A stretch of 64,000 nucleotides of DNA from Gelidibacter gilvus (lineage in GTDB: Bacteria > Bacteroidota > Bacteroidia > Flavobacteriales > Flavobacteriaceae). Made by a program: the position numbers and the translations under genes. Shown here piece after piece: positions 1 to 64,000 of this stretch; positions within the stretch are counted from its first letter, which is position 1; each line of letters begins with the position of its first letter. The DNA is taken from positions 1 to 64,000 of the forward strand of contig NZ_SDDZ01000016.1 in assembly GCF_004115975.1 (NCBI RefSeq), given 5' to 3'. The notes below the pieces were generated by a model. It made no database searches and was not told the DNA's origin. It saw only the letters and a program-made list of their open reading frames with translations.

Positions 1-74
1 TTCTTGAACTTTTCGCCAAATGTCCGATTGTAATTTGTCTCAAAACCTTTTTTCAATCCATTTAAATTTGCCAT
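1..74 (-). CDS. Possible 5' end of a gene running off the window
   Basis: An open frame starts with ATG at 74 on the minus strand and continues without a stop to the window edge, giving 24 residues beginning MANLNGLKKGFETNY. Only the amino end is visible, so no family can be assigned. Its support is just an open frame and a methionine start, so it may be chance. Confidence 0.35.
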   Translation of the reverse strand, partial: MANLNGLKKGFETNYNRTFGEKFK

Positions 75-274
75 TTTTGATTAGAATTATCTAACCCTAA
101 ACGGTCAACGTATTTCAGGCATCGACAGAATGTGGTGGTTAATAGATGATACTCAGATGGTAGATGGGGTTGTAATGACTAATAAAAATAAAAAATAAGT
201 ATTATAGGAATAACGAAGCGGGAAGCGTGAAGAAAAATAGATTGATTAATAGTAGTTATTCGGAAAGAATTAAA

Positions 275-1024
275 ATGAAAAAATATATTTACATCCTGTT
301 TACAATAGTGTTGCTATCATGCAACGCCAAGGTGATGCCGGATTGTTTACAGAATGCTGGGCCCATAATTCAAATGGAGATTCCTGTGTCAACGTTCAAT
401 AAAATCATCGTTTTTGAACGTGTGCAACTCATCCTTAAAGAAGCGCCAGAGTATAAAGTAATCGTAGAGACCGGCGAATATTTGAGGGATGATATTGAAG
501 TGAAAATCGAAGATGATGTCTTGCTATTAAAAGATCATAACGCTTGTAATATCACAAGAGATTATGGCATTACTAAAATTTACGTCAGTGCACCCAATAT
601 TACAGATCTCCGATCGAGTAGCGGGTTACCTATTTTAAGTGATGGTATTTTAAACTACCCGAATTTGACTTTACTTTCAGAAGACTTTGATGCGGAAGGC
701 GAATATCATACGGTTGGCGATTTCAGATTGGAGGTCAATTGCACCAATCTGCAGGTGGTGACCAACAACTTATCACATATCTATCTAAACGGAACGGTCG
801 AGAATTTGGAAATCGGTTTTTATTCCGGTGATTCCCGTTTTGAAGGCAGGAACTTAGTGGCGCAAAACATCAGTATTTTTCAACGCAGTAGCAATGACAT
901 GATCCTTAATCCTCAGGCGTCTTTGCGTGGAGAAATAAGAAGTACGGGCAATGTTATTGTAGTCAATAAGCCTCCTGTTGTGGATGTCCAAACCTATTAT
1001 AAAGGCCGTTTGATTATTGAATGA
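275..1024 (+). CDS. Lipoprotein with a DUF2807 (GIN) head domain
   Basis: This 249-residue product is a predicted exported lipoprotein. It starts MKKYIYILFTIVLLSCNA, a lipoprotein signal peptide with the lipidated cysteine at residue 16. An in-frame start 48 bases upstream would put extra charged residues before the signal, so I prefer 275. The rest is beta-rich and repetitive (FNKIIVFERVQLILKE, then short strands with Asn and Ser turns), as in the DUF2807 'putative auto-transporter adhesin head' family common in Bacteroidota. Its function is unknown; it probably sits in the outer membrane or periplasm. The gene is convergent with gldA, with only 4 bases between stop codons and no clear terminator. 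Confidence 0.8.
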   Translation: MKKYIYILFTIVLLSCNAKVMPDCLQNAGPIIQMEIPVSTFNKIIVFERVQLILKEAPEYKVIVETGEYLRDDIEVKIEDDVLLLKDHNACNITRDYGITKIYVSAPNITDLRSSSGLPILSDGILNYPNLTLLSEDFDAEGEYHTVGDFRLEVNCTNLQVVTNNLSHIYLNGTVENLEIGFYSGDSRFEGRNLVAQNISIFQRSSNDMILNPQASLRGEIRSTGNVIVVNKPPVVDVQTYYKGRLIIE

Positions 1025-1028
1025 CATA

Positions 1029-1925
1029 TTATTCGATAGTCAGCTCCCTAAAAAGACTTTCTAGATTTTTGTTCTTTTGGTTGAGCTGTAAGATTTTTAG
1101 GCCGTTATCATGGGCAAAATCAAATACCATTGGACGCATATCTTTTTTTGTAGAAAAGGTTAATTCGTATATAAAGTCGTGTGTATTTTTGACATTTTGG
1201 ATATGTTGTAAACGATTCATCAGGACATCTTCAACACGATAGTCAAATTCCACTTCAATAATTTGTTCTTGGTCGGCTTTTAAATCGGAAAGTTTTTTAT
1301 CGGCCACAATCTCACCTTTATTGATGATGATGACGCGGTCGCATATGGCCTCCACTTCTTGCATAATGTGGGTGGAGAGAAACACTGTTTTTTCTTCGCC
1401 TAAGGATTTGATCAAATGTCTGATTTCGACCAATTGATTTGGATCCAATCCCGTAGTAGGTTCATCCAAAATTAATACTTCCGGATCGTGCAACAGGGCA
1501 TTTGCCAATCCGACACGTTGTCTGTACCCTTTTGAAAGTTGACCTATCTTTTTGTGGGCTTCTGGTGTTAGTCCGGTAAGCTCAATAACGTCTGCAATCC
1601 GCGATTTTGAAACCTGATACACATCGGCATTGAATGCCAAATACTCCTTGACATACATATCTAAGTAGAGCGGATTGTGCTCTGGTAAGTATCCGACGCG
1701 TTTTTGAACCTCGCGAGCTTGGGTCTGAACATCAAAGTCGTTTACTTTTGCTTCTCCTTCAGAAGCATCAATATAGGTGGTCAGGATTTTCATCATCGTA
1801 GATTTACCAGCGCCGTTCGGACCTAAAAACCCTACAATTTCACCTTTATCTACTTTAAAGGAAACATTGTTCAGTGCCTTCTGATCGGCGTATAGTTTGG
1901 TGATATTATTGACTTCAATGGACAT
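1029..1925 (-). CDS. gldA: ABC transporter ATP-binding subunit GldA
   Basis: The 298-residue ABC ATPase has Walker A GPNGAGKST at 35-43, the signature LSKGYRQRVGLA, and Walker B LILDEPTTGLDP. A C-terminal domain of about 80 residues follows the H-loop (STHIMQEVE). The sequence and length fit GldA, the ATPase of the GldA-GldF-GldG transporter tied to gliding in Flavobacterium. GldF and GldG are not adjacent here, and gldB-gldC lie 24 kb away. Generic ABC-2 type exporter ATPases look similar, so the gldA name rests on overall resemblance and the presence of other gld genes. Confidence 0.85.
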   Translation of the reverse strand: MSIEVNNITKLYADQKALNNVSFKVDKGEIVGFLGPNGAGKSTMMKILTTYIDASEGEAKVNDFDVQTQAREVQKRVGYLPEHNPLYLDMYVKEYLAFNADVYQVSKSRIADVIELTGLTPEAHKKIGQLSKGYRQRVGLANALLHDPEVLILDEPTTGLDPNQLVEIRHLIKSLGEEKTVFLSTHIMQEVEAICDRVIIINKGEIVADKKLSDLKADQEQIIEVEFDYRVEDVLMNRLQHIQNVKNTHDFIYELTFSTKKDMRPMVFDFAHDNGLKILQLNQKNKNLESLFRELTIE

Positions 1926-2012
1926 GATTCAAATTATTTGCTCAAAAATAAGCATTTTAGATATGTAATGATTTAACGAAATCGATGTATTATAAAAAGA
2001 ATTGAAAAAACA

Positions 2013-2043
2013 TTTTGTTTATAAAATTTATTCTCTACTTTAG
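2013..2043 (+). promoter_or_regulatory. Candidate promoter of the aromatic amino acid operon
   Basis: TTTTG at 2013-2017 and TACTTTAG at 2036-2043 are 18 bases apart. This matches the Bacteroidota pattern TTTG / TAnnTTTG with one mismatch. Transcription would start near 2049, a few bases before the leader peptide. Confidence 0.5.
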
Positions 2044-2052
2044 CGAAATCAA

Positions 2053-2133
2053 ATGATGAAAACAACAACTTACACATATCAAAACTGGTTTTATTTCTTT
2101 TTTAGCAAAAGGGACGAGACTTCGTATGTGTAA
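2053..2133 (+). CDS. Aromatic leader peptide of an attenuator
   Basis: This 26-codon frame encodes MMKTTTYTYQNWFYFFFSK followed by RDETSYV. Eight of the eleven residues 7-17 are Tyr, Trp or Phe. It lies between a candidate promoter and a rho-independent terminator, upstream of four genes for Phe and Tyr synthesis. Two RNA pairings can be drawn. TTACACATA (2070-2078) pairs perfectly with TATGTGTAA (2125-2133), which contains the stop codon. CGAGACTT (2115-2122) pairs with the left arm of the terminator at 2159-2166. Stalling at the aromatic codons would free CGAGACTT to block the terminator, while a ribosome at the stop codon would mask it. The peptide itself probably has no other function. 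Confidence 0.8.
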   Translation: MMKTTTYTYQNWFYFFFSKRDETSYV

Positions 2134-2157
2134 TTTATGAACAATAAATTTAATATA

Positions 2158-2186
2158 AAGGTCTCGATGAAAATCGGGACTTTTTT
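2158..2186 (+). terminator. Attenuator terminator before pheA
   Basis: The stem AAGGTCTCGAT (2158-2168) and ATCGGGACTT (2173-2182) has a GAAA loop, one bulged G and one G-U pair. A run of six T follows at 2181-2186. It sits 64 bases before the pheA start and competes with the antiterminator pairing 2115-2122 / 2159-2166. Confidence 0.8.
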
Positions 2187-2250
2187 GTTTTAAAAAGTTT
2201 TGAAACTTAGCTAAAATGATGAAAAATGTTACATTTAATTTATTCAACTC

Positions 2251-3081
2251 ATGATTAAATCTGTTGCCATACAAGGGATTAAAGGGTCCTTCCACCATAT
2301 TGTCGCTTTACAATATTTTGACAGTTCAATACAATATATTGATGAGTGCATGACATTTGATGGCGCCGTACAAAGTGTTTTGAGCAAGAAAACCGATGCG
2401 GTTATTATGGCCATCGAAAATTCGATTGCTGGTTCCATCATTCCTAATTATGCGTTGATTGATGATAATCAACTTCATATTATTGGCGAACATTATTTGG
2501 ATATTCAGCATCATTTAATGGCCTTGCCAGGTCAGCGTATTGAAGATATCCACGAAGTGTATTCGCATCCAATGGCCTTGTTGCAGTGCAAACAATTTTT
2601 CAAAAAACATCCCCATATCAAATTGGTGGAGGATAAAGATACAGCCGAAGTGGCGCAACGGATTCAGCAAAAACAACTCAAAAATGTAGGCGCTATTGCC
2701 AGTCAATTAGCTTCAGAATTGTTTGAATTGGAAATTGTTGCTGAAAGTATCCAATCCATAAAACAGAATGAAACGCGATTTGTGATTGCAGTAACCAATA
2801 ATTCTGAAGCTCAAGAAGTCCATATCAATAAGGCGTCTTTAAAATTTGACGTGGACCATAAACGCGGCAGTTTAGCATCCATTTTGAATGTGATGAGCGA
2901 CTGTAGAATGAACCTCACCAAGATCCAATCCTTACCAATAATTGAAACCCCATGGAAGTATGCGTTTTTTGTGGATATCACATTCGATGCGTATCAGGAT
3001 TATCAAAAAGCGAAATCAATAATGGAAATAATGGCCTATAACTTTAAGGTTTTAGGCGAATATAAAAATGCACGACAATGA
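2251..3081 (+). CDS. pheA: Prephenate dehydratase
   Basis: This enzyme converts prephenate to phenylpyruvate in phenylalanine synthesis. The 276-residue protein has the periplasmic-binding-like catalytic fold (about 1-190) with the catalytic TRF motif at 175-177. A C-terminal ACT domain starts near 196 and should bind phenylalanine for feedback control. The usual ESRP motif of the ACT domain reads QSLP here. There is no chorismate mutase domain; that activity is fused to the DAHP synthase at the end of the operon. The stop overlaps the next start by four bases (ATGA), a sign of translational coupling. Expression is probably set by the upstream attenuator. Confidence 0.92.
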   Translation: MIKSVAIQGIKGSFHHIVALQYFDSSIQYIDECMTFDGAVQSVLSKKTDAVIMAIENSIAGSIIPNYALIDDNQLHIIGEHYLDIQHHLMALPGQRIEDIHEVYSHPMALLQCKQFFKKHPHIKLVEDKDTAEVAQRIQQKQLKNVGAIASQLASELFELEIVAESIQSIKQNETRFVIAVTNNSEAQEVHINKASLKFDVDHKRGSLASILNVMSDCRMNLTKIQSLPIIETPWKYAFFVDITFDAYQDYQKAKSIMEIMAYNFKVLGEYKNARQ

Positions 3082-4241
3082 TCACTTTTGCAGATAGATT
3101 AAACACGGTAGAAGAGTACTACTTCTCAAAAAAATTGAGGGAAGTGAACTTACTGAAATCCCAAGGGAAACCTATTATCAATTTAGGAATTGGAAGTCCA
3201 GATTTAGAGCCACCATCTCGCGTCATTGATGCCATCACGGAAAGCATGAACGACGCTGTGGCACACAAATACCAAAGTTATCAAGGTCTGCCAGAACTTA
3301 GGGAAGCCATGGTAGGTTTTTACAAGGAACATTATGGTGTTTCTTTGAGTCCGTTGACTGAAGTGTTGCCCTTAATGGGAAGTAAGGAAGGCATCATGCA
3401 CATTTCCATGGCGTTTTTGAACGAAGGCGATGAGGTGTTGATTCCAAATCCAGGCTATCCAACTTATGAATCTGTGACAAAACTCCTAGGCGCAAAACCT
3501 GTTTTCTACGATTTGTTAGCTGAAAATGATTGGTGTCCTGATTTTCTAACTTTAGAAAGAAGTGATTTATCTAAAGTAAAATTAATGTGGGTGAGCTATC
3601 CACATATGCCAACTGGAGCGACCGCTAGCAATAAAGTTTTTGAGGATATCATTGCTTTTGCAAAACGACACAATATTTTGGTGGTCAATGATAACCCATA
3701 CAGTTTTGTGCTGAACGACTATCCGCGTAGCATCTTAAAATATAAAGGTGCGAAAGAGGTGTGTTTGGAGCTTAATTCGCTTAGTAAAACTTTTAATATG
3801 GCAGGATGGCGTGTTGGAATGGTATTAGGAAAAACAGAATACATCAATGCTATTTTAAAAGTGAAAAGTAATATGGATTCTGGAATGTTTTATGGCATTC
3901 AGAAAGGTGCGATTGAAGCTTTAAAATGTTCGAAAATGTGGTTTACAAGTTTGAATAGCGTTTATGAAGAACGCCGTCAAAAAGTATGGAAATTGGCAAC
4001 CGCGTTAAATTGTACCTATGATGAAAATGCCACCGGACTTTTCGTTTGGGCAAAATTACCGCTACACCTTAAAGCCGAAGCCTATATTGATATGGTCCTG
4101 AAAGAGCATTCCATTTTTATTGCTCCCGGAACCATTTTTGGAAGCAATGGCGAAGGTTATATTCGGTTTTCACTATGTGCACCGATTGAGGAATTACAAG
4201 AGGCAATTTCAAGGGTGAGGTTAGGGGTTAGTGTTCGGTGA
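3078..4241 (+). CDS. Class I/II PLP aminotransferase of the aromatic operon
   Basis: A 387-residue fold-type I aminotransferase with the PLP lysine K237 in SLSKTFNMAGWRVG. The motif YPHMPTG and the Asp-Asn pair near 204 (NDNPYSF) are also visible. Between pheA and tyrA it most likely transaminates phenylpyruvate and 4-hydroxyphenylpyruvate, or prephenate. Substrate choice cannot be read from the sequence, and LL-diaminopimelate aminotransferase-like members look similar. The last codons (RLGVSVR) fall in an iterated intergenic-type sequence (GGTTAGGGGTTAGTG), so the native carboxyl end may have been replaced. Confidence 0.85.
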   Translation: MITFADRLNTVEEYYFSKKLREVNLLKSQGKPIINLGIGSPDLEPPSRVIDAITESMNDAVAHKYQSYQGLPELREAMVGFYKEHYGVSLSPLTEVLPLMGSKEGIMHISMAFLNEGDEVLIPNPGYPTYESVTKLLGAKPVFYDLLAENDWCPDFLTLERSDLSKVKLMWVSYPHMPTGATASNKVFEDIIAFAKRHNILVVNDNPYSFVLNDYPRSILKYKGAKEVCLELNSLSKTFNMAGWRVGMVLGKTEYINAILKVKSNMDSGMFYGIQKGAIEALKCSKMWFTSLNSVYEERRQKVWKLATALNCTYDENATGLFVWAKLPLHLKAEAYIDMVLKEHSIFIAPGTIFGSNGEGYIRFSLCAPIEELQEAISRVRLGVSVR

Positions 4242-4345
4242 TCCCGCCTCCGCAAAAGCTTCGGACGAGCAGGCAGTGTTCCCGCCTACGCAAATGCTAC
4301 GGACGGGCAGGCAGTGTTCAGTATTCAGTATTCAGTTTGCAGGTT
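4242..4345. repeat. Two degenerate copies of a CCCGCC...GGGCAGGC repeat plus CAGT words
   Basis: Two related units run in tandem, each of the form CCCGCCTnCGCAAA(a/t)GCTnCGGACG(a/g)GCAGGC. Each is followed by GTGTTC, then by TTCAGTATTCAGTATTCAG. The same unit occurs twice at 13339-13428. The ends (CCCGCC, GGGCAGG) are partly complementary, as in REP-like elements. No gene is visible in this spacer. Confidence 0.75.
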
Positions 4346-4425
4346 GCAATTGACATTAGGTATTGTAGCTCTTTGTAGAAAATTAATTATCGTAAATAAT
4401 GTCCCAAAGGGGCGACATATTAGTA

Positions 4426-5277
4426 ATGAAAAATATATACATCATAGGTGTGGGATTGATAGGTGGAAGTTTGGCCCTTGATATTAAAAAACACGATCAT
4501 AAGGTAAAGGTTTTCGGGATTGATCATAATGAAAACCATTTGGAGGAGGCCATTCAGCTGAATGTTATTGATGCCAAAGCCACTTATGAAGACCTGAAAA
4601 ATGCCGATTTGGTCATTTTATCAATACCCGTTGATGCGGCGGTGAATGAAATCAGGAAAGTATTGGATTTGGTTTCAGACGATGCCTTAGTGGTAGACGT
4701 CGGTTCTACAAAAGCTGAAATTTGCAAAGCCATAGAGGAACATCCAAAACGTAGAAATTTCTTGGCCAGCCATCCCATAGCAGGAACGGAATTTTCTGGG
4801 CCAAAAGCAGCAATCTTGGGATTGTACCAAAATAAGACCAATATCATTTGTGAGGTTGAGAAAACGGCTTTCAAACTTCAGGAACAAGCACTGAAGTTGT
4901 TTTCAGATTTGGGGATGCGCATCCGTTATATGAATCCTGAAGCTCACGATAAGCATATTGCCTATGTGTCACATTTATCGCACATCAGCTCATTTATGTT
5001 GGGTAAAACGGTGATTGATAAAGAACGGAATGAACGTGATATTTTCGATATGGCGGGAAGTGGATTTGCCTCTACCGTTCGATTGGCAAAGAGCTCCCCT
5101 GAAATGTGGACGCCAATTTTCAAACAGAACAAAGCCAACGTCCTCGAAACTTTGGATGAATTCATCATCAACCTCCAAAAATTCAGGGAGTTCATGCATG
5201 AAGATGATTTTGAGGCTATTTATTCAGAAATGAAAAACACGAATCACATCAAAGACATATTAAACGGCATACAGTAA
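4426..5277 (+). CDS. tyrA: Prephenate dehydrogenase
   Basis: Oxidative decarboxylation of prephenate to 4-hydroxyphenylpyruvate for tyrosine synthesis. The 283-residue protein begins MKNIYIIGVGLIGGSLA, with the Rossmann dinucleotide motif GVGLIGGS. The conserved SHPIAGTE motif and the helical C-terminal dimer domain (HDKHIAYVSHLSHISS) follow. An upstream in-frame ATG at 4399 would add nine residues ahead of the first beta strand, so 4426 is preferred. No mutase or ACT domain is attached. It is third in the aromatic operon, separated from the aminotransferase by a repeat-filled spacer. Confidence 0.9.
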   Translation: MKNIYIIGVGLIGGSLALDIKKHDHKVKVFGIDHNENHLEEAIQLNVIDAKATYEDLKNADLVILSIPVDAAVNEIRKVLDLVSDDALVVDVGSTKAEICKAIEEHPKRRNFLASHPIAGTEFSGPKAAILGLYQNKTNIICEVEKTAFKLQEQALKLFSDLGMRIRYMNPEAHDKHIAYVSHLSHISSFMLGKTVIDKERNERDIFDMAGSGFASTVRLAKSSPEMWTPIFKQNKANVLETLDEFIINLQKFREFMHEDDFEAIYSEMKNTNHIKDILNGIQ

Positions 5278-5398
5278 TATTAAATACCAAAAAATAAAGC
5301 ACCAAATTCCAAAAATAAGTCGAACGGTATTAAAAGACTTGGAATTTTTCTACCTGTCAGCAGACAGGGAATTTTAAACATTGAAATTTTAAACAATT

Positions 5399-6481
5399 AT
5401 GGAAAACACGAAAGAATTAAGAACATGGTTAGATGATTTGAAATTGGATCATCCCTTGGTCATTGCAGGGCCATGCAGTGCAGAAACAGAAGAGCAAGTA
5501 TTGGGTATCGCCCATGAATTGAAAGATACAGATGTTAGTTATTTTAGAGCTGGAATTTGGAAACCACGTACACGTCCTGGAATGTTTGAAGGGGTTGGTG
5601 CGTTAGGTTTGAAATGGCTGCAAAAAGTTAAGGAAGAGACAGGTCTTAAAACCGCTACTGAAGTTGCCAATAGAGCGCATGTTGAATTGGCATTGGAGCA
5701 TGATATCGATCTGTTATGGATTGGTGCACGTTCTACGGTGAGCCCATTTATTGTTCAAGAAATTGCAGATGCATTAAAAGGAACAGATAAGATTGTATTG
5801 GTGAAGAACCCTGTAAACCCAGATTTACCACTTTGGCTGGGTGCGATTGAGCGTTTGGCGTCGGCAGATATCAAAAGGCTGGGTGCTATCCACAGAGGGT
5901 TTTCAACCTATGAAAAAACAAAGTATAGAAATAATCCAGAATGGCAATTGGCCATCGAATTGCAAACACGATTCCCTGATTTACCGCTGATCAATGATCC
6001 GTCGCACATCACAGGAAAGCGTGACATGATTTTTGATGTGTCACAAACGGCCTTAGATTTGAATTTTGACGGCCTCATGATTGAGACGCATACCAATCCG
6101 GATGCTGCTTGGAGTGATGCTTCGCAACAGGTAACGCCAGAAACTTTGATTCAAATTATGAGAGATTTACGTATCAGAAAAGAATCGGATCCGGAAAAAG
6201 AGTTCAATGCCGAATTGAGTAATTTGAGAGCACAAATTGATGTGGTCGATAACCAACTTATTGAAATGTTGGGCAAGCGAATGAAGTTTTCTGATGGGAT
6301 TGGCGCCCTTAAAAAACAAAAAAACGTTGCGGTTTTGCAAAGTAAACGTTGGAACGAGATTTTGGGAAATATGGTCTTGGAAGGTGAACAAAATGGATTG
6401 AGCGAAGAGTTTATCCTTAAGATGTTTAAAGCGATCCATCAGGAATCCATTAATCACCAAGAGAAAATTATTAATGGTTAG
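5399..6481 (+). CDS. aroF: Bifunctional DAHP synthase / chorismate mutase
   Basis: Residues 1-260 form a DAHP synthase (erythrose 4-phosphate plus PEP, first step of the shikimate pathway) with GPCSAE at 24-29, KPRT at 55-58 and a C-terminal barrel motif DPSHITGKRD. Residues 271-357 form an AroQ-type chorismate mutase (ELSNLRAQIDVVDNQLIEML). At 360 residues this is the fusion typical of Bacteroidota. It joins the entry point of the pathway to the branch point, and the mutase domain may also act as a feedback sensor. It closes the pheA operon and is followed by a strong terminator. Confidence 0.92.
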   Translation: MENTKELRTWLDDLKLDHPLVIAGPCSAETEEQVLGIAHELKDTDVSYFRAGIWKPRTRPGMFEGVGALGLKWLQKVKEETGLKTATEVANRAHVELALEHDIDLLWIGARSTVSPFIVQEIADALKGTDKIVLVKNPVNPDLPLWLGAIERLASADIKRLGAIHRGFSTYEKTKYRNNPEWQLAIELQTRFPDLPLINDPSHITGKRDMIFDVSQTALDLNFDGLMIETHTNPDAAWSDASQQVTPETLIQIMRDLRIRKESDPEKEFNAELSNLRAQIDVVDNQLIEMLGKRMKFSDGIGALKKQKNVAVLQSKRWNEILGNMVLEGEQNGLSEEFILKMFKAIHQESINHQEKIING

Positions 6482-6486
6482 TTTTT

Positions 6487-6533
6487 AAAAAACAGAGGGT
6501 GTCTTAATTTTAAGACACCTTCTGTTTTATTTT
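6487..6533 (+). terminator. Terminator of the aromatic operon
   Basis: AAAACAGAGGGTGTCTTA and TAAGACACCTTCTGTTTT form a stem of about 17 pairs with a four-base loop, followed by a T-rich stretch. The A and T flanks would let it act for both strands. Confidence 0.85.
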
Positions 6534-6558
6534 AATAGATCTCTGAAAGAACTTAAAA

Positions 6559-7206
6559 TTAATTTTTAGTATAACTTAATCTTCGCGAAGCTTTTCTCAT
6601 AAGGACATTAATTAAATCCTCTGAGCTGCTTCCCAAACCTCCGTTTACCTTTTTGTTATAATTCCATAATAATGTGCCGTTTTCAGCATTATGAACACTC
6701 ATGTTTATTAATGCACTATTTGTGGCGCCACCAAAACCCACAAGCAGACCTAATGCCAACGAGGCTCCTTCTGACATAGGTTTGTTAGTTTCAAAATCAC
6801 CAGAAATTACGGAGTCAACACCAAGAATTTGAGCTAGTTCTTGTGGAGTGTAGTCCAATATATTATCATAATTGATGTCTTTTTTATTTAATATTGCAGT
6901 AGTGGTTCGCACGTCTTGAATGTCTACGGTCTTCATGTCACCTCTTTTTTTTCGTTTCAAGAACCAAGAGTACAATGCAGTTTGAATGCCTTCGCCTTCA
7001 GCTTTTTCCAAGCGATCTAATTGTTCACTTGTCATATCCTTCATTTGCTTGGGTCTTAATTTTACCTTAGTTTTAAATGGTACTATAGCTATGATTCGAT
7101 GTGATTTAGCAATATCGTCAAATTCAGGATTTTCATAGAGATTGGTTTGGGCATTGACATTAATGAGAAATGCAAATAATAAAATTGGAACGTAAAAATT
7201 TTTCAT
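6559..7206 (-). CDS. Secreted protein of unknown function
   Basis: A 215-residue protein with a cleavable signal peptide ending NVNAQ. After it come a strand-like IIAIVPFKTKV, a charged helix, and a C-terminal part with the Gly/Ala-rich stretch SLALGLLVGFGGATNSALINMSV. The pattern 'AIVPF ... VDSVISGDFE ... INMSVHNAENGTLLWNY' recalls CsgG/LpoB/TolB-N-like lipoprotein folds, but I cannot assign a family. It stands alone between convergent and divergent neighbours. Confidence 0.7.
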   Translation of the reverse strand: MKNFYVPILLFAFLINVNAQTNLYENPEFDDIAKSHRIIAIVPFKTKVKLRPKQMKDMTSEQLDRLEKAEGEGIQTALYSWFLKRKKRGDMKTVDIQDVRTTTAILNKKDINYDNILDYTPQELAQILGVDSVISGDFETNKPMSEGASLALGLLVGFGGATNSALINMSVHNAENGTLLWNYNKKVNGGLGSSSEDLINVLMRKASRRLSYTKN

Positions 7207-7281
7207 AATAAGTAGTTTGGTTTAAAAATTAAGTAGCTAATATACATTTTTCTTTAATTTTAAAATCGTTATTTTGTTTAC

Positions 7282-7289
7282 TAAATTTG
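7282..7289 (+). promoter_or_regulatory. -7 box TAAATTTG directly before rsgA
   Basis: A perfect TAnnTTTG box ends four bases before the rsgA ATG. Transcription would start at or next to the start codon, giving a leaderless mRNA. The -33 element is weak. Confidence 0.5.
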
Positions 7290-7293
7290 ATGC

Positions 7294-8241
7294 ATGACAG
7301 GAACCGTTTATAAGTCCACAGGAAGTTGGTACACCGTAAAAACAGAACTCGGTGCATTTTATGATTGCCGTATTAAAGGAAAGTTCAGAATCAAGGATAT
7401 CAAAAGCACCAATCCGATTGCTGTAGGCGATGTTGTGGGTTTTGACGTGGAGACCTTGGACAATAAGACTACCGGCATCATCCACACCATTCATGATCGG
7501 GAGAATTATATTGTGCGCAAATCGGTTAACCTATCTAGACAAACCCATATTATTGCCGCCAATATCGATCAGGTGTTTTTGCTCATCACCATAAATAATC
7601 CGCCAACATTAACCAGTTTTATAGATCGGTTTTTGGTTACCACACAAGCTTATCGCATAAAAACAGTTCTGGTGTTCAATAAAATGGATGCTTATGACGA
7701 GGAGAATGTAATGGAGGTAAAGTACCTATCTTCTATCTATAAAAAAATTGGCTATGAATGTATTGAAGTCTCAGCACTCACCGGAAAAAACATCGACCAT
7801 TTAAAAGGGTTGATGAAGAATAAAACGAGCATGTTTGCTGGGCATTCAGGGGTTGGGAAATCGACTTTGGTCAATGCAATAGAGCCAGGTTTAAATCTGA
7901 AAACAAAGGAAATATCCATGCAGCACATGCAGGGACAGCACACCACAACGTTTGCTGAGATGTTTGATTTGAGTTTCGGCGCAAAAATAATCGACACACC
8001 TGGCATCAAAGGATTTGGAGTTGTAGATATGGACAAAGAGGAAATTGGCGATTATTTTCCAGAGTTTTTCGCTTTAAAGCATCAGTGTCGATTTAATAAT
8101 TGTTTACATATTGAAGAGCCACAATGCGCTGTAAAAGAGGCATTGGACAAAGATGACATCTCTTTCTCTCGCTATAGAAGTTATCTTCAGATTTTAGAAG
8201 GAGATGATGAACATTATCGTACTGAGGAATGGATGAAATGA
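7294..8241 (+). CDS. rsgA: Ribosome small-subunit GTPase RsgA
   Basis: A 315-residue circularly permuted GTPase that helps mature the 30S subunit. An N-terminal OB fold (about 1-75) is followed by G4 NKMD (129-132), G1 GHSGVGKST (183-191) and G3 DTPG (234-237) in permuted order. The zinc motif has C265, C270, H272 and C278. All key residues are present. Confidence 0.94.
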   Translation: MTGTVYKSTGSWYTVKTELGAFYDCRIKGKFRIKDIKSTNPIAVGDVVGFDVETLDNKTTGIIHTIHDRENYIVRKSVNLSRQTHIIAANIDQVFLLITINNPPTLTSFIDRFLVTTQAYRIKTVLVFNKMDAYDEENVMEVKYLSSIYKKIGYECIEVSALTGKNIDHLKGLMKNKTSMFAGHSGVGKSTLVNAIEPGLNLKTKEISMQHMQGQHTTTFAEMFDLSFGAKIIDTPGIKGFGVVDMDKEEIGDYFPEFFALKHQCRFNNCLHIEEPQCAVKEALDKDDISFSRYRSYLQILEGDDEHYRTEEWMK

Positions 8242-8294
8242 GTTGGTAGTAATCAGTTGGCAGTCCTCTTTTCTCAGTATATAGTTAACCAAAT

Positions 8295-8312
8295 AACCTG
8301 CAAGGTTTCAAA
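8295..8312. repeat. Half copy of the AACCTGCAAGG palindrome
   Basis: AACCTGCAAGGTTTCAAAA matches one arm of the palindromic repeat seen in full at 26881, 29812, 33144, 37446, 38906 and 43651. It lies in the rsgA-dtd spacer, together with CAGT-type words at 8243-8280. Confidence 0.6.
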
Positions 8313-8363
8313 AGAGCAATCATCATTTTAGATCTAAACCACCCAACAAGAATATAGGTTTTT

Positions 8364-8816
8364 ATGAAAGCAGTTATCCAAAGAGTTTCTAATGCAAGTG
8401 TCACCATTGACCATAAACAAGTGGCATCCATTAATTCGGGTTTACTGATTTTGTTGGGTATCGTCAATGAAGATACTCAAGAAGACATTCAATGGCTGAC
8501 CAGAAAAATTGCCAATCTTCGTATTTTTGAAGATGAAAATGGGGTGATGAATCGCTCGCTAATTGAAGTTGATGGTGATGCCATTGTCGTCAGCCAGTTT
8601 ACACTCCACGCCTCCACTAAAAAGGGCAACAGGCCAAGTTATATCAAAGCGGCAAAACCCGATGTCGCAATTCCCTTATATGAAAGTTTCATAAAACAGA
8701 TGCAAGAAGATCTCAGTAAGAAAGTGCAAACAGGTCAATTTGGTGCAGACATGAAAGTGCAACTCATAAACGATGGTCCAGTAACCATAATTATCGATTC
8801 CAAGAATGTTGAGTAA
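8364..8816 (+). CDS. dtd: D-aminoacyl-tRNA deacylase
   Basis: A 150-residue enzyme that hydrolyses D-amino acids, and glycine mischarged on tRNA-Ala, from tRNA. It starts MKAVIQRVSNASVTID. It has the cross-subunit active-site motifs SQFTL and NDGPVT; the usual form of the second is NGPVT. The length is standard for the family. Confidence 0.95.
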   Translation: MKAVIQRVSNASVTIDHKQVASINSGLLILLGIVNEDTQEDIQWLTRKIANLRIFEDENGVMNRSLIEVDGDAIVVSQFTLHASTKKGNRPSYIKAAKPDVAIPLYESFIKQMQEDLSKKVQTGQFGADMKVQLINDGPVTIIIDSKNVE

Positions 8817-8867
8817 TCATTTTGACATGTCCTAAAAAAGACTACTTTAGCCTATTAACATGACCCC

Positions 8868-10787
8868 ATGATCAAAATTTACCGCTTAATTTTTGTTCTG
8901 GTTTTTCCTATACTCTGTTTTGCACAGGAGGATAAACTATTGAACTCCCAAACCATCCCTTCTACTTTAAGGGAAAATGCGAATGCCGTCGTGAGATGGG
9001 ATGATTCACAAATTGAAGTTAAGGCTCCCAATAAAATGGTCCATACCAACAAACGGATTGTGACCATTTTGAATTCTTCCGGAAACTCTAAAGTCAACGC
9101 TTATTTGGGATATGATAAAGGAATTTCCATCAAAAAAATGGAAGCACGGATTTTTGATGCCCAAGGAAAAGAGATCAAAAAAATAAAGAGGAACGATTTT
9201 GAAGATGTCAGCGCAGTTGATGGCGGCACACTTTATTCAGACAGTCGCGTTAAATATCTAAGATATACCCCAATTGACTATCCTTACACCGTGCTTTTTG
9301 AGACCGAGGTTGAATACAGTTATACGGCTTACATAAGAAGATGGAAACCTATAGAAGGGTTTGCCACCAGTACTGAAAACAGCCGCTACGTGTTTCGTTA
9401 TGATGCTTCCAACGAATTAAATAAATCTGAGACCAACTTTGAGAGCTTTGGCGTTATAAATCAATCCAAGCCTGGCGAAATCCATTATGAAGCCAACAAT
9501 CTTAAAGCTATTGTATATGAAGCGTACAGCCCCAACCTCAAAGATATAACTCCCTACGCCATGCTCAATTTAAAAAACTTCTCCTATGAAGGTTATTTTG
9601 GCAGTTCAAATGATTGGGAAGGTTTAGGGAAATGGATGCATGAACAATTGCTGTTGGGAAGAACTCGCGTTTCTGATAAGACCAAAAATGAAATAAACGC
9701 TTTGGTGGCAGGTCTGGATGATCCGCTAGACAAGGCGAAAGTGGTGTATCAATATGTTCAGAATAACACAAGATATATCAGTGTTCAAGAAGGTATTGGG
9801 GGCATCCAACCTATTGATGCACTAAAAGTTGATGAGGTAAAATATGGCGATTGCAAAGGACTTTCCAACTATACCAAAGCCCTATTGGATCTTGTTGGTG
9901 TTGAATCCTATTATACAAGAGTTTTTGCGTCACCCGATAATTTAGTGGATATCAATAAGGATTTTGTCTCTTTTCTTGGGCAATCAAATCATGTCATTTT
10001 AAATCTTCCTTATCAAGGAACAAATATCTGGTTGGAATGCACAAGTCAAACCTCACCCTTTGGATATAGTGCCAATTTTACGGACGACCGAAATGTTTTT
10101 GTGATCAGGCCTGATGGCGGTGAAGTTATCCGAACCAAAATTTATACTGCTGCAGAAAATCTATTGGATACCAAAGCAAATATCGTCTTGACAGAAGATG
10201 GTGATATTGAAGCTAAAATCAATCTAAATTCCTACGGTACCCAATATGGCCATCACGTGGGGATTCAATACAGAACCTTAAAAGATCAAACACTTCATTA
10301 TAAAGATTATTGGAGCTATATCCATAATGTAGATATTCTTTCAATGAATTACAACAACGATAAAGACACGATAATGTTTACTGAAAACATTGAACTGACT
10401 GCAAAAAAATATGCCTCAAAAACAGGTGATCGCTTGCTGTTGAGTCCAAATTTCTTCAATGTGCTTTCCAATGTGCCAACGCGTTACAGAGAAAGAAAAC
10501 TGCCGTTTGAAATAGAACGCGGTTTTCATGATATGGATGAATATGTTATTTCCATCCCAGAAAACTTTGAAGTTGAAGCACTTCAAAATGACGTCCTTAT
10601 TGAAAATAAATTCGGAAAATACAACTATTCCATTTCTAAAATGGACGACCATACCTTACTGTTCAAACGCAGTTTTATTTTGAATAAAGGTCATTATGTC
10701 AACACCGATTATGAGGATTTCAGGAATTTTTATTTAGAAGTTGTTAAACAAGACCAATCAAGAATTATCCTTATTAAAAAATCTTAG
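8868..10787 (+). CDS. DUF3857 and transglutaminase-like secreted protein
   Basis: A 639-residue exported protein with a signal peptide ending CFAQ. A DUF3857 beta-rich domain (about 50-210) is followed by a transglutaminase-like core with YGDCKG (C329) and SNHVILNL (H375), and a C-terminal DUF2569/DUF3858-like beta region. The cysteine and histidine of a papain-like triad are present, so it may be an active periplasmic or surface enzyme; no substrate is known. Its paralogue follows after four bases. Confidence 0.8.
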   Translation: MIKIYRLIFVLVFPILCFAQEDKLLNSQTIPSTLRENANAVVRWDDSQIEVKAPNKMVHTNKRIVTILNSSGNSKVNAYLGYDKGISIKKMEARIFDAQGKEIKKIKRNDFEDVSAVDGGTLYSDSRVKYLRYTPIDYPYTVLFETEVEYSYTAYIRRWKPIEGFATSTENSRYVFRYDASNELNKSETNFESFGVINQSKPGEIHYEANNLKAIVYEAYSPNLKDITPYAMLNLKNFSYEGYFGSSNDWEGLGKWMHEQLLLGRTRVSDKTKNEINALVAGLDDPLDKAKVVYQYVQNNTRYISVQEGIGGIQPIDALKVDEVKYGDCKGLSNYTKALLDLVGVESYYTRVFASPDNLVDINKDFVSFLGQSNHVILNLPYQGTNIWLECTSQTSPFGYSANFTDDRNVFVIRPDGGEVIRTKIYTAAENLLDTKANIVLTEDGDIEAKINLNSYGTQYGHHVGIQYRTLKDQTLHYKDYWSYIHNVDILSMNYNNDKDTIMFTENIELTAKKYASKTGDRLLLSPNFFNVLSNVPTRYRERKLPFEIERGFHDMDEYVISIPENFEVEALQNDVLIENKFGKYNYSISKMDDHTLLFKRSFILNKGHYVNTDYEDFRNFYLEVVKQDQSRIILIKKS

Positions 10788-10791
10788 CCTC

Positions 10792-12804
10792 ATGAAAAAA
10801 ATCGCCTACCTGTTTATTTTTATCGCTTTTAACTGGACCAACGCCCAAGATTACCGATTCGGAAAGGTGTCCAAGGATGAACTTCAAGAATCCGCATATC
10901 CCGGAGATCCTGAAGCAAATGCCGCAATTCTATACCTGAATCAAAAAACATATTACAATTACGTGCAAAATGAAGGTTTTGTACAAATTACAGAAGTCTA
11001 TAAGCGCATAAAAATCTATAATAAAGATGGTTTTGATTGGGCTACTGAAGAGATCGAATTAAGAGATGACGGTTCTAAACGAGAATCTGTGGTGAGTTTA
11101 AAAGCGGTAACCTACACCTTGGAGAATGGGAAGATAGAGGCGACCAAATTGAAGAAGGATGGCATGTTTGACGAAAAAAACAATAAATATTGGAAAACCT
11201 CAAAGTTTACCATGCCAAATATTAAAGATGGATGTGTGTTAGAATTTGAATATAAGATTACTTCTCCATACATAAGCATACGCGATATTAATTTGCAATA
11301 TGGCATTCCAATAAAGGAATTGGATATGTACGTCAGAATTCCTGAATATTTTAATTTTAATAAATATGTGAATCCAAGAGCAACATACATCCCAAATATT
11401 ACTAATTCAGAGGTAATGAGGACGGAGGTGCTTCATCTTAAAAACACTGGAATTGGGGCTAACGGATTTGTTAAATCGAACAATTCAAGTGAAAATTGGG
11501 AGTTCAAAGAAAACAAAACGGAAATAAAACTTAAGAATGCACCTGCGCTTAAAATCGAGAATTATGTCAGCAATCTAAATACCTATAGGACCAAATTAAT
11601 ATGGGAATATGCATTTTCTAAGGAAGCAAATGGCCTAATTACAAATTATGCGTCCACTTGGGATCAGGTTACAAAAACAATTTTTGATGACAGCGGCTTT
11701 GGAGGGCAGTTAAAACAGACCAATTATTTTGAAGAGGATATTTCAGCGTTGATCAAAGGTGTTGCCAATGATTCTGAAAAAATCAACCTTATTTATAATT
11801 TTGTAAAATCGAAAGTGAAGTGGAATGACTATAATGGTTATACGACAGATAATGGTGTGAAAAAGGCCTATAAAGAAGGTGTTGGCAACGTAGCGGACAT
11901 CAATCTAATGCTCACTGCCATGTTGCGTTATGCCAAAATAAATGCTAATCCCATGTTGGTCAGTACAAGAAGTAATGACATTCCGGTATTTCCTGCTACT
12001 GGTGGCTTTAATTATGTTGTTTCTGCCGTAGAAGTACTTAACGATGTCATTATTTTGGACGCCACCGATAAGTTTTCAACCCCCAATGTGCTTCCAGTAA
12101 GAGCAATTAATTGGCAAGGTAGAATCATTAGAGAGGCGGGCACATCAGCTTGGTTCGATCTTAGTCCTAAAGAAACAGTCAAAGAGAATACGTCCTTAAA
12201 TGCGAAAATTAATGAGGATCTTTCTATTGAGGGTAAGGTCAGAGGACAAATGACCTCATTTGCGGCTAAGAATTTTAGGAGTAAATATGAGAATTTCAAT
12301 ACCGAAGAAAAATTGAAGGCTCTTGAAAAGGATAAGGGCGAGATAGAAGTGTCGAATTATGAAGTTACTGATATGGAGGTAATAGATAAACCGATCATGT
12401 ATGTTTATGATTATAATCTGAAGAATGGCCTAGAGCAAATAGGCGATAAAGTATTTCTAACCCCAATGCTGTTTTTTGCGCCAAAGGAAAATCCGTTTAA
12501 GGAAGATAAAAGAGAATATCCAATTGATTTTATATATGCATTTAACGATAGATACATTATTAATGTGATCGTTCCTGACGGCTATGCTGTGGAGTCCATC
12601 CCGGAGAGTTACGTGGTTCAATTCCAAGGAAATGCAGGAGAGTTTAAGTATGTTGCAAAGGTAAATGGTAAGATGTTACAGTTTTTAATTTCCTTAGATT
12701 TGAATCAGTCCTTCATTCTTCCGGATGAATATGCTAATTTCAAGCAATTCTATCAGGGCATCACAGAAAAGCAAACAGAGAAAGTAGTACTTAAAAAAAT
12801 ATAA
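10792..12804 (+). CDS. DUF3857 paralogue with a degenerate transglutaminase site
   Basis: A 670-residue exported protein beginning MKKIAYLFIFIAFNWTNAQ. An upstream in-frame ATG at 10741 lies inside the preceding gene and would hide the signal peptide. The domain order repeats that of the previous gene. At the transglutaminase site the cysteine position reads GNVADIN (A368) and the histidine position FNYVV (Y408), so catalysis is unlikely. It may act as a binding partner of its neighbour. Confidence 0.8.
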   Translation: MKKIAYLFIFIAFNWTNAQDYRFGKVSKDELQESAYPGDPEANAAILYLNQKTYYNYVQNEGFVQITEVYKRIKIYNKDGFDWATEEIELRDDGSKRESVVSLKAVTYTLENGKIEATKLKKDGMFDEKNNKYWKTSKFTMPNIKDGCVLEFEYKITSPYISIRDINLQYGIPIKELDMYVRIPEYFNFNKYVNPRATYIPNITNSEVMRTEVLHLKNTGIGANGFVKSNNSSENWEFKENKTEIKLKNAPALKIENYVSNLNTYRTKLIWEYAFSKEANGLITNYASTWDQVTKTIFDDSGFGGQLKQTNYFEEDISALIKGVANDSEKINLIYNFVKSKVKWNDYNGYTTDNGVKKAYKEGVGNVADINLMLTAMLRYAKINANPMLVSTRSNDIPVFPATGGFNYVVSAVEVLNDVIILDATDKFSTPNVLPVRAINWQGRIIREAGTSAWFDLSPKETVKENTSLNAKINEDLSIEGKVRGQMTSFAAKNFRSKYENFNTEEKLKALEKDKGEIEVSNYEVTDMEVIDKPIMYVYDYNLKNGLEQIGDKVFLTPMLFFAPKENPFKEDKREYPIDFIYAFNDRYIINVIVPDGYAVESIPESYVVQFQGNAGEFKYVAKVNGKMLQFLISLDLNQSFILPDEYANFKQFYQGITEKQTEKVVLKKI

Positions 12805-12805
12805 A

Positions 12806-13132
12806 ATGGAACTTAAAAACTCACAAAAGATAGTAGATGATTGGATCAAAACACATGGCGTCCGATATTTTAATGAGTTGACCAACATGGCACAGCTTAC
12901 CGAAGAAGTAGGTGAAGTTGCCAGGATTATTGCGCGTCGATATGGCGAACAGAGTGAAAAAGAAAGTGACAAAGACAAGGATCTTGGTGAGGAATTGGCA
13001 GATGTAGTCTTCGTCGTTCTGTGCTTGGCCAACCAAACGGGAATTGATCTTCAGGCTGCTTTTGACAAAAAAATGGACTTAAAAACAAAGCGGGATCACG
13101 ACAGGCATCATGGGAATGAGAAGTTGAAATGA
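12806..13132 (+). CDS. MazG-like nucleotide pyrophosphohydrolase
   Basis: A 108-residue all-alpha NTP-PPase. It shows the metal-binding EEVGEVAR and the second acidic motif GEELADVV, as in MazG and dCTPase-like proteins. It likely removes pyrophosphate from noncanonical nucleoside triphosphates. It starts one base after the stop of the preceding gene, so it is probably cotranscribed. The carboxyl end is rich in His and Lys. Confidence 0.85.
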   Translation: MELKNSQKIVDDWIKTHGVRYFNELTNMAQLTEEVGEVARIIARRYGEQSEKESDKDKDLGEELADVVFVVLCLANQTGIDLQAAFDKKMDLKTKRDHDRHHGNEKLK

Positions 13133-13137
13133 TTTTT

Positions 13138-13338
13138 ATGAATTATGAGTTATGAGTTAGGAGTTAGGAGTTATGAGTGATGAGTGATGAGTTTTTGAAG
13201 ATGTAAATTATTCTTTTCATCAATCGTCAATCCACAATCCACAATCCACAATCGTAAATCGTTCTAAGGTTTCCTTTGTGAAACTTCGTGCTTCTTTGTG
13301 TCACTTTGTGGAATAGCTTTTCTATTTTCGCAAATCGC
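13138..13338. repeat. Word-iterated intergenic sequence before aroA
   Basis: The spacer is built from near-identical short words: ATGAGTTAGGAGTT (13138-13193), then CAATCCACAATCCACAAT (13220-13260). Then comes a stretch with CTTTGTG and ACTTCGTG words (13263-13317), and finally CGCAAATCGCAAATC. I see no gene in it. Confidence 0.75.
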
Positions 13339-13428
13339 AAATCCCGCTTTCGCAAAAGCTGCGGACGGGCAGGCAAAAATCGTAAATCCCGCCTTCGCAA
13401 AAGCTGCGGACGGGCAGGCAAAAATCGT
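13339..13428. repeat. 45-bp tandem repeat, two copies
   Basis: Two copies of a 45-base unit (13339-13383 and 13384-13428) differ at one base. Each contains CCCGC(t/c)TTCGCAAAAGC, then TGCGGACGGGCAGGC and AAAAATCGT. It is the same element family as at 4242-4345. It is open in the aroA frame, which can mislead start calling. Confidence 0.9.
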
Positions 13429-13456
13429 AAATCAAAAATCATCAATCGTCAATCCC

Positions 13457-14719
13457 ATGTTGTTAGCTCTTCACAAATCTACCATCGTAGAAAATCCTCC
13501 AAAAATAGTCATCACAGGTTCAAAAAGTGAGTCGAATAGATTGTTATTGTTGCAAGCACTTTATCCGGAATTACAGATTCTAAATGTCTCCAATTCCGAC
13601 GATTCCGAAGTGATGCAAAAAGCATTAAAATCAACTTCAAACCTTATTGATATCTCTCATGCAGGTACTGCCATGCGTTTTTTAACCGCTTTTTTTGCCA
13701 CACAAGAAGGAAGGGAAATAACTATTACAGGTTCTGACAGAATGAAGGAGCGACCAATACAAGTGTTGGTTGAGGCCTTAAATGCCTTAGGAGCCGATAT
13801 TTCCTATTTGGAAACGGAAGGTTGTCCACCTTTAAAAATCAACGGGAAGTTGTTGTCAAAAGAACACGTGTCTTTAAAAGCCAATGTGAGCAGTCAATAT
13901 ATTTCTGCGTTATTATTGATTGCCCCAAAATTAAAAAACGGATTGGAATTGACCTTAGAGGGTGAAATCACATCCGTACCTTATATTAATATGACCTTGG
14001 ATTTACTCGATCAAATTGGAGTTAAAACCAGTTTCGAGAATAATAAAATAAATATTAGTCCGCTTGAAACCCTGAACGCGCATCAACAACCGTTAACGGT
14101 AGAAAGCGATTGGTCTTCGGCATCTTATTTTTACAGTATTGTGGCATTAAGTCCCGTGGGAACTGAAATCACCTTATCCTCCTACAAAAAAGATAGTTTG
14201 CAGGGCGATTCAGTTCTGTCAGAAATCTATACGGATTTTGGTGTAGAAACTAAATTTGGCGAGAATGCCATAACTCTTTTAAAGAAAGCTGAATGCCAGC
14301 TGAAAACTATCACTTGCGAGCTTAAAAACGCGCCAGATATTGCTCAAACCATTGCCGTAACCTCTTTTGGACTCGGAATAGGCTGTTTTTTAACAGGTTT
14401 ACATACGCTAAAAATAAAAGAAACGGACAGACTTGTAGCTCTAAAAACGGAACTTGAAAAGTTAGGCGCACAGGTTTCCATAACTGAAAACAGTTTGTCG
14501 CTAGAACCTAATCAATTGTTTTCGTCTGAAGCTAAAGCCCAGTCAAATAAAGGGTTGGGAGAGGTTATAGCTACTTATCATGATCACAGAATGGCCATGG
14601 CATTTGCCCCTTTAGGGCTCAAAACAAATCTCCAGATTGAAGATGCGATGGTGGTTTCAAAATCCTATCCCACCTTCTGGGATGACCTCAAAACTGTAGG
14701 ATTTAAAATAACAAAATAA
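13457..14719 (+). CDS. aroA: 3-phosphoshikimate 1-carboxyvinyltransferase
   Basis: EPSP synthase joins shikimate 3-phosphate and PEP in the shikimate pathway. The 420-residue form starts MLLALHKSTIVENPPK and continues with the substrate-binding KSESNR. The HAGTAMRF and KERP motifs and the C-terminal ATYHDHRMAMA follow. The frame stays open upstream to 13298, but that part translates the tandem repeat (PAFAKAADGQAKIVN twice), so I start at 13457. The gene is distant from the pheA operon. Confidence 0.9.
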   Translation: MLLALHKSTIVENPPKIVITGSKSESNRLLLLQALYPELQILNVSNSDDSEVMQKALKSTSNLIDISHAGTAMRFLTAFFATQEGREITITGSDRMKERPIQVLVEALNALGADISYLETEGCPPLKINGKLLSKEHVSLKANVSSQYISALLLIAPKLKNGLELTLEGEITSVPYINMTLDLLDQIGVKTSFENNKINISPLETLNAHQQPLTVESDWSSASYFYSIVALSPVGTEITLSSYKKDSLQGDSVLSEIYTDFGVETKFGENAITLLKKAECQLKTITCELKNAPDIAQTIAVTSFGLGIGCFLTGLHTLKIKETDRLVALKTELEKLGAQVSITENSLSLEPNQLFSSEAKAQSNKGLGEVIATYHDHRMAMAFAPLGLKTNLQIEDAMVVSKSYPTFWDDLKTVGFKITK

Positions 14720-14734
14720 TAAACGGTCATTTAC

Positions 14735-14766
14735 TTGACAAGGCCTACTTTGAGATTGTATCTTTG
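14735..14766 (+). promoter_or_regulatory. Candidate promoter of queA
   Basis: TTG at 14735-14737 and a perfect TATCTTTG at 14759-14766 are 21 bases apart. The predicted transcript would have a 5' untranslated region of about 125 bases, in which I see no clear structure. Confidence 0.45.
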
Positions 14767-14898
14767 CAGCCTGCAAAAATCTATACAAATCGAGCTATGA
14801 AACACTTATAACTAGGTTTTAAAGGAATGATTTGATAGAAAAGGGTATTCTTAAGATTTGTTGGCAAACAGATCTGATCATTAAAAACACATAAATAC

Positions 14899-15948
14899 AT
14901 GAAATTATCCCACTTTAATTTTAAACTTCCTGAAGAATTATTGGCTGAGCATCCAACAGAAATTAGAGATGAATCCCGTTTGATGGTTTTGGATCGAAAA
15001 AAACAAACTATTGAGCACAAAACTTTTAAGGATATCATTGACTATTTTGATGAAGGAGACGTCATGGTTCTTAATAACACAAAGGTTTTTCCAGCCCGTT
15101 TATACGGTAATAAAGAAAAAACAGGAGCAAGAATTGAAGTCTTTTTATTAAGAGAACTTAATGAAGAACAACGTTTATGGGATGTTTTGGTTGATCCGGC
15201 CCGAAAAATACGAATTGGTAACAAGCTGTATTTTGGAGATGATGAAACTTTAGTGGCTGAGGTGATTGACAATACAACATCCAGAGGACGTACTTTGCGT
15301 TTTCTTTACGACGGGTCTTATAAAGAATTTCGTCAAAAATTGACATTACTTGGAGAAACACCACTTCCTAAATATATCAAAAGAGAGGTAGAGCCAGAAG
15401 ATGAGGAGCGCTACCAAACTATTTTCGCAAAAAACGAAGGCGCAGTTGCTGCTCCAACCGCAGGTTTGCATTTTTCTAAACATCTATTAAAACGTTTGGA
15501 AATTAAGGGTATCGAGTTTGCTGAGGTCACACTTCATGTTGGCTTGGGAACTTTTAATCCAGTTGAAGTAGAAGATTTGTCTAAGCATAAAATGGACAGT
15601 GAAGAAGCTTTTGTTACCCAACAAGCTGCGGATATTGTTAATGATGCCAAAACTCGTAAAAAAAGAGTGTGTGCTGTAGGTACAACTGCCATGAGAGCTA
15701 TTGAAAGTTCAGTATCATCAAGTGGAACGCTGAATGAGTTTTCAGGCTGGACCAATAAATTCATTTTTCCACCTTATGAGTTTAGCATTGCCAACTGCAT
15801 GATTACGAATTTTCATACACCAAAATCTACTTTATTGATGATGGCTTCTGCTTTTGCAGGCCATGATTTCATCAAGAAGGCTTACGATGAGGCTATTAAG
15901 GAAAAATACCGTTTCTATACTTATGGGGACGCGATGTTGATTATTTAA
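14899..15948 (+). CDS. queA: S-adenosylmethionine:tRNA ribosyltransferase-isomerase
   Basis: A 349-residue enzyme of queuosine synthesis that moves the ribosyl part of SAM to the 7-deazaguanine of tRNA. Family motifs are [30 protein letters not shown] and [12 protein letters not shown]. Length and start are normal. A terminator follows. Confidence 0.95.
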
Positions 15949-15970
15949 TTAGCAGATTGATAGAAATACG

Positions 15971-16001
15971 GCCTCATCTTTTTGGATGGGGCTTTTTTTT
16001 T
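15971..16001 (+). terminator. Terminator after queA
   Basis: GCCTCATC and GATGGGGC form an eight-pair stem with a TTTTTG loop, followed by eight or more T. Confidence 0.85.
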
Positions 16002-16002
16002 A

Positions 16003-16100
16003 GTCGGCAGTCTGCAGTAGGCAGTAGGCAGTCAGCAGTTTGACAGTCAGTTGAAATTTGAAATTCAATTTCAATTTCGAATTCAACTTCAATTTCAACC
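16003..16100. repeat. Word-iterated hairpin sequence before rlmN
   Basis: The first half repeats GCAGTnnGCAGT words (GCAGTAGGCAGTAGGCAGT). The second half, 16050-16099, repeats TTGAAATTTGAAATT followed by its complement AATTTCAATTTCGAATTC. It can fold into a long imperfect hairpin. No gene lies inside. The same TTGAAATT words flank the four-helix-bundle gene at 31359. Confidence 0.7.
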
Positions 16101-16152
16101 AGACTTTCTCAAATTATACCCTGACCTTGTCTCATATCGTCAATCCTTTCAT

Positions 16153-16160
16153 TATTTTTG
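16153..16160 (+). promoter_or_regulatory. -7 box TATTTTTG before rlmN
   Basis: TATTTTTG fits TAnnTTTG and ends eight bases before the rlmN ATG, so the mRNA would be leaderless or nearly so. The -33 element is not clear. Confidence 0.4.
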
Positions 16161-16168
16161 CATCAGCA

Positions 16169-17209
16169 ATGGAAACAATTAAAAAAGACATACGCGCATT
16201 ATCGAAAGAGCAACTTCGTGAATTTTTCGTCTCACAAGGCGATAAGGATTTTAGAGGTAATCAGGTCTATGAATGGCTGTGGAACAAAGGCGCCCACAAG
16301 TTTGAGGACATGACCAACATCTCTAAAGAAACACGACAGATGTTGGAAGAAAATTTTGTCATCAACCATATTGAAGTGGACCAGATGCAACGCAGCAATG
16401 ACGGCACCATTAAAAATGCAGTACGCCTGCATGATGGTTTAATAGTCGAATCTGTTTTGATTCCAACAAAGAAACGTACCACCGCCTGTGTGTCCTCGCA
16501 AGTTGGTTGTAGTCTCGACTGTAAATTCTGCGCTACCTCGCGACTTAAACGTATGCGGAACCTGAATCCTGATGAGATCTTTGATCAAGTTGTGGCTATT
16601 GACAAACAAAGTAGATTGTATTTCAATAAACCTTTGACGAACATCGTATTTATGGGTATGGGAGAACCTCTCATGAACTATAATAACGTATTGAAGGCTA
16701 TTGACAAGATTACCTCTCCAGAAGGTCTTGGCATGTCTCCTAAGCGAATTATCGTTTCAACTTCGGGCGTTCCTAAAATGATCAAGAAAATGGCCGATGA
16801 TGAGGTTAAATTTGGTCTTGCCGTTTCTTTGCATTCTGCAATTGATGAGATCCGTACCTCTATTATGCCATTTAATGCAACATTTCCACTGGCCGATTTA
16901 AGAGAGGCTTTAGAGCATTGGTATGCCAAGACAAAAAACCTCATTACCTATGAGTATGTGGTTTGGGATGGCATCAATGACACTAAAAAAGATGTGGAAG
17001 CCTTAATAGAATTCTGTAAATTCGCCCCCAGCAAAGTCAATTTAATTGAATACAACCCTATTGATGATGGCGAATTCCGACAAGCGGATAACGCTGCAAT
17101 TGATATGTACATCTCGATGTTGGAAGCAAACAATATTACCGTTACGGTAAGACGCTCAAGAGGCAAGGACATTGATGCCGCTTGTGGCCAGTTGGCAAAT
17201 AAGTCTTAA
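16169..17209 (+). CDS. rlmN: 23S rRNA/tRNA adenine-C2 methyltransferase RlmN
   Basis: A 346-residue radical-SAM enzyme that methylates C2 of A2503 in 23S rRNA and A37 of some tRNAs. The cluster motif is CSLDCKFC, with C114, C118 and C121. The C-terminal catalytic cysteine is in DIDAACGQL, and FMGMGEPLMN is the family SAM-contact motif. The frame is open upstream to 16058, but those residues (MKFNFNFEFN) only translate the word repeat, so the ATG at 16169 is chosen. Confidence 0.93.
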   Translation: METIKKDIRALSKEQLREFFVSQGDKDFRGNQVYEWLWNKGAHKFEDMTNISKETRQMLEENFVINHIEVDQMQRSNDGTIKNAVRLHDGLIVESVLIPTKKRTTACVSSQVGCSLDCKFCATSRLKRMRNLNPDEIFDQVVAIDKQSRLYFNKPLTNIVFMGMGEPLMNYNNVLKAIDKITSPEGLGMSPKRIIVSTSGVPKMIKKMADDEVKFGLAVSLHSAIDEIRTSIMPFNATFPLADLREALEHWYAKTKNLITYEYVVWDGINDTKKDVEALIEFCKFAPSKVNLIEYNPIDDGEFRQADNAAIDMYISMLEANNITVTVRRSRGKDIDAACGQLANKS

Positions 17210-17333
17210 AAGAGCTTATTCCTATTTTATATGTTGAAATTATCACATAAAATTCAGCTTTCTGAAATTTTAGATAGTATATCATTCCCATTTTTAGTAC
17301 GTTTGTTATAGAAATCCGCATGACGACCTCCAT

Positions 17334-18311
17334 TTGAAAATTGACGAACAAATAAAGCAGCCCATTGCCTATGAAATGGAACTTTTCGAACAAAAGTTCC
17401 TACTTTCCATGTCTTCTAAAGTGGCGCTTTTAAATAGAATTACCACCTTTATCGTCAATAGAAAAGGCAAGCAAATGCGACCAATGTTTGTGTTTCTTGT
17501 CGCTAAAATGGTCAATAATGGCAATGTCAGCGAACGGACCTACAGAGGTGCTGCAGTCATAGAGTTGATTCATACAGCCACCTTGGTACATGATGATGTG
17601 GTAGACGATAGTAACAGAAGGCGTGGTTTCTTCTCCGTCAATGCCTTATGGAAAAACAAAATTGCCGTGCTTATTGGCGATTATCTATTGTCTAAAGGTT
17701 TACTGCTTTCCATTGATAATAACGATTTTGATTTGCTTAAAATAATTTCCGTAGCCGTCAGGGAAATGAGCGAAGGTGAGTTGCTGCAAATTGAAAAAGC
17801 ACGTCAATTGGACATCACCGAAGATGTTTACTACGAAATCATTCGACAAAAAACTGCGACGCTCATAGCTGCCTGTTGTAGTCTTGGTGCGGCTTCTGTA
17901 AAGCCTAACGCTCCGGATGTGGAAACCATGCGCAAATTTGGTGAACTCATCGGGATGGCATTTCAAATTAAAGATGATCTATTCGACTATGGCAATGAAG
18001 CCATCGGAAAGCCTACTGGTATTGATATTAAGGAACGTAAAATGACCCTCCCACTTATTTATGCCATTAATAATTCTACAAAAAAAGAAAAGTCTTGGTT
18101 GATCAATTCGGTCAAAAACCACAATAAAGACAGAAAGCGTGTTAAAGAAGTTATTGCATTTGTGAAAAGCAAAGGCGGATTGGAGTATGCTGTTTCTAAA
18201 ATGCTTGAATTTCAGGACGAAGCGTTATTACTTTTAAATGCTTATCCGGAATCACAATTTAAATCGTCTTTGCTACTCATGGTCAATTATGTGATTGACA
18301 GGAAGAAATAG
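17334..18311 (+). CDS. Trans-polyprenyl diphosphate synthase
   Basis: A 325-residue all-trans polyprenyl synthase, likely making the menaquinone side chain. The first aspartate motif is HDDVVDDSNRRRG and the second KDDLFDYG. The start is TTG at 17334, reading MKIDEQIKQPIAYEMELFEQKF. The next ATG (17376) would remove the first 14 residues, which resemble the family amino end. Chain length cannot be told from sequence alone. Confidence 0.88.
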   Translation: MKIDEQIKQPIAYEMELFEQKFLLSMSSKVALLNRITTFIVNRKGKQMRPMFVFLVAKMVNNGNVSERTYRGAAVIELIHTATLVHDDVVDDSNRRRGFFSVNALWKNKIAVLIGDYLLSKGLLLSIDNNDFDLLKIISVAVREMSEGELLQIEKARQLDITEDVYYEIIRQKTATLIAACCSLGAASVKPNAPDVETMRKFGELIGMAFQIKDDLFDYGNEAIGKPTGIDIKERKMTLPLIYAINNSTKKEKSWLINSVKNHNKDRKRVKEVIAFVKSKGGLEYAVSKMLEFQDEALLLLNAYPESQFKSSLLLMVNYVIDRKK

Positions 18312-18501
18312 GTTTTGAGCTTGAATTGCGAAGTACTTCACTTTTTCAAAATAAAAAATATTTAATTCATCGCTATAACCTACTTAAAATCAGTCATGTT
18401 CGATTTGTTTTTAAATAATTCAATAAAAAAACAACTCGCTTAGGCAACCTTTTACTTGATTTTTGCGTCTTTATAAATAGAAGACCTAATAGAACCAATT
18501 T

Positions 18502-19077
18502 TTGAAAGTCATTCAATTACATAACAACAATATCGAGCTCATAAAAAAAGCAGCAAAAAACAATCGTGAGGCGCAACATGTGCTTTATGAAGTGCATGCG
18601 CCAAAAATGTTGAGTATTTGTAGATATTATGTAAAGGATATTCAAAAAGCGGAAGAGGTCATGCTCAACGGATTTTTCAAAGCTTTTGTCAACTTAAAGA
18701 ACTTTAAAAATGAAGGTAGTTTTGAAGGTTGGCTCAGAAGAATCATGGTCAGGGAAGCCATCTCATTTTTAAGGCAAGAAAAGAAGATTGAGTTTTCAGT
18801 AGAAACCTTTGATATGGATCATCAGCAAACCAATAACATTGAAACGGCAATTGAAGTGAATGAGATCCAACAGCATATTGACGCATTGCCTGAAGGTTAT
18901 AAAATGGTTTTTGTCATGTATGCCATTGAAGGCTACAAACATCATGAAATCGCAAACTTGCTGAACATCAATGAAGGTACCTCAAAATCGCAATTGTTTA
19001 AAGCGCGTCAACTTTTGCAACAAAAGATTAACATGTCTAACATTGTAAATAATGGAACAGATGAAATGGGAAGATAA
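18502..19077 (+). CDS. ECF-type RNA polymerase sigma-70 factor
   Basis: A 191-residue sigma factor with region 2 (about 20-95, including FEGWLRRIMVREAISFL) and region 4 (about 125-180, LPEGYKMVFVMYAIEGYKHHEIANLLNI). The start is TTG. The following gene overlaps its end and codes for a membrane-anchored protein that could be its anti-sigma factor. Target genes are unknown; the barrel protein after it is one candidate. Confidence 0.88.
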   Translation: MKVIQLHNNNIELIKKAAKNNREAQHVLYEVHAPKMLSICRYYVKDIQKAEEVMLNGFFKAFVNLKNFKNEGSFEGWLRRIMVREAISFLRQEKKIEFSVETFDMDHQQTNNIETAIEVNEIQQHIDALPEGYKMVFVMYAIEGYKHHEIANLLNINEGTSKSQLFKARQLLQQKINMSNIVNNGTDEMGR

Positions 19078-19807
19078 TATAAAGGAAACGCTTGAGAAAA
19101 GAACGATTAAGCCCACTCATAAATCATGGGATGCCTTGGCAAGTAAACTGGATGCCTCCGACAGAAACAAGAGTAAAAAAATCTATTGGTGGATGGGTAT
19201 GGCAGCAAGTGTTGCAGCGATACTATTTACGGCGACTGTTTTTTTTAACGGGAATGGAAACGAGATTCAAGCCCCAGTTATAGTAGATACACAAGAACAG
19301 ATAGATGATCAACTCATTCCGATGGAGAAATTGCCAGTGGAAATACAAATAGCAGAAGCTCAACAAGCTGATGAAAGTCCAGAGCAAATCGATAAAACCA
19401 CCACTAATAAAGAGCTTGTAAAAAAACAGAACGATTTAACGCCAACAATAAAGCAGAACAGTTCCGTTGCTAAAATCGAGAAAGAAATAATTGAGCCATT
19501 AGATACAAATCTTCAAAATGAAATTTTAGAAGATAAAAAAGTCACGGAAATTGTTGCTCAAATTCAGGATTTAAAAAGTAAGGGTCAAACGATAACAGAT
19601 GCTGATATTGATGCGTTGTTAGTCCAGGCTCAGAAGGAAATTAGGTATCAAACCATGACACAGGGCGGTACCTTAATTGTAGATGCAAATGCGCTGTTAC
19701 AGGATGTTGAAGCTGATTTGCAGCAATCATTCAGAAATAAAATCTTTGAAGCTTTGAAAAATAGTTATGAAACCGTAAAAACTGCAGTTGCGGAACGAAA
19801 TAATTAA
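19061..19807 (+). CDS. Single-pass membrane protein, possible anti-sigma partner
   Basis: About 248 residues: a cytoplasmic segment starting MKWEDNIKETLEKRTIKPTHKSWDAL and one membrane helix near residues 41-62 (WWMGMAASVAAILFTATVFF). A long Gln/Glu/Lys-rich, probably extracytoplasmic tail follows. Overlap with the sigma gene and the topology suggest an anti-sigma role, but no known anti-sigma domain is recognisable. An alternative start lies three codons upstream at 19052. Confidence 0.7.
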   Translation: MKWEDNIKETLEKRTIKPTHKSWDALASKLDASDRNKSKKIYWWMGMAASVAAILFTATVFFNGNGNEIQAPVIVDTQEQIDDQLIPMEKLPVEIQIAEAQQADESPEQIDKTTTNKELVKKQNDLTPTIKQNSSVAKIEKEIIEPLDTNLQNEILEDKKVTEIVAQIQDLKSKGQTITDADIDALLVQAQKEIRYQTMTQGGTLIVDANALLQDVEADLQQSFRNKIFEALKNSYETVKTAVAERNN

Positions 19808-19811
19808 ACCA

Positions 19812-19831
19812 ATTCCTGCGAAGGCAGGAAT
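19812..19831. repeat. ATTCCTGC palindrome
   Basis: ATTCCTGCGAAGGCAGGAAT is a palindrome with eight-base arms and a GAAG centre. Identical or near-identical copies lie at 32552 and 32593, and a variant lies inside the E2 gene at 43727. Confidence 0.8.
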
Positions 19832-19872
19832 CCCAACAGTCAAAATTAATCATCAATCAAAAATCGAACATT

Positions 19873-20937
19873 ATGAACACAATCACAAAACTCGTTGTGC
19901 TGATCTCCTTATGCTTAATTACAGGCACATCACATGCTCAGGACACGCTCCAGAAAACAAAAAGTCAATTAAAAATTGAAAGTTTACAGGAGTATAAAGA
20001 AGTTATTACCCAAGAGGAAAAAGCATTTCTAAAAACTGAAGTAGAGACGATTAATCAACGTCTTGAAAACAAAGAAATTACCCAAGTGGAAGCCGAGGTT
20101 TTAAAACAAGAGATGGCTAAAAAAAGAGCTTTGAACATCGAAAATCGTATCGCTATTATTGACAGCCAGATTGAACTTATTACACGTAATCCCGGCTATT
20201 ATCCATCTACACAATCTCCGGAAAATGAAGTTATTATCTCCATTGGAAAGAAAAAGGGATTGTATATTAAAAGTAAGAACGAGCCGCCTAAATATGACAT
20301 TAGAACTAGCAATCAATTGCTATTTGCCATCGGCTTCAATAACACCATAATTGATGGTGAAAGTTTAGACGATTCACCTTATCAATTGGGGGGTTCTGGG
20401 TTTGTGGAGTTGGGTTGGCTATGGAAAACCAGACTTTTAAAGAACTCGAATTTCGTAAGGGTCAATTATGGGCTGTCCTTTCAATGGAATAAATTATCTA
20501 TAAAAGACAACCAATACTTTGTTGCGAACGGCGACGAAACCACCTTGGAAACCTTCCATTTGAATTTGAAAAAATCCAAATTCAGAACCACCAGTTTAGT
20601 TGTTCCAGTTCATTTTGAGTTTGGTCCATCAAAGCTACTGGGTTTTAATGACCGTATTAGATATCAAACCCATAAACAATTCAAAATAGGTCTAGGTGGA
20701 TTTGCAGGAGTCAACTTAGCGACAAAGCAAAAACTGAAATATAAAGAAAATGGAAATAATCAAAAGGATAAATTTAAATCAGATTACAATACCACCAATC
20801 TTGTTTATGGTGTAAGTGGATACATTGGTGTTGGTGATTTTAGTATTTACGCTAAATATAATCTCAACGATTTATTCAAAGATCAAGCTATTGCTCAGAA
20901 TAATGTGTCATTGGGGTTACGTTGGGATTTCCAATAA
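19873..20937 (+). CDS. Outer membrane beta-barrel protein with a coiled-coil head
   Basis: A 354-residue exported protein (signal ending TSHAQ). Residues 25-110 are a charged, probably coiled-coil region (LKTEVETINQRLENKEITQVEAEVLKQEM). From about 140 to the end alternate beta strands rich in Gly and aromatics, finishing LRWDF, a barrel-like carboxyl end. It follows the sigma factor and membrane partner and may be coexpressed. Function unknown. Confidence 0.72.
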   Translation: MNTITKLVVLISLCLITGTSHAQDTLQKTKSQLKIESLQEYKEVITQEEKAFLKTEVETINQRLENKEITQVEAEVLKQEMAKKRALNIENRIAIIDSQIELITRNPGYYPSTQSPENEVIISIGKKKGLYIKSKNEPPKYDIRTSNQLLFAIGFNNTIIDGESLDDSPYQLGGSGFVELGWLWKTRLLKNSNFVRVNYGLSFQWNKLSIKDNQYFVANGDETTLETFHLNLKKSKFRTTSLVVPVHFEFGPSKLLGFNDRIRYQTHKQFKIGLGGFAGVNLATKQKLKYKENGNNQKDKFKSDYNTTNLVYGVSGYIGVGDFSIYAKYNLNDLFKDQAIAQNNVSLGLRWDFQ

Positions 20938-20980
20938 AAGTCTGGTAAATAGAACTTAATAAATTTGTGTTAGTCAAAAG

Positions 20981-21009
20981 AGGTATTGAAGTTCTTCAAT
21001 GCCTTTTTT
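20981..21009 (+). terminator. Terminator after the barrel gene
   Basis: AGGTATTGAA and TTCAATGCCT make a ten-pair stem with a GTTC loop, then six T. Confidence 0.85.
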
Positions 21010-21100
21010 CATTTTGAGCAACTTTGGTCTTATCTATTCAAACTCTTTTTTTGATGTTTTTTGCTTAATTAATGTTCGCTCCAATTTTGAAAATGCTGAT

Positions 21101-21760
21101 TTATTCGTTCCTATATTTTATCATAATATCTTTAAATAATTCTGCGGTAGTTGGTGGGGTATAAGAAATGGCATTTGCGCCCGATTCAATTGCTAGCTGA
21201 ATCGTGTCGTCGGTTTTACCGCTAGTAGCTATAATGGCCACATCATTATCAATGTCTCGTATTTTTTTGATAATATCTGCAGTTTTTTCAGCACCTGAAA
21301 CATTAAAAATATCCACACCGGCCAAAATACGTCCCTTGATATCGTCCTTTTCGGAAACTACCGTGATGACTATAGGGATATCTATTTTATCTTTTAATTT
21401 TTTTATCAAATCATTAGGCGTTGGTTTGTTTAATACGACTCCCAATGCCCCTTGAAATTCTGCGTCTATGGCAAGGTCAATCGACCGGTTTCCTGTAGTA
21501 ATGCCGCCACCTACACCACAAAATATAGGCTTGTCTGCTGCTAAAATTAGGGAATGCGAGATTAAAGGTTGTGGTGTAAATGGATAAACTGCAATAATGG
21601 CGTTCGCGTTTGTATTGCGGATAATAGCCACATCAGTGCTGAATAAAAAAGATTTTAATAGCTGTCCAAAAACTTGAATTCCTGAACATGTATTAATGAT
21701 TTCTGGCACTTCTACGATGTTAGTTCGTAATCTACTTGTAAAACGCGGTATTTTTCTCAT
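21101..21760 (-). CDS. TIM-barrel protein of unknown function
   Basis: A 219-residue protein starting MRKIPRFTSRLRTNIVEVPE. The upstream ATG at 21787 adds nine residues with no family-like sequence. Repeated beta-alpha units, the glycine-rich FCGVGGGITTGNRS and the phosphate-loop-like ANAISYTPPTTAE suggest a TIM barrel of the phosphate-binding type. Similar proteins are often just labelled 'hydrolase' in databases; I would not rely on that. It is a single gene between two divergent transcription units. Confidence 0.7.
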   Translation of the reverse strand: MRKIPRFTSRLRTNIVEVPEIINTCSGIQVFGQLLKSFLFSTDVAIIRNTNANAIIAVYPFTPQPLISHSLILAADKPIFCGVGGGITTGNRSIDLAIDAEFQGALGVVLNKPTPNDLIKKLKDKIDIPIVITVVSEKDDIKGRILAGVDIFNVSGAEKTADIIKKIRDIDNDVAIIATSGKTDDTIQLAIESGANAISYTPPTTAELFKDIMIKYRNE

Positions 21761-21947
21761 AGGTTTAAATTTAATTGTTAGTCCCAACCAGAATGTTTTA
21801 AATAGTATTAGCTTGGGTAAACTCGGGGCGCATATGCTAATCAGAGCATAAACGAATATCGACTAATTCCCGAACACCCCAAAACGTAACATTAACCTTT
21901 TATTTAATTTCTTTATAGTATTTTTACAAAAAATTACATCTACAACT

Positions 21948-23915
21948 TTGATTTCAAGATCCACTATAGACCAAATATTTGAAACCGCCCGGGTTGAGGA
22001 GGTGATTGGCGATTTCGTCAATCTTAAAAAATCCGGGAGTAATTTCAAAGGACTGAGTCCGTTTAGCGATGAACGTTCACCAAGTTTTATGGTAAGTCCC
22101 GTAAAGCAGATCTGGAAGGATTTTAGTAGTGGTAAAGGCGGAAATGCGGTGACTTTTCTTATGGAACACGAGCATTTTACCTATCCTGAAGCTCTTAAGT
22201 ACCTCGCCAGAAAATACAATATTGAGATTGAGAAAACTGAGCAGACCAATGAGCAAAAGGAAGTTGCCAATGAGCGGGAAAGCCTCTATTTGGTCAATGA
22301 GTTTGCCAATACCTATTTTCAAAGAACACTCCATAAAACAGATCAAGGAAAATCGATTGGACTGAGTTATTTCAAGGAACGCGGATTTACTATGGATACC
22401 ATCAACACCTTCAGTTTGGGGTACTCCTTAGATGAATGGCAGGGCTTTACTGACGAAGCCTTGAAGAAAGGCTATCAATTGGAGTTTCTTGAAAAGACTG
22501 GATTGACCATTGTCAAAGAAGAGAAGCGTTTTGATCGGTTTAAGGGTCGGGTCATGTTCCCCATCCACAGTATGAGTGGAAGAATATTGGGTTTTGGAGG
22601 TCGAATTTTGGGTGCCGATAAAAAGGCTGCAAAATATCTGAATTCTCCAGAAAGTGATGTCTACCATAAAAGTAAAATTCTGTATGGTTTGTTTCATGCC
22701 AAACAATCCATCGCCAAAGAAGACAATTGCTTTTTGGTAGAAGGTTATACCGACGTCATCCAGTTCCACCAATCGGGTGTTAAGAATGTGGTGTCATCCT
22801 CAGGAACTGCGTTGTCACCAGAACAGATTCGTTTGATCAATCGGTTGACCAAAAACATCACCGTTCTTTTTGATGGTGATGCAGCAGGTATTAGAGCGGC
22901 GGTTAGAGGGATTGATTTGATTTTGGAACAAGGCATGAATGTTAAAGTATGTTCCTTTCCAAACGGTGCCGATCCGGATAGTTTTGCGAGACAAAATACC
23001 CCTGAAGAGCTGGCCACTTATCTTGAGGATCATGCGAAAGATTTTATTCAGTTTAAAGCGTCTTTGTTGGTTGAAGATGCCAAAAATGACCCTATAAAAA
23101 AGGCAGATACCATTCGGGAAATTGTCAATAGTATTTCTAAGATTCCTGATCCAATAAAACGGGAGATCTATGTAAAAGAATGTTCCAATATTATGGACAT
23201 TAGTGAGGCAGTTTTGTTTAGTACCTTGGCGCAAATTGGTAAAAAGGAAACCCAAGAAGCCAGTAGACAGCACAGAACGGAGCAAACGGCTTTTGAGGTA
23301 GTCCGCTCAGAACAGCCTGCCAAAAAAGTGAATCACCAATATATATTGGAGCAGAAAATCATCGAAATTTTATTGCTTTATGGCAATGAAACAGAAGAAT
23401 TTGAAGACTTGGTTATGAAAGAAGACGATGCTGGCGACTTAAAAATGGAACCGGTAATCCATCAGGCAAAAGTGTTTGAGAAAATTTATCTGGATTTACA
23501 GGAAGATGAAATGCAGTTTTCTGATGAGCAATTTCAAAATCTTTATTATGTGATTATTGAGGCGCTTCATCAGTCTAAAGAGTTTCAATTGAAAGATTTC
23601 ATTAACAAACTGGATCAGAAAATGGCCAATGAGGTCACTTCTATTTTGATGAATGATGAACGTTATAGCCTACACGATTGGGAGCGTAACCATATTATTC
23701 CGAAAGACAAAGATAAATCCATTTCACAATTAGTCACTCAAACAATCTTGAGTTTAAGGTGCTTTTTAATCGACCAAAAGGTGATGGAATACAAAATGGA
23801 AATAGCCCAGCCCCAAAACAATAGCATGGGAATCCTGGAAGACGTCCGAGATTATCTTAGATTAAAAACCCTCTTATCCAAAAAATTGGGGAAAGTAGTT
23901 GGCAGTAAAATTTAA
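21948..23915 (+). CDS. dnaG: DNA primase with a degenerate zinc motif
   Basis: Primase makes RNA primers for replication. The 655-residue protein has an N-terminal zinc-ribbon-like domain (1-100), the TOPRIM core (EGYTDVIQFHQSG and LFDGDAAGIRAA) and a C-terminal helicase-interaction domain. Positions that bind zinc in other primases read S37, S40, D58 and S61 (GLSPFSDERSPSF and KDFSSGKGG). The ribbon fold is kept but the metal site is lost. The start is TTG; the next ATG would delete the first 47 residues. Its 3' end overlaps the convergent response-regulator gene by four bases. Confidence 0.93.
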   Translation: MISRSTIDQIFETARVEEVIGDFVNLKKSGSNFKGLSPFSDERSPSFMVSPVKQIWKDFSSGKGGNAVTFLMEHEHFTYPEALKYLARKYNIEIEKTEQTNEQKEVANERESLYLVNEFANTYFQRTLHKTDQGKSIGLSYFKERGFTMDTINTFSLGYSLDEWQGFTDEALKKGYQLEFLEKTGLTIVKEEKRFDRFKGRVMFPIHSMSGRILGFGGRILGADKKAAKYLNSPESDVYHKSKILYGLFHAKQSIAKEDNCFLVEGYTDVIQFHQSGVKNVVSSSGTALSPEQIRLINRLTKNITVLFDGDAAGIRAAVRGIDLILEQGMNVKVCSFPNGADPDSFARQNTPEELATYLEDHAKDFIQFKASLLVEDAKNDPIKKADTIREIVNSISKIPDPIKREIYVKECSNIMDISEAVLFSTLAQIGKKETQEASRQHRTEQTAFEVVRSEQPAKKVNHQYILEQKIIEILLLYGNETEEFEDLVMKEDDAGDLKMEPVIHQAKVFEKIYLDLQEDEMQFSDEQFQNLYYVIIEALHQSKEFQLKDFINKLDQKMANEVTSILMNDERYSLHDWERNHIIPKDKDKSISQLVTQTILSLRCFLIDQKVMEYKMEIAQPQNNSMGILEDVRDYLRLKTLLSKKLGKVVGSKI

Positions 23916-24541
23916 ACGGTGCCCATATGCTGCGCTTGATGGATCAGATCTACTAAATTGGTGACATTCAATTTCTTGAAAAGTCGAGCTTTATAGGTAC
24001 TGACCGTTTTTTCGTTGATATCGAGTTCCAAAGCAATTTCTTTGTTTTTCTTACCCGTAGACAGCAATTTCAAAACTTCAACTTCCCTTGTGGATAAGCG
24101 TTTGTAAAGTTTGCTTTTCGTATTGCGGGTGTCATCAAAGTGCAAATGTTTCTCCATATTGGCACTCAAATATATACCGCCGTTATGTACCTTAATGATG
24201 GCGTCCCTAATGGTTTTTGTGTCGACCGTTTTTGAAAGATATCCAGATGCTCCAGCCTTTATACTGCTGATGGCATAGATTTCTTCAGGGTGATAACTGA
24301 ACATGATCACTCTTAAATTTTCGTGTTCTTTTTTAATGGCTCTTAATGCGGTGATGCCATTAAGTTCGGGAAGATCAATTTCAGAAATGATCACATCTAC
24401 GGGATAGCGTCTTATAAATTCAAAGATTTCGATGCCTGTACCTACAGTTCCGACCACTTCAATTTCTGGATCTGATTCAAAAAGCAGTTTTAAGCCTTTT
24501 CTTACAATGGGATGGTAGTCTACAACCAATACCTTAATCAT
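23912..24541 (-). CDS. NarL/FixJ-type response regulator with Glu at the phosphorylation site
   Basis: A 209-residue two-domain regulator: receiver (1-120) and LuxR-type helix-turn-helix (145-205, LSTREVEVLKLLSTGKKNKEIALELDINEKTVSTYKARL in family order). The receiver keeps S82 and K104. The phospho-acceptor aspartate is Glu (E54 in SEIDLP), and the acidic pair of strand 1 is D8-Y9. It may therefore be constitutively on or not controlled by phosphorylation. No sensor kinase gene is adjacent. The start and length are normal. Confidence 0.88.
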   Translation of the reverse strand: MIKVLVVDYHPIVRKGLKLLFESDPEIEVVGTVGTGIEIFEFIRRYPVDVIISEIDLPELNGITALRAIKKEHENLRVIMFSYHPEEIYAISSIKAGASGYLSKTVDTKTIRDAIIKVHNGGIYLSANMEKHLHFDDTRNTKSKLYKRLSTREVEVLKLLSTGKKNKEIALELDINEKTVSTYKARLFKKLNVTNLVDLIHQAQHMGTV

Positions 24542-24693
24542 AATTTATTGTTTGTTAGTTAATTAAGTTAGTCTATACACTTAAGAAGGTAAGTTTTAGA
24601 TTGTGGAGATTTGCTACGTAAATGTAAGAAAAAAAACATGAAACTCAGTTGGTTTTGACAACATTCAGTGAATTGCACGAAAAAAAAGTCAGA

Positions 24694-25482
24694 TTATTTT
24701 AAGCTTTTAGGTATTTCGCATATCGGAATTGGAATCATTTTATGTTGGTTATTCCGGTTAAGTTTTGAAAAGAGTTCAAAAACCTCGCGTTTTCTGCCTT
24801 CAAAATCCTTGGCTGTGTTTCCGTTTTCTTTCATTGTCATTGCCCATTCCAGCTCAGGATAGGATGCGCCAATCTGGGTTTCATCACTTCTTTCATCACC
24901 AAACAATCCATCACTTGGCGCAGCTTTAATAATAGAATTGGAAACACCCAATACCTTGGCAAGGTCATAAATTTCAGACTTCATTAAATCGGCAATGGGG
25001 TTCAAATCTACACCACCATCGCCATATTTTGTATAGAATCCAATGCCGAAATCCTCGATTTTATTGCCAGTACCCGCTACCAATAAACCATGTAATCCAG
25101 CGTAATAATACAGTGTGGTCATTCTTAATCTTGCCCTTGTGTTCGCAAGCGCCATGTCAACGGTAGCTTGCTTTTCAATTATGGAAACTTCAGCTTTAAA
25201 TTGATCAAAAACAGGAGTGAGATCCACTAATGAGTTCTTCACGTTAGGAAAATCCTTCTTTAATTGTTTTATATGCTCTTGTCCTCTTGATACGTGGCTT
25301 TTTGGCTGATGGATTGGCATTTCAATGCACAATACCTCCAGTCCGGTTTTGGCACATAGGATGGAAGTGACAGCCGAATCAATTCCGCCTGAAATACCAA
25401 TTACAAAACCATTTACTTTGGCATTGTTGGCATAATCTTTTAACCAATTTACGATGTGGTCAATAACTTTTTCAGTTTGCAT
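24694..25482 (-). CDS. nadE: Ammonia-dependent NAD synthetase
   Basis: The 262-residue protein makes NAD from deamido-NAD, ATP and ammonia. It has the PP-loop SGGIDSA at 31-37, and the later motifs GTGNKIEDFGIGFYTKYGDGG and PSDGLF. It lacks the glutaminase domain of the long form. It is divergent from gldB, with about 95 bases between start codons. Confidence 0.93.
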   Translation of the reverse strand: MQTEKVIDHIVNWLKDYANNAKVNGFVIGISGGIDSAVTSILCAKTGLEVLCIEMPIHQPKSHVSRGQEHIKQLKKDFPNVKNSLVDLTPVFDQFKAEVSIIEKQATVDMALANTRARLRMTTLYYYAGLHGLLVAGTGNKIEDFGIGFYTKYGDGGVDLNPIADLMKSEIYDLAKVLGVSNSIIKAAPSDGLFGDERSDETQIGASYPELEWAMTMKENGNTAKDFEGRKREVFELFSKLNRNNQHKMIPIPICEIPKSLK

Positions 25483-25510
25483 TTTTTGGAGGATTTAACA
25501 CAAAGAATAC

Positions 25511-25518
25511 TACCTTTG
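25511..25518 (+). promoter_or_regulatory. -7 box TACCTTTG upstream of gldB
   Basis: A perfect TAnnTTTG box lies 59 bases before the gldB ATG. A TTTTTTG stretch ending at 25488, 22 bases upstream, could be the -33 part. Confidence 0.45.
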
Positions 25519-25577
25519 TACCACAAAAATAAAGTAATCGCCTAAGTAATAAAAATTAAAGAGGTTATAATAATTCT

Positions 25578-26537
25578 ATGAAGAATGTTGGTTTTTTGTT
25601 AATTCTACTGTTTGTTTTTAACGCTTGTAAAGAAAATAATCAGATAGAAAGTGAAATTTCTAAAGTTGATATCGACTTTAGAGTGGAGCGTTTTGATTTG
25701 GATTTCGCAAATGCTAAATCTGAAGACTTACCTGAGTTGAAAAAGGCCTATCCTTTTTTGTTTTCGGAGCGTATCAATGATTCTATCTGGATTGAGCGGA
25801 TTAATGATTCACTTCAACAAGAACTGTCAAACGAAGTTAAAAGAACATTTTCCAATTTTGATGATGTTTATGAGGAGATCGAATCACTTTTTCAACATTT
25901 GAAATATTATGATAAAACCTTTAAAGTACCAAGAGTGATTACGGTAACTTCTGATGTGGATTACAGAAATAAAACGATTGTAACCGATACAATTGTGTTG
26001 ATTTCCTTAGACACTTATTTAGGTTCTGATCACCACTTTTACGAAGGTATCCAAAGGTTTTTGACCTTAAATATGAAGCGCTCTCAAATTGTAAGCGATT
26101 TGGCAGCAAACTATTCAGAGGGTTATATTTTTCAAAATAAACCAAAAACCCTTTTGGATGATATGATCTATTTTGGAAAACAATTATATTTTAAGGATAA
26201 AATGATTCCATTTAAATCGGATGCTGAAAAAATCGGCTATTCTGAAGAGCAAATAGAATGGGCTAAAGCAAATGAAAGTGAAATTTGGCGCTATTTTATC
26301 GAGCGGGAATTGTTGTTCAGTACGGACAATAGTTTGGCTGGTCGATTTATTGCTGATGCACCGTTTTCTAAATTTTATTTGGAACTGGACAGTGAGTCTC
26401 CAGATAAAATAGGTCAGTACTTAGGTTGGGAAATCGTAAGATCTTATATGAAGAACAATGATGTTCCATTTTTGGAGATGTTACGAATGGACGCTGACGA
26501 AATTTTTAATAAATCTAAATTTAAACCACGTAAATAA
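25578..26537 (+). CDS. gldB: Gliding-motility lipoprotein GldB
   Basis: A 319-residue lipoprotein with a signal ending LLFVFNACK (lipidated cysteine). The body has the pattern known for GldB: RVERFDLDF near the start, FLTLNMKRSQIVSDLA, and GRFIADAPFSKFY, YLGWEIVRSYMKNN near the end. It is needed for gliding and linked to the type IX secretion/gliding machinery in Flavobacterium. Its stop overlaps the gldC start by one base, the usual gldB-gldC arrangement. Confidence 0.9.
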   Translation: MKNVGFLLILLFVFNACKENNQIESEISKVDIDFRVERFDLDFANAKSEDLPELKKAYPFLFSERINDSIWIERINDSLQQELSNEVKRTFSNFDDVYEEIESLFQHLKYYDKTFKVPRVITVTSDVDYRNKTIVTDTIVLISLDTYLGSDHHFYEGIQRFLTLNMKRSQIVSDLAANYSEGYIFQNKPKTLLDDMIYFGKQLYFKDKMIPFKSDAEKIGYSEEQIEWAKANESEIWRYFIERELLFSTDNSLAGRFIADAPFSKFYLELDSESPDKIGQYLGWEIVRSYMKNNDVPFLEMLRMDADEIFNKSKFKPRK

Positions 26538-26872
26538 TGTCTAAAACCATAAAATCAACCATCGAATTGCACGTTGAATTGGATGAAAATCGTGTGCCTG
26601 AAAAACTAAGTTGGACGGCACCAGATGGTGGAATCAATAATGAAGAAGCTAAAGCCATGATGCTATCTGTTTGGGATAGTGAAGCACAAGAAACTTTGCG
26701 TATCGACCTTTGGACGAAAGATATGCCAGTGGATGAAATGAAGATTTTTTTCCATCAAACCTTGGTCGAAATGAGCAACACCTTTCATCGCGCCACTGAA
26801 GATGAAAAAATGTCCGCAACCATGAAGGATTTCTGCGATTATTTTGCCGAAAAGTTAGAACTCAATAAGTAA
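26537..26872 (+). CDS. gldC: Gliding-motility protein GldC
   Basis: A 111-residue cytoplasmic protein (MSKTIKSTIELHVELDENRVPEKLSW) of the GldC family. It was first found as a gene that improves gliding in Flavobacterium. It has no membrane segment or signal. Translational coupling with gldB is shown by the one-base overlap. Confidence 0.9.
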   Translation: MSKTIKSTIELHVELDENRVPEKLSWTAPDGGINNEEAKAMMLSVWDSEAQETLRIDLWTKDMPVDEMKIFFHQTLVEMSNTFHRATEDEKMSATMKDFCDYFAEKLELNK

Positions 26873-26880
26873 GATCTATT

Positions 26881-26913
26881 AACCTGCAAGGTTTACAAAA
26901 CCTGGAAGGTTTA
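26881..26913. repeat. AACCTGCAAGGTTT palindrome
   Basis: AACCTGCAAGGTTT, three bases, then AAAACCTGGAAGGTTT forms a hairpin. It belongs to the family at 29812, 33144, 37446, 38906 and 43651 and lies between gldC and the DUF4230 gene. Confidence 0.7.
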
Positions 26914-26932
26914 TATAAATAACAAATAAACA

Positions 26933-27544
26933 ATGCGCAAACTCCTGTACGTTTTAATTTTAGTGATGGTCGTCATGTTCGGCTATCGCTATATTTTTAA
27001 TGATAAGGACAAAACGATTCTACAGGAAAATTCTGCACTAATTCAAGAACAGATTAGGAACGTCAGCAAGTTGGTAGTGACTGAAGGACATTTCAGTCAG
27101 GTGTTCACCTATAAGAACTCAAAAGCCATTTTTGCCAACCTTGTCAATGTCGAAAAGAAAGCACTGGTAGTGGTTAATGCAGATGTGACCGTGTCCTACG
27201 ATTTAAGCCTGATTGAATACGAATTGGATGAAGCCTCCAAAACACTCAGAATTTTAAGCATTCCAAAAGAAGAGATCAATATCAGTCCAGATTTTGAGTA
27301 TTATGATATCACGGCTGACTATTTAAATCCATTTAAAGCGGAAGATTATAATAAAATCAAAGATAAAGTAAGAGCGCAGTTGATGAAGAAGATTGAAGCT
27401 TCCAACTTAAAAAGCAATGCGGAAAATCGCTTGATCAGCGAATTGTCGAAATTCTATATCCTGACCAGTTCTTTAGGTTGGACACTTCAATATGAAGGCA
27501 ACAACATCAAGTCTTCTGATGATTTGCAGAATATCAAACTGTAA
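26933..27544 (+). CDS. DUF4230 membrane-anchored protein
   Basis: A 203-residue protein with an N-terminal hydrophobic anchor (LLYVLILVMVVMFGYRYIF) and an extracytoplasmic domain with VNADVTVSYDLSLIEYELD, typical of DUF4230. Function unknown. It lies downstream of gldBC, separated by a palindromic repeat. Confidence 0.8.
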   Translation: MRKLLYVLILVMVVMFGYRYIFNDKDKTILQENSALIQEQIRNVSKLVVTEGHFSQVFTYKNSKAIFANLVNVEKKALVVVNADVTVSYDLSLIEYELDEASKTLRILSIPKEEINISPDFEYYDITADYLNPFKAEDYNKIKDKVRAQLMKKIEASNLKSNAENRLISELSKFYILTSSLGWTLQYEGNNIKSSDDLQNIKL

Positions 27545-27585
27545 GTTTTAATCGATCATTTTTTTAAGCCAACACGAATTAAAAG

Positions 27586-27629
27586 TCCACCCTTCAGGAG
27601 GATTCAGGTGGGAGATTAGGAGGGAATCT
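27586..27629. repeat. CCACCCTTCAGG hairpin repeat overlapping the rhodanese stop
   Basis: CCACCCTTCAGGAGG and GATTCAGGTGGGAGATTAGG make an imperfect hairpin that covers the last codons (IPS and stop) of the minus-strand rhodanese gene. It resembles the purine-tailed hairpins found before several paa genes. Confidence 0.55.
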
Positions 27630-27927
27630 TGCTCTTCAAACTCAGCCAACCACCACCATTTGTGGCGATAATATTATTCAAATTTAAATATTCAGCTGCC
27701 TTTGCTGAGCGTGCACCACTGGCACAACATGTAATTACTGGTTTGTTTAATTTCTTGAGTTCCCCAACCCGATTTTTTAACTCATCCAATGGAATGTGTT
27801 TTGAATTTTTAATATGACCATTATCCCATTCCCTTTGAGTCCTCACATCCAAAATGATAGCGCCTTTTTCTAAAAGGTCATTTATTTGCCTTTTTTTGAT
27901 ACCGAATATAAAATCGAAAATTCCCAT
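27616..27927 (-). CDS. Rhodanese-like sulfurtransferase
   Basis: A 103-residue single-domain rhodanese starting MGIFDFIFGIKKRQIND. The active-site loop is CASGARS with catalytic C68, and the fold motif DVRTQREWDNGHIKNSKHIP is present. The frame stays open well upstream, but that part overlaps the divergent tetR gene and shows no family similarity, so 27927 is chosen. It likely carries persulfide sulfur in the cytoplasm. Confidence 0.88.
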   Translation of the reverse strand: MGIFDFIFGIKKRQINDLLEKGAIILDVRTQREWDNGHIKNSKHIPLDELKNRVGELKKLNKPVITCCASGARSAKAAEYLNLNNIIATNGGGWLSLKSKIPS

Positions 27928-28002
27928 AGTTTTCTTTTGTTTAAATTTACAAAATATTGGACAAATTTTGAGCCATACACTTTGAATTTTAAACTTTGAA
28001 TC

Positions 28003-28575
28003 GTGAATACCGAAGGCACACGTAGAGACGAAATTATAAACACAGCCACAAAACTTTTTAAAGAAAAGGGCTATAGTGCGGTGACCATGCGAGATTTGGC
28101 AACGGCTATGGGCATGAAAGCGGCAAGTCTTTACAATCACATCAACTCCAAGCAAGAAATCCTCAAAGCCATCATCATTTCTTTGGCTGAAGAATTCACA
28201 CAAGGCATGGATATCATTAAAAAATCCGATCAAACGGCTATCGAAAAGTTAAATCTGATTGTTGCACTTCACGTCGATATTACAACAAAGAACCCATACG
28301 GAATGGCGTCCCTCAACAATGATTGGATGCATTTGGAAGGTCAACTCGAGTATTATTTGGGATTACGAGAGCGCTATGAGAAAGATTTTGTATCGATTAT
28401 CAAGAGCGGTATTTCTTCAAATGAAATTGTCGATACAAATCCTGAAGTAGTGATGTTTTCAATACTTTCAACACTTCGCTCCTTGTATTTATGGATCCCT
28501 CGAAAAGAAGAAATTAATGCAAAAGCCTTGGCTCAAAACTTGAGCGACGTTCTCATCAACGGAATTAACAAATAG
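28003..28575 (+). CDS. TetR-family regulator, probable repressor of the paa genes
   Basis: A 190-residue TetR protein: N-terminal helix-turn-helix (about 8-50, INTATKLFKEKGYSAVTMRDLATAMGMKAASLYNH) and a helical ligand domain. The start is GTG at 28003; no ATG lies upstream in frame before the conserved HTH. Directly downstream is a perfect 22-bp palindrome over the inferred transcription start of paaE. By analogy with PaaR proteins, phenylacetyl-CoA may be the inducer. That is inference from location. Confidence 0.85.
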   Translation: MNTEGTRRDEIINTATKLFKEKGYSAVTMRDLATAMGMKAASLYNHINSKQEILKAIIISLAEEFTQGMDIIKKSDQTAIEKLNLIVALHVDITTKNPYGMASLNNDWMHLEGQLEYYLGLRERYEKDFVSIIKSGISSNEIVDTNPEVVMFSILSTLRSLYLWIPRKEEINAKALAQNLSDVLINGINK

Positions 28576-28591
28576 TTTACAATTAATTTTG

Positions 28592-28599
28592 TAAATTTG
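28592..28599 (+). promoter_or_regulatory. -7 box TAAATTTG of the paa operon
   Basis: A perfect TAnnTTTG box just upstream of a palindrome. It predicts a start near 28605, that is, inside the operator candidate. The -33 part is weak. Confidence 0.55.
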
Positions 28600-28604
28600 T
28601 CACT

Positions 28605-28626
28605 CAAACTAACAAGTGTTAGTTTG
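28605..28626 (+). promoter_or_regulatory. TetR operator candidate
   Basis: CAAACTAACA-AG-TGTTAGTTTG is a perfect inverted repeat with ten-base arms. The half-site ACTAAC / GTTAGT fits the ACTnAC / GTnAGT half-sites described for some PaaR regulators. Its place at +1 of the promoter suits simple repression. I found no second copy elsewhere in the window. Confidence 0.65.
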
Positions 28627-28694
28627 ATGTCTGCAAGTTTTCCTATCCTCGAGATTAGGTATTTGTAGTTAAACTGAATTTAATAAAACAAAAA

Positions 28695-28728
28695 TTCCCT
28701 TTCCTTTGGAAAGGGTTAGGGATAGGAT
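28695..28728 (+). repeat. Start-proximal hairpin repeat before paaE
   Basis: TTCCCTTTCCTTTGGAAAGGG is a hairpin followed by the purine tail TTAGGGATAGGAT. It ends one base before the paaE ATG. Relatives occur before paaA, paaJ, paaZ and paaY. Confidence 0.8.
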
Positions 28729-28729
28729 T

Positions 28730-29803
28730 ATGGCAGAATTCCACAACCTCAAAGTGGCAGATATTTACAAGGAAACAAAAGATTGCGTAGTCATTGCTTT
28801 TGATGTTCCTGATGAGCTAAAGGAAAAATTCAAATACCGACAAGGTCAACATTTGACTTTGCGTAAGGAGTTAAATGGCGAGGACATCCGACGGAATTAT
28901 TCGTTGTGTTCAAGTCCGTTGGATGGCGAATGGAAAGTCGCTGTCAAAACCATACGGGACGGAGTCTTTTCAAATTATGCCTTTAACGAATTAAAAAAAG
29001 GGGACACTCTGGAAGTGATGGTGCCACACGGTGAATTTACGGTTGATGTGGATGTTTCGGCGCGTAACAATTACATCGCATTTGCGGCAGGAAGTGGTAT
29101 TACACCATTGTTATCCATAATTAAGACACACTTACATCAGGAGCCAAACAGCACCTTTAAGTTGTTTTACTTGAACCGAACCGTAAAATCCATTATCTTT
29201 AAAGAAGAAATCGAACAGCTTAAAAATGAGTTCTTTGAAAGGTTTCAAGTATTTTATTTTTTAACAAAAGAACAGCGCGATATTCCGTTTTTGAACGGAC
29301 GATTTGACAAGGAGAAATTAGCAGTGCTGACCAAAACCTTTATTGATATTCCAGATACGCAACATGCGTTCATCTGCGGACCACAAGATATGATTTACTT
29401 GATTCGCGATGAGTTACAAGCTGCAGGAATGCCTAAGGATAATATTCATTTCGAATTGTTTTTTACAGGCAGTTCTGAAGAAGAGAATAAACATATTGCA
29501 GAAGTCCTTGAACAAAGAATTGATGGCACACGTGTGACCATTATTGATGGCGGAAAAGAATTCCATTTCATTATGGATGATGATTTTGATACCATTCTTG
29601 ATGGTGCATTGGCTGCTGGAGCCGATTTGCCTTTTGCCTGTAAAGGTGGCGTTTGTAGTACCTGCAAATGTCAAGTCATAGAAGGTTCGGTCAAAATGAA
29701 AAAGAATTACGCACTCGCCGATAAGGAAGTGGCACAGAATTATGTATTGAGTTGTCAAGCCGTCCCAACAAGCGATAAAGTTGTGGTCGATTTTGATGTG
29801 TAG
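28730..29803 (+). CDS. paaE: Phenylacetyl-CoA epoxidase reductase PaaE
   Basis: The 357-residue reductase passes electrons from NAD(P)H to the PaaABC(D) epoxidase. FAD-binding motif RRNYSLCS (54-61), NAD part GSGITPLLSI (121-130), and a C-terminal plant-type 2Fe-2S ferredoxin domain with C304, C309, C312 and C342. An in-frame ATG at 28706 lies inside the hairpin repeat, so MAEFHNLKVADIY at 28730 is the likely start. First gene after the operator. Confidence 0.93.
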   Translation: MAEFHNLKVADIYKETKDCVVIAFDVPDELKEKFKYRQGQHLTLRKELNGEDIRRNYSLCSSPLDGEWKVAVKTIRDGVFSNYAFNELKKGDTLEVMVPHGEFTVDVDVSARNNYIAFAAGSGITPLLSIIKTHLHQEPNSTFKLFYLNRTVKSIIFKEEIEQLKNEFFERFQVFYFLTKEQRDIPFLNGRFDKEKLAVLTKTFIDIPDTQHAFICGPQDMIYLIRDELQAAGMPKDNIHFELFFTGSSEEENKHIAEVLEQRIDGTRVTIIDGGKEFHFIMDDDFDTILDGALAAGADLPFACKGGVCSTCKCQVIEGSVKMKKNYALADKEVAQNYVLSCQAVPTSDKVVVDFDV

Positions 29804-29811
29804 CAGGCATT

Positions 29812-29843
29812 AACCTGCAAGGTTTCTAAAACCTTGTAGGTTT
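29812..29843. repeat. AACCTGCAAGG palindrome
   Basis: AACCTGCAAGGTTT-CT-AAAACCTTGTAGGTTT: arms of about 14 bases. It lies in the paaE-paaA spacer. Confidence 0.75.
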
Positions 29844-29946
29844 AAATAAGAAAAAAAATAAGACGCAAAAATGGCGTTATACCAATTAGATTTTGAATGT
29901 TTAGTTGGTATTAAATATAAAAACTTAAAATCAAAGTCCCTATAAG

Positions 29947-29979
29947 CTCCCTCTCCTTCGGAGAGGGCTGGGGTGAGGC
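29947..29979 (+). repeat. Start-proximal hairpin repeat before paaA
   Basis: CTCCCTCTCCTTCGGAGAGGG hairpin followed by CTGGGGTGAGGC. It ends two bases before the paaA ATG. It is the GC-richer variant of the repeat before paaE. Confidence 0.75.
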
Positions 29980-29981
29980 TT

Positions 29982-30938
29982 ATGAGTGAAGAGCAAATAA
30001 GAAATTTAGAAAAGCAATTCGAAGAACGTATCGCAAGAGACGAAAAAATCGAACCGAAGGATTGGATGCCAGAAAAGTACCGTCAGACGCATATTCGTCA
30101 GATGTCACAGCATGCGCATTCAGAAGTCGTAGGGATGCTTCCAGAAGGGAATTGGATTACCAGAGCACCTTCTTTAAGACGAAAAGTAGCTTTGTTGGCA
30201 AAAGTCCAGGACGAAGCAGGTCATGGCCTGTATCTCTATTCTGCAACAGAAACTTTAGGTATTACACGTGAAGAAATGTATGAGCAATTGCATACTGGAA
30301 AGGCAAAATACTCAAGTATTTTCAACTATCCTACCGTTACTTGGGCCGATATGGGTGCTATTGGATGGTTGGTCGATGGCGCAGCTATCATCAATCAAGT
30401 GCCATTATGTAGCACTTCTTTTGGTCCTTATGCAAGAGCTATGGTAAGGGTTTGTAAGGAAGAAAGCTTTCATCAGCGGCAAGGTTATGAAATCATGATC
30501 AAGTTGGCAAATGGCACACCTGAACAAAAAGAAATGGCACAGGATGCTTTAAACCGATGGTGGTGGCCAAGTTTAATGATGTTGGGACCAACAGATGCCG
30601 AATCTGTCCATACCGAACAATCCATGAAATGGAAACTGAAACGTAAATCCAATGACGAATTACGTCAGCAATTCATTGATCAAACCGTTCCACAAGCAGA
30701 TTTAATAGGATTGACCATTCCTGACGCCGATTTAAAATGGAACGAAGAACGTGGAAGTTATGACTTTGGAGAAATCGATTGGGATGAGTTTTGGCAAGTG
30801 GTCAAAGGTCATGGCCCAATGAATAAGGAGCGAATGAAAGCCAGAGTTGGTGCATGGGAACGCGGCGAATGGGTGCGAGATGCAGCCATGGCGCACGCAG
30901 AAAAGAAAGCCGAAAGAAAAGAAAAAGAAGCAGTATAA
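29982..30938 (+). CDS. paaA: Phenylacetyl-CoA epoxidase catalytic subunit PaaA
   Basis: The 318-residue di-iron oxygenase subunit turns phenylacetyl-CoA into its ring 1,2-epoxide. Ligand motifs DEAGH and EESFH lie in the ferritin-like core, with [17 protein letters not shown] sequence near the end. The ATG at 29982 ([13 protein letters not shown]) is preferred over one nine bases upstream that falls in the repeat. The Lys/Glu-rich tail is ordinary for the family. Confidence 0.95.
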
Positions 30939-30942
30939 TAAG

Positions 30943-31022
30943 AACTTGAAATTGAGGATGAATTTGAAATTGAAGACCAATTAACTTCGAATTTGATTTC
31001 AAACTCGATTTCAATTTAATTC
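30943..31022. repeat. Word-iterated imperfect hairpin before paaB
   Basis: TTGAAATTGAGGATGAATTT and GAATTTGATTTCAAACTCG stretches on the two halves are roughly reverse complements, giving a stem of about 30 bases with mismatches. It has the same TTGAAATT vocabulary as the sequence around the four-helix-bundle gene at 31359. Confidence 0.65.
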
Positions 31023-31030
31023 ATAAAATT

Positions 31031-31318
31031 ATGTCAACTAAACAATGGCCACTTTGGGAAGTCTTCGTAAGAAGCAAAAACGGCTTGGAGCATCGTCATT
31101 TTGGAAGTCTGCACGCAGCAGATGCCGACATGGCACTTGAGAATGCGCGCGATGTTTACACCCGAAGAAATGAGGGCGTCAGCATTTGGGTCGTGGAATC
31201 CAAAAACATCACCGCATCCAATCCGGAACACAATGGCGAAATGTTTGAACCAGCAAAAGATAAAGTATATCGCCATCCCACTTTTTATGAGTTACCTGAT
31301 GAGGTGAAATATATGTAG
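31031..31318 (+). CDS. paaB: Phenylacetyl-CoA epoxidase subunit PaaB
   Basis: A 95-residue small subunit of the epoxidase, with WPLWEVFVRSKNGLEHRHFGS at its start and HPTFYELPDEVKYM at its end, as in the family. It bridges PaaAC units. Length is normal. Confidence 0.95.
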   Translation: MSTKQWPLWEVFVRSKNGLEHRHFGSLHAADADMALENARDVYTRRNEGVSIWVVESKNITASNPEHNGEMFEPAKDKVYRHPTFYELPDEVKYM

Positions 31319-31320
31319 CG

Positions 31321-31357
31321 TATAAGCTGAAGTTGAAATTGAAATTCAAATTGAAAA
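31321..31357 (+). repeat. Left inverted word repeat of four-helix-bundle gene 1
   Basis: GCTGAAGTTGAAATTGAAAT with AAATTGAAAAA after it. The complementary words AATTTCAATTT occur on the other side of the gene at 31747-31790. Confidence 0.6.
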
Positions 31358-31358
31358 A

Positions 31359-31715
31359 ATGAGTGAGAATAAATTTGATTTGAGTGATCGGTTAGAAGAC
31401 TTTGCAGCAACTATCATTTTGTTATATGATAAAAAGCCGTTGTCTTATGCTGGTGATTATTTGGCTAAACAACTCATTCGTTCTTCGTGTTCTTCAGCTT
31501 TGAATTATGGAGAAGTTTTAGGTGCTGGCACGGACAAAGATAAAATAAACAAGTTGCGAATTTGTTTAAAAGAATTAAGAGAGTGTCACAGAAATCTTAA
31601 TATTCAGACAAAAGCAAAACTATTTTCAAATGAAAATTTAACACCATTAAAAGATGAAAATGAGCAATTGATTCGAATAATGGTAACAAGAATTAAGAAT
31701 ATAAAACAAACTTGA
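31359..31715 (+). CDS. Four-helix-bundle protein (S23/IVP-like), copy 1
   Basis: A 118-residue helical protein with LAKQLIRSSCSSALNYGE and RICLKELRECHRNL, typical of the 23S-rRNA intervening-sequence protein family. These proteins lack known enzymatic motifs and may bind RNA or DNA. It sits between paaB and paaC in the operon direction, flanked by inverted word repeats. It has no known role in phenylacetate breakdown. It resembles the copy at 34016 more than that at 35704. Confidence 0.85.
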   Translation: MSENKFDLSDRLEDFAATIILLYDKKPLSYAGDYLAKQLIRSSCSSALNYGEVLGAGTDKDKINKLRICLKELRECHRNLNIQTKAKLFSNENLTPLKDENEQLIRIMVTRIKNIKQT

Positions 31716-31746
31716 GATCGAATTGTAATAGAAGAGATGAAATTAT

Positions 31747-31790
31747 GAATTTCAGCCTTTCAATTTCATTTTCGACTTCAATTTCAATTT
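31747..31790 (-). repeat. Right inverted word repeat of four-helix-bundle gene 1
   Basis: GAATTTCAGCCTTTCAATTT then CATTTTCGACTTC and AATTTCAATTT. It is the reverse-complement counterpart of 31321-31357, imperfect. Confidence 0.55.
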
Positions 31791-31795
31791 AAGAG

Positions 31796-32548
31796 ATGAA
31801 AAAGTCCCTATACAATTACATCCTCGGCATCGCCGACAACTCCCTAATCCTCGGTCAACGCATGGGTGAACTCTGCGGCCACGGACCGAGTTTGGAAACC
31901 GATATCGCCTGTACCAATATTTCTTTAGATTTATTTGGGCAGGTGCGTAGTTATTACCAATACGCGGCCAAAATTGCAGGTGATGGGCGTACAGAGGATG
32001 ATATTGCCATGCTTCGTAAAGAACGTGAGTATGTCAACGTGCTTTTGGTAGAACAACCCAACACCGATTTTGCTTATACCATGGCTCGCCATTTTTTATT
32101 TGATGTATATCACTTATTATTCTTGACAGAATTAAAAAAAAGTAAGGATATGACCTTGGCGGCAATCGCTACAAAATGCATTAAAGAGGTAAGATACCAT
32201 CAGCGTTTCTCATCGGATTGGATCAGACGTTTAGGCGACGGCACTGAAGAAAGTCAAAACCGAATGCAAGCAGCAATTAACGATTTATGGACCTATACCG
32301 ATGAATTGTTCCATCAAACCGAAGCTGATAAAGCCATGGTTTCAGAAGGCATTGGCGTAGATGTCACCAAATTAAAAGAAGCTTATTACGAAAAAGTAAA
32401 TACGATTTTAGAAGAATCAACCTTAACTATTCCAGAATCTAAATATTTCCAAAAAGGAGGGAAAATGGGGATTCATACAGAACATATGGGTTTTTTGCTA
32501 TCAGAATTGCAATACATGCAGCGCACTTACCCTAATATGGAATGGTAA
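31796..32548 (+). CDS. paaC: Phenylacetyl-CoA epoxidase subunit PaaC
   Basis: The 250-residue structural partner of PaaA with the same ferritin-like fold but a nonfunctional metal site in the family. Visible family sequences are LGQRMGELCGHGP, DIACTNISLDLFGQ and the later YHQRFSSDWIRRLGDG. It is separated from paaB by the four-helix-bundle gene. Confidence 0.94.
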   Translation: MKKSLYNYILGIADNSLILGQRMGELCGHGPSLETDIACTNISLDLFGQVRSYYQYAAKIAGDGRTEDDIAMLRKEREYVNVLLVEQPNTDFAYTMARHFLFDVYHLLFLTELKKSKDMTLAAIATKCIKEVRYHQRFSSDWIRRLGDGTEESQNRMQAAINDLWTYTDELFHQTEADKAMVSEGIGVDVTKLKEAYYEKVNTILEESTLTIPESKYFQKGGKMGIHTEHMGFLLSELQYMQRTYPNMEW

Positions 32549-32551
32549 CCA

Positions 32552-32612
32552 ATTCCTGCGAAGGCAGGAATCTCATGAAAGTGAAGCAATATATTCCGGC
32601 GAAAGCAGGAAT
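32552..32612. repeat. Two ATTCCTGC palindromes before paaD
   Basis: ATTCCTGCGAAGGCAGGAAT (32552-32571) is identical to the copy at 19812. ATTCCGGCGAAAGCAGGAAT (32593-32612) is a variant. The second ends ten bases before paaD. Confidence 0.85.
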
Positions 32613-32622
32613 CTCTTAGATA

Positions 32623-33135
32623 ATGAAATCTCTAATGATTACAACAGAACAACATATCGATGACATTTTAATTCCAATATTGGAGCAAGTTTCCGACCCG
32701 GAAATCCCAGTCCTCTCTATTATGGATATGGGTGTGGTGCGTTCTGCTGTTTTTGAAAATAGCATTGTAAAAGTTCAAATCACTCCAACATATAGTGGAT
32801 GCCCTGCCATGGATGTCATTGGTGACGATATAAAAAAAGCTTTAAAAGATGCGGGATATAAGTCGGAAGTAGAGTTGATTTTATCCCCAGCTTGGACCAC
32901 CGATTGGATAACACCAAGAGGCAGGAAAGCATTGGAAGATTATGGCATTGCAGCGCCTTTGGGAGTCGAAGCCGACAAAGATGTTTTACTACACGGGAAA
33001 CGCCTTGTAAAATGTCCACAATGTGGTTCAACAAACACAAAAATGGTGAGCCAGTTTGGTTCAACAGCATGTAAAGCACAGTTTCAGTGCGATGACTGTT
33101 TGGAGCCGTTTGATTATTTTAAATGTCTTAAGTAG
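32623..33135 (+). CDS. paaD: Phenylacetyl-CoA epoxidase maturation subunit PaaD
   Basis: A 170-residue protein with a DUF59/MIP18-type domain (about 10-105, ILEQVSDPEIPVLSIMDMGVV) and a C-terminal zinc-like module CPQCGST...CKAQFQCDDC...FKC. It is thought to help metal-centre assembly of the PaaABC complex. Start may be 32623 (MKSLM) or 32635 (MITTEQ). Confidence 0.92.
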   Translation: MKSLMITTEQHIDDILIPILEQVSDPEIPVLSIMDMGVVRSAVFENSIVKVQITPTYSGCPAMDVIGDDIKKALKDAGYKSEVELILSPAWTTDWITPRGRKALEDYGIAAPLGVEADKDVLLHGKRLVKCPQCGSTNTKMVSQFGSTACKAQFQCDDCLEPFDYFKCLK

Positions 33136-33143
33136 AATATAAT

Positions 33144-33177
33144 AACCTGCAAGGTTTTCAAAACCTTGTAGGTTTTT
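33144..33177. repeat. AACCTGCAAGG palindrome
   Basis: AACCTGCAAGGTTTT-C-AAAACCTTGTAGGTTTTT, the cleanest copy of this family. It lies in the paaD-paaG spacer. Confidence 0.85.
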
Positions 33178-33188
33178 GAATAGAAAGA

Positions 33189-33971
33189 ATGAACGAAAGT
33201 ATCTTATTAAAAATAGAAAACAAGATTGCGTATATCACGCTCAACCGCCCAGAGGTGTTCAATAGTTTTAATCGCGAAATGGCGTTACGGTTACAGGACA
33301 CACTTGATGCTTGTGAAAAAAATGATGCAGTTCGCGCCATCGTTTTGACTGGAAACGGAAAGGCATTCTGTGCGGGTCAAGATTTAAAAGAAGTGACATC
33401 TCCAGAATTAAATCCAGGTTTTAAGAAAATCTTGGAAGAACATTATAATCCGATAATCACAAGAATCCGCTCGATTAAAAAACCAATCATTGGTGCCATC
33501 AACGGCGTAGCCGCTGGAGCAGGAGCAAATATTGCTTTGGCTTGCGATATAGTAGTTGCTCATGAAAAGGTCAGTTTTATACAGGCATTTAGCCTCATTG
33601 GTTTGGTGCCAGATAGTGCAGGAACTTTCTTCTTGCCAAGACTTATCGGATTTCAAAAAGCATTGGCATTGGCTATGCTTGGCGATAAAGTATCCGCAGC
33701 AGAAGCTGAAAAAATGGGCATGATTTATAAAGTTCTGCCGTTAGAAAGTTTCGAAGAAGATGTCAATCAGTTGGCATTGAAACTTGCCAATATGCCCACA
33801 AAAGCATTAGGAATGATCAAGGAATTATTCAATGAATCTATGACCAACGATTTGGAAGCTCAGTTAGCATTGGAATCTAAATTTCAAATCGCAGCAGCAC
33901 AAACAGAAGATTATACGGAAGGAGTTGCGGCATTTGTTGAAAAAAGAAAACCGGAGTTTAAAGGTAAATGA
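33189..33971 (+). CDS. paaG: Ring-1,2-epoxyphenylacetyl-CoA isomerase PaaG
   Basis: A 260-residue crotonase-fold enzyme that isomerises the epoxide to oxepin-CoA. The oxyanion loops are FCAGQDLKE and NGVAAGAGAN. D142 in LVPDSAGTFFLPRL matches the catalytic Asp of PaaG rather than the two Glu of true hydratases. Its stop codon touches the left inverted repeat of the next four-helix-bundle gene. Confidence 0.92.
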   Translation: MNESILLKIENKIAYITLNRPEVFNSFNREMALRLQDTLDACEKNDAVRAIVLTGNGKAFCAGQDLKEVTSPELNPGFKKILEEHYNPIITRIRSIKKPIIGAINGVAAGAGANIALACDIVVAHEKVSFIQAFSLIGLVPDSAGTFFLPRLIGFQKALALAMLGDKVSAAEAEKMGMIYKVLPLESFEEDVNQLALKLANMPTKALGMIKELFNESMTNDLEAQLALESKFQIAAAQTEDYTEGVAAFVEKRKPEFKGK

Positions 33972-34012
33972 ATATCGAATATCGAACTGATTAATAATGA
34001 ATAACGAAGTTT
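33970..34012 (+). repeat. Left inverted repeat of four-helix-bundle gene 2
   Basis: GAATATCGAATATCGAAC and GAATAACGAAGTTT words. By eye, 34 of its 43 positions match the reverse complement of 34409-34450, with one gap. Confidence 0.75.
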
Positions 34013-34015
34013 AAA

Positions 34016-34384
34016 ATGGCAATTTATAAGTATGATTTGGAAGAACGTCTAATTCAGTTTGCTGTGGATGTTATTTTAATCTGTGGGAAAATTGACGGTA
34101 GTTTCGCCTCACAACATTTGTCAAAACAGTTAATTCGTTCAGCAACTTCCGCCGCTCTTAATTACGGAGAAGCGCAAAGTGCTGAGTCTGCGAAAGATTT
34201 TCTTCATAAAATGAGGTTATGCCTAAAAGAATTGAGAGAGTCCTTAGTCAATCTCAAGATTCAAAAAGGGGCAGATTTAATAAAAGACATTGAACGATTG
34301 GATCTGTTAATGAAAGAAAATAATGAACTAATTGCGATTTTCGTTTCAAGTATTCGCACATCACAAAATAAGAACAAAAGCTAA
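34016..34384 (+). CDS. Four-helix-bundle protein (S23/IVP-like), copy 2
   Basis: A 122-residue helical protein with LSKQLIRSATSAALNYGEAQ and RLCLKELRESLVNLKIQ, close in pattern to copy 1. It sits between paaG and paaH. It is bracketed on both sides by a 42-43-bp imperfect inverted repeat that begins at the paaG stop and ends at the paaH start. Confidence 0.87.
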   Translation: MAIYKYDLEERLIQFAVDVILICGKIDGSFASQHLSKQLIRSATSAALNYGEAQSAESAKDFLHKMRLCLKELRESLVNLKIQKGADLIKDIERLDLLMKENNELIAIFVSSIRTSQNKNKS

Positions 34385-34408
34385 ATATATGAATAGTATG
34401 ACTAAACT

Positions 34409-34450
34409 AAACTTCGATATTCGGTATTCAAAATTCAATATTCGTTATTC
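34409..34450 (-). repeat. Right inverted repeat of four-helix-bundle gene 2
   Basis: AAACTTCGATATTCGGTATT and TCAATATTCGTTATTC. It ends at the base before the paaH ATG. Confidence 0.75.
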
Positions 34451-35635
34451 ATGAAAATAGGAATTATCGGCTCAGGAACCATGGGAAGCGGCATCGCACA
34501 AGTAGCTGCTACAGCGGGTTGCAAAGTAAAATTATTCGACACCAATCAATCCGCATTGGACAAGGCAAAAGCAGCTTTGGATAAAATATTATCACGATTG
34601 ATTGAAAAAGATCGCATTGACGGTGACGAAAAGATCCGAATCCAAAGCAACATTTCCTACGTCGATGATTTAAAAGACCTATCAGACTCCGATTTGACCA
34701 TTGAAGCGATTGTTGAAAACCTGGACATCAAGAAAAAGGTGTTTTCAGAATTGGAAACCTATGTTTCAGAACACTGTATCATTGCCTCCAATACGTCAAG
34801 TCTTTCGATTGCTTCCATTGCAGCCTCCTTAAAAAGGCCAGAACGTTGTATAGGAATTCATTTTTTCAATCCAGCGCCATTGATGCAACTAGTAGAAGTG
34901 ATTCCAGCCATTCAAACCTCAAAAGAAGTTTTGGAGAAATCTGTGAAAATCATATCCGATTGGAAAAAAATTGTTGCCGTTGCAAAAGACACGCCTGGAT
35001 TTATAGTCAATCGGGTGGCAAGACCTTTTTATGGTGAAGCCTTAAGAATATACGAAGAAGGTATTGCCGATTTTATAACCATAGATGAAAGCCTGAAAAC
35101 TTTAGGGGGTTTCAAAATGGGGCCTTTCGAATTAATGGATTTCATAGGAAATGATGTTAATTATACAGTAACAGAAACTGTTTTTACTGCTTTTTATTTC
35201 GACCCGAGATACAAGCCAGCCTTTACCCAAAAACGTTTGGCTGAAGCTGGTTATTTGGGCAGAAAATCAGGTAAAGGGTATTATAACTATGATAAAAGTG
35301 GTGGTATAATCATTCCTGAACGCGATTACTATCGGGAGAAGGACTCTCATGATAAAAAACTATCGCAACACATATTCGATCGTGTTCTCGTCATGCTTAT
35401 CAACGAAGCTGTCGATGCTTTGTTCTGGAATATCGCAACCGCGGAAGCTATTGATGAGGCTATGACCAAAGGGGTCAACTACCCAAAAGGATTATTAGCG
35501 TGGGCAAATGAAAAAGGAATCGATTGGTGCGTTTCAAAAATGGATGAATTATATAATGAATATCATGAGGATAGATATCGGTGTAGCCCGTTGTTGAGGA
35601 GGATGAATATAGGTGGTTTGAGGTTTGAGGTATGA
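34451..35635 (+). CDS. paaH: 3-hydroxyadipyl-CoA dehydrogenase PaaH
   Basis: A 394-residue NAD-dependent 3-hydroxyacyl-CoA dehydrogenase with GSGTMGSG at 7-14 and IGIHFFNPAPLMQLVEV containing the catalytic His. Two dehydrogenase C-terminal domains follow. It probably oxidises 3-hydroxyadipyl-CoA. The last residues (GGLRFEV) are encoded by an iterated stretch GGTTTGAGGTTTGAGG, so the native end may have been replaced. Confidence 0.9.
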   Translation: MKIGIIGSGTMGSGIAQVAATAGCKVKLFDTNQSALDKAKAALDKILSRLIEKDRIDGDEKIRIQSNISYVDDLKDLSDSDLTIEAIVENLDIKKKVFSELETYVSEHCIIASNTSSLSIASIAASLKRPERCIGIHFFNPAPLMQLVEVIPAIQTSKEVLEKSVKIISDWKKIVAVAKDTPGFIVNRVARPFYGEALRIYEEGIADFITIDESLKTLGGFKMGPFELMDFIGNDVNYTVTETVFTAFYFDPRYKPAFTQKRLAEAGYLGRKSGKGYYNYDKSGGIIIPERDYYREKDSHDKKLSQHIFDRVLVMLINEAVDALFWNIATAEAIDEAMTKGVNYPKGLLAWANEKGIDWCVSKMDELYNEYHEDRYRCSPLLRRMNIGGLRFEV

Positions 35636-35673
35636 CAAGGCAGAGCCATAGAGATCATTTTTGGAGTCATAAT

Positions 35674-35702
35674 GGGATTAGGTATTAGGCATTTGGAATT
35701 AG
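35674..35702 (+). repeat. Left inverted repeat of four-helix-bundle gene 3
   Basis: AGGCATTTGGAATTAG at 35687-35702 is a perfect 16-base inverse of 36097-36112. It is preceded by GGGATTAGGTATT words. It ends one base before the gene's ATG. Confidence 0.85.
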
Positions 35703-35703
35703 T

Positions 35704-36093
35704 ATGAAAAGTGAATTTCATTTTAAGTTTGAAGATTTACAAGTTTATCAAAAGGCGATGGACTTTGGGGAAGTTGTGGATGCAATAGTGAAAAAATTTC
35801 CAGCATACGAATTGTATGCATTATCATCACAGTTCAGAAGAGCAGCTGATTCAATTGCGTTGAATATTGCAGAAGGCTATCCCGGTTCTGATGCACAATT
35901 TGTTAAGCACATAAATTATGCTATTTATAGCGCGAATGAGTGTGTTAGTTGCAGTACGAAAGCTAAACGAAGACAATATATTGATTTTGATGAAGATGAA
36001 GAAAATAGAAAGTTGATTTCAGAATTGACGAAAATGATGTCTTCCTTAAGAAATAAGATTTTAGAAAGAAACGCAAAAATAACTAATCCCTAA
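35704..36093 (+). CDS. Four-helix-bundle protein (S23/IVP-like), copy 3
   Basis: A 129-residue protein with the classic family start FEDLQVYQKAMDFGEVV and LSSQFRRAADSIALNIAEGY. It is a different subfamily from copies 1 and 2. It sits between paaH and paaI and is flanked by a perfect 16-bp inverted repeat. Its final codons (ITNP and stop) lie in the word sequence ACTAATCCCTAATCCC next to the right arm. Confidence 0.88.
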   Translation: MKSEFHFKFEDLQVYQKAMDFGEVVDAIVKKFPAYELYALSSQFRRAADSIALNIAEGYPGSDAQFVKHINYAIYSANECVSCSTKAKRRQYIDFDEDEENRKLISELTKMMSSLRNKILERNAKITNP

Positions 36094-36112
36094 TCCCTAA
36101 TTCCAAATGCCT
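36082..36112 (-). repeat. Right inverted repeat of four-helix-bundle gene 3
   Basis: ACTAATCCCTAATCC then CTAATTCCAAATGCCT (36097-36112), the perfect inverse of 35687-35702. It contains the ATG of paaI at 36107 and the stop of the four-helix-bundle gene. Confidence 0.85.
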
Positions 36113-36520
36113 TTAAAAGGAAACCTCATCCCCTACAAAATGCTCTCACTCGACGCCTACAGCACCTACCTCGGCATTGAAATTTTAGAATGCGAGATTG
36201 GTCGTTGTAAAGTTGGGATGACCATCAGAAAAGATATGCTAAATAGCATGGGAAAGGCCCACGGCGGCATCAGTTATTCATTGGCAGATACCGCTTTCGG
36301 TTTTGCAGCAAATACGCATGGTAAATATGCGGTTTCCATTGAAACGAGCATCAATCACATTGAAGCTTTAAATGAAGGTGATTATATAGTGGCGGAATCC
36401 GTAATTGAGAAAGTGAAAAATAAATTAGGATTCAATATTATCGAGGTAAAACGAGGCGAGGAATTAGTAGCTCTTTTTAAAGGAGTTGTATATAGAACCA
36501 ATAAAGATTGGGAAAATTAA
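36107..36520 (+). CDS. paaI: Hotdog-fold thioesterase PaaI
   Basis: A 137-residue hotdog thioesterase with NSMGKAHGGISYSLADTAFGFA, the family active-site helix. PaaI is thought to rescue trapped CoA by hydrolysing ring-hydroxylated phenylacetyl-CoA side products. The start codon lies within an inverted-repeat arm, so its first two residues (MP) come from repeat sequence. Confidence 0.9.
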   Translation: MPLKGNLIPYKMLSLDAYSTYLGIEILECEIGRCKVGMTIRKDMLNSMGKAHGGISYSLADTAFGFAANTHGKYAVSIETSINHIEALNEGDYIVAESVIEKVKNKLGFNIIEVKRGEELVALFKGVVYRTNKDWEN

Positions 36521-36569
36521 AAAAGAATGTTTTAAATTTAATAACTAATAATTTTAAACACTAAAAAAT

Positions 36570-37427
36570 ATGAAATGGCAAGGTAGAAGAGAAAGTGGTA
36601 ATTTGGAAGACCGACGCGGAATGTCCAATAAAGGGAAAATGGCTGCTGGTGGTGGCTTAATTGCAGTTGTAGTAGTTTTGCTACAAATGTTTGGTGGTGA
36701 TACCGGACAAGTATTGGCACCAATTCTTGAAGGTGTAACACAGTCAAGTTCACAGCCGACTGAACAGCGCGAATTGACCGAACGAGAAAAGGAGTCAGGT
36801 GTTCTTTTTAAAAGAATTCTAGCAAGTACGGAAGATACCTGGAATCAAATTTTCAGTGAAAATAACCTTGGAAAGTATGACAAACCAGGAATGGTATTGT
36901 TCACGGACGCTGTCAGAACAGGGTGTGGAAATGCAAGCGCAGCTTCAGGACCGTTCTATTGTCCTGCAGATCAGAAAGTATATATGGATTTAGCTTTTTT
37001 TGATGAGCTGCAATCTCGATTTGGAGCAAAGGGTGGTGATTTTGCCATGGCATATGTAACCGCTCACGAAATTGGTCATCATATTCAAACCGTGCTTGGG
37101 ACGTCTCAAAAAGTAAGGCAGATGCAACAACAATCCAGTACAGCACAAGCCAATCAACTTTCGGTAGCACAAGAACTTCAAGCCGACTTTTATGCAGGTG
37201 TTTGGGCATACTATAACAAAGAGTATTTGGAAGAAGGGGATATTGAAGAAGCCTTAAGTGCTGCTAATGCAGTTGGTGATGATGCCATTCAAAAAAGAAC
37301 GCAAGGCAGTGTGCAACCAGATAGCTTTACCCATGGAACCTCTGAACAACGCATGCATTGGTTTATGAAAGGCTATAAATCTGGCGATATCAGACAAGGC
37401 GATACGTTTTCGGAATTATTGAATTAA
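36570..37427 (+). CDS. Neutral zinc metallopeptidase (YpfJ family)
   Basis: A 285-residue membrane-anchored protein: one hydrophobic helix near 25-41 (AAGGGLIAVVVVLLQMFGG), then a peptidase domain with CGNASAASGPFYCPADQ and HEIGHH (166-171). The family is widespread, with uncertain physiological role. Its place between paaI and paaJ in the operon direction is unusual; no link to phenylacetate use is known to me. Confidence 0.88.
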   Translation: MKWQGRRESGNLEDRRGMSNKGKMAAGGGLIAVVVVLLQMFGGDTGQVLAPILEGVTQSSSQPTEQRELTEREKESGVLFKRILASTEDTWNQIFSENNLGKYDKPGMVLFTDAVRTGCGNASAASGPFYCPADQKVYMDLAFFDELQSRFGAKGGDFAMAYVTAHEIGHHIQTVLGTSQKVRQMQQQSSTAQANQLSVAQELQADFYAGVWAYYNKEYLEEGDIEEALSAANAVGDDAIQKRTQGSVQPDSFTHGTSEQRMHWFMKGYKSGDIRQGDTFSELLN

Positions 37428-37445
37428 ACAAACGATTAATAATTG

Positions 37446-37477
37446 AACCTGCAAGGCTTCCAAAACCTTGTAGTTTT
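37446..37477. repeat. AACCTGCAAGG palindrome, diverged
   Basis: AACCTGCAAGGCTTC-CAAAACCTTGTAGTTTT. It lies in the spacer before paaJ. Confidence 0.7.
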
Positions 37478-37511
37478 GAAAGATAATATTTTTAAATAAT
37501 AACTAAACAAG

Positions 37512-37543
37512 TTCCCTTTCCTTCGGAAAGGGTTAGGGATAGG
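37512..37543 (+). repeat. Start-proximal hairpin repeat before paaJ
   Basis: TTCCCTTTCCTTCGGAAAGGG followed by TTAGGGATAGG. It ends one base before the paaJ ATG and is almost identical to the copy before paaE. Confidence 0.85.
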
Positions 37544-37544
37544 A

Positions 37545-38759
37545 ATGAAAGAAGCATATATCATAGACGGAATCAGAACGCCTATAGGAAGTTATCAAGG
37601 CACTTTATCTGCAGTAAGATCAGATGATTTAGCAGCTTTGGTCATAGAAGAAATTGTCAAACGAAATCCGAACATTCCAAAAGAGGCGTATGACGATGTC
37701 ATTTTAGGTTGTGCTAATCAAGCGGGCGAGGACAACCGAAATGTGGCGCGTATGGCTTTACTTTTAGCAGGATTGCCATTTACCGTTCCAGGTGAAACGG
37801 TCAACCGCTTATGCAGCTCGGGATTATCCGCAATTATTCACGCTAATCGCGCCATAAAAGCTGATGATGGTGACGTTTTTATTGCTGGAGGTGTGGAGCA
37901 TATGACCCGTGGACCATATGTAGTTGCCAAACCATCCAGTGCATTTGGAACCGATGCTAAAATGTACGATTCGAGTTTTGGATGGCGCTTTGTCAATCCG
38001 AAAATGGAAAAATTATATGGAACCGATGGTATGGGGCAAACTGCAGAAAATCTCGTGGAGAAATATAAGATCTCTCGAGAAGATCAAGATAAGTTTGCCT
38101 ATTGGAGTCAGATGAAAGCGGCAAAAGCGCAGGAAAATGGAAGATTGTCAAAAGAAATTATGACTGTTGAAATTCCACAACGAAAGAAAGATCCCATTCT
38201 GTTTTCAAAAGATGAATTTGTAAAACCGAATACCTCTTTAGAGGTTTTAGGGAAATTGCGCGGGGCATTCAAAGCTGAAGGAGGAAGCGTCACCGCTGGA
38301 AATTCCTCAGGATTGAATGATGGAGCAGCGGCAACAATTATTGCTTCTGAAGCAGCTGTAAAAAAATACAATTTAAAACCATTGGCAAGAATTGTAAGTT
38401 CAGCAGTGGTTGGTGTCGAACCAAGAATTATGGGGATCGGTCCAGTGGAAGCCTCTAATAAAGCATTGGAAAAAGCAGGACTGACCATGGACGATATGGA
38501 CATCATCGAGCTCAACGAAGCCTTCGCAGCACAAGCTTTGGCATGCACAAGAGCTTGGGGATTGGCAGATGACGATCCAAGATTGAACCCTAACGGAGGT
38601 GCCATTGCCATTGGTCATCCGCTCGGTGTAACGGGAACACGAGTAGCCTATTCTGCTGCTTTAGAGTTGCAAGAAACAAGAAAACGATATGCCTTGGTTA
38701 CCATGTGTATTGGGGTTGGACAAGGTTATGCGGCAATAATTGAAAATGTGAATTTGTAG
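37545..38759 (+). CDS. paaJ: 3-oxoadipyl-CoA/3-oxo-5,6-dehydrosuberyl-CoA thiolase PaaJ
   Basis: A 404-residue thiolase with the nucleophile C90 in RLCSSGLSA, the GHPLGVTG histidine loop and the second cysteine in TMCIGVGQG. It cleaves the beta-keto acyl-CoAs late in the pathway to acetyl-CoA and succinyl-CoA. PcaF of the protocatechuate route is nearly identical in family terms; context favours PaaJ. Confidence 0.92.
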   Translation: MKEAYIIDGIRTPIGSYQGTLSAVRSDDLAALVIEEIVKRNPNIPKEAYDDVILGCANQAGEDNRNVARMALLLAGLPFTVPGETVNRLCSSGLSAIIHANRAIKADDGDVFIAGGVEHMTRGPYVVAKPSSAFGTDAKMYDSSFGWRFVNPKMEKLYGTDGMGQTAENLVEKYKISREDQDKFAYWSQMKAAKAQENGRLSKEIMTVEIPQRKKDPILFSKDEFVKPNTSLEVLGKLRGAFKAEGGSVTAGNSSGLNDGAAATIIASEAAVKKYNLKPLARIVSSAVVGVEPRIMGIGPVEASNKALEKAGLTMDDMDIIELNEAFAAQALACTRAWGLADDDPRLNPNGGAIAIGHPLGVTGTRVAYSAALELQETRKRYALVTMCIGVGQGYAAIIENVNL

Positions 38760-38762
38760 TAT

Positions 38763-38900
38763 TTGGGCGTTACCCGAAAAGGGTCGCCCTTTCACTACTC
38801 GCTTCCCAACGAAAGGGTGGGAGAGCTCAAACAGACCGCTCAAATGCGGAGCATTCACGATTTCTTAATTATCAAATAAGAATGAATGAGTAATCGCTAA
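38763..38900. repeat. GGGCGTTACCC repeat, copy 1
   Basis: TTGGGCGTTACCC, then GGGTCGCCCTTTCACTACTC and GCTTCCC...GGGAGAGCTCAAACA. A matching copy lies at 43515-43603; both are followed by AATCGCTAACGCA. The ends can pair, giving hairpins. No gene visible. Confidence 0.8.
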
Positions 38901-38905
38901 CGCAG

Positions 38906-38937
38906 ACCTCAAAGGTTTCAAAAACCTGTGAGGTTTA
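38906..38937. repeat. AACCT palindrome, diverged
   Basis: ACCTCAAAGGTTT-CA-AAAACCTGTGAGGTTT hairpin, related to the AACCTGCAAGG family. Confidence 0.6.
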
Positions 38938-38976
38938 TGCAGGAATGAATTAGGATTAGAAGTTTAATTAATAAAA

Positions 38977-39007
38977 AGCCCTTGCCTTTGGAAAGGGTTG
39001 GGATAGG
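38977..39007 (+). repeat. Start-proximal hairpin repeat before paaZ
   Basis: AGCCCTTGCCTTTGGAAAGGG and TTGGGATAGG. It touches the paaZ ATG directly. Confidence 0.8.
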
Positions 39008-41506
39008 ATGAAAAAAATACAAAATTACGTCACAGGACAATGGATAGAAGGTAAAGGAGAAGGAGTGCCGATGTTTGATGCCATAACAGGCGAAGTCGTA
39101 GCTCTTTCAGATACTCAAGGACTGGATTTTGCCGAAATTCTTCACTATGGAAGAACCAAAGGCGGCGAAGTGCTTCGTAAAATGACCTTTCAAGAACGTG
39201 GGAACATGTTGAAAAGTCTCGCATTATATCTTACCAAAAGGAAAGAGGCTTTTTACGAATTGAGTTATAGAACTGGCGCGACCAGAGTGGATAGTTGGAT
39301 TGATATTGAAGGTGGATTTGGTAATCTTTTTGCCAATGCGTCCTTAAGAAAATTATTCCCTAACCAATCCTATCACGTCGAAGGAGAGCCTATCGATTTA
39401 TCACGCGGTGGACGCTTTATGGCACATCATATTATGGTACCAAAACGTGGGGTGGCTGTTCATATCAACGCCTTTAATTTTCCGGTATGGGGCATGCTGG
39501 AGAAATGCGCATCAAATTGGATGGCAGGCGTTCCTGCAGTGGTGAAACCTGCAACAAATGGCTCGTTTTTAACGGAAGCTGTGGTGCGTGAAATTATAGC
39601 ATCACGCATTTTACCAGAAGGCGCATTACAATTAATTACAGGATCAGCAAGAACAATTTTAGATACGGTCCAATCTCAAGATGTGGTGACTTTCACGGGA
39701 TCTGCAACCACTGGTCGCCTCTTAAAATCGCATAAACGTATTATTGAAGAATCCGTCCCATTTAATATGGAAGCAGATTCTTTAAACGCTTCTGTTTTAG
39801 GTGAAGATGCTGTTCCGGGAACACCAGAATTTGATTTGTTTATCAAAGAAGTCAGGAATGAAATGACGGTCAAATGCGGACAGAAATGTACGGCAATCCG
39901 TAGAATTATTGTACCGCAAGATCTGGTCGAAGATGTTCAGATTGCCTTAGGAAAAGCCTTGGACAAAGTCACTATTGGCGATCCAAGACTTAAAGAAGTC
40001 AGAATGGGCGCTTTGATAAGTAAAGATCAGGTTTTAGAAGTTAGAAATCGAGTTGAGGAATTGGCTAAAACTGCCAGCATCGTTTATGGCGATTTGGATA
40101 AAATAGAAACCATTGGTGCCGATGCCAAAAAAGGAGCGTTTTTAAGTCCGATTTTGCTTCGCGAAGACCATCCATTTAAAAATTTATCAGTTCACGAAAC
40201 CGAAGCTTTTGGTCCAGTAAGTACCATCATGCCCTATAAAAATATAGATGAAGCTATTACCTTGGCGCAAATGGGGAAAGGTTCTTTAGTATCTTCTATT
40301 GCAACATTTGACGATAAAATTGCCAAAGAATATGTCGTTAATGCTGCAAGTCACCACGGACGGATTTTAGTCATCAATCGAGAAATGGCAAAGGAAAGCA
40401 CAGGTCATGGTTCACCATTGCCAAACTTAGTGCACGGAGGTCCAGGACGTGCAGGAGGAGGCGAAGAAATGGGAGGCGTGAGAGGTATTAAGCATTACTT
40501 ACAACGAACCGCAATTCAAGGCTCACCAACAACACTGACGGAAATTACCGGAATTTATCAAGCCAACGCAAAATATAAAGAAGCCGATCAGCATCCGTTT
40601 AAATACCATTGGGAAGACATTCAACCTGGAATGTCGTTAAAAACCCACAAACGGACACTTACGGATACGGATATAATCAATTTCTCCAATCTCACATGGG
40701 ATCACTTTTACGCGCATACAGATATCACTTCCTTAGACGGGAGCATTTTTGAGAAGCGAACTGCCCATGGCTATTTTATCATCGCAGCGGCCGCTGGATT
40801 GTTCGTGTATCCAAATAAAGGCCCTGTAGCTGCTAATTATGGATTGGAGGACTGTCGATTCTTACGCCCATTATATCATAACGATACAATTTATGTGCGA
40901 TTGACCTGTAAGCAAAAAGTGGATAGAGATGTCGCTTCCGCAGAACATCCAAGTGGAATTGTCAAATGGTTTGTTGAGGTTTTTGATGCGGAAGATGAAT
41001 TGGTGGCCGTCGCTACAATTTTAACCATGGTTCAAAAGAAACAAGAAGTATTTGTTGAATTGACCGATAATAAAATTCAAGAGCTTCTTTCAAAGCTAAC
41101 TCCAGGCATGAAACCAAAATGGGGAATCATGACGCCACAACATATGTTGGAACACTTGGAATACACTTATAAAATTGCTTCAGGTGAGATACAGGATTTT
41201 GAAGTGGCAACACCAGAAAAGATATTAGAAAAGGTTCACGCAAGTCTTTATACCTATGATAAGTTTCCAAGAAATACATATTTCCCGTTGCTCGAAAAAG
41301 ATAAGTTGGAAGCTTTAAAATATCCAGATTTAGAGACTGCGAAACAAAAGTTCCAAGAGCAAAGAGAAAAGTATTTGGAGTTTTTTAAGGAGCATCCAGA
41401 AGCAAAATTGAAAAACTTGGTTTTTGGTGAATTGAACAAATATGAATCTTATTTGTTGGAAAGAAAGCACCTTAACCATCACTTTGAACAGTTTGGGCTT
41501 TTGTAG
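39008..41506 (+). CDS. paaZ: PaaZ: ring-opening hydratase/aldehyde dehydrogenase with extra C-terminal domain
   Basis: PaaZ hydrolyses oxepin-CoA (MaoC-type hydratase domain) and oxidises the resulting aldehyde. Residues 1-515 are the aldehyde dehydrogenase (E255, catalytic C294 in KCGQKCTA) and about 530-680 the MaoC domain (TWDHFYAHTD). The protein is 832 residues, about 150 more than the two-domain form such as that of E. coli. The extra part (about 690-832) has MTPQHMLEHLEY (H712, H716) and HLNHHFEQFG (H821, H824, H825), resembling DUF1569/DinB-type helical metal-binding proteins. The role of this addition is unknown. A hairpin spans the stop codon. Confidence 0.93.
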   Translation: MKKIQNYVTGQWIEGKGEGVPMFDAITGEVVALSDTQGLDFAEILHYGRTKGGEVLRKMTFQERGNMLKSLALYLTKRKEAFYELSYRTGATRVDSWIDIEGGFGNLFANASLRKLFPNQSYHVEGEPIDLSRGGRFMAHHIMVPKRGVAVHINAFNFPVWGMLEKCASNWMAGVPAVVKPATNGSFLTEAVVREIIASRILPEGALQLITGSARTILDTVQSQDVVTFTGSATTGRLLKSHKRIIEESVPFNMEADSLNASVLGEDAVPGTPEFDLFIKEVRNEMTVKCGQKCTAIRRIIVPQDLVEDVQIALGKALDKVTIGDPRLKEVRMGALISKDQVLEVRNRVEELAKTASIVYGDLDKIETIGADAKKGAFLSPILLREDHPFKNLSVHETEAFGPVSTIMPYKNIDEAITLAQMGKGSLVSSIATFDDKIAKEYVVNAASHHGRILVINREMAKESTGHGSPLPNLVHGGPGRAGGGEEMGGVRGIKHYLQRTAIQGSPTTLTEITGIYQANAKYKEADQHPFKYHWEDIQPGMSLKTHKRTLTDTDIINFSNLTWDHFYAHTDITSLDGSIFEKRTAHGYFIIAAAAGLFVYPNKGPVAANYGLEDCRFLRPLYHNDTIYVRLTCKQKVDRDVASAEHPSGIVKWFVEVFDAEDELVAVATILTMVQKKQEVFVELTDNKIQELLSKLTPGMKPKWGIMTPQHMLEHLEYTYKIASGEIQDFEVATPEKILEKVHASLYTYDKFPRNTYFPLLEKDKLEALKYPDLETAKQKFQEQREKYLEFFKEHPEAKLKNLVFGELNKYESYLLERKHLNHHFEQFGLL

Positions 41507-41522
41507 CCCAAACTGCTCAAAG
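41482..41522 (+). terminator. Strong hairpin across the paaZ stop codon
   Basis: CTTTGAACAGTTTGGGCT and AGCCCAAACTGCTCAAAG pair over 18 positions with one mismatch and a five-base loop; the arms enclose the stop codon. No T-run follows. A second small hairpin CACCCGA-GAAA-TCGGGTG (41523-41540) follows. It could be an mRNA 3'-end or processing structure. Confidence 0.6.
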
Positions 41523-41579
41523 CACCCGAGAAATCGGGTGTCCCTTAAATATAGGCCTAATTAATGATTTTCTGTTTTT

Positions 41580-41876
41580 ATGGAAATAAATATAACATGG
41601 AGCGTTTATATTATTACGAATAAACCAAATGGCGTATTGTACATAGGAGAATCGAAACGATTAAAGAAGAGAATATATTAGCATAAAAACAAAGTTCATC
41701 CAAGTACTTTTTCAGCGAGATATAATTTGGATAAACTCGTATATTTTGAGAATTACAACATAGAAGATGATGCAAAATTAAGAGAAATTCAATTGAAGAA
41801 ATGGAATAGAGCTTGGAAAATTGAATTGATAGAAAAAATGAATCCAAATTGGTTGGATTTATACAAGAGTTTATAA
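41580..41876 (+). pseudogene. GIY-YIG nuclease-like gene with one in-frame stop
   Basis: The frame from ATG at 41580 reads MEINITWSVYIITNKPNGVL then YIGESKRLKKRIY, TAG (41679-41681), HKNKVHPSTF and continues to LKKWNRAWKIELIEKMNPNW and TAA. This is a complete small URI/GIY-YIG family protein (98 codons) with a single TAG where the family usually has Glu (RIYEHK). There is no frameshift. The gene is either recently inactivated or the stop is a sequence error. It lies in the paaZ-paaF spacer. Confidence 0.85.
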
Positions 41877-41888
41877 TTAATAATTAAA

Positions 41889-41923
41889 AGAGTTTTCCGT
41901 TTTCACGGGAACACGCAAGCGTG
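41889..41923 (+). repeat. Small hairpin repeats before the paaF-like gene
   Basis: AGTTTTCCGTTTTCACGGGAA is an imperfect palindrome of the ATTCC/GGAAT type, and CACGCAAGCGTG follows directly, one base before the chosen ATG. Confidence 0.5.
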
Positions 41924-42673
41924 ATGGAAGAATACGTAAAACTAAAAAACAAAAACGGAGTAGGATATATTGAATTTTTCCATCCTGCGCAAAATTCCTT
42001 ACCAGGAAATCTATTGTCAGAATTGGCAAGAACTATTTATGCTGCAGGTGAAGACGAGCATATCAAAGTTATAGTCCTACAAAGCGGAGGCGATAGAACG
42101 TTTTGCGCGGGCGCAAGTTTCAACGAACTTGTAGATATAAACGATGAGGAAACTGGGAAGATATTCTTTTCAGGTTTCGCGAACGTCATCAATGCCATGC
42201 GAAAATGTCCAAAATTCATCATCGGACGTATTCATGGGAAGACTGTTGGTGGCGGTGTTGGATTGGCATCAGCCACCGACTATTGTATGGCAACCAAATA
42301 TGCGGAAATTAAGCTAAGTGAACTCAATGTTGGCATTGGTCCGTTTGTGGTTGGTCCCGCAGTTCAACGTAAATTGGGATTGAGCGGGATGTCACAGATT
42401 GCCATGGACGCCAACACATTTTATACAGCGGAATGGGCGAGGCAAAAAGGATTATATACCCACGTATTCGACACAGTTGAAGAACTAGATGACGCGATAA
42501 AAACATTCGCAGAAAACATGTGCAGTTACAACCCAAAAGCCATGTCTGAAATGAAAACCATGTTTTGGAGAGGCACCGAAGACTGGGACCAACTATTGCT
42601 ACAACGTGCAAAGATAAGTGGACGATTGGTTCTTTCAGAGTTTACGAAAGAGAAGTTAAAGGAGTATGAGTAA
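41924..42673 (+). CDS. Enoyl-CoA hydratase/isomerase, PaaF candidate
   Basis: A 249-residue crotonase-fold protein (MEEYVKLKNKNGVGYIEF). Oxyanion-hole sequences are TFCAGASFNE and GKTVGGGVGLA. One hydratase-like Glu position is kept (LSELNVGIG), while the second catalytic Glu of classical hydratases is not obvious. In the paa cluster it would be the 2,3-dehydroadipyl-CoA hydratase (PaaF) slot. A GTG three bases upstream could also start it. Assignment rests on context. Confidence 0.8.
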   Translation: MEEYVKLKNKNGVGYIEFFHPAQNSLPGNLLSELARTIYAAGEDEHIKVIVLQSGGDRTFCAGASFNELVDINDEETGKIFFSGFANVINAMRKCPKFIIGRIHGKTVGGGVGLASATDYCMATKYAEIKLSELNVGIGPFVVGPAVQRKLGLSGMSQIAMDANTFYTAEWARQKGLYTHVFDTVEELDDAIKTFAENMCSYNPKAMSEMKTMFWRGTEDWDQLLLQRAKISGRLVLSEFTKEKLKEYE

Positions 42674-42674
42674 A

Positions 42675-42791
42675 TCCCATCCCGGCCTTCCCGAAGGGCA
42701 GGAGCGAGTAATGCCAATTCAAATATGATGTATAATAACATTAGAATAATTACACAACAGTTTTTCCCCTTCGGGGAAATTAAAAGGGGAT
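42675..42791. repeat. Repeat-bearing spacer before paaY
   Basis: CCCGGCCTTCCCGAAGGGCAGG (42681-42702) is a hairpin related to the 4242 family. TTTTTCCCCTTCGGGGAAA with AAAAGGGG (42761-42791) is a variant of the start-proximal hairpin and ends four bases before paaY. Confidence 0.65.
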
Positions 42792-42795
42792 TACT

Positions 42796-43410
42796 ATGAT
42801 CTACTCATTCAAAGGTTACACCCCCGTTGTTCACGAAAGCAGTTTCGTACATCCTTTAGCTGCGGTCACAGGTAATGTGATTATCGGTAAGAATTGTTAT
42901 ATCGGTCCGGGCGCAGCTATTCGTGGCGATTGGGGACAAATTATCTTAGAGGATGGTGTCAACGTACAAGAAAATTGTACGGTACACATGTTTCCGGGTA
43001 AGTCCATCACCTTAAAAGAAAGTGCGCACGTTGGTCATGGTGCCATAATTCACGGCGCTAATTTGGGTAGAAATTGCCTGATTGGGATGAACTCAGTGAT
43101 TATGGATGATGCTGACATAGGCGATGAAAGTATCGTTGGAGCTATGAGTTTTATAAAAGCAGAAACCATTATTCCAAAACGAAGTCTGGTGGTCGGTAAT
43201 CCGGCAAAAGTAATTAAACAAGTAAGCGATGAGATGATCGCTTGGAAAACTAAAGGCACCCAACTCTATCAGCAATTACCAGCCGATTGTCATGAGAGTT
43301 TAAGAGAAGTTGAACCTTTAAGAGAAGTTCCAAAGAATATGAAAATACAGGAAGATGTATATAAAACACTTCGTGAACACTTTCTGCGCAAGCAGGAATC
43401 CTCTGATTAA
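42796..43410 (+). CDS. paaY: Hexapeptide-repeat protein PaaY
   Basis: A 204-residue left-handed beta-helix protein of the gamma-carbonic anhydrase family, used as a thioesterase in phenylacetate metabolism. Hexapeptide turns such as GNVIIGKNCYIGPGAAIRGDWG are seen, and HVGHGAIIHGA carries the metal His residues. The last residues (RKQESSD) derive from a sequence like the ATTCCTGC palindrome (GCGCAAGCAGGAATCC), suggesting the end was altered by a repeat. Confidence 0.9.
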   Translation: MIYSFKGYTPVVHESSFVHPLAAVTGNVIIGKNCYIGPGAAIRGDWGQIILEDGVNVQENCTVHMFPGKSITLKESAHVGHGAIIHGANLGRNCLIGMNSVIMDDADIGDESIVGAMSFIKAETIIPKRSLVVGNPAKVIKQVSDEMIAWKTKGTQLYQQLPADCHESLREVEPLREVPKNMKIQEDVYKTLREHFLRKQESSD

Positions 43411-43514
43411 ACGCAGAACGACAAGGGGTTGATACCATATTCAGTTCCTGGCATTAATTACAATGCTATGACGGATAACATATCATAAGCGGAGCAAGAT
43501 TATAGTTTGAAATA

Positions 43515-43603
43515 GTTGGGCGTTACCCAAGGGTCGCGCTTTCACTACTCGCTTCCCGACGAAAAGTCGGGAGAGCTCAAACAAACCGTTCAATCGCTAA
43601 CGC
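43515..43603. repeat. GGGCGTTACCC repeat, copy 2
   Basis: TTGGGCGTTACCC-AA-GGGTCGCGCTTTCACTACTC, then GCTTCCCGAC and GTCGGGAGAGCTCAAACA, then AATCGCTAACGCA. It is closely similar to 38763-38900. The remainder of the 300-base spacer 43411-43710 shows no gene. Confidence 0.8.
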
Positions 43604-43650
43604 AATGTCGATAATAATAAGAAAGTATTGTAGTAGAAATAAAATAGGTT

Positions 43651-43680
43651 AACCCGCAAGTTTTAAAACCTTATAGGTTT
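43651..43680. repeat. AACCCGCAAG palindrome
   Basis: AACCCGCAAGTTTT-AAAACCTTATAGGTTT, a diverged member of the AACCTGCAAGG family, 30 bases before the E2 gene. Confidence 0.65.
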
Positions 43681-43710
43681 GAATTTAAGTCGGTTTGAAA
43701 ATTAGATAAA

Positions 43711-45060
43711 ATGAGTAAAGAAAAGAGATTCCCACTTTCGTGGGAATTAAAGATGCCCAAAATGGGCGAAAGTATCACGGAGGGAACCATAATCAGTTGG
43801 CTCATCAATGAAGGCGATTCCTTTGAAGAGGGTGATATCATTTTGGAGGTCGCCACCGATAAGGTAGATAATGAAGTCCCAGCACCTCAATCTGGAAAAC
43901 TGATACAAACACTATTTCAGGCAAAGGACGTGGTTCCAGTTGGAGAAATTATTGCAATTTTTGAGGCTTCGGAAGATATAACTTCAATTGAAAAAGTTGT
44001 TCTTCCTTCTAATTCTGAAGTTTCTGAAGAAAAAACAAAGCAAACGCCAAAAAAACCTGAAGCGACGAGATCTACTTCAAGACCAATTACTTCAAGTTCA
44101 ACTTCAAATATTTCCTCCTCTTCGGGGAGGCCAGGAGGGGATTTCTTTTCCCCTTTAATCCAAAAAATAGCGAAAGAACAACATATTAGCTATGAGGAGT
44201 TGGCGAGAATTCCAGCCACTGGACATGAGGGACGATTACGAAAAAGCGATGTCTTCAATTATATAGGAGAGGGAAGGCCCTATAAGTTTACACAAGCCGT
44301 AGCGCAAGACCCCACCGCTTACCGCATTCCACAATTGAATTTCGATAAAGGGAAAGGTAAAATCATAAAAATGGACCGGATGCGGCAAATGATTGCTGAT
44401 CATATGGTCTATTCAAAACACACGTCGCCCCACGTCACCGCTTATGTGGAAGCCGACATGACCAATATGGTCAATTGGCGAAATGCCAATAAAGAGGCTT
44501 TTCAAAAAAAATATGGCGAACGTTTAACATTTACGCCCTTGTTTGTTGAAGCGGTTGCAAAAGCGGTCAAGGATTTTCCAAACATCAATGCCTCTGTGGA
44601 TGGTAGTGACATCATCGTGAAAGAAGATATCAATATCGGAATGGCAACAGCCTTACCAAGTGGGAATTTGATTGTCCCAGTTGTGAAGAATGCAGATACA
44701 AAAGATTTGAAAACATTGGCAGAAAATGTCAATGAGATGGCGAACAAAGCCAGGGAAAATAAATTGGGAGGTGACGATATCAAAGGCAGCACCTTTACTA
44801 TTTCCAACGTTGGGACGTTTGGAAGTGTGATGGGAACCCCCATTATCAACCAACCTGAAGTGGCCATCTTAGCTTTGGGGATTATCAAAAAAAGAGCAGA
44901 AGTCATGGAAACTGAAAAGGGTGATGAGATTGCCATCAGAAGCATGATGTATTTGTCTCTGTCCTTCGACCATCGTGTGGTTGATGGTTTTTTAGGCGGC
45001 AGTTTTGTGCGCCGCGTTGCCGATTATTTCGAGCAATTTGATGTTAATAGAAAAATATAA
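43711..45060 (+). CDS. Two-oxoacid dehydrogenase E2 (dihydrolipoyl acyltransferase)
   Basis: A 449-residue E2: lipoyl domain with the lipoylated K51 (EVATDKVDNE), an Ala/Ser/Thr-rich linker, an E3-binding domain (148-185, PLIQKIAKEQHISYEELARI) and the acyltransferase core with FDHRVVDG near the end. The family includes branched-chain 2-oxoacid E2. Residues 6-13 (RFPLSWEL) come from a palindrome ATTCCCACTTTCGTGGGAAT (43728-43747), and linker residues 134-149 from a CCTCCTC...GGAGG hairpin-like repeat. With the E1 gene downstream it may feed acyl-CoA into the paa pathway. No E3 gene is in the window. Confidence 0.9.
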   Translation: MSKEKRFPLSWELKMPKMGESITEGTIISWLINEGDSFEEGDIILEVATDKVDNEVPAPQSGKLIQTLFQAKDVVPVGEIIAIFEASEDITSIEKVVLPSNSEVSEEKTKQTPKKPEATRSTSRPITSSSTSNISSSSGRPGGDFFSPLIQKIAKEQHISYEELARIPATGHEGRLRKSDVFNYIGEGRPYKFTQAVAQDPTAYRIPQLNFDKGKGKIIKMDRMRQMIADHMVYSKHTSPHVTAYVEADMTNMVNWRNANKEAFQKKYGERLTFTPLFVEAVAKAVKDFPNINASVDGSDIIVKEDINIGMATALPSGNLIVPVVKNADTKDLKTLAENVNEMANKARENKLGGDDIKGSTFTISNVGTFGSVMGTPIINQPEVAILALGIIKKRAEVMETEKGDEIAIRSMMYLSLSFDHRVVDGFLGGSFVRRVADYFEQFDVNRKI

Positions 45061-45257
45061 ATGCATCCCAATTTCCACGCAAAGACCGCGAAGATTTTAA
45101 CGCAAAGATTTTGCGTGCTTTGCGAATTCCTTATTTTACTTTGCGTGAAATCCTTTTTTATCCATCAATGACTCTCAATTTCCACGCAAAGATTTTAACG
45201 CCAAGATGTTTTGCGTGCTTTGCGAATTTCTTATATTGCTTTGCGTGAAATAATTAG
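45061..45257. repeat. Tandem duplication of an ACGCAAAG...CTTTGCGT unit
   Basis: Two copies of a unit of about 90 bases (starting near 45069 and 45178) each contain CCACGCAAAGA, TTTTAACGC(a/c)AAGAT, GCGTGCTTTGCGAATT and CTTTGCGTGAAAT. Within each, CACGCAAAG and CTTTGCGTG are inverted. The second copy ends next to the broken GxxExxY gene. Confidence 0.8.
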
Positions 45258-45638
45258 ATGATGACAGAGAATGAACTTTCTTTTAAAGTTATTGGAATTG
45301 CTTTAGAATTGCATAAGAGTATTGGTCCTGGTTAACTAGAATCAACTTATGAAAATGCATTAGCTTATGATTTGAGAGAAAGAGGTCTTTCGGTTCAGCA
45401 GCAAGTTCCAATGCCATTCATATACAAAGAAGTAAAAATGGATATTGGATATAGATTAGATTTATTGGTTGAAAATAAAATAATTATTGAAATAAAATCT
45501 GTCGAAAATTTGGCACCTGTTCATTACGCACAACTATTGACTTATCTGAAATTATCAGATTTGAAATTAGGATTACTGATGAATTTTAATTCTAGGTTAT
45601 TGAAAGAAGGAATTCATAGAATAGTAAATAATTTATAA
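45258..45638 (+). pseudogene. GxxExxY protein gene with one in-frame stop
   Basis: The frame from 45258 reads MMTENELSFKVIGIALELHK, SIGPG, TAA (45333-45335), then LESTYENALAYDLRERGLSV and on through IGYRLDLLVENKIIIEIKSV to TAA at 45638 (126 codons). The family signature G-x-x-E-x-x-Y is G-stop-L-E-S-T-Y, so the single nonsense codon falls inside the defining motif. The downstream part keeps the PD-(D/E)xK-like DLLV...IIEIKSV strand pair. No frameshift is seen. It is an isolated gene between the E2 and E1 genes. Confidence 0.87.
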
Positions 45639-45705
45639 AACCCTCCGAATTAAAGAGTTCAAAACTTTAGCAAACTTTGCTATAAATAAAAGAGAATAAA
45701 TCAAA

Positions 45706-47856
45706 ATGACCCACAATATTCCAAAAGAAATATTTCGTAAAGCTTTTACAAACCTTTGTACCGCGAAGGCGATGTCAGAATTGTACGAAGCTAATTTCAA
45801 ACAAGTTTCCAAATACGTACACGCCACTTCAAGAGGGCACGAAGCCATTCAAATAGCTCTCGGAATGCAATTGTTGCCGCAAGACTATGCGTTTCCATAT
45901 TACAGGGATGATGCCATGCTGCTATCTTTTGGATTGAGACCATACGATTTGATGTTGCAATTGTTGGCTAAAAAAGACGATCCATTTTCTGGAGGTCGTA
46001 CCTATTACGCACATCCCAGTTTAAGAGATATCGATAAACCAAAAATACCGCACCAATCGTCTGCTACGGGAATGCAAGCCATTCCAGCGACTGGCGTTGC
46101 GATGGGCTTTAAGTATCGCGAAAGCGGTACGCTCTTTCAAGAAGAAAACGAAACAGCGACAACTTTGCATCATTCGGGGGAAAAATCCTCAAGCGATTAT
46201 AACCCTTCAGTGCATTCAGAGTATTCTCGCCTTCATGGGACGTCCCCAATTGTTGTCTGTTCTTTGGGTGATGCTTCCGTGACTGAAGGTGAAGTTGCAG
46301 AAGCGTTCCAAATGGCTGTCTTGAAAAAGTTGCCCATCTTATATCTGGTACAAGATAATGAATGGGATATTTCTGCCATTGCAGCAGAAATCAGGGCACA
46401 AGATGCCTTTGAATATGCTAAAGGATTTAAAGGTTTGGAAGCCATAACGATTGATGGTGCTAATTTCATAGAAAGTTATGAAGCTCTTGGAGAAGTTATA
46501 ACGACCATTCGCAAAGAGCGTCGGCCATTTTTAGTACATGCTAAAGTACCTTTACTGAATCATCATACGTCTGGTGTGCGGATGGAATGGTATCGTGATG
46601 ATTTGGAAGAAGCTAGGTCAAGGGATCCTTACCCAGTGTTGAAACAACAATTGTTGGATCGCGGATTTACAAACGATGATTTAGAACTCATAGAAAATGA
46701 TGCAAAAGAGGCTGTAGCGGCAGATTTTCATCTGGCTCTAAAAGCCGAAGACCCCAAGCCAGAAGATTTATTTACGCACGACTTTGCACCAACCCCAATT
46801 ACCGAAGAAACCGGCGAGCGTTCGCCGAAAGGTGCGGAGAAAGTCGTTATGGTCGATTGTGCCCTGTTTGCTGTGGAAGAATTGATGAGAAAGCATAAAG
46901 AATGTCTGTTATATGGACAGGACGTCGGAGCGAGACTTGGCGGCGTGTTTAGAGAGGCGGCAACCTTGGCTCAAAAATTTGGAGACGAACGGGTGTTTAA
47001 CACCCCAATTCAAGAAGCTTTTATAGTGGGATCAACCGTTGGAATGAGTGCTGTTGGACTAAAACCCATTGTTGAGGTTCAATTTGCTGATTATATTTGG
47101 CCAGGTTTGAATCAATTATTTACTGAAGTGAGTAGAAGTTGCTACCTATCCAATGGAAAGTGGCCTGTAAGCATGATTTTGCGCGTGCCAATTGGTGCTT
47201 ATGGGAGTGGAGGTCCATACCATTCGTCGTCCGTTGAAAGTATCGTGACCAATATTAGAGGAATTAAAATTGCTTATCCAAGCAACGGCGCCGATTTAAA
47301 AGGGCTGATGAAAGCGGCTTATTACGATCCAAATCCAGTCGTTATTTTAGAACATAAGGGTTTGTACTGGAGCAAGGTTCCAGGGACTAAAGGAGCCACT
47401 TCTGTTGAGCCTGCGGAGGACTATATATTGCCCTTTGGGAAAGCTTGGGTACTTCAAGAAATTTGGAAGCAAGAAGGAAAAGAGACCATCACAATTGTCA
47501 CTTACGGAATGGGCGTGCATTGGGCGTATAATGCGTCTGGAGAAATGGGAATGCGAGATCAAATCGAAATCATTGATTTGAGAACCTTGTTTCCTTTGGA
47601 TGAAGAAACCATTATGAAATCCGTCAGAAAAACAGGGAAATGTCTTGTTGTTACTGAAGAACCTTCAAATAATTCTTTTGCGAGAGCTTTGGCAGGAAAA
47701 ATTCAGGAAGAGTGTTTTAAGTTTTTGGATGCCCCAGTGATGACCATTGGAAGTGAAAATATGCCCGCCATTCCCCTTAATTCCATATTGGAGGAGACAA
47801 TGATTCCGAGTACGGAAAAGGTTAAGGCTAAAATAAATGAGTTACTTAATTACTGA
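45706..47856 (+). CDS. Fused alpha-beta E1 component of a two-oxoacid dehydrogenase
   Basis: A 716-residue thiamine-diphosphate enzyme: alpha part (about 1-370) with the cofactor motif GDASVTEGEV...VQDNEWDIS, beta part (about 385-716) with LLYGQDVGARLGGVFREA and GSGGPYHSSSVES. The fused architecture is usual in Bacteroidota for branched-chain-type complexes. Residues about 139-180 are low-complexity (Glu, Thr, Ser, His) and look like an insertion before the cofactor motif. It lies in the paa locus after E2. Substrate is not readable from sequence; phenylpyruvate is a context-based idea. Confidence 0.88.
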   Translation: MTHNIPKEIFRKAFTNLCTAKAMSELYEANFKQVSKYVHATSRGHEAIQIALGMQLLPQDYAFPYYRDDAMLLSFGLRPYDLMLQLLAKKDDPFSGGRTYYAHPSLRDIDKPKIPHQSSATGMQAIPATGVAMGFKYRESGTLFQEENETATTLHHSGEKSSSDYNPSVHSEYSRLHGTSPIVVCSLGDASVTEGEVAEAFQMAVLKKLPILYLVQDNEWDISAIAAEIRAQDAFEYAKGFKGLEAITIDGANFIESYEALGEVITTIRKERRPFLVHAKVPLLNHHTSGVRMEWYRDDLEEARSRDPYPVLKQQLLDRGFTNDDLELIENDAKEAVAADFHLALKAEDPKPEDLFTHDFAPTPITEETGERSPKGAEKVVMVDCALFAVEELMRKHKECLLYGQDVGARLGGVFREAATLAQKFGDERVFNTPIQEAFIVGSTVGMSAVGLKPIVEVQFADYIWPGLNQLFTEVSRSCYLSNGKWPVSMILRVPIGAYGSGGPYHSSSVESIVTNIRGIKIAYPSNGADLKGLMKAAYYDPNPVVILEHKGLYWSKVPGTKGATSVEPAEDYILPFGKAWVLQEIWKQEGKETITIVTYGMGVHWAYNASGEMGMRDQIEIIDLRTLFPLDEETIMKSVRKTGKCLVVTEEPSNNSFARALAGKIQEECFKFLDAPVMTIGSENMPAIPLNSILEETMIPSTEKVKAKINELLNY

Positions 47857-47918
47857 TTAGAGTCAACTTGAGCCGCTAATACTTGGTAATTTCACATCAA
47901 ACATTAAAACCTAGTATT

Positions 47919-48152
47919 ATGAAAAAAGTAATTTTTATGACATTCATGTCATTGTTTATGACCATCTCATTGACATCTTGTAGAGAAGAGACGGAAAAAG
48001 AGAAAATAATAAACGAAATGAAGGATGAGGGTGCTGATATTGAAGTTAGTAGAGATGGTGACAAAATTAAAATGGAAACTGAAAATAGAAAGGTCAAAAT
48101 CAAAACTGATGATGATGGCGACGTCAAAATAAAGGATAAAAAAGATAATTAA
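47919..48152 (+). CDS. Small lipoprotein
   Basis: A 77-residue lipoprotein (MKKVIFMTFMSLFMTISLTSC, lipobox LTSC). The mature part is highly charged: alternating Lys and Asp/Glu with a regular K-I-K-x-D pattern that could form beta strands. Function unknown. The upstream GTG at 47883 would hide the signal, so 47919 is chosen. Confidence 0.75.
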   Translation: MKKVIFMTFMSLFMTISLTSCREETEKEKIINEMKDEGADIEVSRDGDKIKMETENRKVKIKTDDDGDVKIKDKKDN

Positions 48153-48169
48153 TCATTTCGATCATGTAA

Positions 48170-48203
48170 AAAAAAGGCGGCTCATTTGAGTCGCCTTTTT
48201 TTT
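48170..48203. terminator. Bidirectional terminator
   Basis: GGCGGCTCA-TT-TGAGTCGCC has a nine-pair stem (one G-U) with A-run upstream and T-run downstream. It serves the small lipoprotein gene (+) and sulP (-). Confidence 0.88.
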
Positions 48204-49869
48204 ATAAGTTATATTCAGAAAGTGGTTTTGTAAATTTTTCTGGATCTGCCGCCAAATGATAACGGGGATCGTCGATGGCATCAATAATGACTTCCTTAAA
48301 TTTAGGACTCGCTTTATACATCAAGGTTTTGCAATCTTCGCTTAAATGTTTGAGTTTAATTGTTTTGCCTTCCGCTTCATATTTTTTTACCAAATTAAAA
48401 ATAGCTTCCAACGCTGAATGGTCGCTGACACGTGATTCTACAAAATCAATGACTACATTTTGAGGATCGTTCTTGGCATCAAATTTATTGTTGAAATTCT
48501 GAACAGAACCGAAAAATAAAGGGCCCCATATTTCATAAATTTTTGTACCGTCTTCGCTTACGCGTTTGCGTGCTCTAATCATTGTTGCATTTTTCCATGC
48601 GAATACAAGAGCAGACAAAATAACCCCAATAAATACAGCAATTGCAAGATCATAAATGACCGTTACTGCTGATACAGTTACAAGTACAAATGCATCTGCA
48701 ACCGGAATTTTTCTAATGATCCTGAAACTGGACCAGGCAAATGTTTCAATAACCATCATAAACATGACGCCTACCAAAGCGGCAATGGGAACTTGTTCAA
48801 TATATTGAGCGGTAAATAAAATAAAAGTTAATAAAGTCAACGCCATTGCAATTCCGGATAAACGCCCTCTACCACCGGCATTAATATTGATAACGGTTTG
48901 ACCGATCATACCACAACCTCCAGTACCTCCAAATAAGCCACTTACCATATTTCCTGCGCCTTGTGCTACACATTCTCGATTTCCATTCCCGCGAGTGTCT
49001 GTTAGTTCATCTACTAAGTTCATGGTCATTAGAGATTCGATAAGTCCTACAGAAGCAGCTAAAAACGCATAAGGAAGGATGAACTTAAGTGTAGCGAAAT
49101 TGATCGGTAGGTTTTGCCATAGTTCGGTATTGGGAGTTGGAAATTCGCCCTTCAAACCTTCGCCACCACCTTCTATAATATACGAGCCAACGGTGCTTAC
49201 ATCAAGACCTCCAAAAATAACAACACCACTTGTAACGATAATTGCAATTAAAGCTGAAGGTATTTTTGTGGTTAATTTAGGAAGTAACCAAATTATAGCC
49301 ATTGTTAGCCCCACAAGACCTAGCATGATGTATAATTCAGAACCTTGCATCGGAATGTTTATATACGTTTTTAAACCGTCCGCACCTATTTCTAATTCTT
49401 TGTGAGAGAACATGCGCACTTGTGCCAAAAATATTACAATTGCTAACCCGTTGACAAACCCCATCATCACTGAGTGGGGAATCAAACGCACAAAACGTCC
49501 TAATTTTAAAACGCCAGCGCCTATTTGAATGAGTCCCATTAATATAACAGCTGCCAATAAATAAAAGTAGCCCATATTTTCAATAGGGGTATCAAACAAC
49601 ATCCCTTTAGAATGTCCTTCAGAAATAAGGTTTACAAAAATAACGGCTACAGCACCGGCAGCACCCGTAATTAATCCAGGTCTGCCTCCAAAAATTGCGG
49701 CAATTAATCCCACAATAAATGCGCCTGACAATGCCACCAAAGGATCTATTTGTGCCACAAAAGCAAAAGCGACAACCTCAGGAATCATGGCTAATGATAC
49801 GGTAATGCCTGCGAGGATGTCATTTTTCGGGTTTTGGGTGAAATTTTTTCTTGTTTGGCTAAACATCAT
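48202..49869 (-). CDS. SulP family anion transporter
   Basis: A 555-residue membrane protein with the SulP transport domain (about 10-420; multiple hydrophobic helices, PVVALSGAFIVGLIAAIFGG and FGGTGGCGMIGQTVIN-type segments). A C-terminal STAS domain follows (about 430-555, GSVQNFNNKFDAKNDPQNVVID). It imports an inorganic anion such as sulfate or bicarbonate; the sequence does not decide which. No carbonic anhydrase or sulfate-assimilation gene is nearby. Confidence 0.9.
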   Translation of the reverse strand: MMFSQTRKNFTQNPKNDILAGITVSLAMIPEVVAFAFVAQIDPLVALSGAFIVGLIAAIFGGRPGLITGAAGAVAVIFVNLISEGHSKGMLFDTPIENMGYFYLLAAVILMGLIQIGAGVLKLGRFVRLIPHSVMMGFVNGLAIVIFLAQVRMFSHKELEIGADGLKTYINIPMQGSELYIMLGLVGLTMAIIWLLPKLTTKIPSALIAIIVTSGVVIFGGLDVSTVGSYIIEGGGEGLKGEFPTPNTELWQNLPINFATLKFILPYAFLAASVGLIESLMTMNLVDELTDTRGNGNRECVAQGAGNMVSGLFGGTGGCGMIGQTVININAGGRGRLSGIAMALTLLTFILFTAQYIEQVPIAALVGVMFMMVIETFAWSSFRIIRKIPVADAFVLVTVSAVTVIYDLAIAVFIGVILSALVFAWKNATMIRARKRVSEDGTKIYEIWGPLFFGSVQNFNNKFDAKNDPQNVVIDFVESRVSDHSALEAIFNLVKKYEAEGKTIKLKHLSEDCKTLMYKASPKFKEVIIDAIDDPRYHLAADPEKFTKPLSEYNL

Positions 49870-49901
49870 GATTTTTGCACTTTAAAGGGGGCAAAGATAG
49901 G

Positions 49902-49909
49902 GTTTTAGA
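49902..49909 (-). promoter_or_regulatory. -7 box TATCTTTG of sulP
   Basis: A perfect TAnnTTTG on the minus strand, 32 bases before the sulP ATG. Confidence 0.5.
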
Positions 49910-49943
49910 AAGGAAGGCTACTTTCGCTCGTAGTTTTTATGCA

Positions 49944-49978
49944 TAAAAAAAGCATCAATTATTAAAATTGATGCTTTG
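49944..49978 (-). terminator. Terminator of the hutU-DUF4136 unit
   Basis: On the minus strand AAAGCATCAATTTTAAT pairs with ATTGATGCTTT and is followed by seven T. The stem is 11 pairs. Confidence 0.85.
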
Positions 49979-49998
49979 AAGTTTATTAATCCTTAATA

Positions 49999-50547
49999 TT
50001 ATTTTTGTGCTCCCGGAGGATATTTCTCCATGATTTTTGCAACAAATTCTTTGATACGTTCTTCTTTTTTATCCATGCGATCTGCCAAATATCCCACACC
50101 CATGCCTTGCCATACCAACTCTTTTTTATTGGCGTCAATCAGATCGACATATAGTGTGCCTTCTGTTGAAGTAGAAACTGAACTATATCCAGAGTTCCAA
50201 TAATATGGGCTCCATCCCCAACCATAACCGTATGGTCCGTAACCGTAAGCGTTATTATAAACATTCACTTTGTCACGGGATTTTGTGAAAATGCTGACCA
50301 AGAGATCTGGATTTTCAGATTTCGTATAGCCTTTGGCCATAAGTTCACTTTCTATGGCTCTTAAAATACGACGTTTGTCAAGGTCACTAATTTCCGCCTT
50401 GTCAATGCCCGTTTTAAAAAAAGCAAAGGTTTTGAACTGGTTGAAATCTGCATTCTTGTCATAATCTGCCGCAACTTTTACTGAGCTACAGGAGGTTGCT
50501 ACTACTAGGAGCAGAGCCATTGTTACTGTTGTTAATATTTTGTTCAT
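49999..50547 (-). CDS. DUF4136 lipoprotein
   Basis: A 182-residue lipoprotein (lipobox VVATSC). DUF4136 features: DYDKNADFNQFKTFAF near the start, and LVSIFTKSRDKVNVYNN followed by a Tyr/Gly/Trp-rich stretch (YGYGPYGYGWGWSPYY). A C-terminal 'LYVDLIDANKKELVWQGMG' strand ends the domain. Function unknown; outer-membrane or periplasmic. It follows hutU by 16 bases. Confidence 0.85.
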   Translation of the reverse strand: MNKILTTVTMALLLVVATSCSSVKVAADYDKNADFNQFKTFAFFKTGIDKAEISDLDKRRILRAIESELMAKGYTKSENPDLLVSIFTKSRDKVNVYNNAYGYGPYGYGWGWSPYYWNSGYSSVSTSTEGTLYVDLIDANKKELVWQGMGVGYLADRMDKKEERIKEFVAKIMEKYPPGAQK

Positions 50548-50563
50548 AGCATTTTTATTTAGG

Positions 50564-52573
50564 TTATATAGAGTTCAATAAATCAGTGTCCACTAGGTTT
50601 GGAAGTGTGACTTTTAAATTTGGCTCAGCTTCCATAGCTCGCTTTATGGCAAATATTGCTTCATCATTCCTAGCCCAACTACGTCTTGAAATACCATTGT
50701 TAACATCCCAAAAAAGCATGGACTTTAGACGTCTTTCCGCGTCCTTACTACCATCAAGAACCATACCAAATCCACCATTAATAACCTCGCCCCAACCAAC
50801 GCCACCGCCGTTGTGTATGCTTACCCAAGTGGCTCCTCTAAAACTATCGCCTATCACATTTTGGATGGCCATATCTGCGGTAAATCGAGATCCATCATAA
50901 ATATTTGAAGTTTCCCGATAGGGGGAATCCGTACCTGAAACATCATGGTGATCGCGTCCTAAAACCACATAACCGATTTCACCTTTCGCAATGGCATCAT
51001 TGAAAGCTTGAGCGATTTTTGTGCGTCCTTCAGCATCTGCATATAGGATTCTGGCCTGTGAGCCCACCACTAACTTATTCTCTTGTGCGCCTTTAATCCA
51101 TTGAATGTTATCCGCCATTTGTTGCTGGATTTCTTCAGGAGAATTGGTCTTTATATCTTCTAAAACCTTACAAGCTATTTCATCGGTTTTGGCTAAATCT
51201 TCGGGCTTTCCTGAGGTGCAAACCCAGCGGAATGGTCCAAAGCCAAAATCAAAACACATAGGTCCCATAATATCTTGCACATAACTTGGGAATTTAAATT
51301 CACGTCCTAAAGTGGAATTATCGGCCATTACATCGGCGCCTGCGCGTGACGCTTCCAATAGAAAAGCATTTCCATAATCGAAGAAATAAGTACCTTTCTC
51401 AGTATGTTTATTTATTGCTCTCGCATGACGACGCAAGGTTTCCTGAACTTTTTCCTTGAAGAGCTTCGGATTGTTCGCCATCATCTCGTTGGCATCTTCA
51501 AAAGAGATATCAACAGGATAATAGCCTCCCGCCCAAGGGTTATGTAATGAGGTTTGGTCACTGCCTAAATCGATATGGATTTGCTCTTGATCAAATTTCT
51601 CCCAGACATCAACGATATTCCCCAAATAGGCAATAGAAACGGTTTCCTGATCTGCTTTCGCTTGTTTTACTCTATGCACCAATTGATCTAAATCTGAAAA
51701 TTTCTCATCAATCCAACCTTGATCTAACCTTACTTGTGTGATTTTTGGGTTGACTTCGGCACAAACCGTAATACAGCCGGCAATTGTTCCAGCTTTTGGT
51801 TGTGCACCAGACATGCCTCCCAAACCAGAGGTGACGAACAGGTTTCCTTTTGGCATTTTATTTATTTTTCGAAATCCGTTCAGAACAGTTATGGTAGTGC
51901 CGTGGACAATGCCTTGCGGACCGATATACATATAACTTCCAGCAGTCATCTGTCCGTATTGCGTAACGCCCAAAGCATTGAATTTCTCCCAGTCGTCGGG
52001 TTTTGAGTAATTCGGGATCATCATGCCATTTGTAACCACAACTCTTGGTGCTTCTTTATGACTTGGAAACAAGCCCATAGGATGTCCGGAGTACATGGTC
52101 AAGGTTTGTTCATCATTCATTTCCGCCAAATACTTCATGGTCAATCGGTACTGTGCCCAATTTGAAAACACAGCCCCATTGCCGCCATAAGTAATGAGTT
52201 CATGTGGATGTTGCGCAACGGCATAATCTAAATTATTCTGAATCATCAGCATGATGGCCGCTGCTTGTTTTGATTTTGCAGGATAGTCATCTAACGGTCT
52301 GGCGTACATTTTGTAGTCCGGACGCAACCGGTACATATAAATTCTGCCGTAGGTCTCTAATTCATGTTTAAATTCTGGAAGTAATTCCGCGTGCTGACTT
52401 GGATCAAAATACCGTAAAGCATTTTGTAAGGCCAATTTTTTTTCTTCATCAGATAAAATGTCTTTGCGTTTTGGCGCATGATTGATGGCCTCATCATAAG
52501 GTTTTGCTGGGGGTAAAACGCTTGGGATGCCTTCTAAAATTTGATCTTTAAAAGAAATGGAAGTACTTTGCAT
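50564..52573 (-). CDS. hutU: Urocanate hydratase
   Basis: The second enzyme of histidine breakdown, an NAD-dependent hydratase (urocanate to imidazolonepropionate). It is 669 residues, the long form seen in Bacteroidota. Motifs include TYGGNGAVFSNWAQ, QYGQMTAGSYMYIGPQGIVHG, VTSGLGGMSGAQ and HNGGGVGWGEV. No other hut gene is in the window. Its start overlaps the stop of the DUF5522 gene by one base (TAATG). Confidence 0.95.
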   Translation of the reverse strand: MQSTSISFKDQILEGIPSVLPPAKPYDEAINHAPKRKDILSDEEKKLALQNALRYFDPSQHAELLPEFKHELETYGRIYMYRLRPDYKMYARPLDDYPAKSKQAAAIMLMIQNNLDYAVAQHPHELITYGGNGAVFSNWAQYRLTMKYLAEMNDEQTLTMYSGHPMGLFPSHKEAPRVVVTNGMMIPNYSKPDDWEKFNALGVTQYGQMTAGSYMYIGPQGIVHGTTITVLNGFRKINKMPKGNLFVTSGLGGMSGAQPKAGTIAGCITVCAEVNPKITQVRLDQGWIDEKFSDLDQLVHRVKQAKADQETVSIAYLGNIVDVWEKFDQEQIHIDLGSDQTSLHNPWAGGYYPVDISFEDANEMMANNPKLFKEKVQETLRRHARAINKHTEKGTYFFDYGNAFLLEASRAGADVMADNSTLGREFKFPSYVQDIMGPMCFDFGFGPFRWVCTSGKPEDLAKTDEIACKVLEDIKTNSPEEIQQQMADNIQWIKGAQENKLVVGSQARILYADAEGRTKIAQAFNDAIAKGEIGYVVLGRDHHDVSGTDSPYRETSNIYDGSRFTADMAIQNVIGDSFRGATWVSIHNGGGVGWGEVINGGFGMVLDGSKDAERRLKSMLFWDVNNGISRRSWARNDEAIFAIKRAMEAEPNLKVTLPNLVDTDLLNSI

Positions 52574-52758
52574 TAGTTTTTCTTTAATTTATTTTTGCCA
52601 GTCCTGAGCTGGGTCGAAGGATCAAAACCATAAGGACAGTGTCTACAGCCACTTTCGCAACAATAACCACGCTTGAGTAAATATTGAGCAGTAAAACAGC
52701 GGTAACCTTCTGGGGTCAAATAATAATCGCCTTCTTCAAGAGGCACAATTTTCTTCAT
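52573..52758 (-). CDS. DUF5522 small cysteine-rich protein
   Basis: A 61-residue protein, MKKIVPLEEGDYYLTPEGYR, then CCESGCRHCPYGF, a Cys cluster that could bind metal. The tail (DPSTQLRTG) is encoded by GTCCTGAGCTGGGTCGAAGG read backwards, a sequence word common as an intergenic repeat in this group, so the carboxyl end may be repeat-derived. An in-frame ATG at 52812 precedes a promoter-like box and is rejected. Confidence 0.8.
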   Translation of the reverse strand: MKKIVPLEEGDYYLTPEGYRCFTAQYLLKRGYCCESGCRHCPYGFDPSTQLRTGKNKLKKN

Positions 52759-52765
52759 AGTATTA

Positions 52766-52773
52766 CAAAGATA
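52766..52773 (-). promoter_or_regulatory. -7 box TATCTTTG of the DUF5522-hutU unit
   Basis: A perfect TAnnTTTG on the minus strand, seven bases before the ATG at 52758. It predicts a very short or absent 5' leader. Confidence 0.5.
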
Positions 52774-52862
52774 GTGTAAATTCGAGAAAAAATTCCGTGA
52801 CTCAAGATCCAAGTTTTCAGACCCAAAATATAGATAGTCTCACGGTTTTTTAAACTCTATTC

Positions 52863-53186
52863 ATGATATTAGTCTCAAAATATATCGTTCCTAAAGGGTT
52901 TACAGGTATTGCCCTGTTTCCTTTTGTGTTTGTAAAGCACGCTTACCTCAAACTTAATAAAGTTTTTGTAAACCATGAACGGATTCATCTGAAACAACAG
53001 TTAGAACTTTTAATCCTCCCTTTTTTTATCTGGTATGGTCTTGAATTTTTAGTGCGCTATGTTTATTTTAAGAATTGGCATGAGGCGTATCACAATATAT
53101 CTTTTGAACGTGAGGCATATCAAAATGAAAATGACTTAGAATATCTTAAAAAACGTCCATTTTGGAACTTTTTGAAATATCTTTGA
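52863..53186 (+). CDS. Small membrane protein with an HExxH-like motif
   Basis: A 107-residue protein with HERIH (38-42) followed by a hydrophobic helix (LELLILPFFIWYGLEFLV) and then FEREAY (E84). This spacing, HExxH then a helix then an acidic residue, looks like a minimal gluzincin. Peptidase activity is inference. It is the first gene of a tight run with the pyridoxal enzyme, glucosaminidase and hemL (gaps of 4, 7 and 3 bases). Confidence 0.75.
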   Translation: MILVSKYIVPKGFTGIALFPFVFVKHAYLKLNKVFVNHERIHLKQQLELLILPFFIWYGLEFLVRYVYFKNWHEAYHNISFEREAYQNENDLEYLKKRPFWNFLKYL

Positions 53187-53190
53187 ACCC

Positions 53191-54102
53191 ATGAATTTTC
53201 AAGTACATCTTTCAAAAAACCAAAGCTTAAACTTAGGCTCAAATTATAAGCATCTTGTTAGTATCAAAAGGGAGGATCTCATCCATCCCTATATTTCAGG
53301 TAACAAATACCGTAAATTAAAATACAATTTGGCGCAAGCAAAAGCTGAAGGAAGTAATATCTTATTGACTTTTGGCGGTGCTTTTTCAAATCATATTGCT
53401 GCGGTTGCTGCGGTGGGAAAAGAATTGGGTTTCAAGACGATTGGTGTGATAAGAGGCGAGGAGTTGGTGGATAAAATAGAGGCTAATCACACCTTGAAAT
53501 TCGCAAAAAATTGTGGCATGATGTTTAAATTTGTCACCCGAGAGGAATTTAGGAATAAAATTTCTGCAGAATTCATTAAGAATTTAAAAAGTGAGTTTGG
53601 CGATTTCTATTTAATTCCTGAAGGCGGCACCAATGATTTGGCCATTAAAGGCTGTGAGGAAATTTTGTTAGATGCAGATTCTGAATTTGATTATATCTGT
53701 TGTTCCGTCGGGACTGGAGGAACGATTTCTGGAATCATTAATGCCTCTAAACCACATCAGAAGATTCTGGGCTTTCCTGCATTAAAAGGTGATTTTTTGC
53801 AAGAAGAAATTAGTAAGTTTGCTGAAAATTCAAACTGGCAACTTATCACTGATTATCATTTTGGTGGCTATGCTAAAATAAATCCCGAATTAATCGGTTT
53901 TATGAATCAGTTTAAGAGCGCTCATAACATCCCGTTGGATCCTGTTTATACTGGGAAGTTGCTGTTTGGCGTAATGGATTTATTGAACCATGGGTTCTTT
54001 CCTGAGAAATCCAAAATACTGGTCATTCATACTGGTGGTTTACAGGGGATTTCTGGAATGAATGAACTATTGAGAAAAAAGAAATGGCCTTTAATTATTT
54101 AA
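53191..54102 (+). CDS. PLP-dependent ACC deaminase / D-cysteine desulfhydrase family enzyme
   Basis: A 303-residue fold-type II PLP enzyme. The likely Schiff-base lysine is K39 in SGNKYRKLKYNL; FGGAFSNHIAAVAA and VGTGGTISGI (phosphate loop) follow. It is close to ACC deaminase and D-cysteine desulfhydrase, whose substrates cannot be separated by eye. In Bacteroidota such genes are common housekeeping neighbours. Confidence 0.87.
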   Translation: MNFQVHLSKNQSLNLGSNYKHLVSIKREDLIHPYISGNKYRKLKYNLAQAKAEGSNILLTFGGAFSNHIAAVAAVGKELGFKTIGVIRGEELVDKIEANHTLKFAKNCGMMFKFVTREEFRNKISAEFIKNLKSEFGDFYLIPEGGTNDLAIKGCEEILLDADSEFDYICCSVGTGGTISGIINASKPHQKILGFPALKGDFLQEEISKFAENSNWQLITDYHFGGYAKINPELIGFMNQFKSAHNIPLDPVYTGKLLFGVMDLLNHGFFPEKSKILVIHTGGLQGISGMNELLRKKKWPLII

Positions 54103-54109
54103 ATTATCT

Positions 54110-54949
54110 ATGAAATTTAGTCTGAGATTATTAATGGTTTTGATACTGGCGTTGACCCTTGCAAGTTGTGGGGGAAAGAAACGTATTGTTACTAAAAAGA
54201 AACATGCTAAAGCAAAAACCGAACGGGTTGTTAGAGATGGACGTACTACCAGTCCATCAGATGATAAGTCTCGAGATGGGAGGCCTGTGGTGACGACTCC
54301 TAAGCCGTCCGGAAATTTAAATGTCAACGAAATCTATATTGCTACTTACAGTGAAATTGCCAAGAATAATATGCGAACGCACAAAATCCCTGCGAGTATC
54401 ACTTTGGCACAAGGCATTTTAGAATCGGGTTCTGGAAGAGGGAGATTGGCTGTTGAGGGCAATAATCATTTTGGAATTAAATGTCATGGTTGGGCAGGTG
54501 ATAAAATCCATCATGATGACGATGCCTCGCAAGAATGCTTTAGAAAATATAAATATGCCGAACAATCTTTTGAAGACCACTCTGAGTTTTTGACATCCCG
54601 CGGGCGTTATTCAAAATTATTTGAACTGGATCTTGATGATTATCAGGGTTGGGCAAAAGGCTTAAGAGCGGCAGGTTATGCTACCGATAGAAAATATCCA
54701 GATAAATTGATCACTTTGATTGAGCGATTTCAGTTATATAAATTTGACCAAGAAGTTCTAGGAACAACCACATCAAAACCGAGAAGAACAGAAGTTGCAT
54801 CTCAAGTGACCCATAAGGTAGTTCAGGGAGATACGATGTATTCCCTTTCAAAACGCTATAATCTTTCCGTTAACGAATTACAAAAATTGAACGGAATGCG
54901 CAACAATGATTTACAAGTAGGTCAAATACTCATAATAAAAGCTAATTAG
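54110..54949 (+). CDS. LysM-containing glucosaminidase lipoprotein
   Basis: A 279-residue lipoprotein (signal ending LTLASC) with a basic linker (25-70). The glucosaminidase (FlgJ-like) domain (about 75-220: SITLAQGILESGSGRGRLA with the catalytic Glu, and NNHFGIKCHGW) is followed by one LysM domain (about 232-277: HKVVQGDTMYSLSKRYNLSV). It cuts peptidoglycan glycan strands at the inner face of the outer membrane. Confidence 0.92.
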   Translation: MKFSLRLLMVLILALTLASCGGKKRIVTKKKHAKAKTERVVRDGRTTSPSDDKSRDGRPVVTTPKPSGNLNVNEIYIATYSEIAKNNMRTHKIPASITLAQGILESGSGRGRLAVEGNNHFGIKCHGWAGDKIHHDDDASQECFRKYKYAEQSFEDHSEFLTSRGRYSKLFELDLDDYQGWAKGLRAAGYATDRKYPDKLITLIERFQLYKFDQEVLGTTTSKPRRTEVASQVTHKVVQGDTMYSLSKRYNLSVNELQKLNGMRNNDLQVGQILIIKAN

Positions 54950-54952
54950 TTC

Positions 54953-56239
54953 ATGTTATATCAACGCAGTAGTAGTTTATTTAAAGAAGCAGAGAAAGTT
55001 ATTCCAGGTGGTGTCAACTCGCCAGTAAGAGCATTTGGAGCCGTAGGTGGCACCCCGATTTTTGCAAAATCGGCAAAAGGGGCCTATGTCCATGATGAAG
55101 ACGGAAATACGTATATCGATTATATCAACTCATGGGGACCGATGATTCTTGGCCATGCTTTTGATCCAGTAGTGGATGCTGTTATTGAAAAGGCGAAACA
55201 AGGGACTTCGTTTGGAATGCCCACAGCCATAGAAACGGAGATTGCTGAATTGGCAATTTCTATGGTACCCAACATCGATAAGATAAGATTCGTAAATTCA
55301 GGAACTGAAGCTTGTATGAGCGCGGTAAGATTGGCACGAGGGTTTACCAAAAAGGATAAAATCATCAAATTTGCAGGGTGTTATCACGGACATAGTGATG
55401 CGTTTTTAATTGCTGCGGGTTCTGGTGCCATTACATTTGGCACACCAAATAGTCCAGGAGTGACACAAGGCACTGCAAAAGATACACTTTTAGCTAAATT
55501 CAATGATATTGCTAATGTAACCGAATTAGTGGAAGCGAACAAAGGTGAAATAGCCTGTATCATCATTGAACCCGTTGCAGGAAATATGGGCTGTATTCCG
55601 CCGAAAGATGATTTTTTACAGAAGTTAAGAACCTTATGTGATCAACATGATATACTGTTGATTTTTGATGAGGTCATGACCGGATTTAGATTGGCTGCAG
55701 GTGGCGCACAAGAGTTATATAGTGTCAATGCAGATATCGTTTGTTTTGGAAAAGTTATCGGTGGTGGCTTACCTGTTGGCGCTTTTGCCGCAAGAAATGA
55801 AATCATGGATTATTTGGCACCACTTGGTCCTGTTTATCAAGCAGGGACTTTAAGTGGTAATCCGTTGGCCATGGCTGCAGGATTGGCCATGTTGCAATAT
55901 TTGAATAACGATAGAACGGTTTTTGACCGTTTAGCAGAGAAAACAGAATACTTGCATCACGGGATTGCGAAGGCGCTTCAAAACAACAATGTGAAGCATA
56001 CCATCAATAGAATGGGGTCCATGATTTCTATCCATTTTGAAGAGCATGAGGTGTATGATTTTGAAACTGCTGCAAAGGCTAATAATGAGACCTTTAAACG
56101 TTTCTTTCATGGCATGCTTAAAGAAGGCATTTATATTGCTCCAAGTGCTTTTGAAACGTGGTTTATATCTGATGCCTTGAGTTATGAGGACTTGGATGCG
56201 ACTATAAAAGCGGTTGAAATCGTCAGTAAAGATTTTTAA
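54953..56239 (+). CDS. hemL: Glutamate-1-semialdehyde 2,1-aminomutase
   Basis: A 428-residue PLP enzyme that makes 5-aminolevulinate in the C5 route to haem. The PLP lysine is K267 in [38 protein letters not shown] and GCYHGHSD are family sequences. Last gene of the 52863 run, followed by a terminator. Confidence 0.95.
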
Positions 56240-56258
56240 ATCTCATTGGCGTATAGGT

Positions 56259-56298
56259 AAAAAAAAAGGGAATTTCTAATTAGAAACTCCCTTTTTTG
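56259..56298 (+). terminator. Terminator after hemL
   Basis: AAAAGGGAATTTCTA and TAGAAACTCCCTTTT form a long stem with a T-run after it. The A-run before it may also serve the convergent gene. Confidence 0.85.
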
Positions 56299-56321
56299 TT
56301 TTTGTAAATTATGATTATAAA

Positions 56322-56804
56322 TTACTGCTTTGCTTTTTGTTGAGGCATCCCATCTTTTTTATGCATGGAATGCATATGGTATTTTTTGCCATGACGGCTG
56401 CGTTCTTCGGTCATTTTACCCCATTTTTCATATTGTTCTGTAGATAAAATACCTTTCATTTTTTTCTTCATTTCAATTTGTTGGTCCAACCTGGCGTTTG
56501 CCATTTTAAAGCGCTCCTCTTTTGAAAACGTCTTAGTCTCTTCTTTGTCTTTAGATTTTAAATACGCTTCTTTTTTACTTTGTCTTAATTTTGCTTGTTC
56601 CAAAAGTAAAGCGGATACTTCATTTTGTTGTTTGGCGTCCAAATCGAGTTTTAATGTCAATTTCTTAGATTGGAGTTGCGCCATTTCTTCAGGAGAATAA
56701 TCCATTTTGGAAGTCATGCGCTGTTTTTTCATTTCTCTTTTTTGGTCTTGTGCAGAAACCTGTAGTGTTGCAACTGCAATCAGAATCATTATTAGCTTTT
56801 TCAT
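56322..56804 (-). CDS. Spy/CpxP-like secreted helical protein
   Basis: A 160-residue exported protein (signal ending LQVSAQ). The mature part is helical and rich in Lys, Met and Gln, with MDYSPEEMAQLQSKKLTLKL and KMKGILSTEQYEKW, patterns like the LTxxQ segments of Spy-type periplasmic chaperones. It ends in a His/Lys-rich tail (HGKKYHMHSMHKK) that could bind metal. The function is inference. Confidence 0.75.
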   Translation of the reverse strand: MKKLIMILIAVATLQVSAQDQKREMKKQRMTSKMDYSPEEMAQLQSKKLTLKLDLDAKQQNEVSALLLEQAKLRQSKKEAYLKSKDKEETKTFSKEERFKMANARLDQQIEMKKKMKGILSTEQYEKWGKMTEERSRHGKKYHMHSMHKKDGMPQQKAKQ

Positions 56805-56978
56805 GTCTACTTGTTTTAAAGGTTTGTAGTAGTATGACTGACAATAGGATGAATAGTTTAAAACCTAAATAATTTAAAGTAGATTTGCTAGAGGATTCAT
56901 GTCTATTAAACAAAGGATTACGATTAATAACCTAATGAATTGTCAACGTTTAAAAGCCTAAAACCTGAAATTTGAACT

Positions 56979-57797
56979 TTGAAAACTAAGTCTCATATCA
57001 AACAAAAACTTAAAAAAATGCTACTCGTTATAGTTACTTTATATATTATGATTGGAGCATCCTTATATTTTCTACAAGAGAGAATTCTTTTTATGCCAAC
57101 GGTTTTACCGCAGGATTATCAATATGAATTCAATCATCCATTTGAGGAAGTGTTTTTGGAAACGGCCGATGATGCTGTGATTAATGCCCTTCATTTTAAA
57201 GCTGAACATTCCAAAGGGGTGATTTTCTATTTTCATGGCAATGCGGGCGATTTGTCCGGATGGGGAACCATTGCTGAGTTCTTTGTAAAAATGGACTACG
57301 ATGTGTTTATTATGGATTATCGCAGCTATGGAAAAAGTACAGGGAAATTAAGTGAAGCCGTCTTTTACAAAGACGCCCAATATGGCTACAATTACTTAAA
57401 ACAAAGCTATTCTGATTCTGAAATTACACTTTACGGAAGGTCATTGGGAACAGGAATTGCAGCCTATATCGCTTCTAAAAACCAAGTCAAATTACTGATT
57501 CTGGAAACTCCTTATTATAGTATGGTGGATATGGCTAAGTCGCGATTTTCATTTCTTCCGGTAAGATCTATATTGCAGTATAAATTTCCTACCAATGAAT
57601 TTATCGTTTCTGTCGTATGTCCGATAGTTATTTTCCATGGTACGGATGACGGTATTGTGCCATTTAAATCTGGTAAGAAACTTTTCGGAATCTTGCCTAA
57701 ATCACAAGCTACATTTTTTGAAATTGCAGGTGGAGGACATAATAACCTGATTGATTTTGAAGCCTACAGAAATGGTATTGAAAAGGTTTTGAAATAA
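56979..57797 (+). CDS. Alpha/beta hydrolase with N-terminal membrane anchor
   Basis: A 272-residue protein (TTG start at 56979) or 259 residues from ATG 57018. A hydrophobic anchor (MLLVIVTLYIMIGASLYFL) is followed by an alpha/beta hydrolase domain: FHGNAGD, nucleophile elbow GRSLGTG, and HGTDDGIVP and GGGHNN with the Asp and His. It resembles the BEM46/ABHD-type family with unknown substrate. The TTG start gives a normal basic amino end. Confidence 0.85.
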   Translation: MKTKSHIKQKLKKMLLVIVTLYIMIGASLYFLQERILFMPTVLPQDYQYEFNHPFEEVFLETADDAVINALHFKAEHSKGVIFYFHGNAGDLSGWGTIAEFFVKMDYDVFIMDYRSYGKSTGKLSEAVFYKDAQYGYNYLKQSYSDSEITLYGRSLGTGIAAYIASKNQVKLLILETPYYSMVDMAKSRFSFLPVRSILQYKFPTNEFIVSVVCPIVIFHGTDDGIVPFKSGKKLFGILPKSQATFFEIAGGGHNNLIDFEAYRNGIEKVLK

Positions 57798-57834
57798 AAA
57801 AATGCTTCAAGAACTTCCTGAAGCATTTTTTATA
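57796..57834. terminator. Bidirectional terminator
   Basis: AATGCTTCA and TGAAGCATT (57801-57827) pair, with A-run and T-run flanks, between the hydrolase gene and the convergent metalloprotease. Confidence 0.85.
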
Positions 57835-57856
57835 TTTATTACTAATATAGAAGAGT

Positions 57857-60355
57857 TTAACTCTTCGGATTTAATATGGCATCAATCCGTTGTAGAGCGT
57901 CCGTTAAATGGATTCTACTCATGGTGTCATTTGTTCTGGCCAATCCAGATCTGATAGTGCCTTCTAAAGTTTTCAGTTCTGCTCTTGCGATGGCTCTGAT
58001 ATCTGATTGACTTACATCTACATTCGTTCTTGAAACAAAGCGTCTGAAATTTGCTGGGATCGGCGTTTGTTCTTTAGTCATTAAGTAGTTCATACGATCA
58101 ATATAGCCACGTTGAAGGTTCCTTCTGTAAGTATCTATCGACTTCCCTGTGTTCAGCTCACTGAAAATACCTTTGCGTAAATCTTGCATCATGGCCAATA
58201 ATCCATAAGCATCATTTCCGTTGATGGTTTCATTTTCACTCATACGTTGCATTCTTCCAAAATCAAGAATGTTATCAAGTGTTCTGGTCTGCGTGCTGCG
58301 GATACGCTCTAAGCTACCATCAAATTCAATTCTATTGAAAATATCATTGTCCAAAAGCCATTCTGGAGTTGTGAACAATTCTTTTTGAAGGAATTGCAAC
58401 GCTTCTTTTTGTTTGGCTTTATCAACTGGTGTGTATACAGCGCCTTCTTGATCATAGGTTTTGTAAATTTCATAAACACCACCAATGTTCGCAGTAACGT
58501 GTCCCATATAACGGTTGTATTGGCCTAAAACTTCGCCATACATGGTTCCTAAATCGTCATAATCCTTCCCATCTTCTGCAGTCCATTTGATAAGGTTTGG
58601 AACGATGCGTTTTAAGTTGGCAATGCCGTAAGCACTCGCTTTCATGGCATCATCACCTAAATCTTCAGTTTGAGAGCTAGGGTCAATGACACCGCCACTT
58701 TGTTGTCTTCCAAAACGGTACATTGGATCTCCAGCATGCTTAAGAATCCAACTGTCTAAAGTTTTCTTTTCATCTTCTGGAGTAGCTGCATCCAAAATTG
58801 GACGGTAACCCCACTCAATAGCGTATTTATCATAAATACCAATGTTTGGCATTAAAGCAACACCTTCATCCCCTGGTTGTGCCACGTAATTGAAACGTGC
58901 GTAATCCATGATGGATGGTGCAGTTCCATACTTTTTAGTGAATTCTGGGTTACGTAAATCGTCCACTTTATAAGCTGCACTACTTCCCATATTATGAGGT
59001 AGACCTATGGTGTGCCCAACTTCGTGCGAAGACACAAAACGAATCAATCTTCCCATGATTTCATCCTTAAATCTCACACTCTGTGCTTCCGGATTGATGG
59101 CTGCTGTTTGTACAAAGAACCAATTGCGCAATAAGGTCATGACATTATGATACCAGTTGATATCACTTTCTAAAATCTCACCACTTCTTGGGTCACTTAC
59201 GTGAGGACCATTGGCATTTGGGATAGGAGAGGCTAAATAGCGCACTACAGAATAACGAATATCCTCTGGGCTCCAATCTGGATCCTCTTCAACTGTTGGG
59301 GGATCTTTTGCGATAATAGCATTTTTAAATCCGGCGGCTTCAAAGGCCACTTGCCAGTCTTCAATACCTTGTTTGATATATTTACGCCATTGTTCAGGAG
59401 TCGCTCTATCTATATAATAGACAATCTGTTTTTTAGGCTCAACCAATTCGCCGCGCTTGAATTTCTCAATATCTTCATCCTTCACCTCAAGACGCCATCT
59501 GTCCAAATAGGTGACTCGTTTGCTTTCATGGGCATCCAATCCGTAATCTATTTGTCCGCTTGTAAACCAACCAACGCGTTGATCAAAAATTCTGCGTTTC
59601 ATTGGTTCTTTTGGTAAAAGGACCATGGAGTTACTGAGTTCTATAGAAATAGCACCACTTGTCGCATTGGAAGGAGGTTCACTCGCATTGTAAGTTTTTA
59701 CGTGGCGTGTTTCAATATTCAATGGGTAACTTTTTATACTTTCAATATACGAGAGATCCGTATCCAAACGTGTCACTTTATATTGTTTTCTGCTTCTATC
59801 AGGTAAACCTAAGGGTTTTACATCTTTATTGTATAAATCGGTGACATCAATTACCGTGGTCAACGAATCCTTGCCAAAAGCTTTTATAGGAAAGCTGAAT
59901 AGAACAGGTTCAAAATTGGAATTCACAACCGCTTCATGTACAGGAAGAGTGTCACTGGCGACTACACTGTGAGAAACCATACGGAGTAATACTCTTTTAT
60001 CCTTTTTTTGCCAACGCAAGACTTGCTCACCCTGTTTACCGCCACCAAAGCCTAAACCACTGGCTGTTTTGGCAATACGGGTTACCATGAGCATTTCACG
60101 TTCGAATAAAGAATCGGGAATTTCATAAAAATAGGCTTCATCTATTTTGTGGACGGTAAACAATCCTGGATCGCTTACAGCATCTTTGGTAATGACTTTG
60201 CTATACGGCTGGATGTCATTTTTTCCAGGTTTTTTTGCGGCATCCGAACTGGCGCTAACGGGAGTTGATGATTTGGATGCTTTCTTAGTAGTTGAACAAG
60301 ACACAACAAAGAAGAGCGACGCCAAAAACATCACACTTAAGGAAAGTTTTTTCAA
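57857..60355 (-). CDS. Secreted zinc metalloprotease, DUF5117/DUF5118 family
   Basis: An 832-residue lipoprotein if read from TTG at 60355 (MKKLSLSVMFLASLFFVVSC). The ATG at 60406 would add 17 residues before the signal. The catalytic metzincin-type motif HEVGHTIGLPHN has H444, E445, H448 and H454. N-terminal DUF5118 and DUF5117 beta regions precede it. It is common in Bacteroidota as an exported or surface protease of unknown substrate. Confidence 0.87.
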   Translation of the reverse strand: MKKLSLSVMFLASLFFVVSCSTTKKASKSSTPVSASSDAAKKPGKNDIQPYSKVITKDAVSDPGLFTVHKIDEAYFYEIPDSLFEREMLMVTRIAKTASGLGFGGGKQGEQVLRWQKKDKRVLLRMVSHSVVASDTLPVHEAVVNSNFEPVLFSFPIKAFGKDSLTTVIDVTDLYNKDVKPLGLPDRSRKQYKVTRLDTDLSYIESIKSYPLNIETRHVKTYNASEPPSNATSGAISIELSNSMVLLPKEPMKRRIFDQRVGWFTSGQIDYGLDAHESKRVTYLDRWRLEVKDEDIEKFKRGELVEPKKQIVYYIDRATPEQWRKYIKQGIEDWQVAFEAAGFKNAIIAKDPPTVEEDPDWSPEDIRYSVVRYLASPIPNANGPHVSDPRSGEILESDINWYHNVMTLLRNWFFVQTAAINPEAQSVRFKDEIMGRLIRFVSSHEVGHTIGLPHNMGSSAAYKVDDLRNPEFTKKYGTAPSIMDYARFNYVAQPGDEGVALMPNIGIYDKYAIEWGYRPILDAATPEDEKKTLDSWILKHAGDPMYRFGRQQSGGVIDPSSQTEDLGDDAMKASAYGIANLKRIVPNLIKWTAEDGKDYDDLGTMYGEVLGQYNRYMGHVTANIGGVYEIYKTYDQEGAVYTPVDKAKQKEALQFLQKELFTTPEWLLDNDIFNRIEFDGSLERIRSTQTRTLDNILDFGRMQRMSENETINGNDAYGLLAMMQDLRKGIFSELNTGKSIDTYRRNLQRGYIDRMNYLMTKEQTPIPANFRRFVSRTNVDVSQSDIRAIARAELKTLEGTIRSGLARTNDTMSRIHLTDALQRIDAILNPKS

Positions 60356-60591
60356 AATGTTAGGAGTTTTAAAATTTAAAAAGTGAAAATACGGAATACG
60401 TAACATTCATAGGGTATTGCAAAAAACTTTAATATTTATTTAACTATTGAAGTGAGCACTTTTTGGTATTAAAACGAGGGTTCCTAAAACGTGTTTATAA
60501 AGTTCTGAGAATTAAAACTTTGTAAATCTACTGTTAACGGAAAAAACTTCAATTTTGAGGATACCCTTCAAAAGTTAATCAACCGACTTTT

Positions 60592-61494
60592 CTATCTGAA
60601 AAAATAACCCACAAGCATGGCGTGATCAGATACCTTATAATAAAATTTCTGAAGTAAGATTGGGGTTAGCCTTTTGGCTGTATACATTTGATCAATTTCT
60701 AGTAAAGGAATGCCAAAAGGCCATGTCGCACTAAACCCTTGTCCATAATCATGAAAGCTTATATAATCGGTTTCAAAATTCCTGAAATGAACGCTTTCAT
60801 AAGGCGTGTTGAAATCACCAACAATAAGATCTGAATTTCTTTCTGAAATTAACTCTAATACCGTTCCTAAAGTTTTTCGCTTATCCATTGTTGGACTTTG
60901 AAACGTATCGGTAAAAGCAAGTAATAATGGGCCATTATGTAGTTGCATCTCCACAAAATTTATGTCGTGGCTATATTCTTCAACTACATAAGTTATGTTT
61001 TTGATATGACCTTTAACACCAATCATCATGTCGCCTTGAAGTATTTGAAATTCGTAAGCAGGGAACTCTTTTGAGAACTGAAGAATATCTTTTTCGGATG
61101 CGTTTTCAGTTTCAGAAAGGGCGATGATGTCAGGCTGGATTTTTTTGATGTTTTCTGTAAGGATAGACATAGGAATTGTCGCTCTATTGGCGGCATTCCA
61201 GAATATAACTGAATTTGCATCATCAGGGATTTCAACCACCCGCGGAAAAACATAGGAATTGTTCAGCCAAATACCGGTGAGAGCTACAGTTAGCCAAATG
61301 AAAAAAATGAAGTATGTTTTTCGCCTGTAAAAGAAAATCGTAATAAGGCATCCAATTAAAATTATGATTGGAAGTGGAAAAGCATAAAAAAATATCTGAA
61401 GAGATTGAAAATGATCCTTTAAAATGAAATGGATTAATAATAAAAGAGCGTATGCAATCAATGCACACGCTCTAAATATTCTAAAAATTTTCAT
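60592..61494 (-). CDS. Membrane-anchored endonuclease/exonuclease/phosphatase-fold protein
   Basis: About 300 residues. Two or three membrane helices (ALIAYALLLLIHFIL, LPIIILIGCLITIFFY, FFIWLTVALTGIWL) are followed by an EEP domain with ALSETE, VGDFNTP, EIDQM and SDHAMLV, the catalytic positions of the fold. It may be a nuclease or a lipid phosphodiesterase facing the periplasm. The ATG at 61494 (MKIFRIFRACAL) is seven bases past the lysS stop, so it is likely cotranscribed with lysS. Confidence 0.85.
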   Translation of the reverse strand: MKIFRIFRACALIAYALLLLIHFILKDHFQSLQIFFYAFPLPIIILIGCLITIFFYRRKTYFIFFIWLTVALTGIWLNNSYVFPRVVEIPDDANSVIFWNAANRATIPMSILTENIKKIQPDIIALSETENASEKDILQFSKEFPAYEFQILQGDMMIGVKGHIKNITYVVEEYSHDINFVEMQLHNGPLLLAFTDTFQSPTMDKRKTLGTVLELISERNSDLIVGDFNTPYESVHFRNFETDYISFHDYGQGFSATWPFGIPLLEIDQMYTAKRLTPILLQKFYYKVSDHAMLVGYFFR

Positions 61495-61501
61495 GGTGCT
61501 G

Positions 61502-63190
61502 TTAGATGGTATCCACAAATAAACCAGCTTCAGTTTTTTCCACTTTAGCCAACTTGTTTTTTGTCAAACCTTTTATGGTTACGTCCCATTTTTTGTTGCT
61601 CAATCCTGATTGGTCTTTTAGCATATTTAAATCCATCGGAGCGTTTGATTTTAGAATGCTTAGTACGGCTTTTTCTTCATCCGTCATGGCTACGGCTTTC
61701 TTTTCCGGTTTCATTTGAGGGAAGAACAATACTTCTTGTATGGATTGATTATTGGTTAAAAACATGATCAAACGGTCCATACCAATCCCCATTCCTGAAG
61801 TTGGAGGCATTCCGTATTCTAAGGCACGTAAGAAATCATAATCAATCATCTCAGTGGCTTCGTCATCTCCTTTTTGAGCCAATTCCATTTGATGTTCAAA
61901 ACGTTCACGTTGGTCAATAGGGTCGTTCAATTCAGAATAAGCGTTCGCAATTTCCTTACCGCAGACCATCAACTCAAAACGCTCTGTGAGTTCTGGGTTT
62001 TCACGATGCTCTTTGCATAAAGGGCTCATTTCTTTTGGGTAATCTGTGATGAATGTCGGTTGGATATAATTGCCTTCGCACTTTTCACCAAAGATTTCAT
62101 CTATCAATTTGCCTTTACCCATAGTATTATCTACAGCAATGCCCATATCTTGAGCTGCTTTTCTAATCTCATCTTCGGATTTTCCGGTGATATCAAAACC
62201 TGTAAAATGCTTAATGGAATCGGTCATCGTGACACGAGCATAAGGCGCTTTAAAGTCAATCTGATGTTCACCAAAAGTTGCTTCAGTTGTACCGTTTACG
62301 GCAATGGCGCAATGTTCCAGCAATTCCTCACAAAAGTGCATCATCCAATTGTAATCTTTGTAGGACACATAAATCTCCATCGCTGTAAACTCTGGGTTGT
62401 GTGTGCGGTCCATGCCTTCATTTCTGAAGTTTTTAGAGAACTCATAAACCCCATCAAATCCACCAACAATAAGACGTTTTAGGTAAAGTTCGTTGGCAAT
62501 TCGCATGTATAACGGAATGTCCAAACTGTTGTGGTGCGTTACAAAAGGGCGTGCCGCTGCGCCGCCCGGAATGGGTTGCAAAACCGGAGTTTCCACCTCA
62601 AAGTAGCCAGCATCGTTGAAAAATTCACGCATGGCAGTGTATAGCTTGGTACGTTTTATAAATACCTTTTTAACGTTTGGGTTGACCACCAAATCGGCAT
62701 AACGTTGTCTGTAACGCTGTTCAGGATCTGTAAAGGCGTCATATATTACACCGTCTTTTTCCTTCGGCAATGGCAACGGTTTTAAAGACTTGCTCAGTAA
62801 AGTGAAGTTTTTAACTTTTACCGTTTTTTCGCCAACTTGAGTAGTAAATAACTCACCTTCAATACCAATGAAATCACCAAAATCCAATAGTTTTTTAAAT
62901 ACCTCGTTGTATAAGGTTTTATCATCACCAGGACAAATTTCATCGCGGTTGAAATACACTTGGATTTTTCCTTCAGAATCTTGTATCTGGGCAAAACTTG
63001 CCTTTCCCTGAACTCTCATGGACATCAATCGGCCAGCAATAACTACCTTCTTGCCTTCTTCAAATTGCTCTTTTACCTGTTTGGAGGTGTGGTCCACAGG
63101 ATATAAATCGGCTGGATACGGATTAATACCCATCTCACGTAATGTGACTAATTTTTCTCTTCTAATGAGTTCTTGTTCTGAAAGTTGCAT
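61502..63190 (-). CDS. lysS: Lysyl-tRNA synthetase, class II, with C-terminal extension
   Basis: A 562-residue enzyme: N-terminal OB-fold (about 50-160), class II core with RFELMVCGKEIANAYSELND, and motif 3 GMGIGMDRLIMFL. After the core a segment of about 60 residues (VLSILKSNAPMDLNMLKDQSG) looks like a winged helix. Many LysRS lack it, but I believe it recurs in this lineage. Confidence 0.94.
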   Translation of the reverse strand: MQLSEQELIRREKLVTLREMGINPYPADLYPVDHTSKQVKEQFEEGKKVVIAGRLMSMRVQGKASFAQIQDSEGKIQVYFNRDEICPGDDKTLYNEVFKKLLDFGDFIGIEGELFTTQVGEKTVKVKNFTLLSKSLKPLPLPKEKDGVIYDAFTDPEQRYRQRYADLVVNPNVKKVFIKRTKLYTAMREFFNDAGYFEVETPVLQPIPGGAAARPFVTHHNSLDIPLYMRIANELYLKRLIVGGFDGVYEFSKNFRNEGMDRTHNPEFTAMEIYVSYKDYNWMMHFCEELLEHCAIAVNGTTEATFGEHQIDFKAPYARVTMTDSIKHFTGFDITGKSEDEIRKAAQDMGIAVDNTMGKGKLIDEIFGEKCEGNYIQPTFITDYPKEMSPLCKEHRENPELTERFELMVCGKEIANAYSELNDPIDQRERFEHQMELAQKGDDEATEMIDYDFLRALEYGMPPTSGMGIGMDRLIMFLTNNQSIQEVLFFPQMKPEKKAVAMTDEEKAVLSILKSNAPMDLNMLKDQSGLSNKKWDVTIKGLTKNKLAKVEKTEAGLFVDTI

Positions 63191-63478
63191 GCTGATAAAT
63201 TTTAATGTGCAAAATTACACTTTTTTGAAAAATAAACGGCCAAGTTTCAAGGATAGATTGGGTTTTTGATGGATTATTGAAGGAAAGCTTTTCTTTAAAG
63301 TTGAATTTCTAGGTTTTTGGAGTTGCCTTTCCCTATTTTAATGATTTTTGCACTATGTTCAGGTCATAAGAAGGCTTCTTTTTTAGGGAGGATAGTGTAA
63401 CAAATTGAGCCTTGATACGTCATATATAGCACACCAACTTAACGGGAGGTTTATCAATCATCAAAAATCTTCAAAATC

Positions 63479-63637
63479 ATGAGTATCTGGAGGGTCATTC
63501 TTTCTATTTTTTGTCCACCTTTAGCTGTCCTTGACCGAGGGTGTGGCTCTATCATTATTGTCTTTTTATTGTGGCTTTGTGGATGGGTTCCTGGAGTTAT
63601 AGCGGCATTGGTCATTTTGAACAATCCAAAGCGGTAG
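63479..63637 (+). CDS. YqaE/Pmp3 family membrane protein
   Basis: A 52-residue protein starting MSIWRVILSIFCPPLAVL and ending GWVPGVIAALVILNNPKR. The two hydrophobic helices, FCPPLAV and GWVPGVIAAL are hallmarks of the Pmp3/YqaE family of small membrane proteins tied to membrane potential and cation stress in other organisms. The DNA upstream (63191-63478, about 290 bases) shows no further gene. Confidence 0.85.
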   Translation: MSIWRVILSIFCPPLAVLDRGCGSIIIVFLLWLCGWVPGVIAALVILNNPKR

Positions 63638-63639
63638 TT

Positions 63640-63780
63640 TTTAGTTGGCAGTCCGCAGTCAGCAGTATTCAGTGAAAGTGTATAATACTTCATCGGGAAG
63701 TTGTCTTTAGGCATCCGTCTTCGAGCTATTTCTCCTTGGATCTCTGTGGTCCTCATGTGTAACTCTGTGAAACAACTTTT
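63640..63780. repeat. CAGT-word and CTGTG-word intergenic sequence
   Basis: GGCAGTCCGCAGTCAGCAGT (63647-63666) matches words at 4300-4345 and 16003-16050. CTCTGTGGTCCTC and TAACTCTGTGAAACAAC (63745-63780) are similar to words at 13263-13317. No gene is seen. Confidence 0.6.
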
Positions 63781-63816
63781 TTGACATCCCATTCCCTTCA
63801 TCCATCCAAAATAGTT

Positions 63817-63824
63817 TAAATTTG
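63817..63824 (+). promoter_or_regulatory. -7 box TAAATTTG before lipB
   Basis: A perfect TAnnTTTG box ends five bases before the lipB ATG, again predicting a leaderless message. Confidence 0.5.
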
Positions 63825-63829
63825 TTGGC

Positions 63830-64000
63830 ATGAATAAAATAGTTGAAGTTCAGGATTTAGGTCACAATGATTATAAAGCAACTTGGGATTATCAGGAAGG
63901 ATTATTCAAGTCTGTTATAGATACGAAAATCAAGAACAGAAGAGAAGAGGCTAATTTAGAAACACAGAATTATTTTCTGTTTGTGGAGCATCCACATGTG
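63830..64000 (+). CDS. lipB: Octanoyltransferase LipB, 5' part
   Basis: 57 codons are visible before the window ends: MNKIVEVQDLGHNDYKATWD...FLFVEHPHV, which matches the start of LipB with its EHPHV motif. LipB moves octanoyl groups from acyl-carrier protein to lipoyl domains, for example that of the E2 protein encoded at 43711. The carboxyl part with the catalytic Cys and Lys is outside the window. Confidence 0.88.
   Translation, partial: MNKIVEVQDLGHNDYKATWDYQEGLFKSVIDTKIKNRREEANLETQNYFLFVEHPHV

What the first reader, a model, noticed from the sequence alone, without database searches (positions are those of the whole stretch)
31321..36112. Three four-helix-bundle genes in the paa operon, each framed by its own inverted repeat
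The genes at 31359, 34016 and 35704 belong to the S23/IVP-like four-helix-bundle family and occupy three spacers of one operon. Each is bracketed by inverted, word-iterated DNA: TTGAAATT words around the first, a 42-43-bp imperfect inverted repeat (34 of 43 matches counted by eye) around the second, a perfect 16-bp pair (AGGCATTTGGAATTAG) around the third. The words differ between copies, but the layout is the same. Arms touch neighbouring start or stop codons without breaking them. Such a unit (small helical protein plus cognate inverted word repeats) could be an undescribed mobile or self-spreading element that targets spacers.
Basis: partly seen in the sequence, partly recalled or inferred. 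Interest (0 to 1): 0.82.

Follow-up and report, generated by a model that had tools for sequence, protein, structure and literature searches.

The report
Helical-protein genes framed by seven-letter repeats
Three small genes inside one operon are each bracketed by mirror-image arrays of a short repeated word, and the same gene family is framed this way across many phyla, which points to an apparently undescribed kind of travelling gene cassette and a possible owner for some unexplained seven-letter repeats in bacterial DNA.

Summary
Each of the three PF05635/TIGR02436 four-helix-bundle genes (31359, 34016, 35704) has inverted flanks that none of 200 shuffles reached. Among relatives, 64 of 109 such genes have inverted flanks, against 4 of 307 random genes and 1.8% when flanks of different copies are paired. 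The arms are mostly heptamer arrays, G-rich on the 5' side. A wider set (many phyla, viral contigs) gives 70 of 107. Related genes at unrelated sites share the word. At one spacer, two species with 94-96% identical flanking DNA carry different cassettes: gene and both arms differ together, up to the neighbours' stop and start codons. In nine genus genomes the three genes are present in 4, 8 and 5. Proteins are under purifying selection (median dN/dS 0.06); 84 of 96 lie co-directionally with both neighbours. Arm mismatches show no G-U preference, so an RNA stem is not supported. Best reading: gene plus word arrays is a DNA-level cassette riding operon spacers, its protein probably acting on its own arrays. 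Movement was not observed; one pre-stated prediction (GATT arrays tracking their gene) failed. Closest kinds: rRNA intervening sequences and REP-RAYT units.

The parts
31328..31356 (.). 5' arm of the first cassette, TTGAAA-type hexamer words
   Evidence: 24 of 29 columns match the reverse complement of the 3' arm; 0 of 200 shuffles
31359..31715 (+). F1, four-helix-bundle gene in the paaB-paaC spacer
   Evidence: PF05635 43.0 bits, TIGR02436 69.5 bits
31758..31786 (.). 3' arm of the first cassette
33968..34013 (.). 5' arm of the second cassette, GAATATC-type heptamer words; begins at the paaG stop codon
   Evidence: 37 of 46 columns; 0 of 200 shuffles
34016..34384 (+). F2, four-helix-bundle gene in the paaG-paaH spacer
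   Evidence: PF05635 42.7 bits, TIGR02436 75.7 bits
34408..34452 (.). 3' arm of the second cassette; ends two bases into the paaH start codon
35674..35702 (.). 5' word array of the third cassette (GGNATTA-type heptamers); perfect 16-bp arm is 35687-35702
   Evidence: 16 of 16; array extent read
35704..36093 (+). F3, four-helix-bundle gene in the paaH-paaI spacer
   Evidence: PF05635 93.9 bits, TIGR02436 92.1 bits
36083..36112 (.). 3' word array of the third cassette; contains the F3 stop and the paaI ATG; perfect 16-bp arm is 36097-36112
   Evidence: 16 of 16; array extent read
30940..31025 (.). gene-less hairpin-like stretch of TTGAAA words in the paaA-paaB spacer (solo form)
   Evidence: best internal inverted repeat 10.5, below my cut-off of 13

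Best explanation
Each unit is a cassette: a four-helix-bundle (S23/IVP family) gene plus a word array on each side, arranged as an inverted repeat with the G-rich strand of the word pointing inward. Gene and both arrays are inherited, lost and exchanged together, in co-directional operon spacers, so the gene is probably read from the host transcript. I infer that arrays of the same word elsewhere act as homology pads or landing sites, and that the protein (a ring-forming protein in a solved relative) acts on its own word arrays at DNA level to keep or spread the cassette. Shown: the architecture, its breadth, unit exchange, word-gene linkage, purifying selection, operon orientation. Inferred: DNA-level action, protein-word recognition, active spreading, dependence on read-through.
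For: Inverted flanks in 64 of 109 genes and 40 of 57 independent sites against 4 of 307 random genes, 15 of 479 neighbours, 1.8% for cross-paired flanks and 0.37% for shuffles. Period 7. 70 of 107 in a wide set from many phyla and viral contigs. G-rich 5' arm in 34 of 40 sites and 64 against 5 in the wide set. Whole-cassette difference between G005 and G007 in 94-96% identical flanks, own-arm scores 18 and 17, crossed 8 and 10. Word shared by related genes at different sites: 11 of 27 pairs at >=60% identity against 36 of 2219 below 35%; 16 of 56 against 4 of 716 below 40% in the wide set. dN/dS median 0.06 in 17 chosen pairs. Co-directional with both neighbours 84 of 96 against 155 of 279. 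No excess of G-U-compatible mismatches, 85 against 101. CAGT arrays within the genus: 90-316 where an unbroken CAGT-lineage gene exists, 55 where both copies are broken, 9 and 16 where none was found.
Against: No movement was observed and no target duplication found. The pre-stated GATT prediction failed. CAGT arrays do not follow the gene outside the genus: G014 and G018 have an unbroken CAGT-lineage gene but 6 and 1 matches, G019 and G024 have 72 and 59 without a close one. GATGACG arrays are only weakly linked. 45 of 109 genes lack inverted flanks at my cut-off and 12 have direct arrays. Protein-word binding is untested. Words shared by related genes could also be old shared ancestry.
Confidence: 0.5

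Rival explanations
1. RNA-level: the arms pair in the operon mRNA across the cistron, like the stem of a 23S rRNA intervening sequence, and RNase III excises or regulates the segment.
For: S23/IVP genes in rRNA are bordered by complementary sequence and cut out by RNase III (PMC4990558, first part of the text). Cassettes lie in sense within operon spacers. The G-rich 5' / C-rich 3' polarity is tied to transcription.
Against: Mismatches in the arms do not favour G-U pairs: 85 compatible against 101 not, p = 0.27. 12 of 109 genes have direct arrays, which cannot pair this way.
Confidence: 0.2
2. Passive: replication slippage and template switching in quasi-palindromes make and equalise the arms (recalled mechanism), and the genes are ordinary operon members moved by homologous recombination.
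For: Heptamer arrays occur without the gene. The words in the two arms are not always in the same order (third cassette). Neighbouring operon genes recombine normally as far as tested.
Against: Random genes in the same genomes are framed in 4 of 307 cases and have periodic sequence on both flanks in 0 of 307, so the association with this one family needs a cause. Related genes at unrelated sites share words.
Confidence: 0.22
3. Accessory of another mobile system: the protein works with a reverse transcriptase, Y1 transposase or GIY-YIG nuclease encoded elsewhere.
For: PF05635 resembles Avd, the accessory protein of diversity-generating retroelements (PMC10053308, passages). GIY-YIG genes lie near and in the same operon, and 8 of 24 tested are themselves framed by inverted repeats.
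Against: No Y1 match was found in G005 or G007, which hold cassettes and many arrays. The repeats around GIY-YIG genes are mostly of other kinds. Reverse transcriptases were not searched for.
Confidence: 0.08

Closest known systems
23S rRNA intervening sequences with an S23/IVP ORF
   Same: Same protein family and an ORF bordered by complementary sequence (PMC4990558, first part).
   Different: Here the units lie in operon spacers; no rRNA was found in the window region scanned or in 20 of the wide-set loci. The arms are word arrays, and no RNA-pairing preference was seen.
REP sequences with REP-associated tyrosine transposases (RAYTs)
   Same: A gene flanked by two inverted copies of a repeat that also occurs alone elsewhere; the repeat type is linked to the gene lineage (PMC2817692, abstract and passages).
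   Different: The protein matched no family but the four-helix-bundle ones at E 0.001 in Pfam and NCBIfam, so no Y1 domain; the repeats are tandem words rather than GT(A/G)G-headed palindromes; the gene-dependence of solo arrays is not consistent.
Heptameric repeats of Xanthomonas, Nostoc and Beggiatoaceae
   Same: Intergenic heptamer arrays; many GGGAATC arrays of Xanthomonas occur as inverted pairs (PMC4692102, passages); TAACTGA arrays also in some Bacteroidetes (PMC4679880, abstract and one section).
   Different: Neither paper's main text names a four-helix or S23 protein (term searches). Link to a gene family is what is added here.
Avd of diversity-generating retroelements
   Same: Related four-helix-bundle fold (PMC10053308, passages).
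   Different: No template or variable repeat or reverse transcriptase was looked for by profile; none was recognised by eye among the ORFs.

Membership tests
PF05635 / TIGR02436 four-helix-bundle (S23/IVP) family | profile score above the curated cut-off | tested here: met
   all three proteins; profile of 32 relatives matches solved 2RLD and 2GSC
23S rRNA intervening sequence | S23/IVP ORF bordered by complementary sequence | tested here: met
23S rRNA intervening sequence | location inside an rRNA gene | tested here: not met
   spacers of the paa operon; no Rfam match in window 27000-43000
23S rRNA intervening sequence | excision by RNase III | not testable with these tools
   only indirect: no G-U preference in arms
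REP-RAYT unit | gene flanked by inverted copies of its repeat | tested here: met
REP-RAYT unit | Y1 (PF01797-type) transposase encoded by the gene | tested here: not met
   Pfam scan of the three proteins gives only PF05635 at E 0.001
REP-RAYT unit | solo repeats dispersed in the genome and dependent on the cognate gene | tested here: inconclusive
   CAGT agrees within the genus, not outside it; GATT does not agree
Transposon with terminal inverted repeats | target-site duplication on insertion | tested here: inconclusive
   three sites compared with relatives; none obvious, but spacers are too diverged for a clean empty site
Diversity-generating retroelement | reverse transcriptase with template and variable repeats | not tested
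   no profile search for reverse transcriptase was made

The most novel reading that the evidence does not exclude
Many heptameric repeat arrays in bacteria and archaea are pads or footprints of one pan-phylum class of selfish cassette: a ring-forming four-helix-bundle protein that recognises its own lineage-specific seven-letter word and, without a nuclease or transposase of its own, spreads or maintains its gene between inward-pointing word arrays in operon spacers. A typical array (median 32 nt) would suit a five-subunit ring taking about seven nucleotides per subunit; that last step is speculation.
Probability: 0.3. Interest if true: 0.92.

Novelty: new variant of a known kind. Interest (0 to 1): 0.8.

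Why it matters
Heptamer repeats were noted as over-represented in bacteria with little follow-up (PMC4692102, passages), and the S23/IVP proteins are described as having no known function (PMC4990558, first part). Finding that one frames the other, with the word travelling along with the gene, gives both a joint hypothesis that simple binding and exchange experiments can test. It also suggests that rRNA intervening sequences may be a special case of a broader class of hairpin-framed elements.

Tried and rejected
Rejected: (1) chance or AT-richness: shuffles, cross-paired flanks and random genes do not reproduce it. (2) Ordinary conserved operon members: presence varies within the genus. (3) Selection on an RNA stem: no G-U preference. 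(4) A dispersed gene-less element with the exact GATT/GAAGT...ACTTC/AATC inner ends: found at one site only, in two genomes (no mismatches allowed). (5) A known RNA family in window 27000-43000: none at gathering score. (6) Gene-less hairpins as a general feature of spacers: 47 of 404 co-directional spacers reach score 13 and only 9 of these are heptamer-periodic; their polarity is 6 against 3, not significant.

Failed or weak: the GATT prediction (G001 69, G003 16, G007 39, G008 156 with the gene; G000 107, G002 18, G004 70, G006 57 without; G005 16); GATGACG; the density contrast between random stretches of 4HB-rich and 4HB-free genomes (21 in 400 kb against 8 in 357 kb at the loose threshold; 5 against 0 at the strict one).

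Limits and dropped rows: three minus-strand loci were read on the wrong strand; corrected. The listing was cut ('more matches are not listed'), and three matches on tiny contigs of G024 were not fetched. Of 129 distinct family ORFs, 20 were dropped before the count (under 95 aa or short flanks). Of 127 wide-set loci, 13 were unusable and 7 more were duplicates. Phylum groups were assigned by hand from record titles. The 17 dN/dS pairs were chosen by me from same-site pairs. Control stretches were taken at positions not chosen for family genes, but on contigs I already knew of. One idea from memory, heptamer repeats of consensus TDNGATT in a Nostoc tRNA intron, was not tested.
Full report
OBSERVATION. 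The window lies in a 4.63-Mb genome. The three genes are PF05635/TIGR02436 four-helix-bundle genes in the paaB-paaC, paaG-paaH and paaH-paaI spacers. (The paa names are mine, from the translations and recalled knowledge; no profile search was made for them.) Their flanks form inverted repeats of 24/29, 37/46 and 16/16 matching columns, and none of 200 dinucleotide shuffles reached each score. Nine family matches in this genome exceed the Pfam cut-off and three more are weak or broken; seven of the nine pass the same test, two do not. The words differ: TTGAAA, GAATATC and GGNATTA in the window; CAGTGTT, AACCACA, CAGTCG and GAGTTAT elsewhere in the genome.

IS IT GENERAL? From 39 genomes (own plus 38 relatives, 27 with a match) I assembled 109 full-length family genes with both flanks. 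64 of 109 have inverted flanks at score 13 or more, against 0.37% of shuffles and 1.8% when the left flank of one gene is paired with the right flank of another. Controls: 15 of 479 other genes at the same loci, 1 of 72 of similar size; 4 of 307 genes, 0 of 46 of similar size, in random stretches of 4HB-rich genomes; 6 of 262, 0 of 25 of similar size, in 4HB-free genomes. The 109 genes fall into 57 sites, 40 with inverted flanks. 12 of 109 have direct-orientation similarity between the flanks (1.25% expected from cross-pairs).

ANATOMY. The arms are tandem arrays, mostly of period 7: the best lag is 7 in 46 of 64 genes with arms, 8 in 10 and 6 in 8; 104 of 218 flanks are lag-7 periodic against 1 to 15 for lags 5, 6 and 8 to 12. 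Both flanks are periodic for 35 of 109 genes, 0 of 307 random genes and 10 of 292 genes at loci near family genes. Median array length is about 32 nt. The 5' arm carries the G-rich strand in 56 of 64 genes and 34 of 40 sites (p = 8e-6), the opposite of the mild skew at ordinary genes. Family genes are co-directional with both neighbours in 84 of 96 cases against 155 of 279 random genes, and with the upstream gene in 93 of 96 against 205 of 279.

BEYOND THE ORDER. A subfamily profile search gave 80 loci from many phyla and 47 viral contigs. Inverted flanks at score 13: Bacteroidota 29 of 50, Cyanobacteria 3 of 6, other phyla 13 of 17, viral 30 of 41; shuffles 0.3-1.2%. After de-duplication 70 of 107, with the G-rich arm 5' in 64 and 3' in 5. 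A planctomycete locus (L271) scores 64.5 with GGTGGAC-type words; three cyanobacterial loci use GGGAATA-type words. No rRNA was found in 20 of these loci scanned with Rfam.

UNIT BEHAVIOUR. Within the genus, F1 is present in 4 of 9 genomes, F2 in 8 of 9, and F3 as an open frame in 5 of 9 (in G003 its start matches in two frames) with remnants in 2. At the paaG-paaH spacer two cassette versions exist. G005 and G007 have flanking DNA 94-96% identical but F2 proteins 70% identical and unrelated words: own-arm scores 18 and 17, crossed 8 and 10. The difference starts at the paaG stop and ends at the paaH start. G004 keeps only the 3' arm; in G006 a word hairpin stands where the 5' part of F3 would be, followed by a 3' remnant. 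At site L001 only this genome, of the eight compared, has the gene; G004, G002 and G006 have gene-less CAGT-type word stretches there, G001 and G005 have none. At L002 the gene is again only in this genome and the whole spacer differs; at L003 it is in three of eight, and several of the others keep left-arm-like words. Across unrelated sites, arms of different cassettes pair with each other in 11 of 27 pairs at 60% or more protein identity, 10 of 156 at 45-60%, 4 of 372 at 35-45% and 36 of 2219 below 35%. In the wide set: 16 of 56, 24 of 389, 26 of 1641 and 4 of 716 for 60 and over, 50-60, 40-50 and below 40%. So the word tends to stay with the gene lineage across sites. Proteins are under purifying selection: dN/dS 0.03-0.19, median 0.06, in 17 chosen pairs.

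SOLO ARRAYS. In the paa operon of relatives, gene-less hairpins often share the word, and often the inner end (GAAGT...ACTTC), with the resident F2 cassette: GAAT in G006, GATT in G001, G003, G007, G008. Exceptions are GATT in G005 and GAAT in paaC-paaD of G003; G004, without F2, has none of these words in a hairpin. Genome-wide, four-unit CAGT arrays (overlapping matches, both strands; reversed-pattern control in brackets) number 90 (19), 316 (3), 150 (42), 148 (11), 149 (0) and 166 (0) in G000, G001, G002, G004, G005 and G007, which have an unbroken CAGT-lineage gene; 55 (4) in G008, where both copies are broken; 9 (1) and 16 (8) in G003 and G006, where I found none. Outside the genus this does not hold: G014 and G018 have an unbroken lineage member but 6 and 1 matches, and G019 and G024 have 72 and 59 without a close one. 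A prediction noted before the search, that GATT arrays would follow the GATT-word gene, failed; GATGACG arrays were only weakly linked. Random stretches hold 21 lag-7 arrays in 400 kb of 4HB-rich genomes and 8 in 357 kb of 4HB-free ones. A REP-RAYT-like dependence is therefore open.

DNA OR RNA? If the arms were kept as an RNA stem, mismatches leaving a G-U pair should exceed the opposite transitions. They do not: 85 against 101 in 110 arms (40 one-per-site plus 70 wide-set, p = 0.27). This argues for DNA-level maintenance or plain copying between arms. It does not exclude RNA roles; the operon orientation and the G-rich 5' arm may hint at one.

MECHANISM. Best reading: a cassette (gene plus word arrays) riding operon spacers, exchanged and lost as a unit, with matching arrays as homology pads and the protein acting on its own arrays. 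Solved relatives are 2RLD and 2GSC, each with five chains in one entry; the Xanthomonas protein is reported as a homopentamer of four-helix bundles (PMC4990558), and the family resembles Avd (PMC10053308). Protein-word recognition and active spreading are inference. The main rivals are an RNA-level stem as in rRNA intervening sequences, and passive slippage and template switching that would not explain why this family is singled out.

KNOWN OR NEW. In the searched library (result listings, with abstracts, passages or sections of six papers seen) I found heptamer arrays, inverted heptamer pairs, S23 intervening sequences and REP-RAYT units, but no paper that links heptamer arrays to four-helix-bundle genes. 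Most subscription papers are not in that library. The unit fails the rRNA-location test of intervening sequences and the Y1 test of RAYTs, while sharing the layout of both; I therefore file it as a new variant and keep 'a class of its own' as the novel case.

Noticed in passing
window 41598-41822: A GIY-YIG nuclease gene with one in-frame TAG lies between paaZ and the next operon gene; relatives of the genus have GIY-YIG genes near their paa operons too.
   Followed up: partly
L054, L135, L138, L140, L144, L150, L152, L153: 8 of 24 solo GIY-YIG genes tested are themselves framed by inverted repeats, mostly of other kinds such as TGTCAGGCTGAGC and ATTCCTGCGAAGGCAGGAAT.
   Followed up: partly
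window about 29808-29850, 33143-33176, 37445-37475: Short hairpins of the type AACCTGCAAGGTTTTCAAAACCTTGTAGGTT sit in several operon spacers; their nature was not examined.
   Followed up: no
window about 4241-4350, 13132-13460, 15948-16050: Long CAGT- and GATT-type heptamer arrays without a four-helix-bundle gene; the window is far richer in lag-7 arrays (13 in 64 kb) than random stretches of related genomes (21 in 400 kb).
   Followed up: partly
L054 (G018, another genus): Its paa operon carries four family genes or fragments, in paaB-C, paaC-D, paaG-H and paaI-J, so the same operon is colonised again in another genus.
   Followed up: partly
literature, PMC10910872: A CRISPR discovery screen names '23S rRNA IVP' in a figure legend (one passage seen); heptamer arrays taken for repeat arrays might explain it. 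This is a guess.
   Followed up: no
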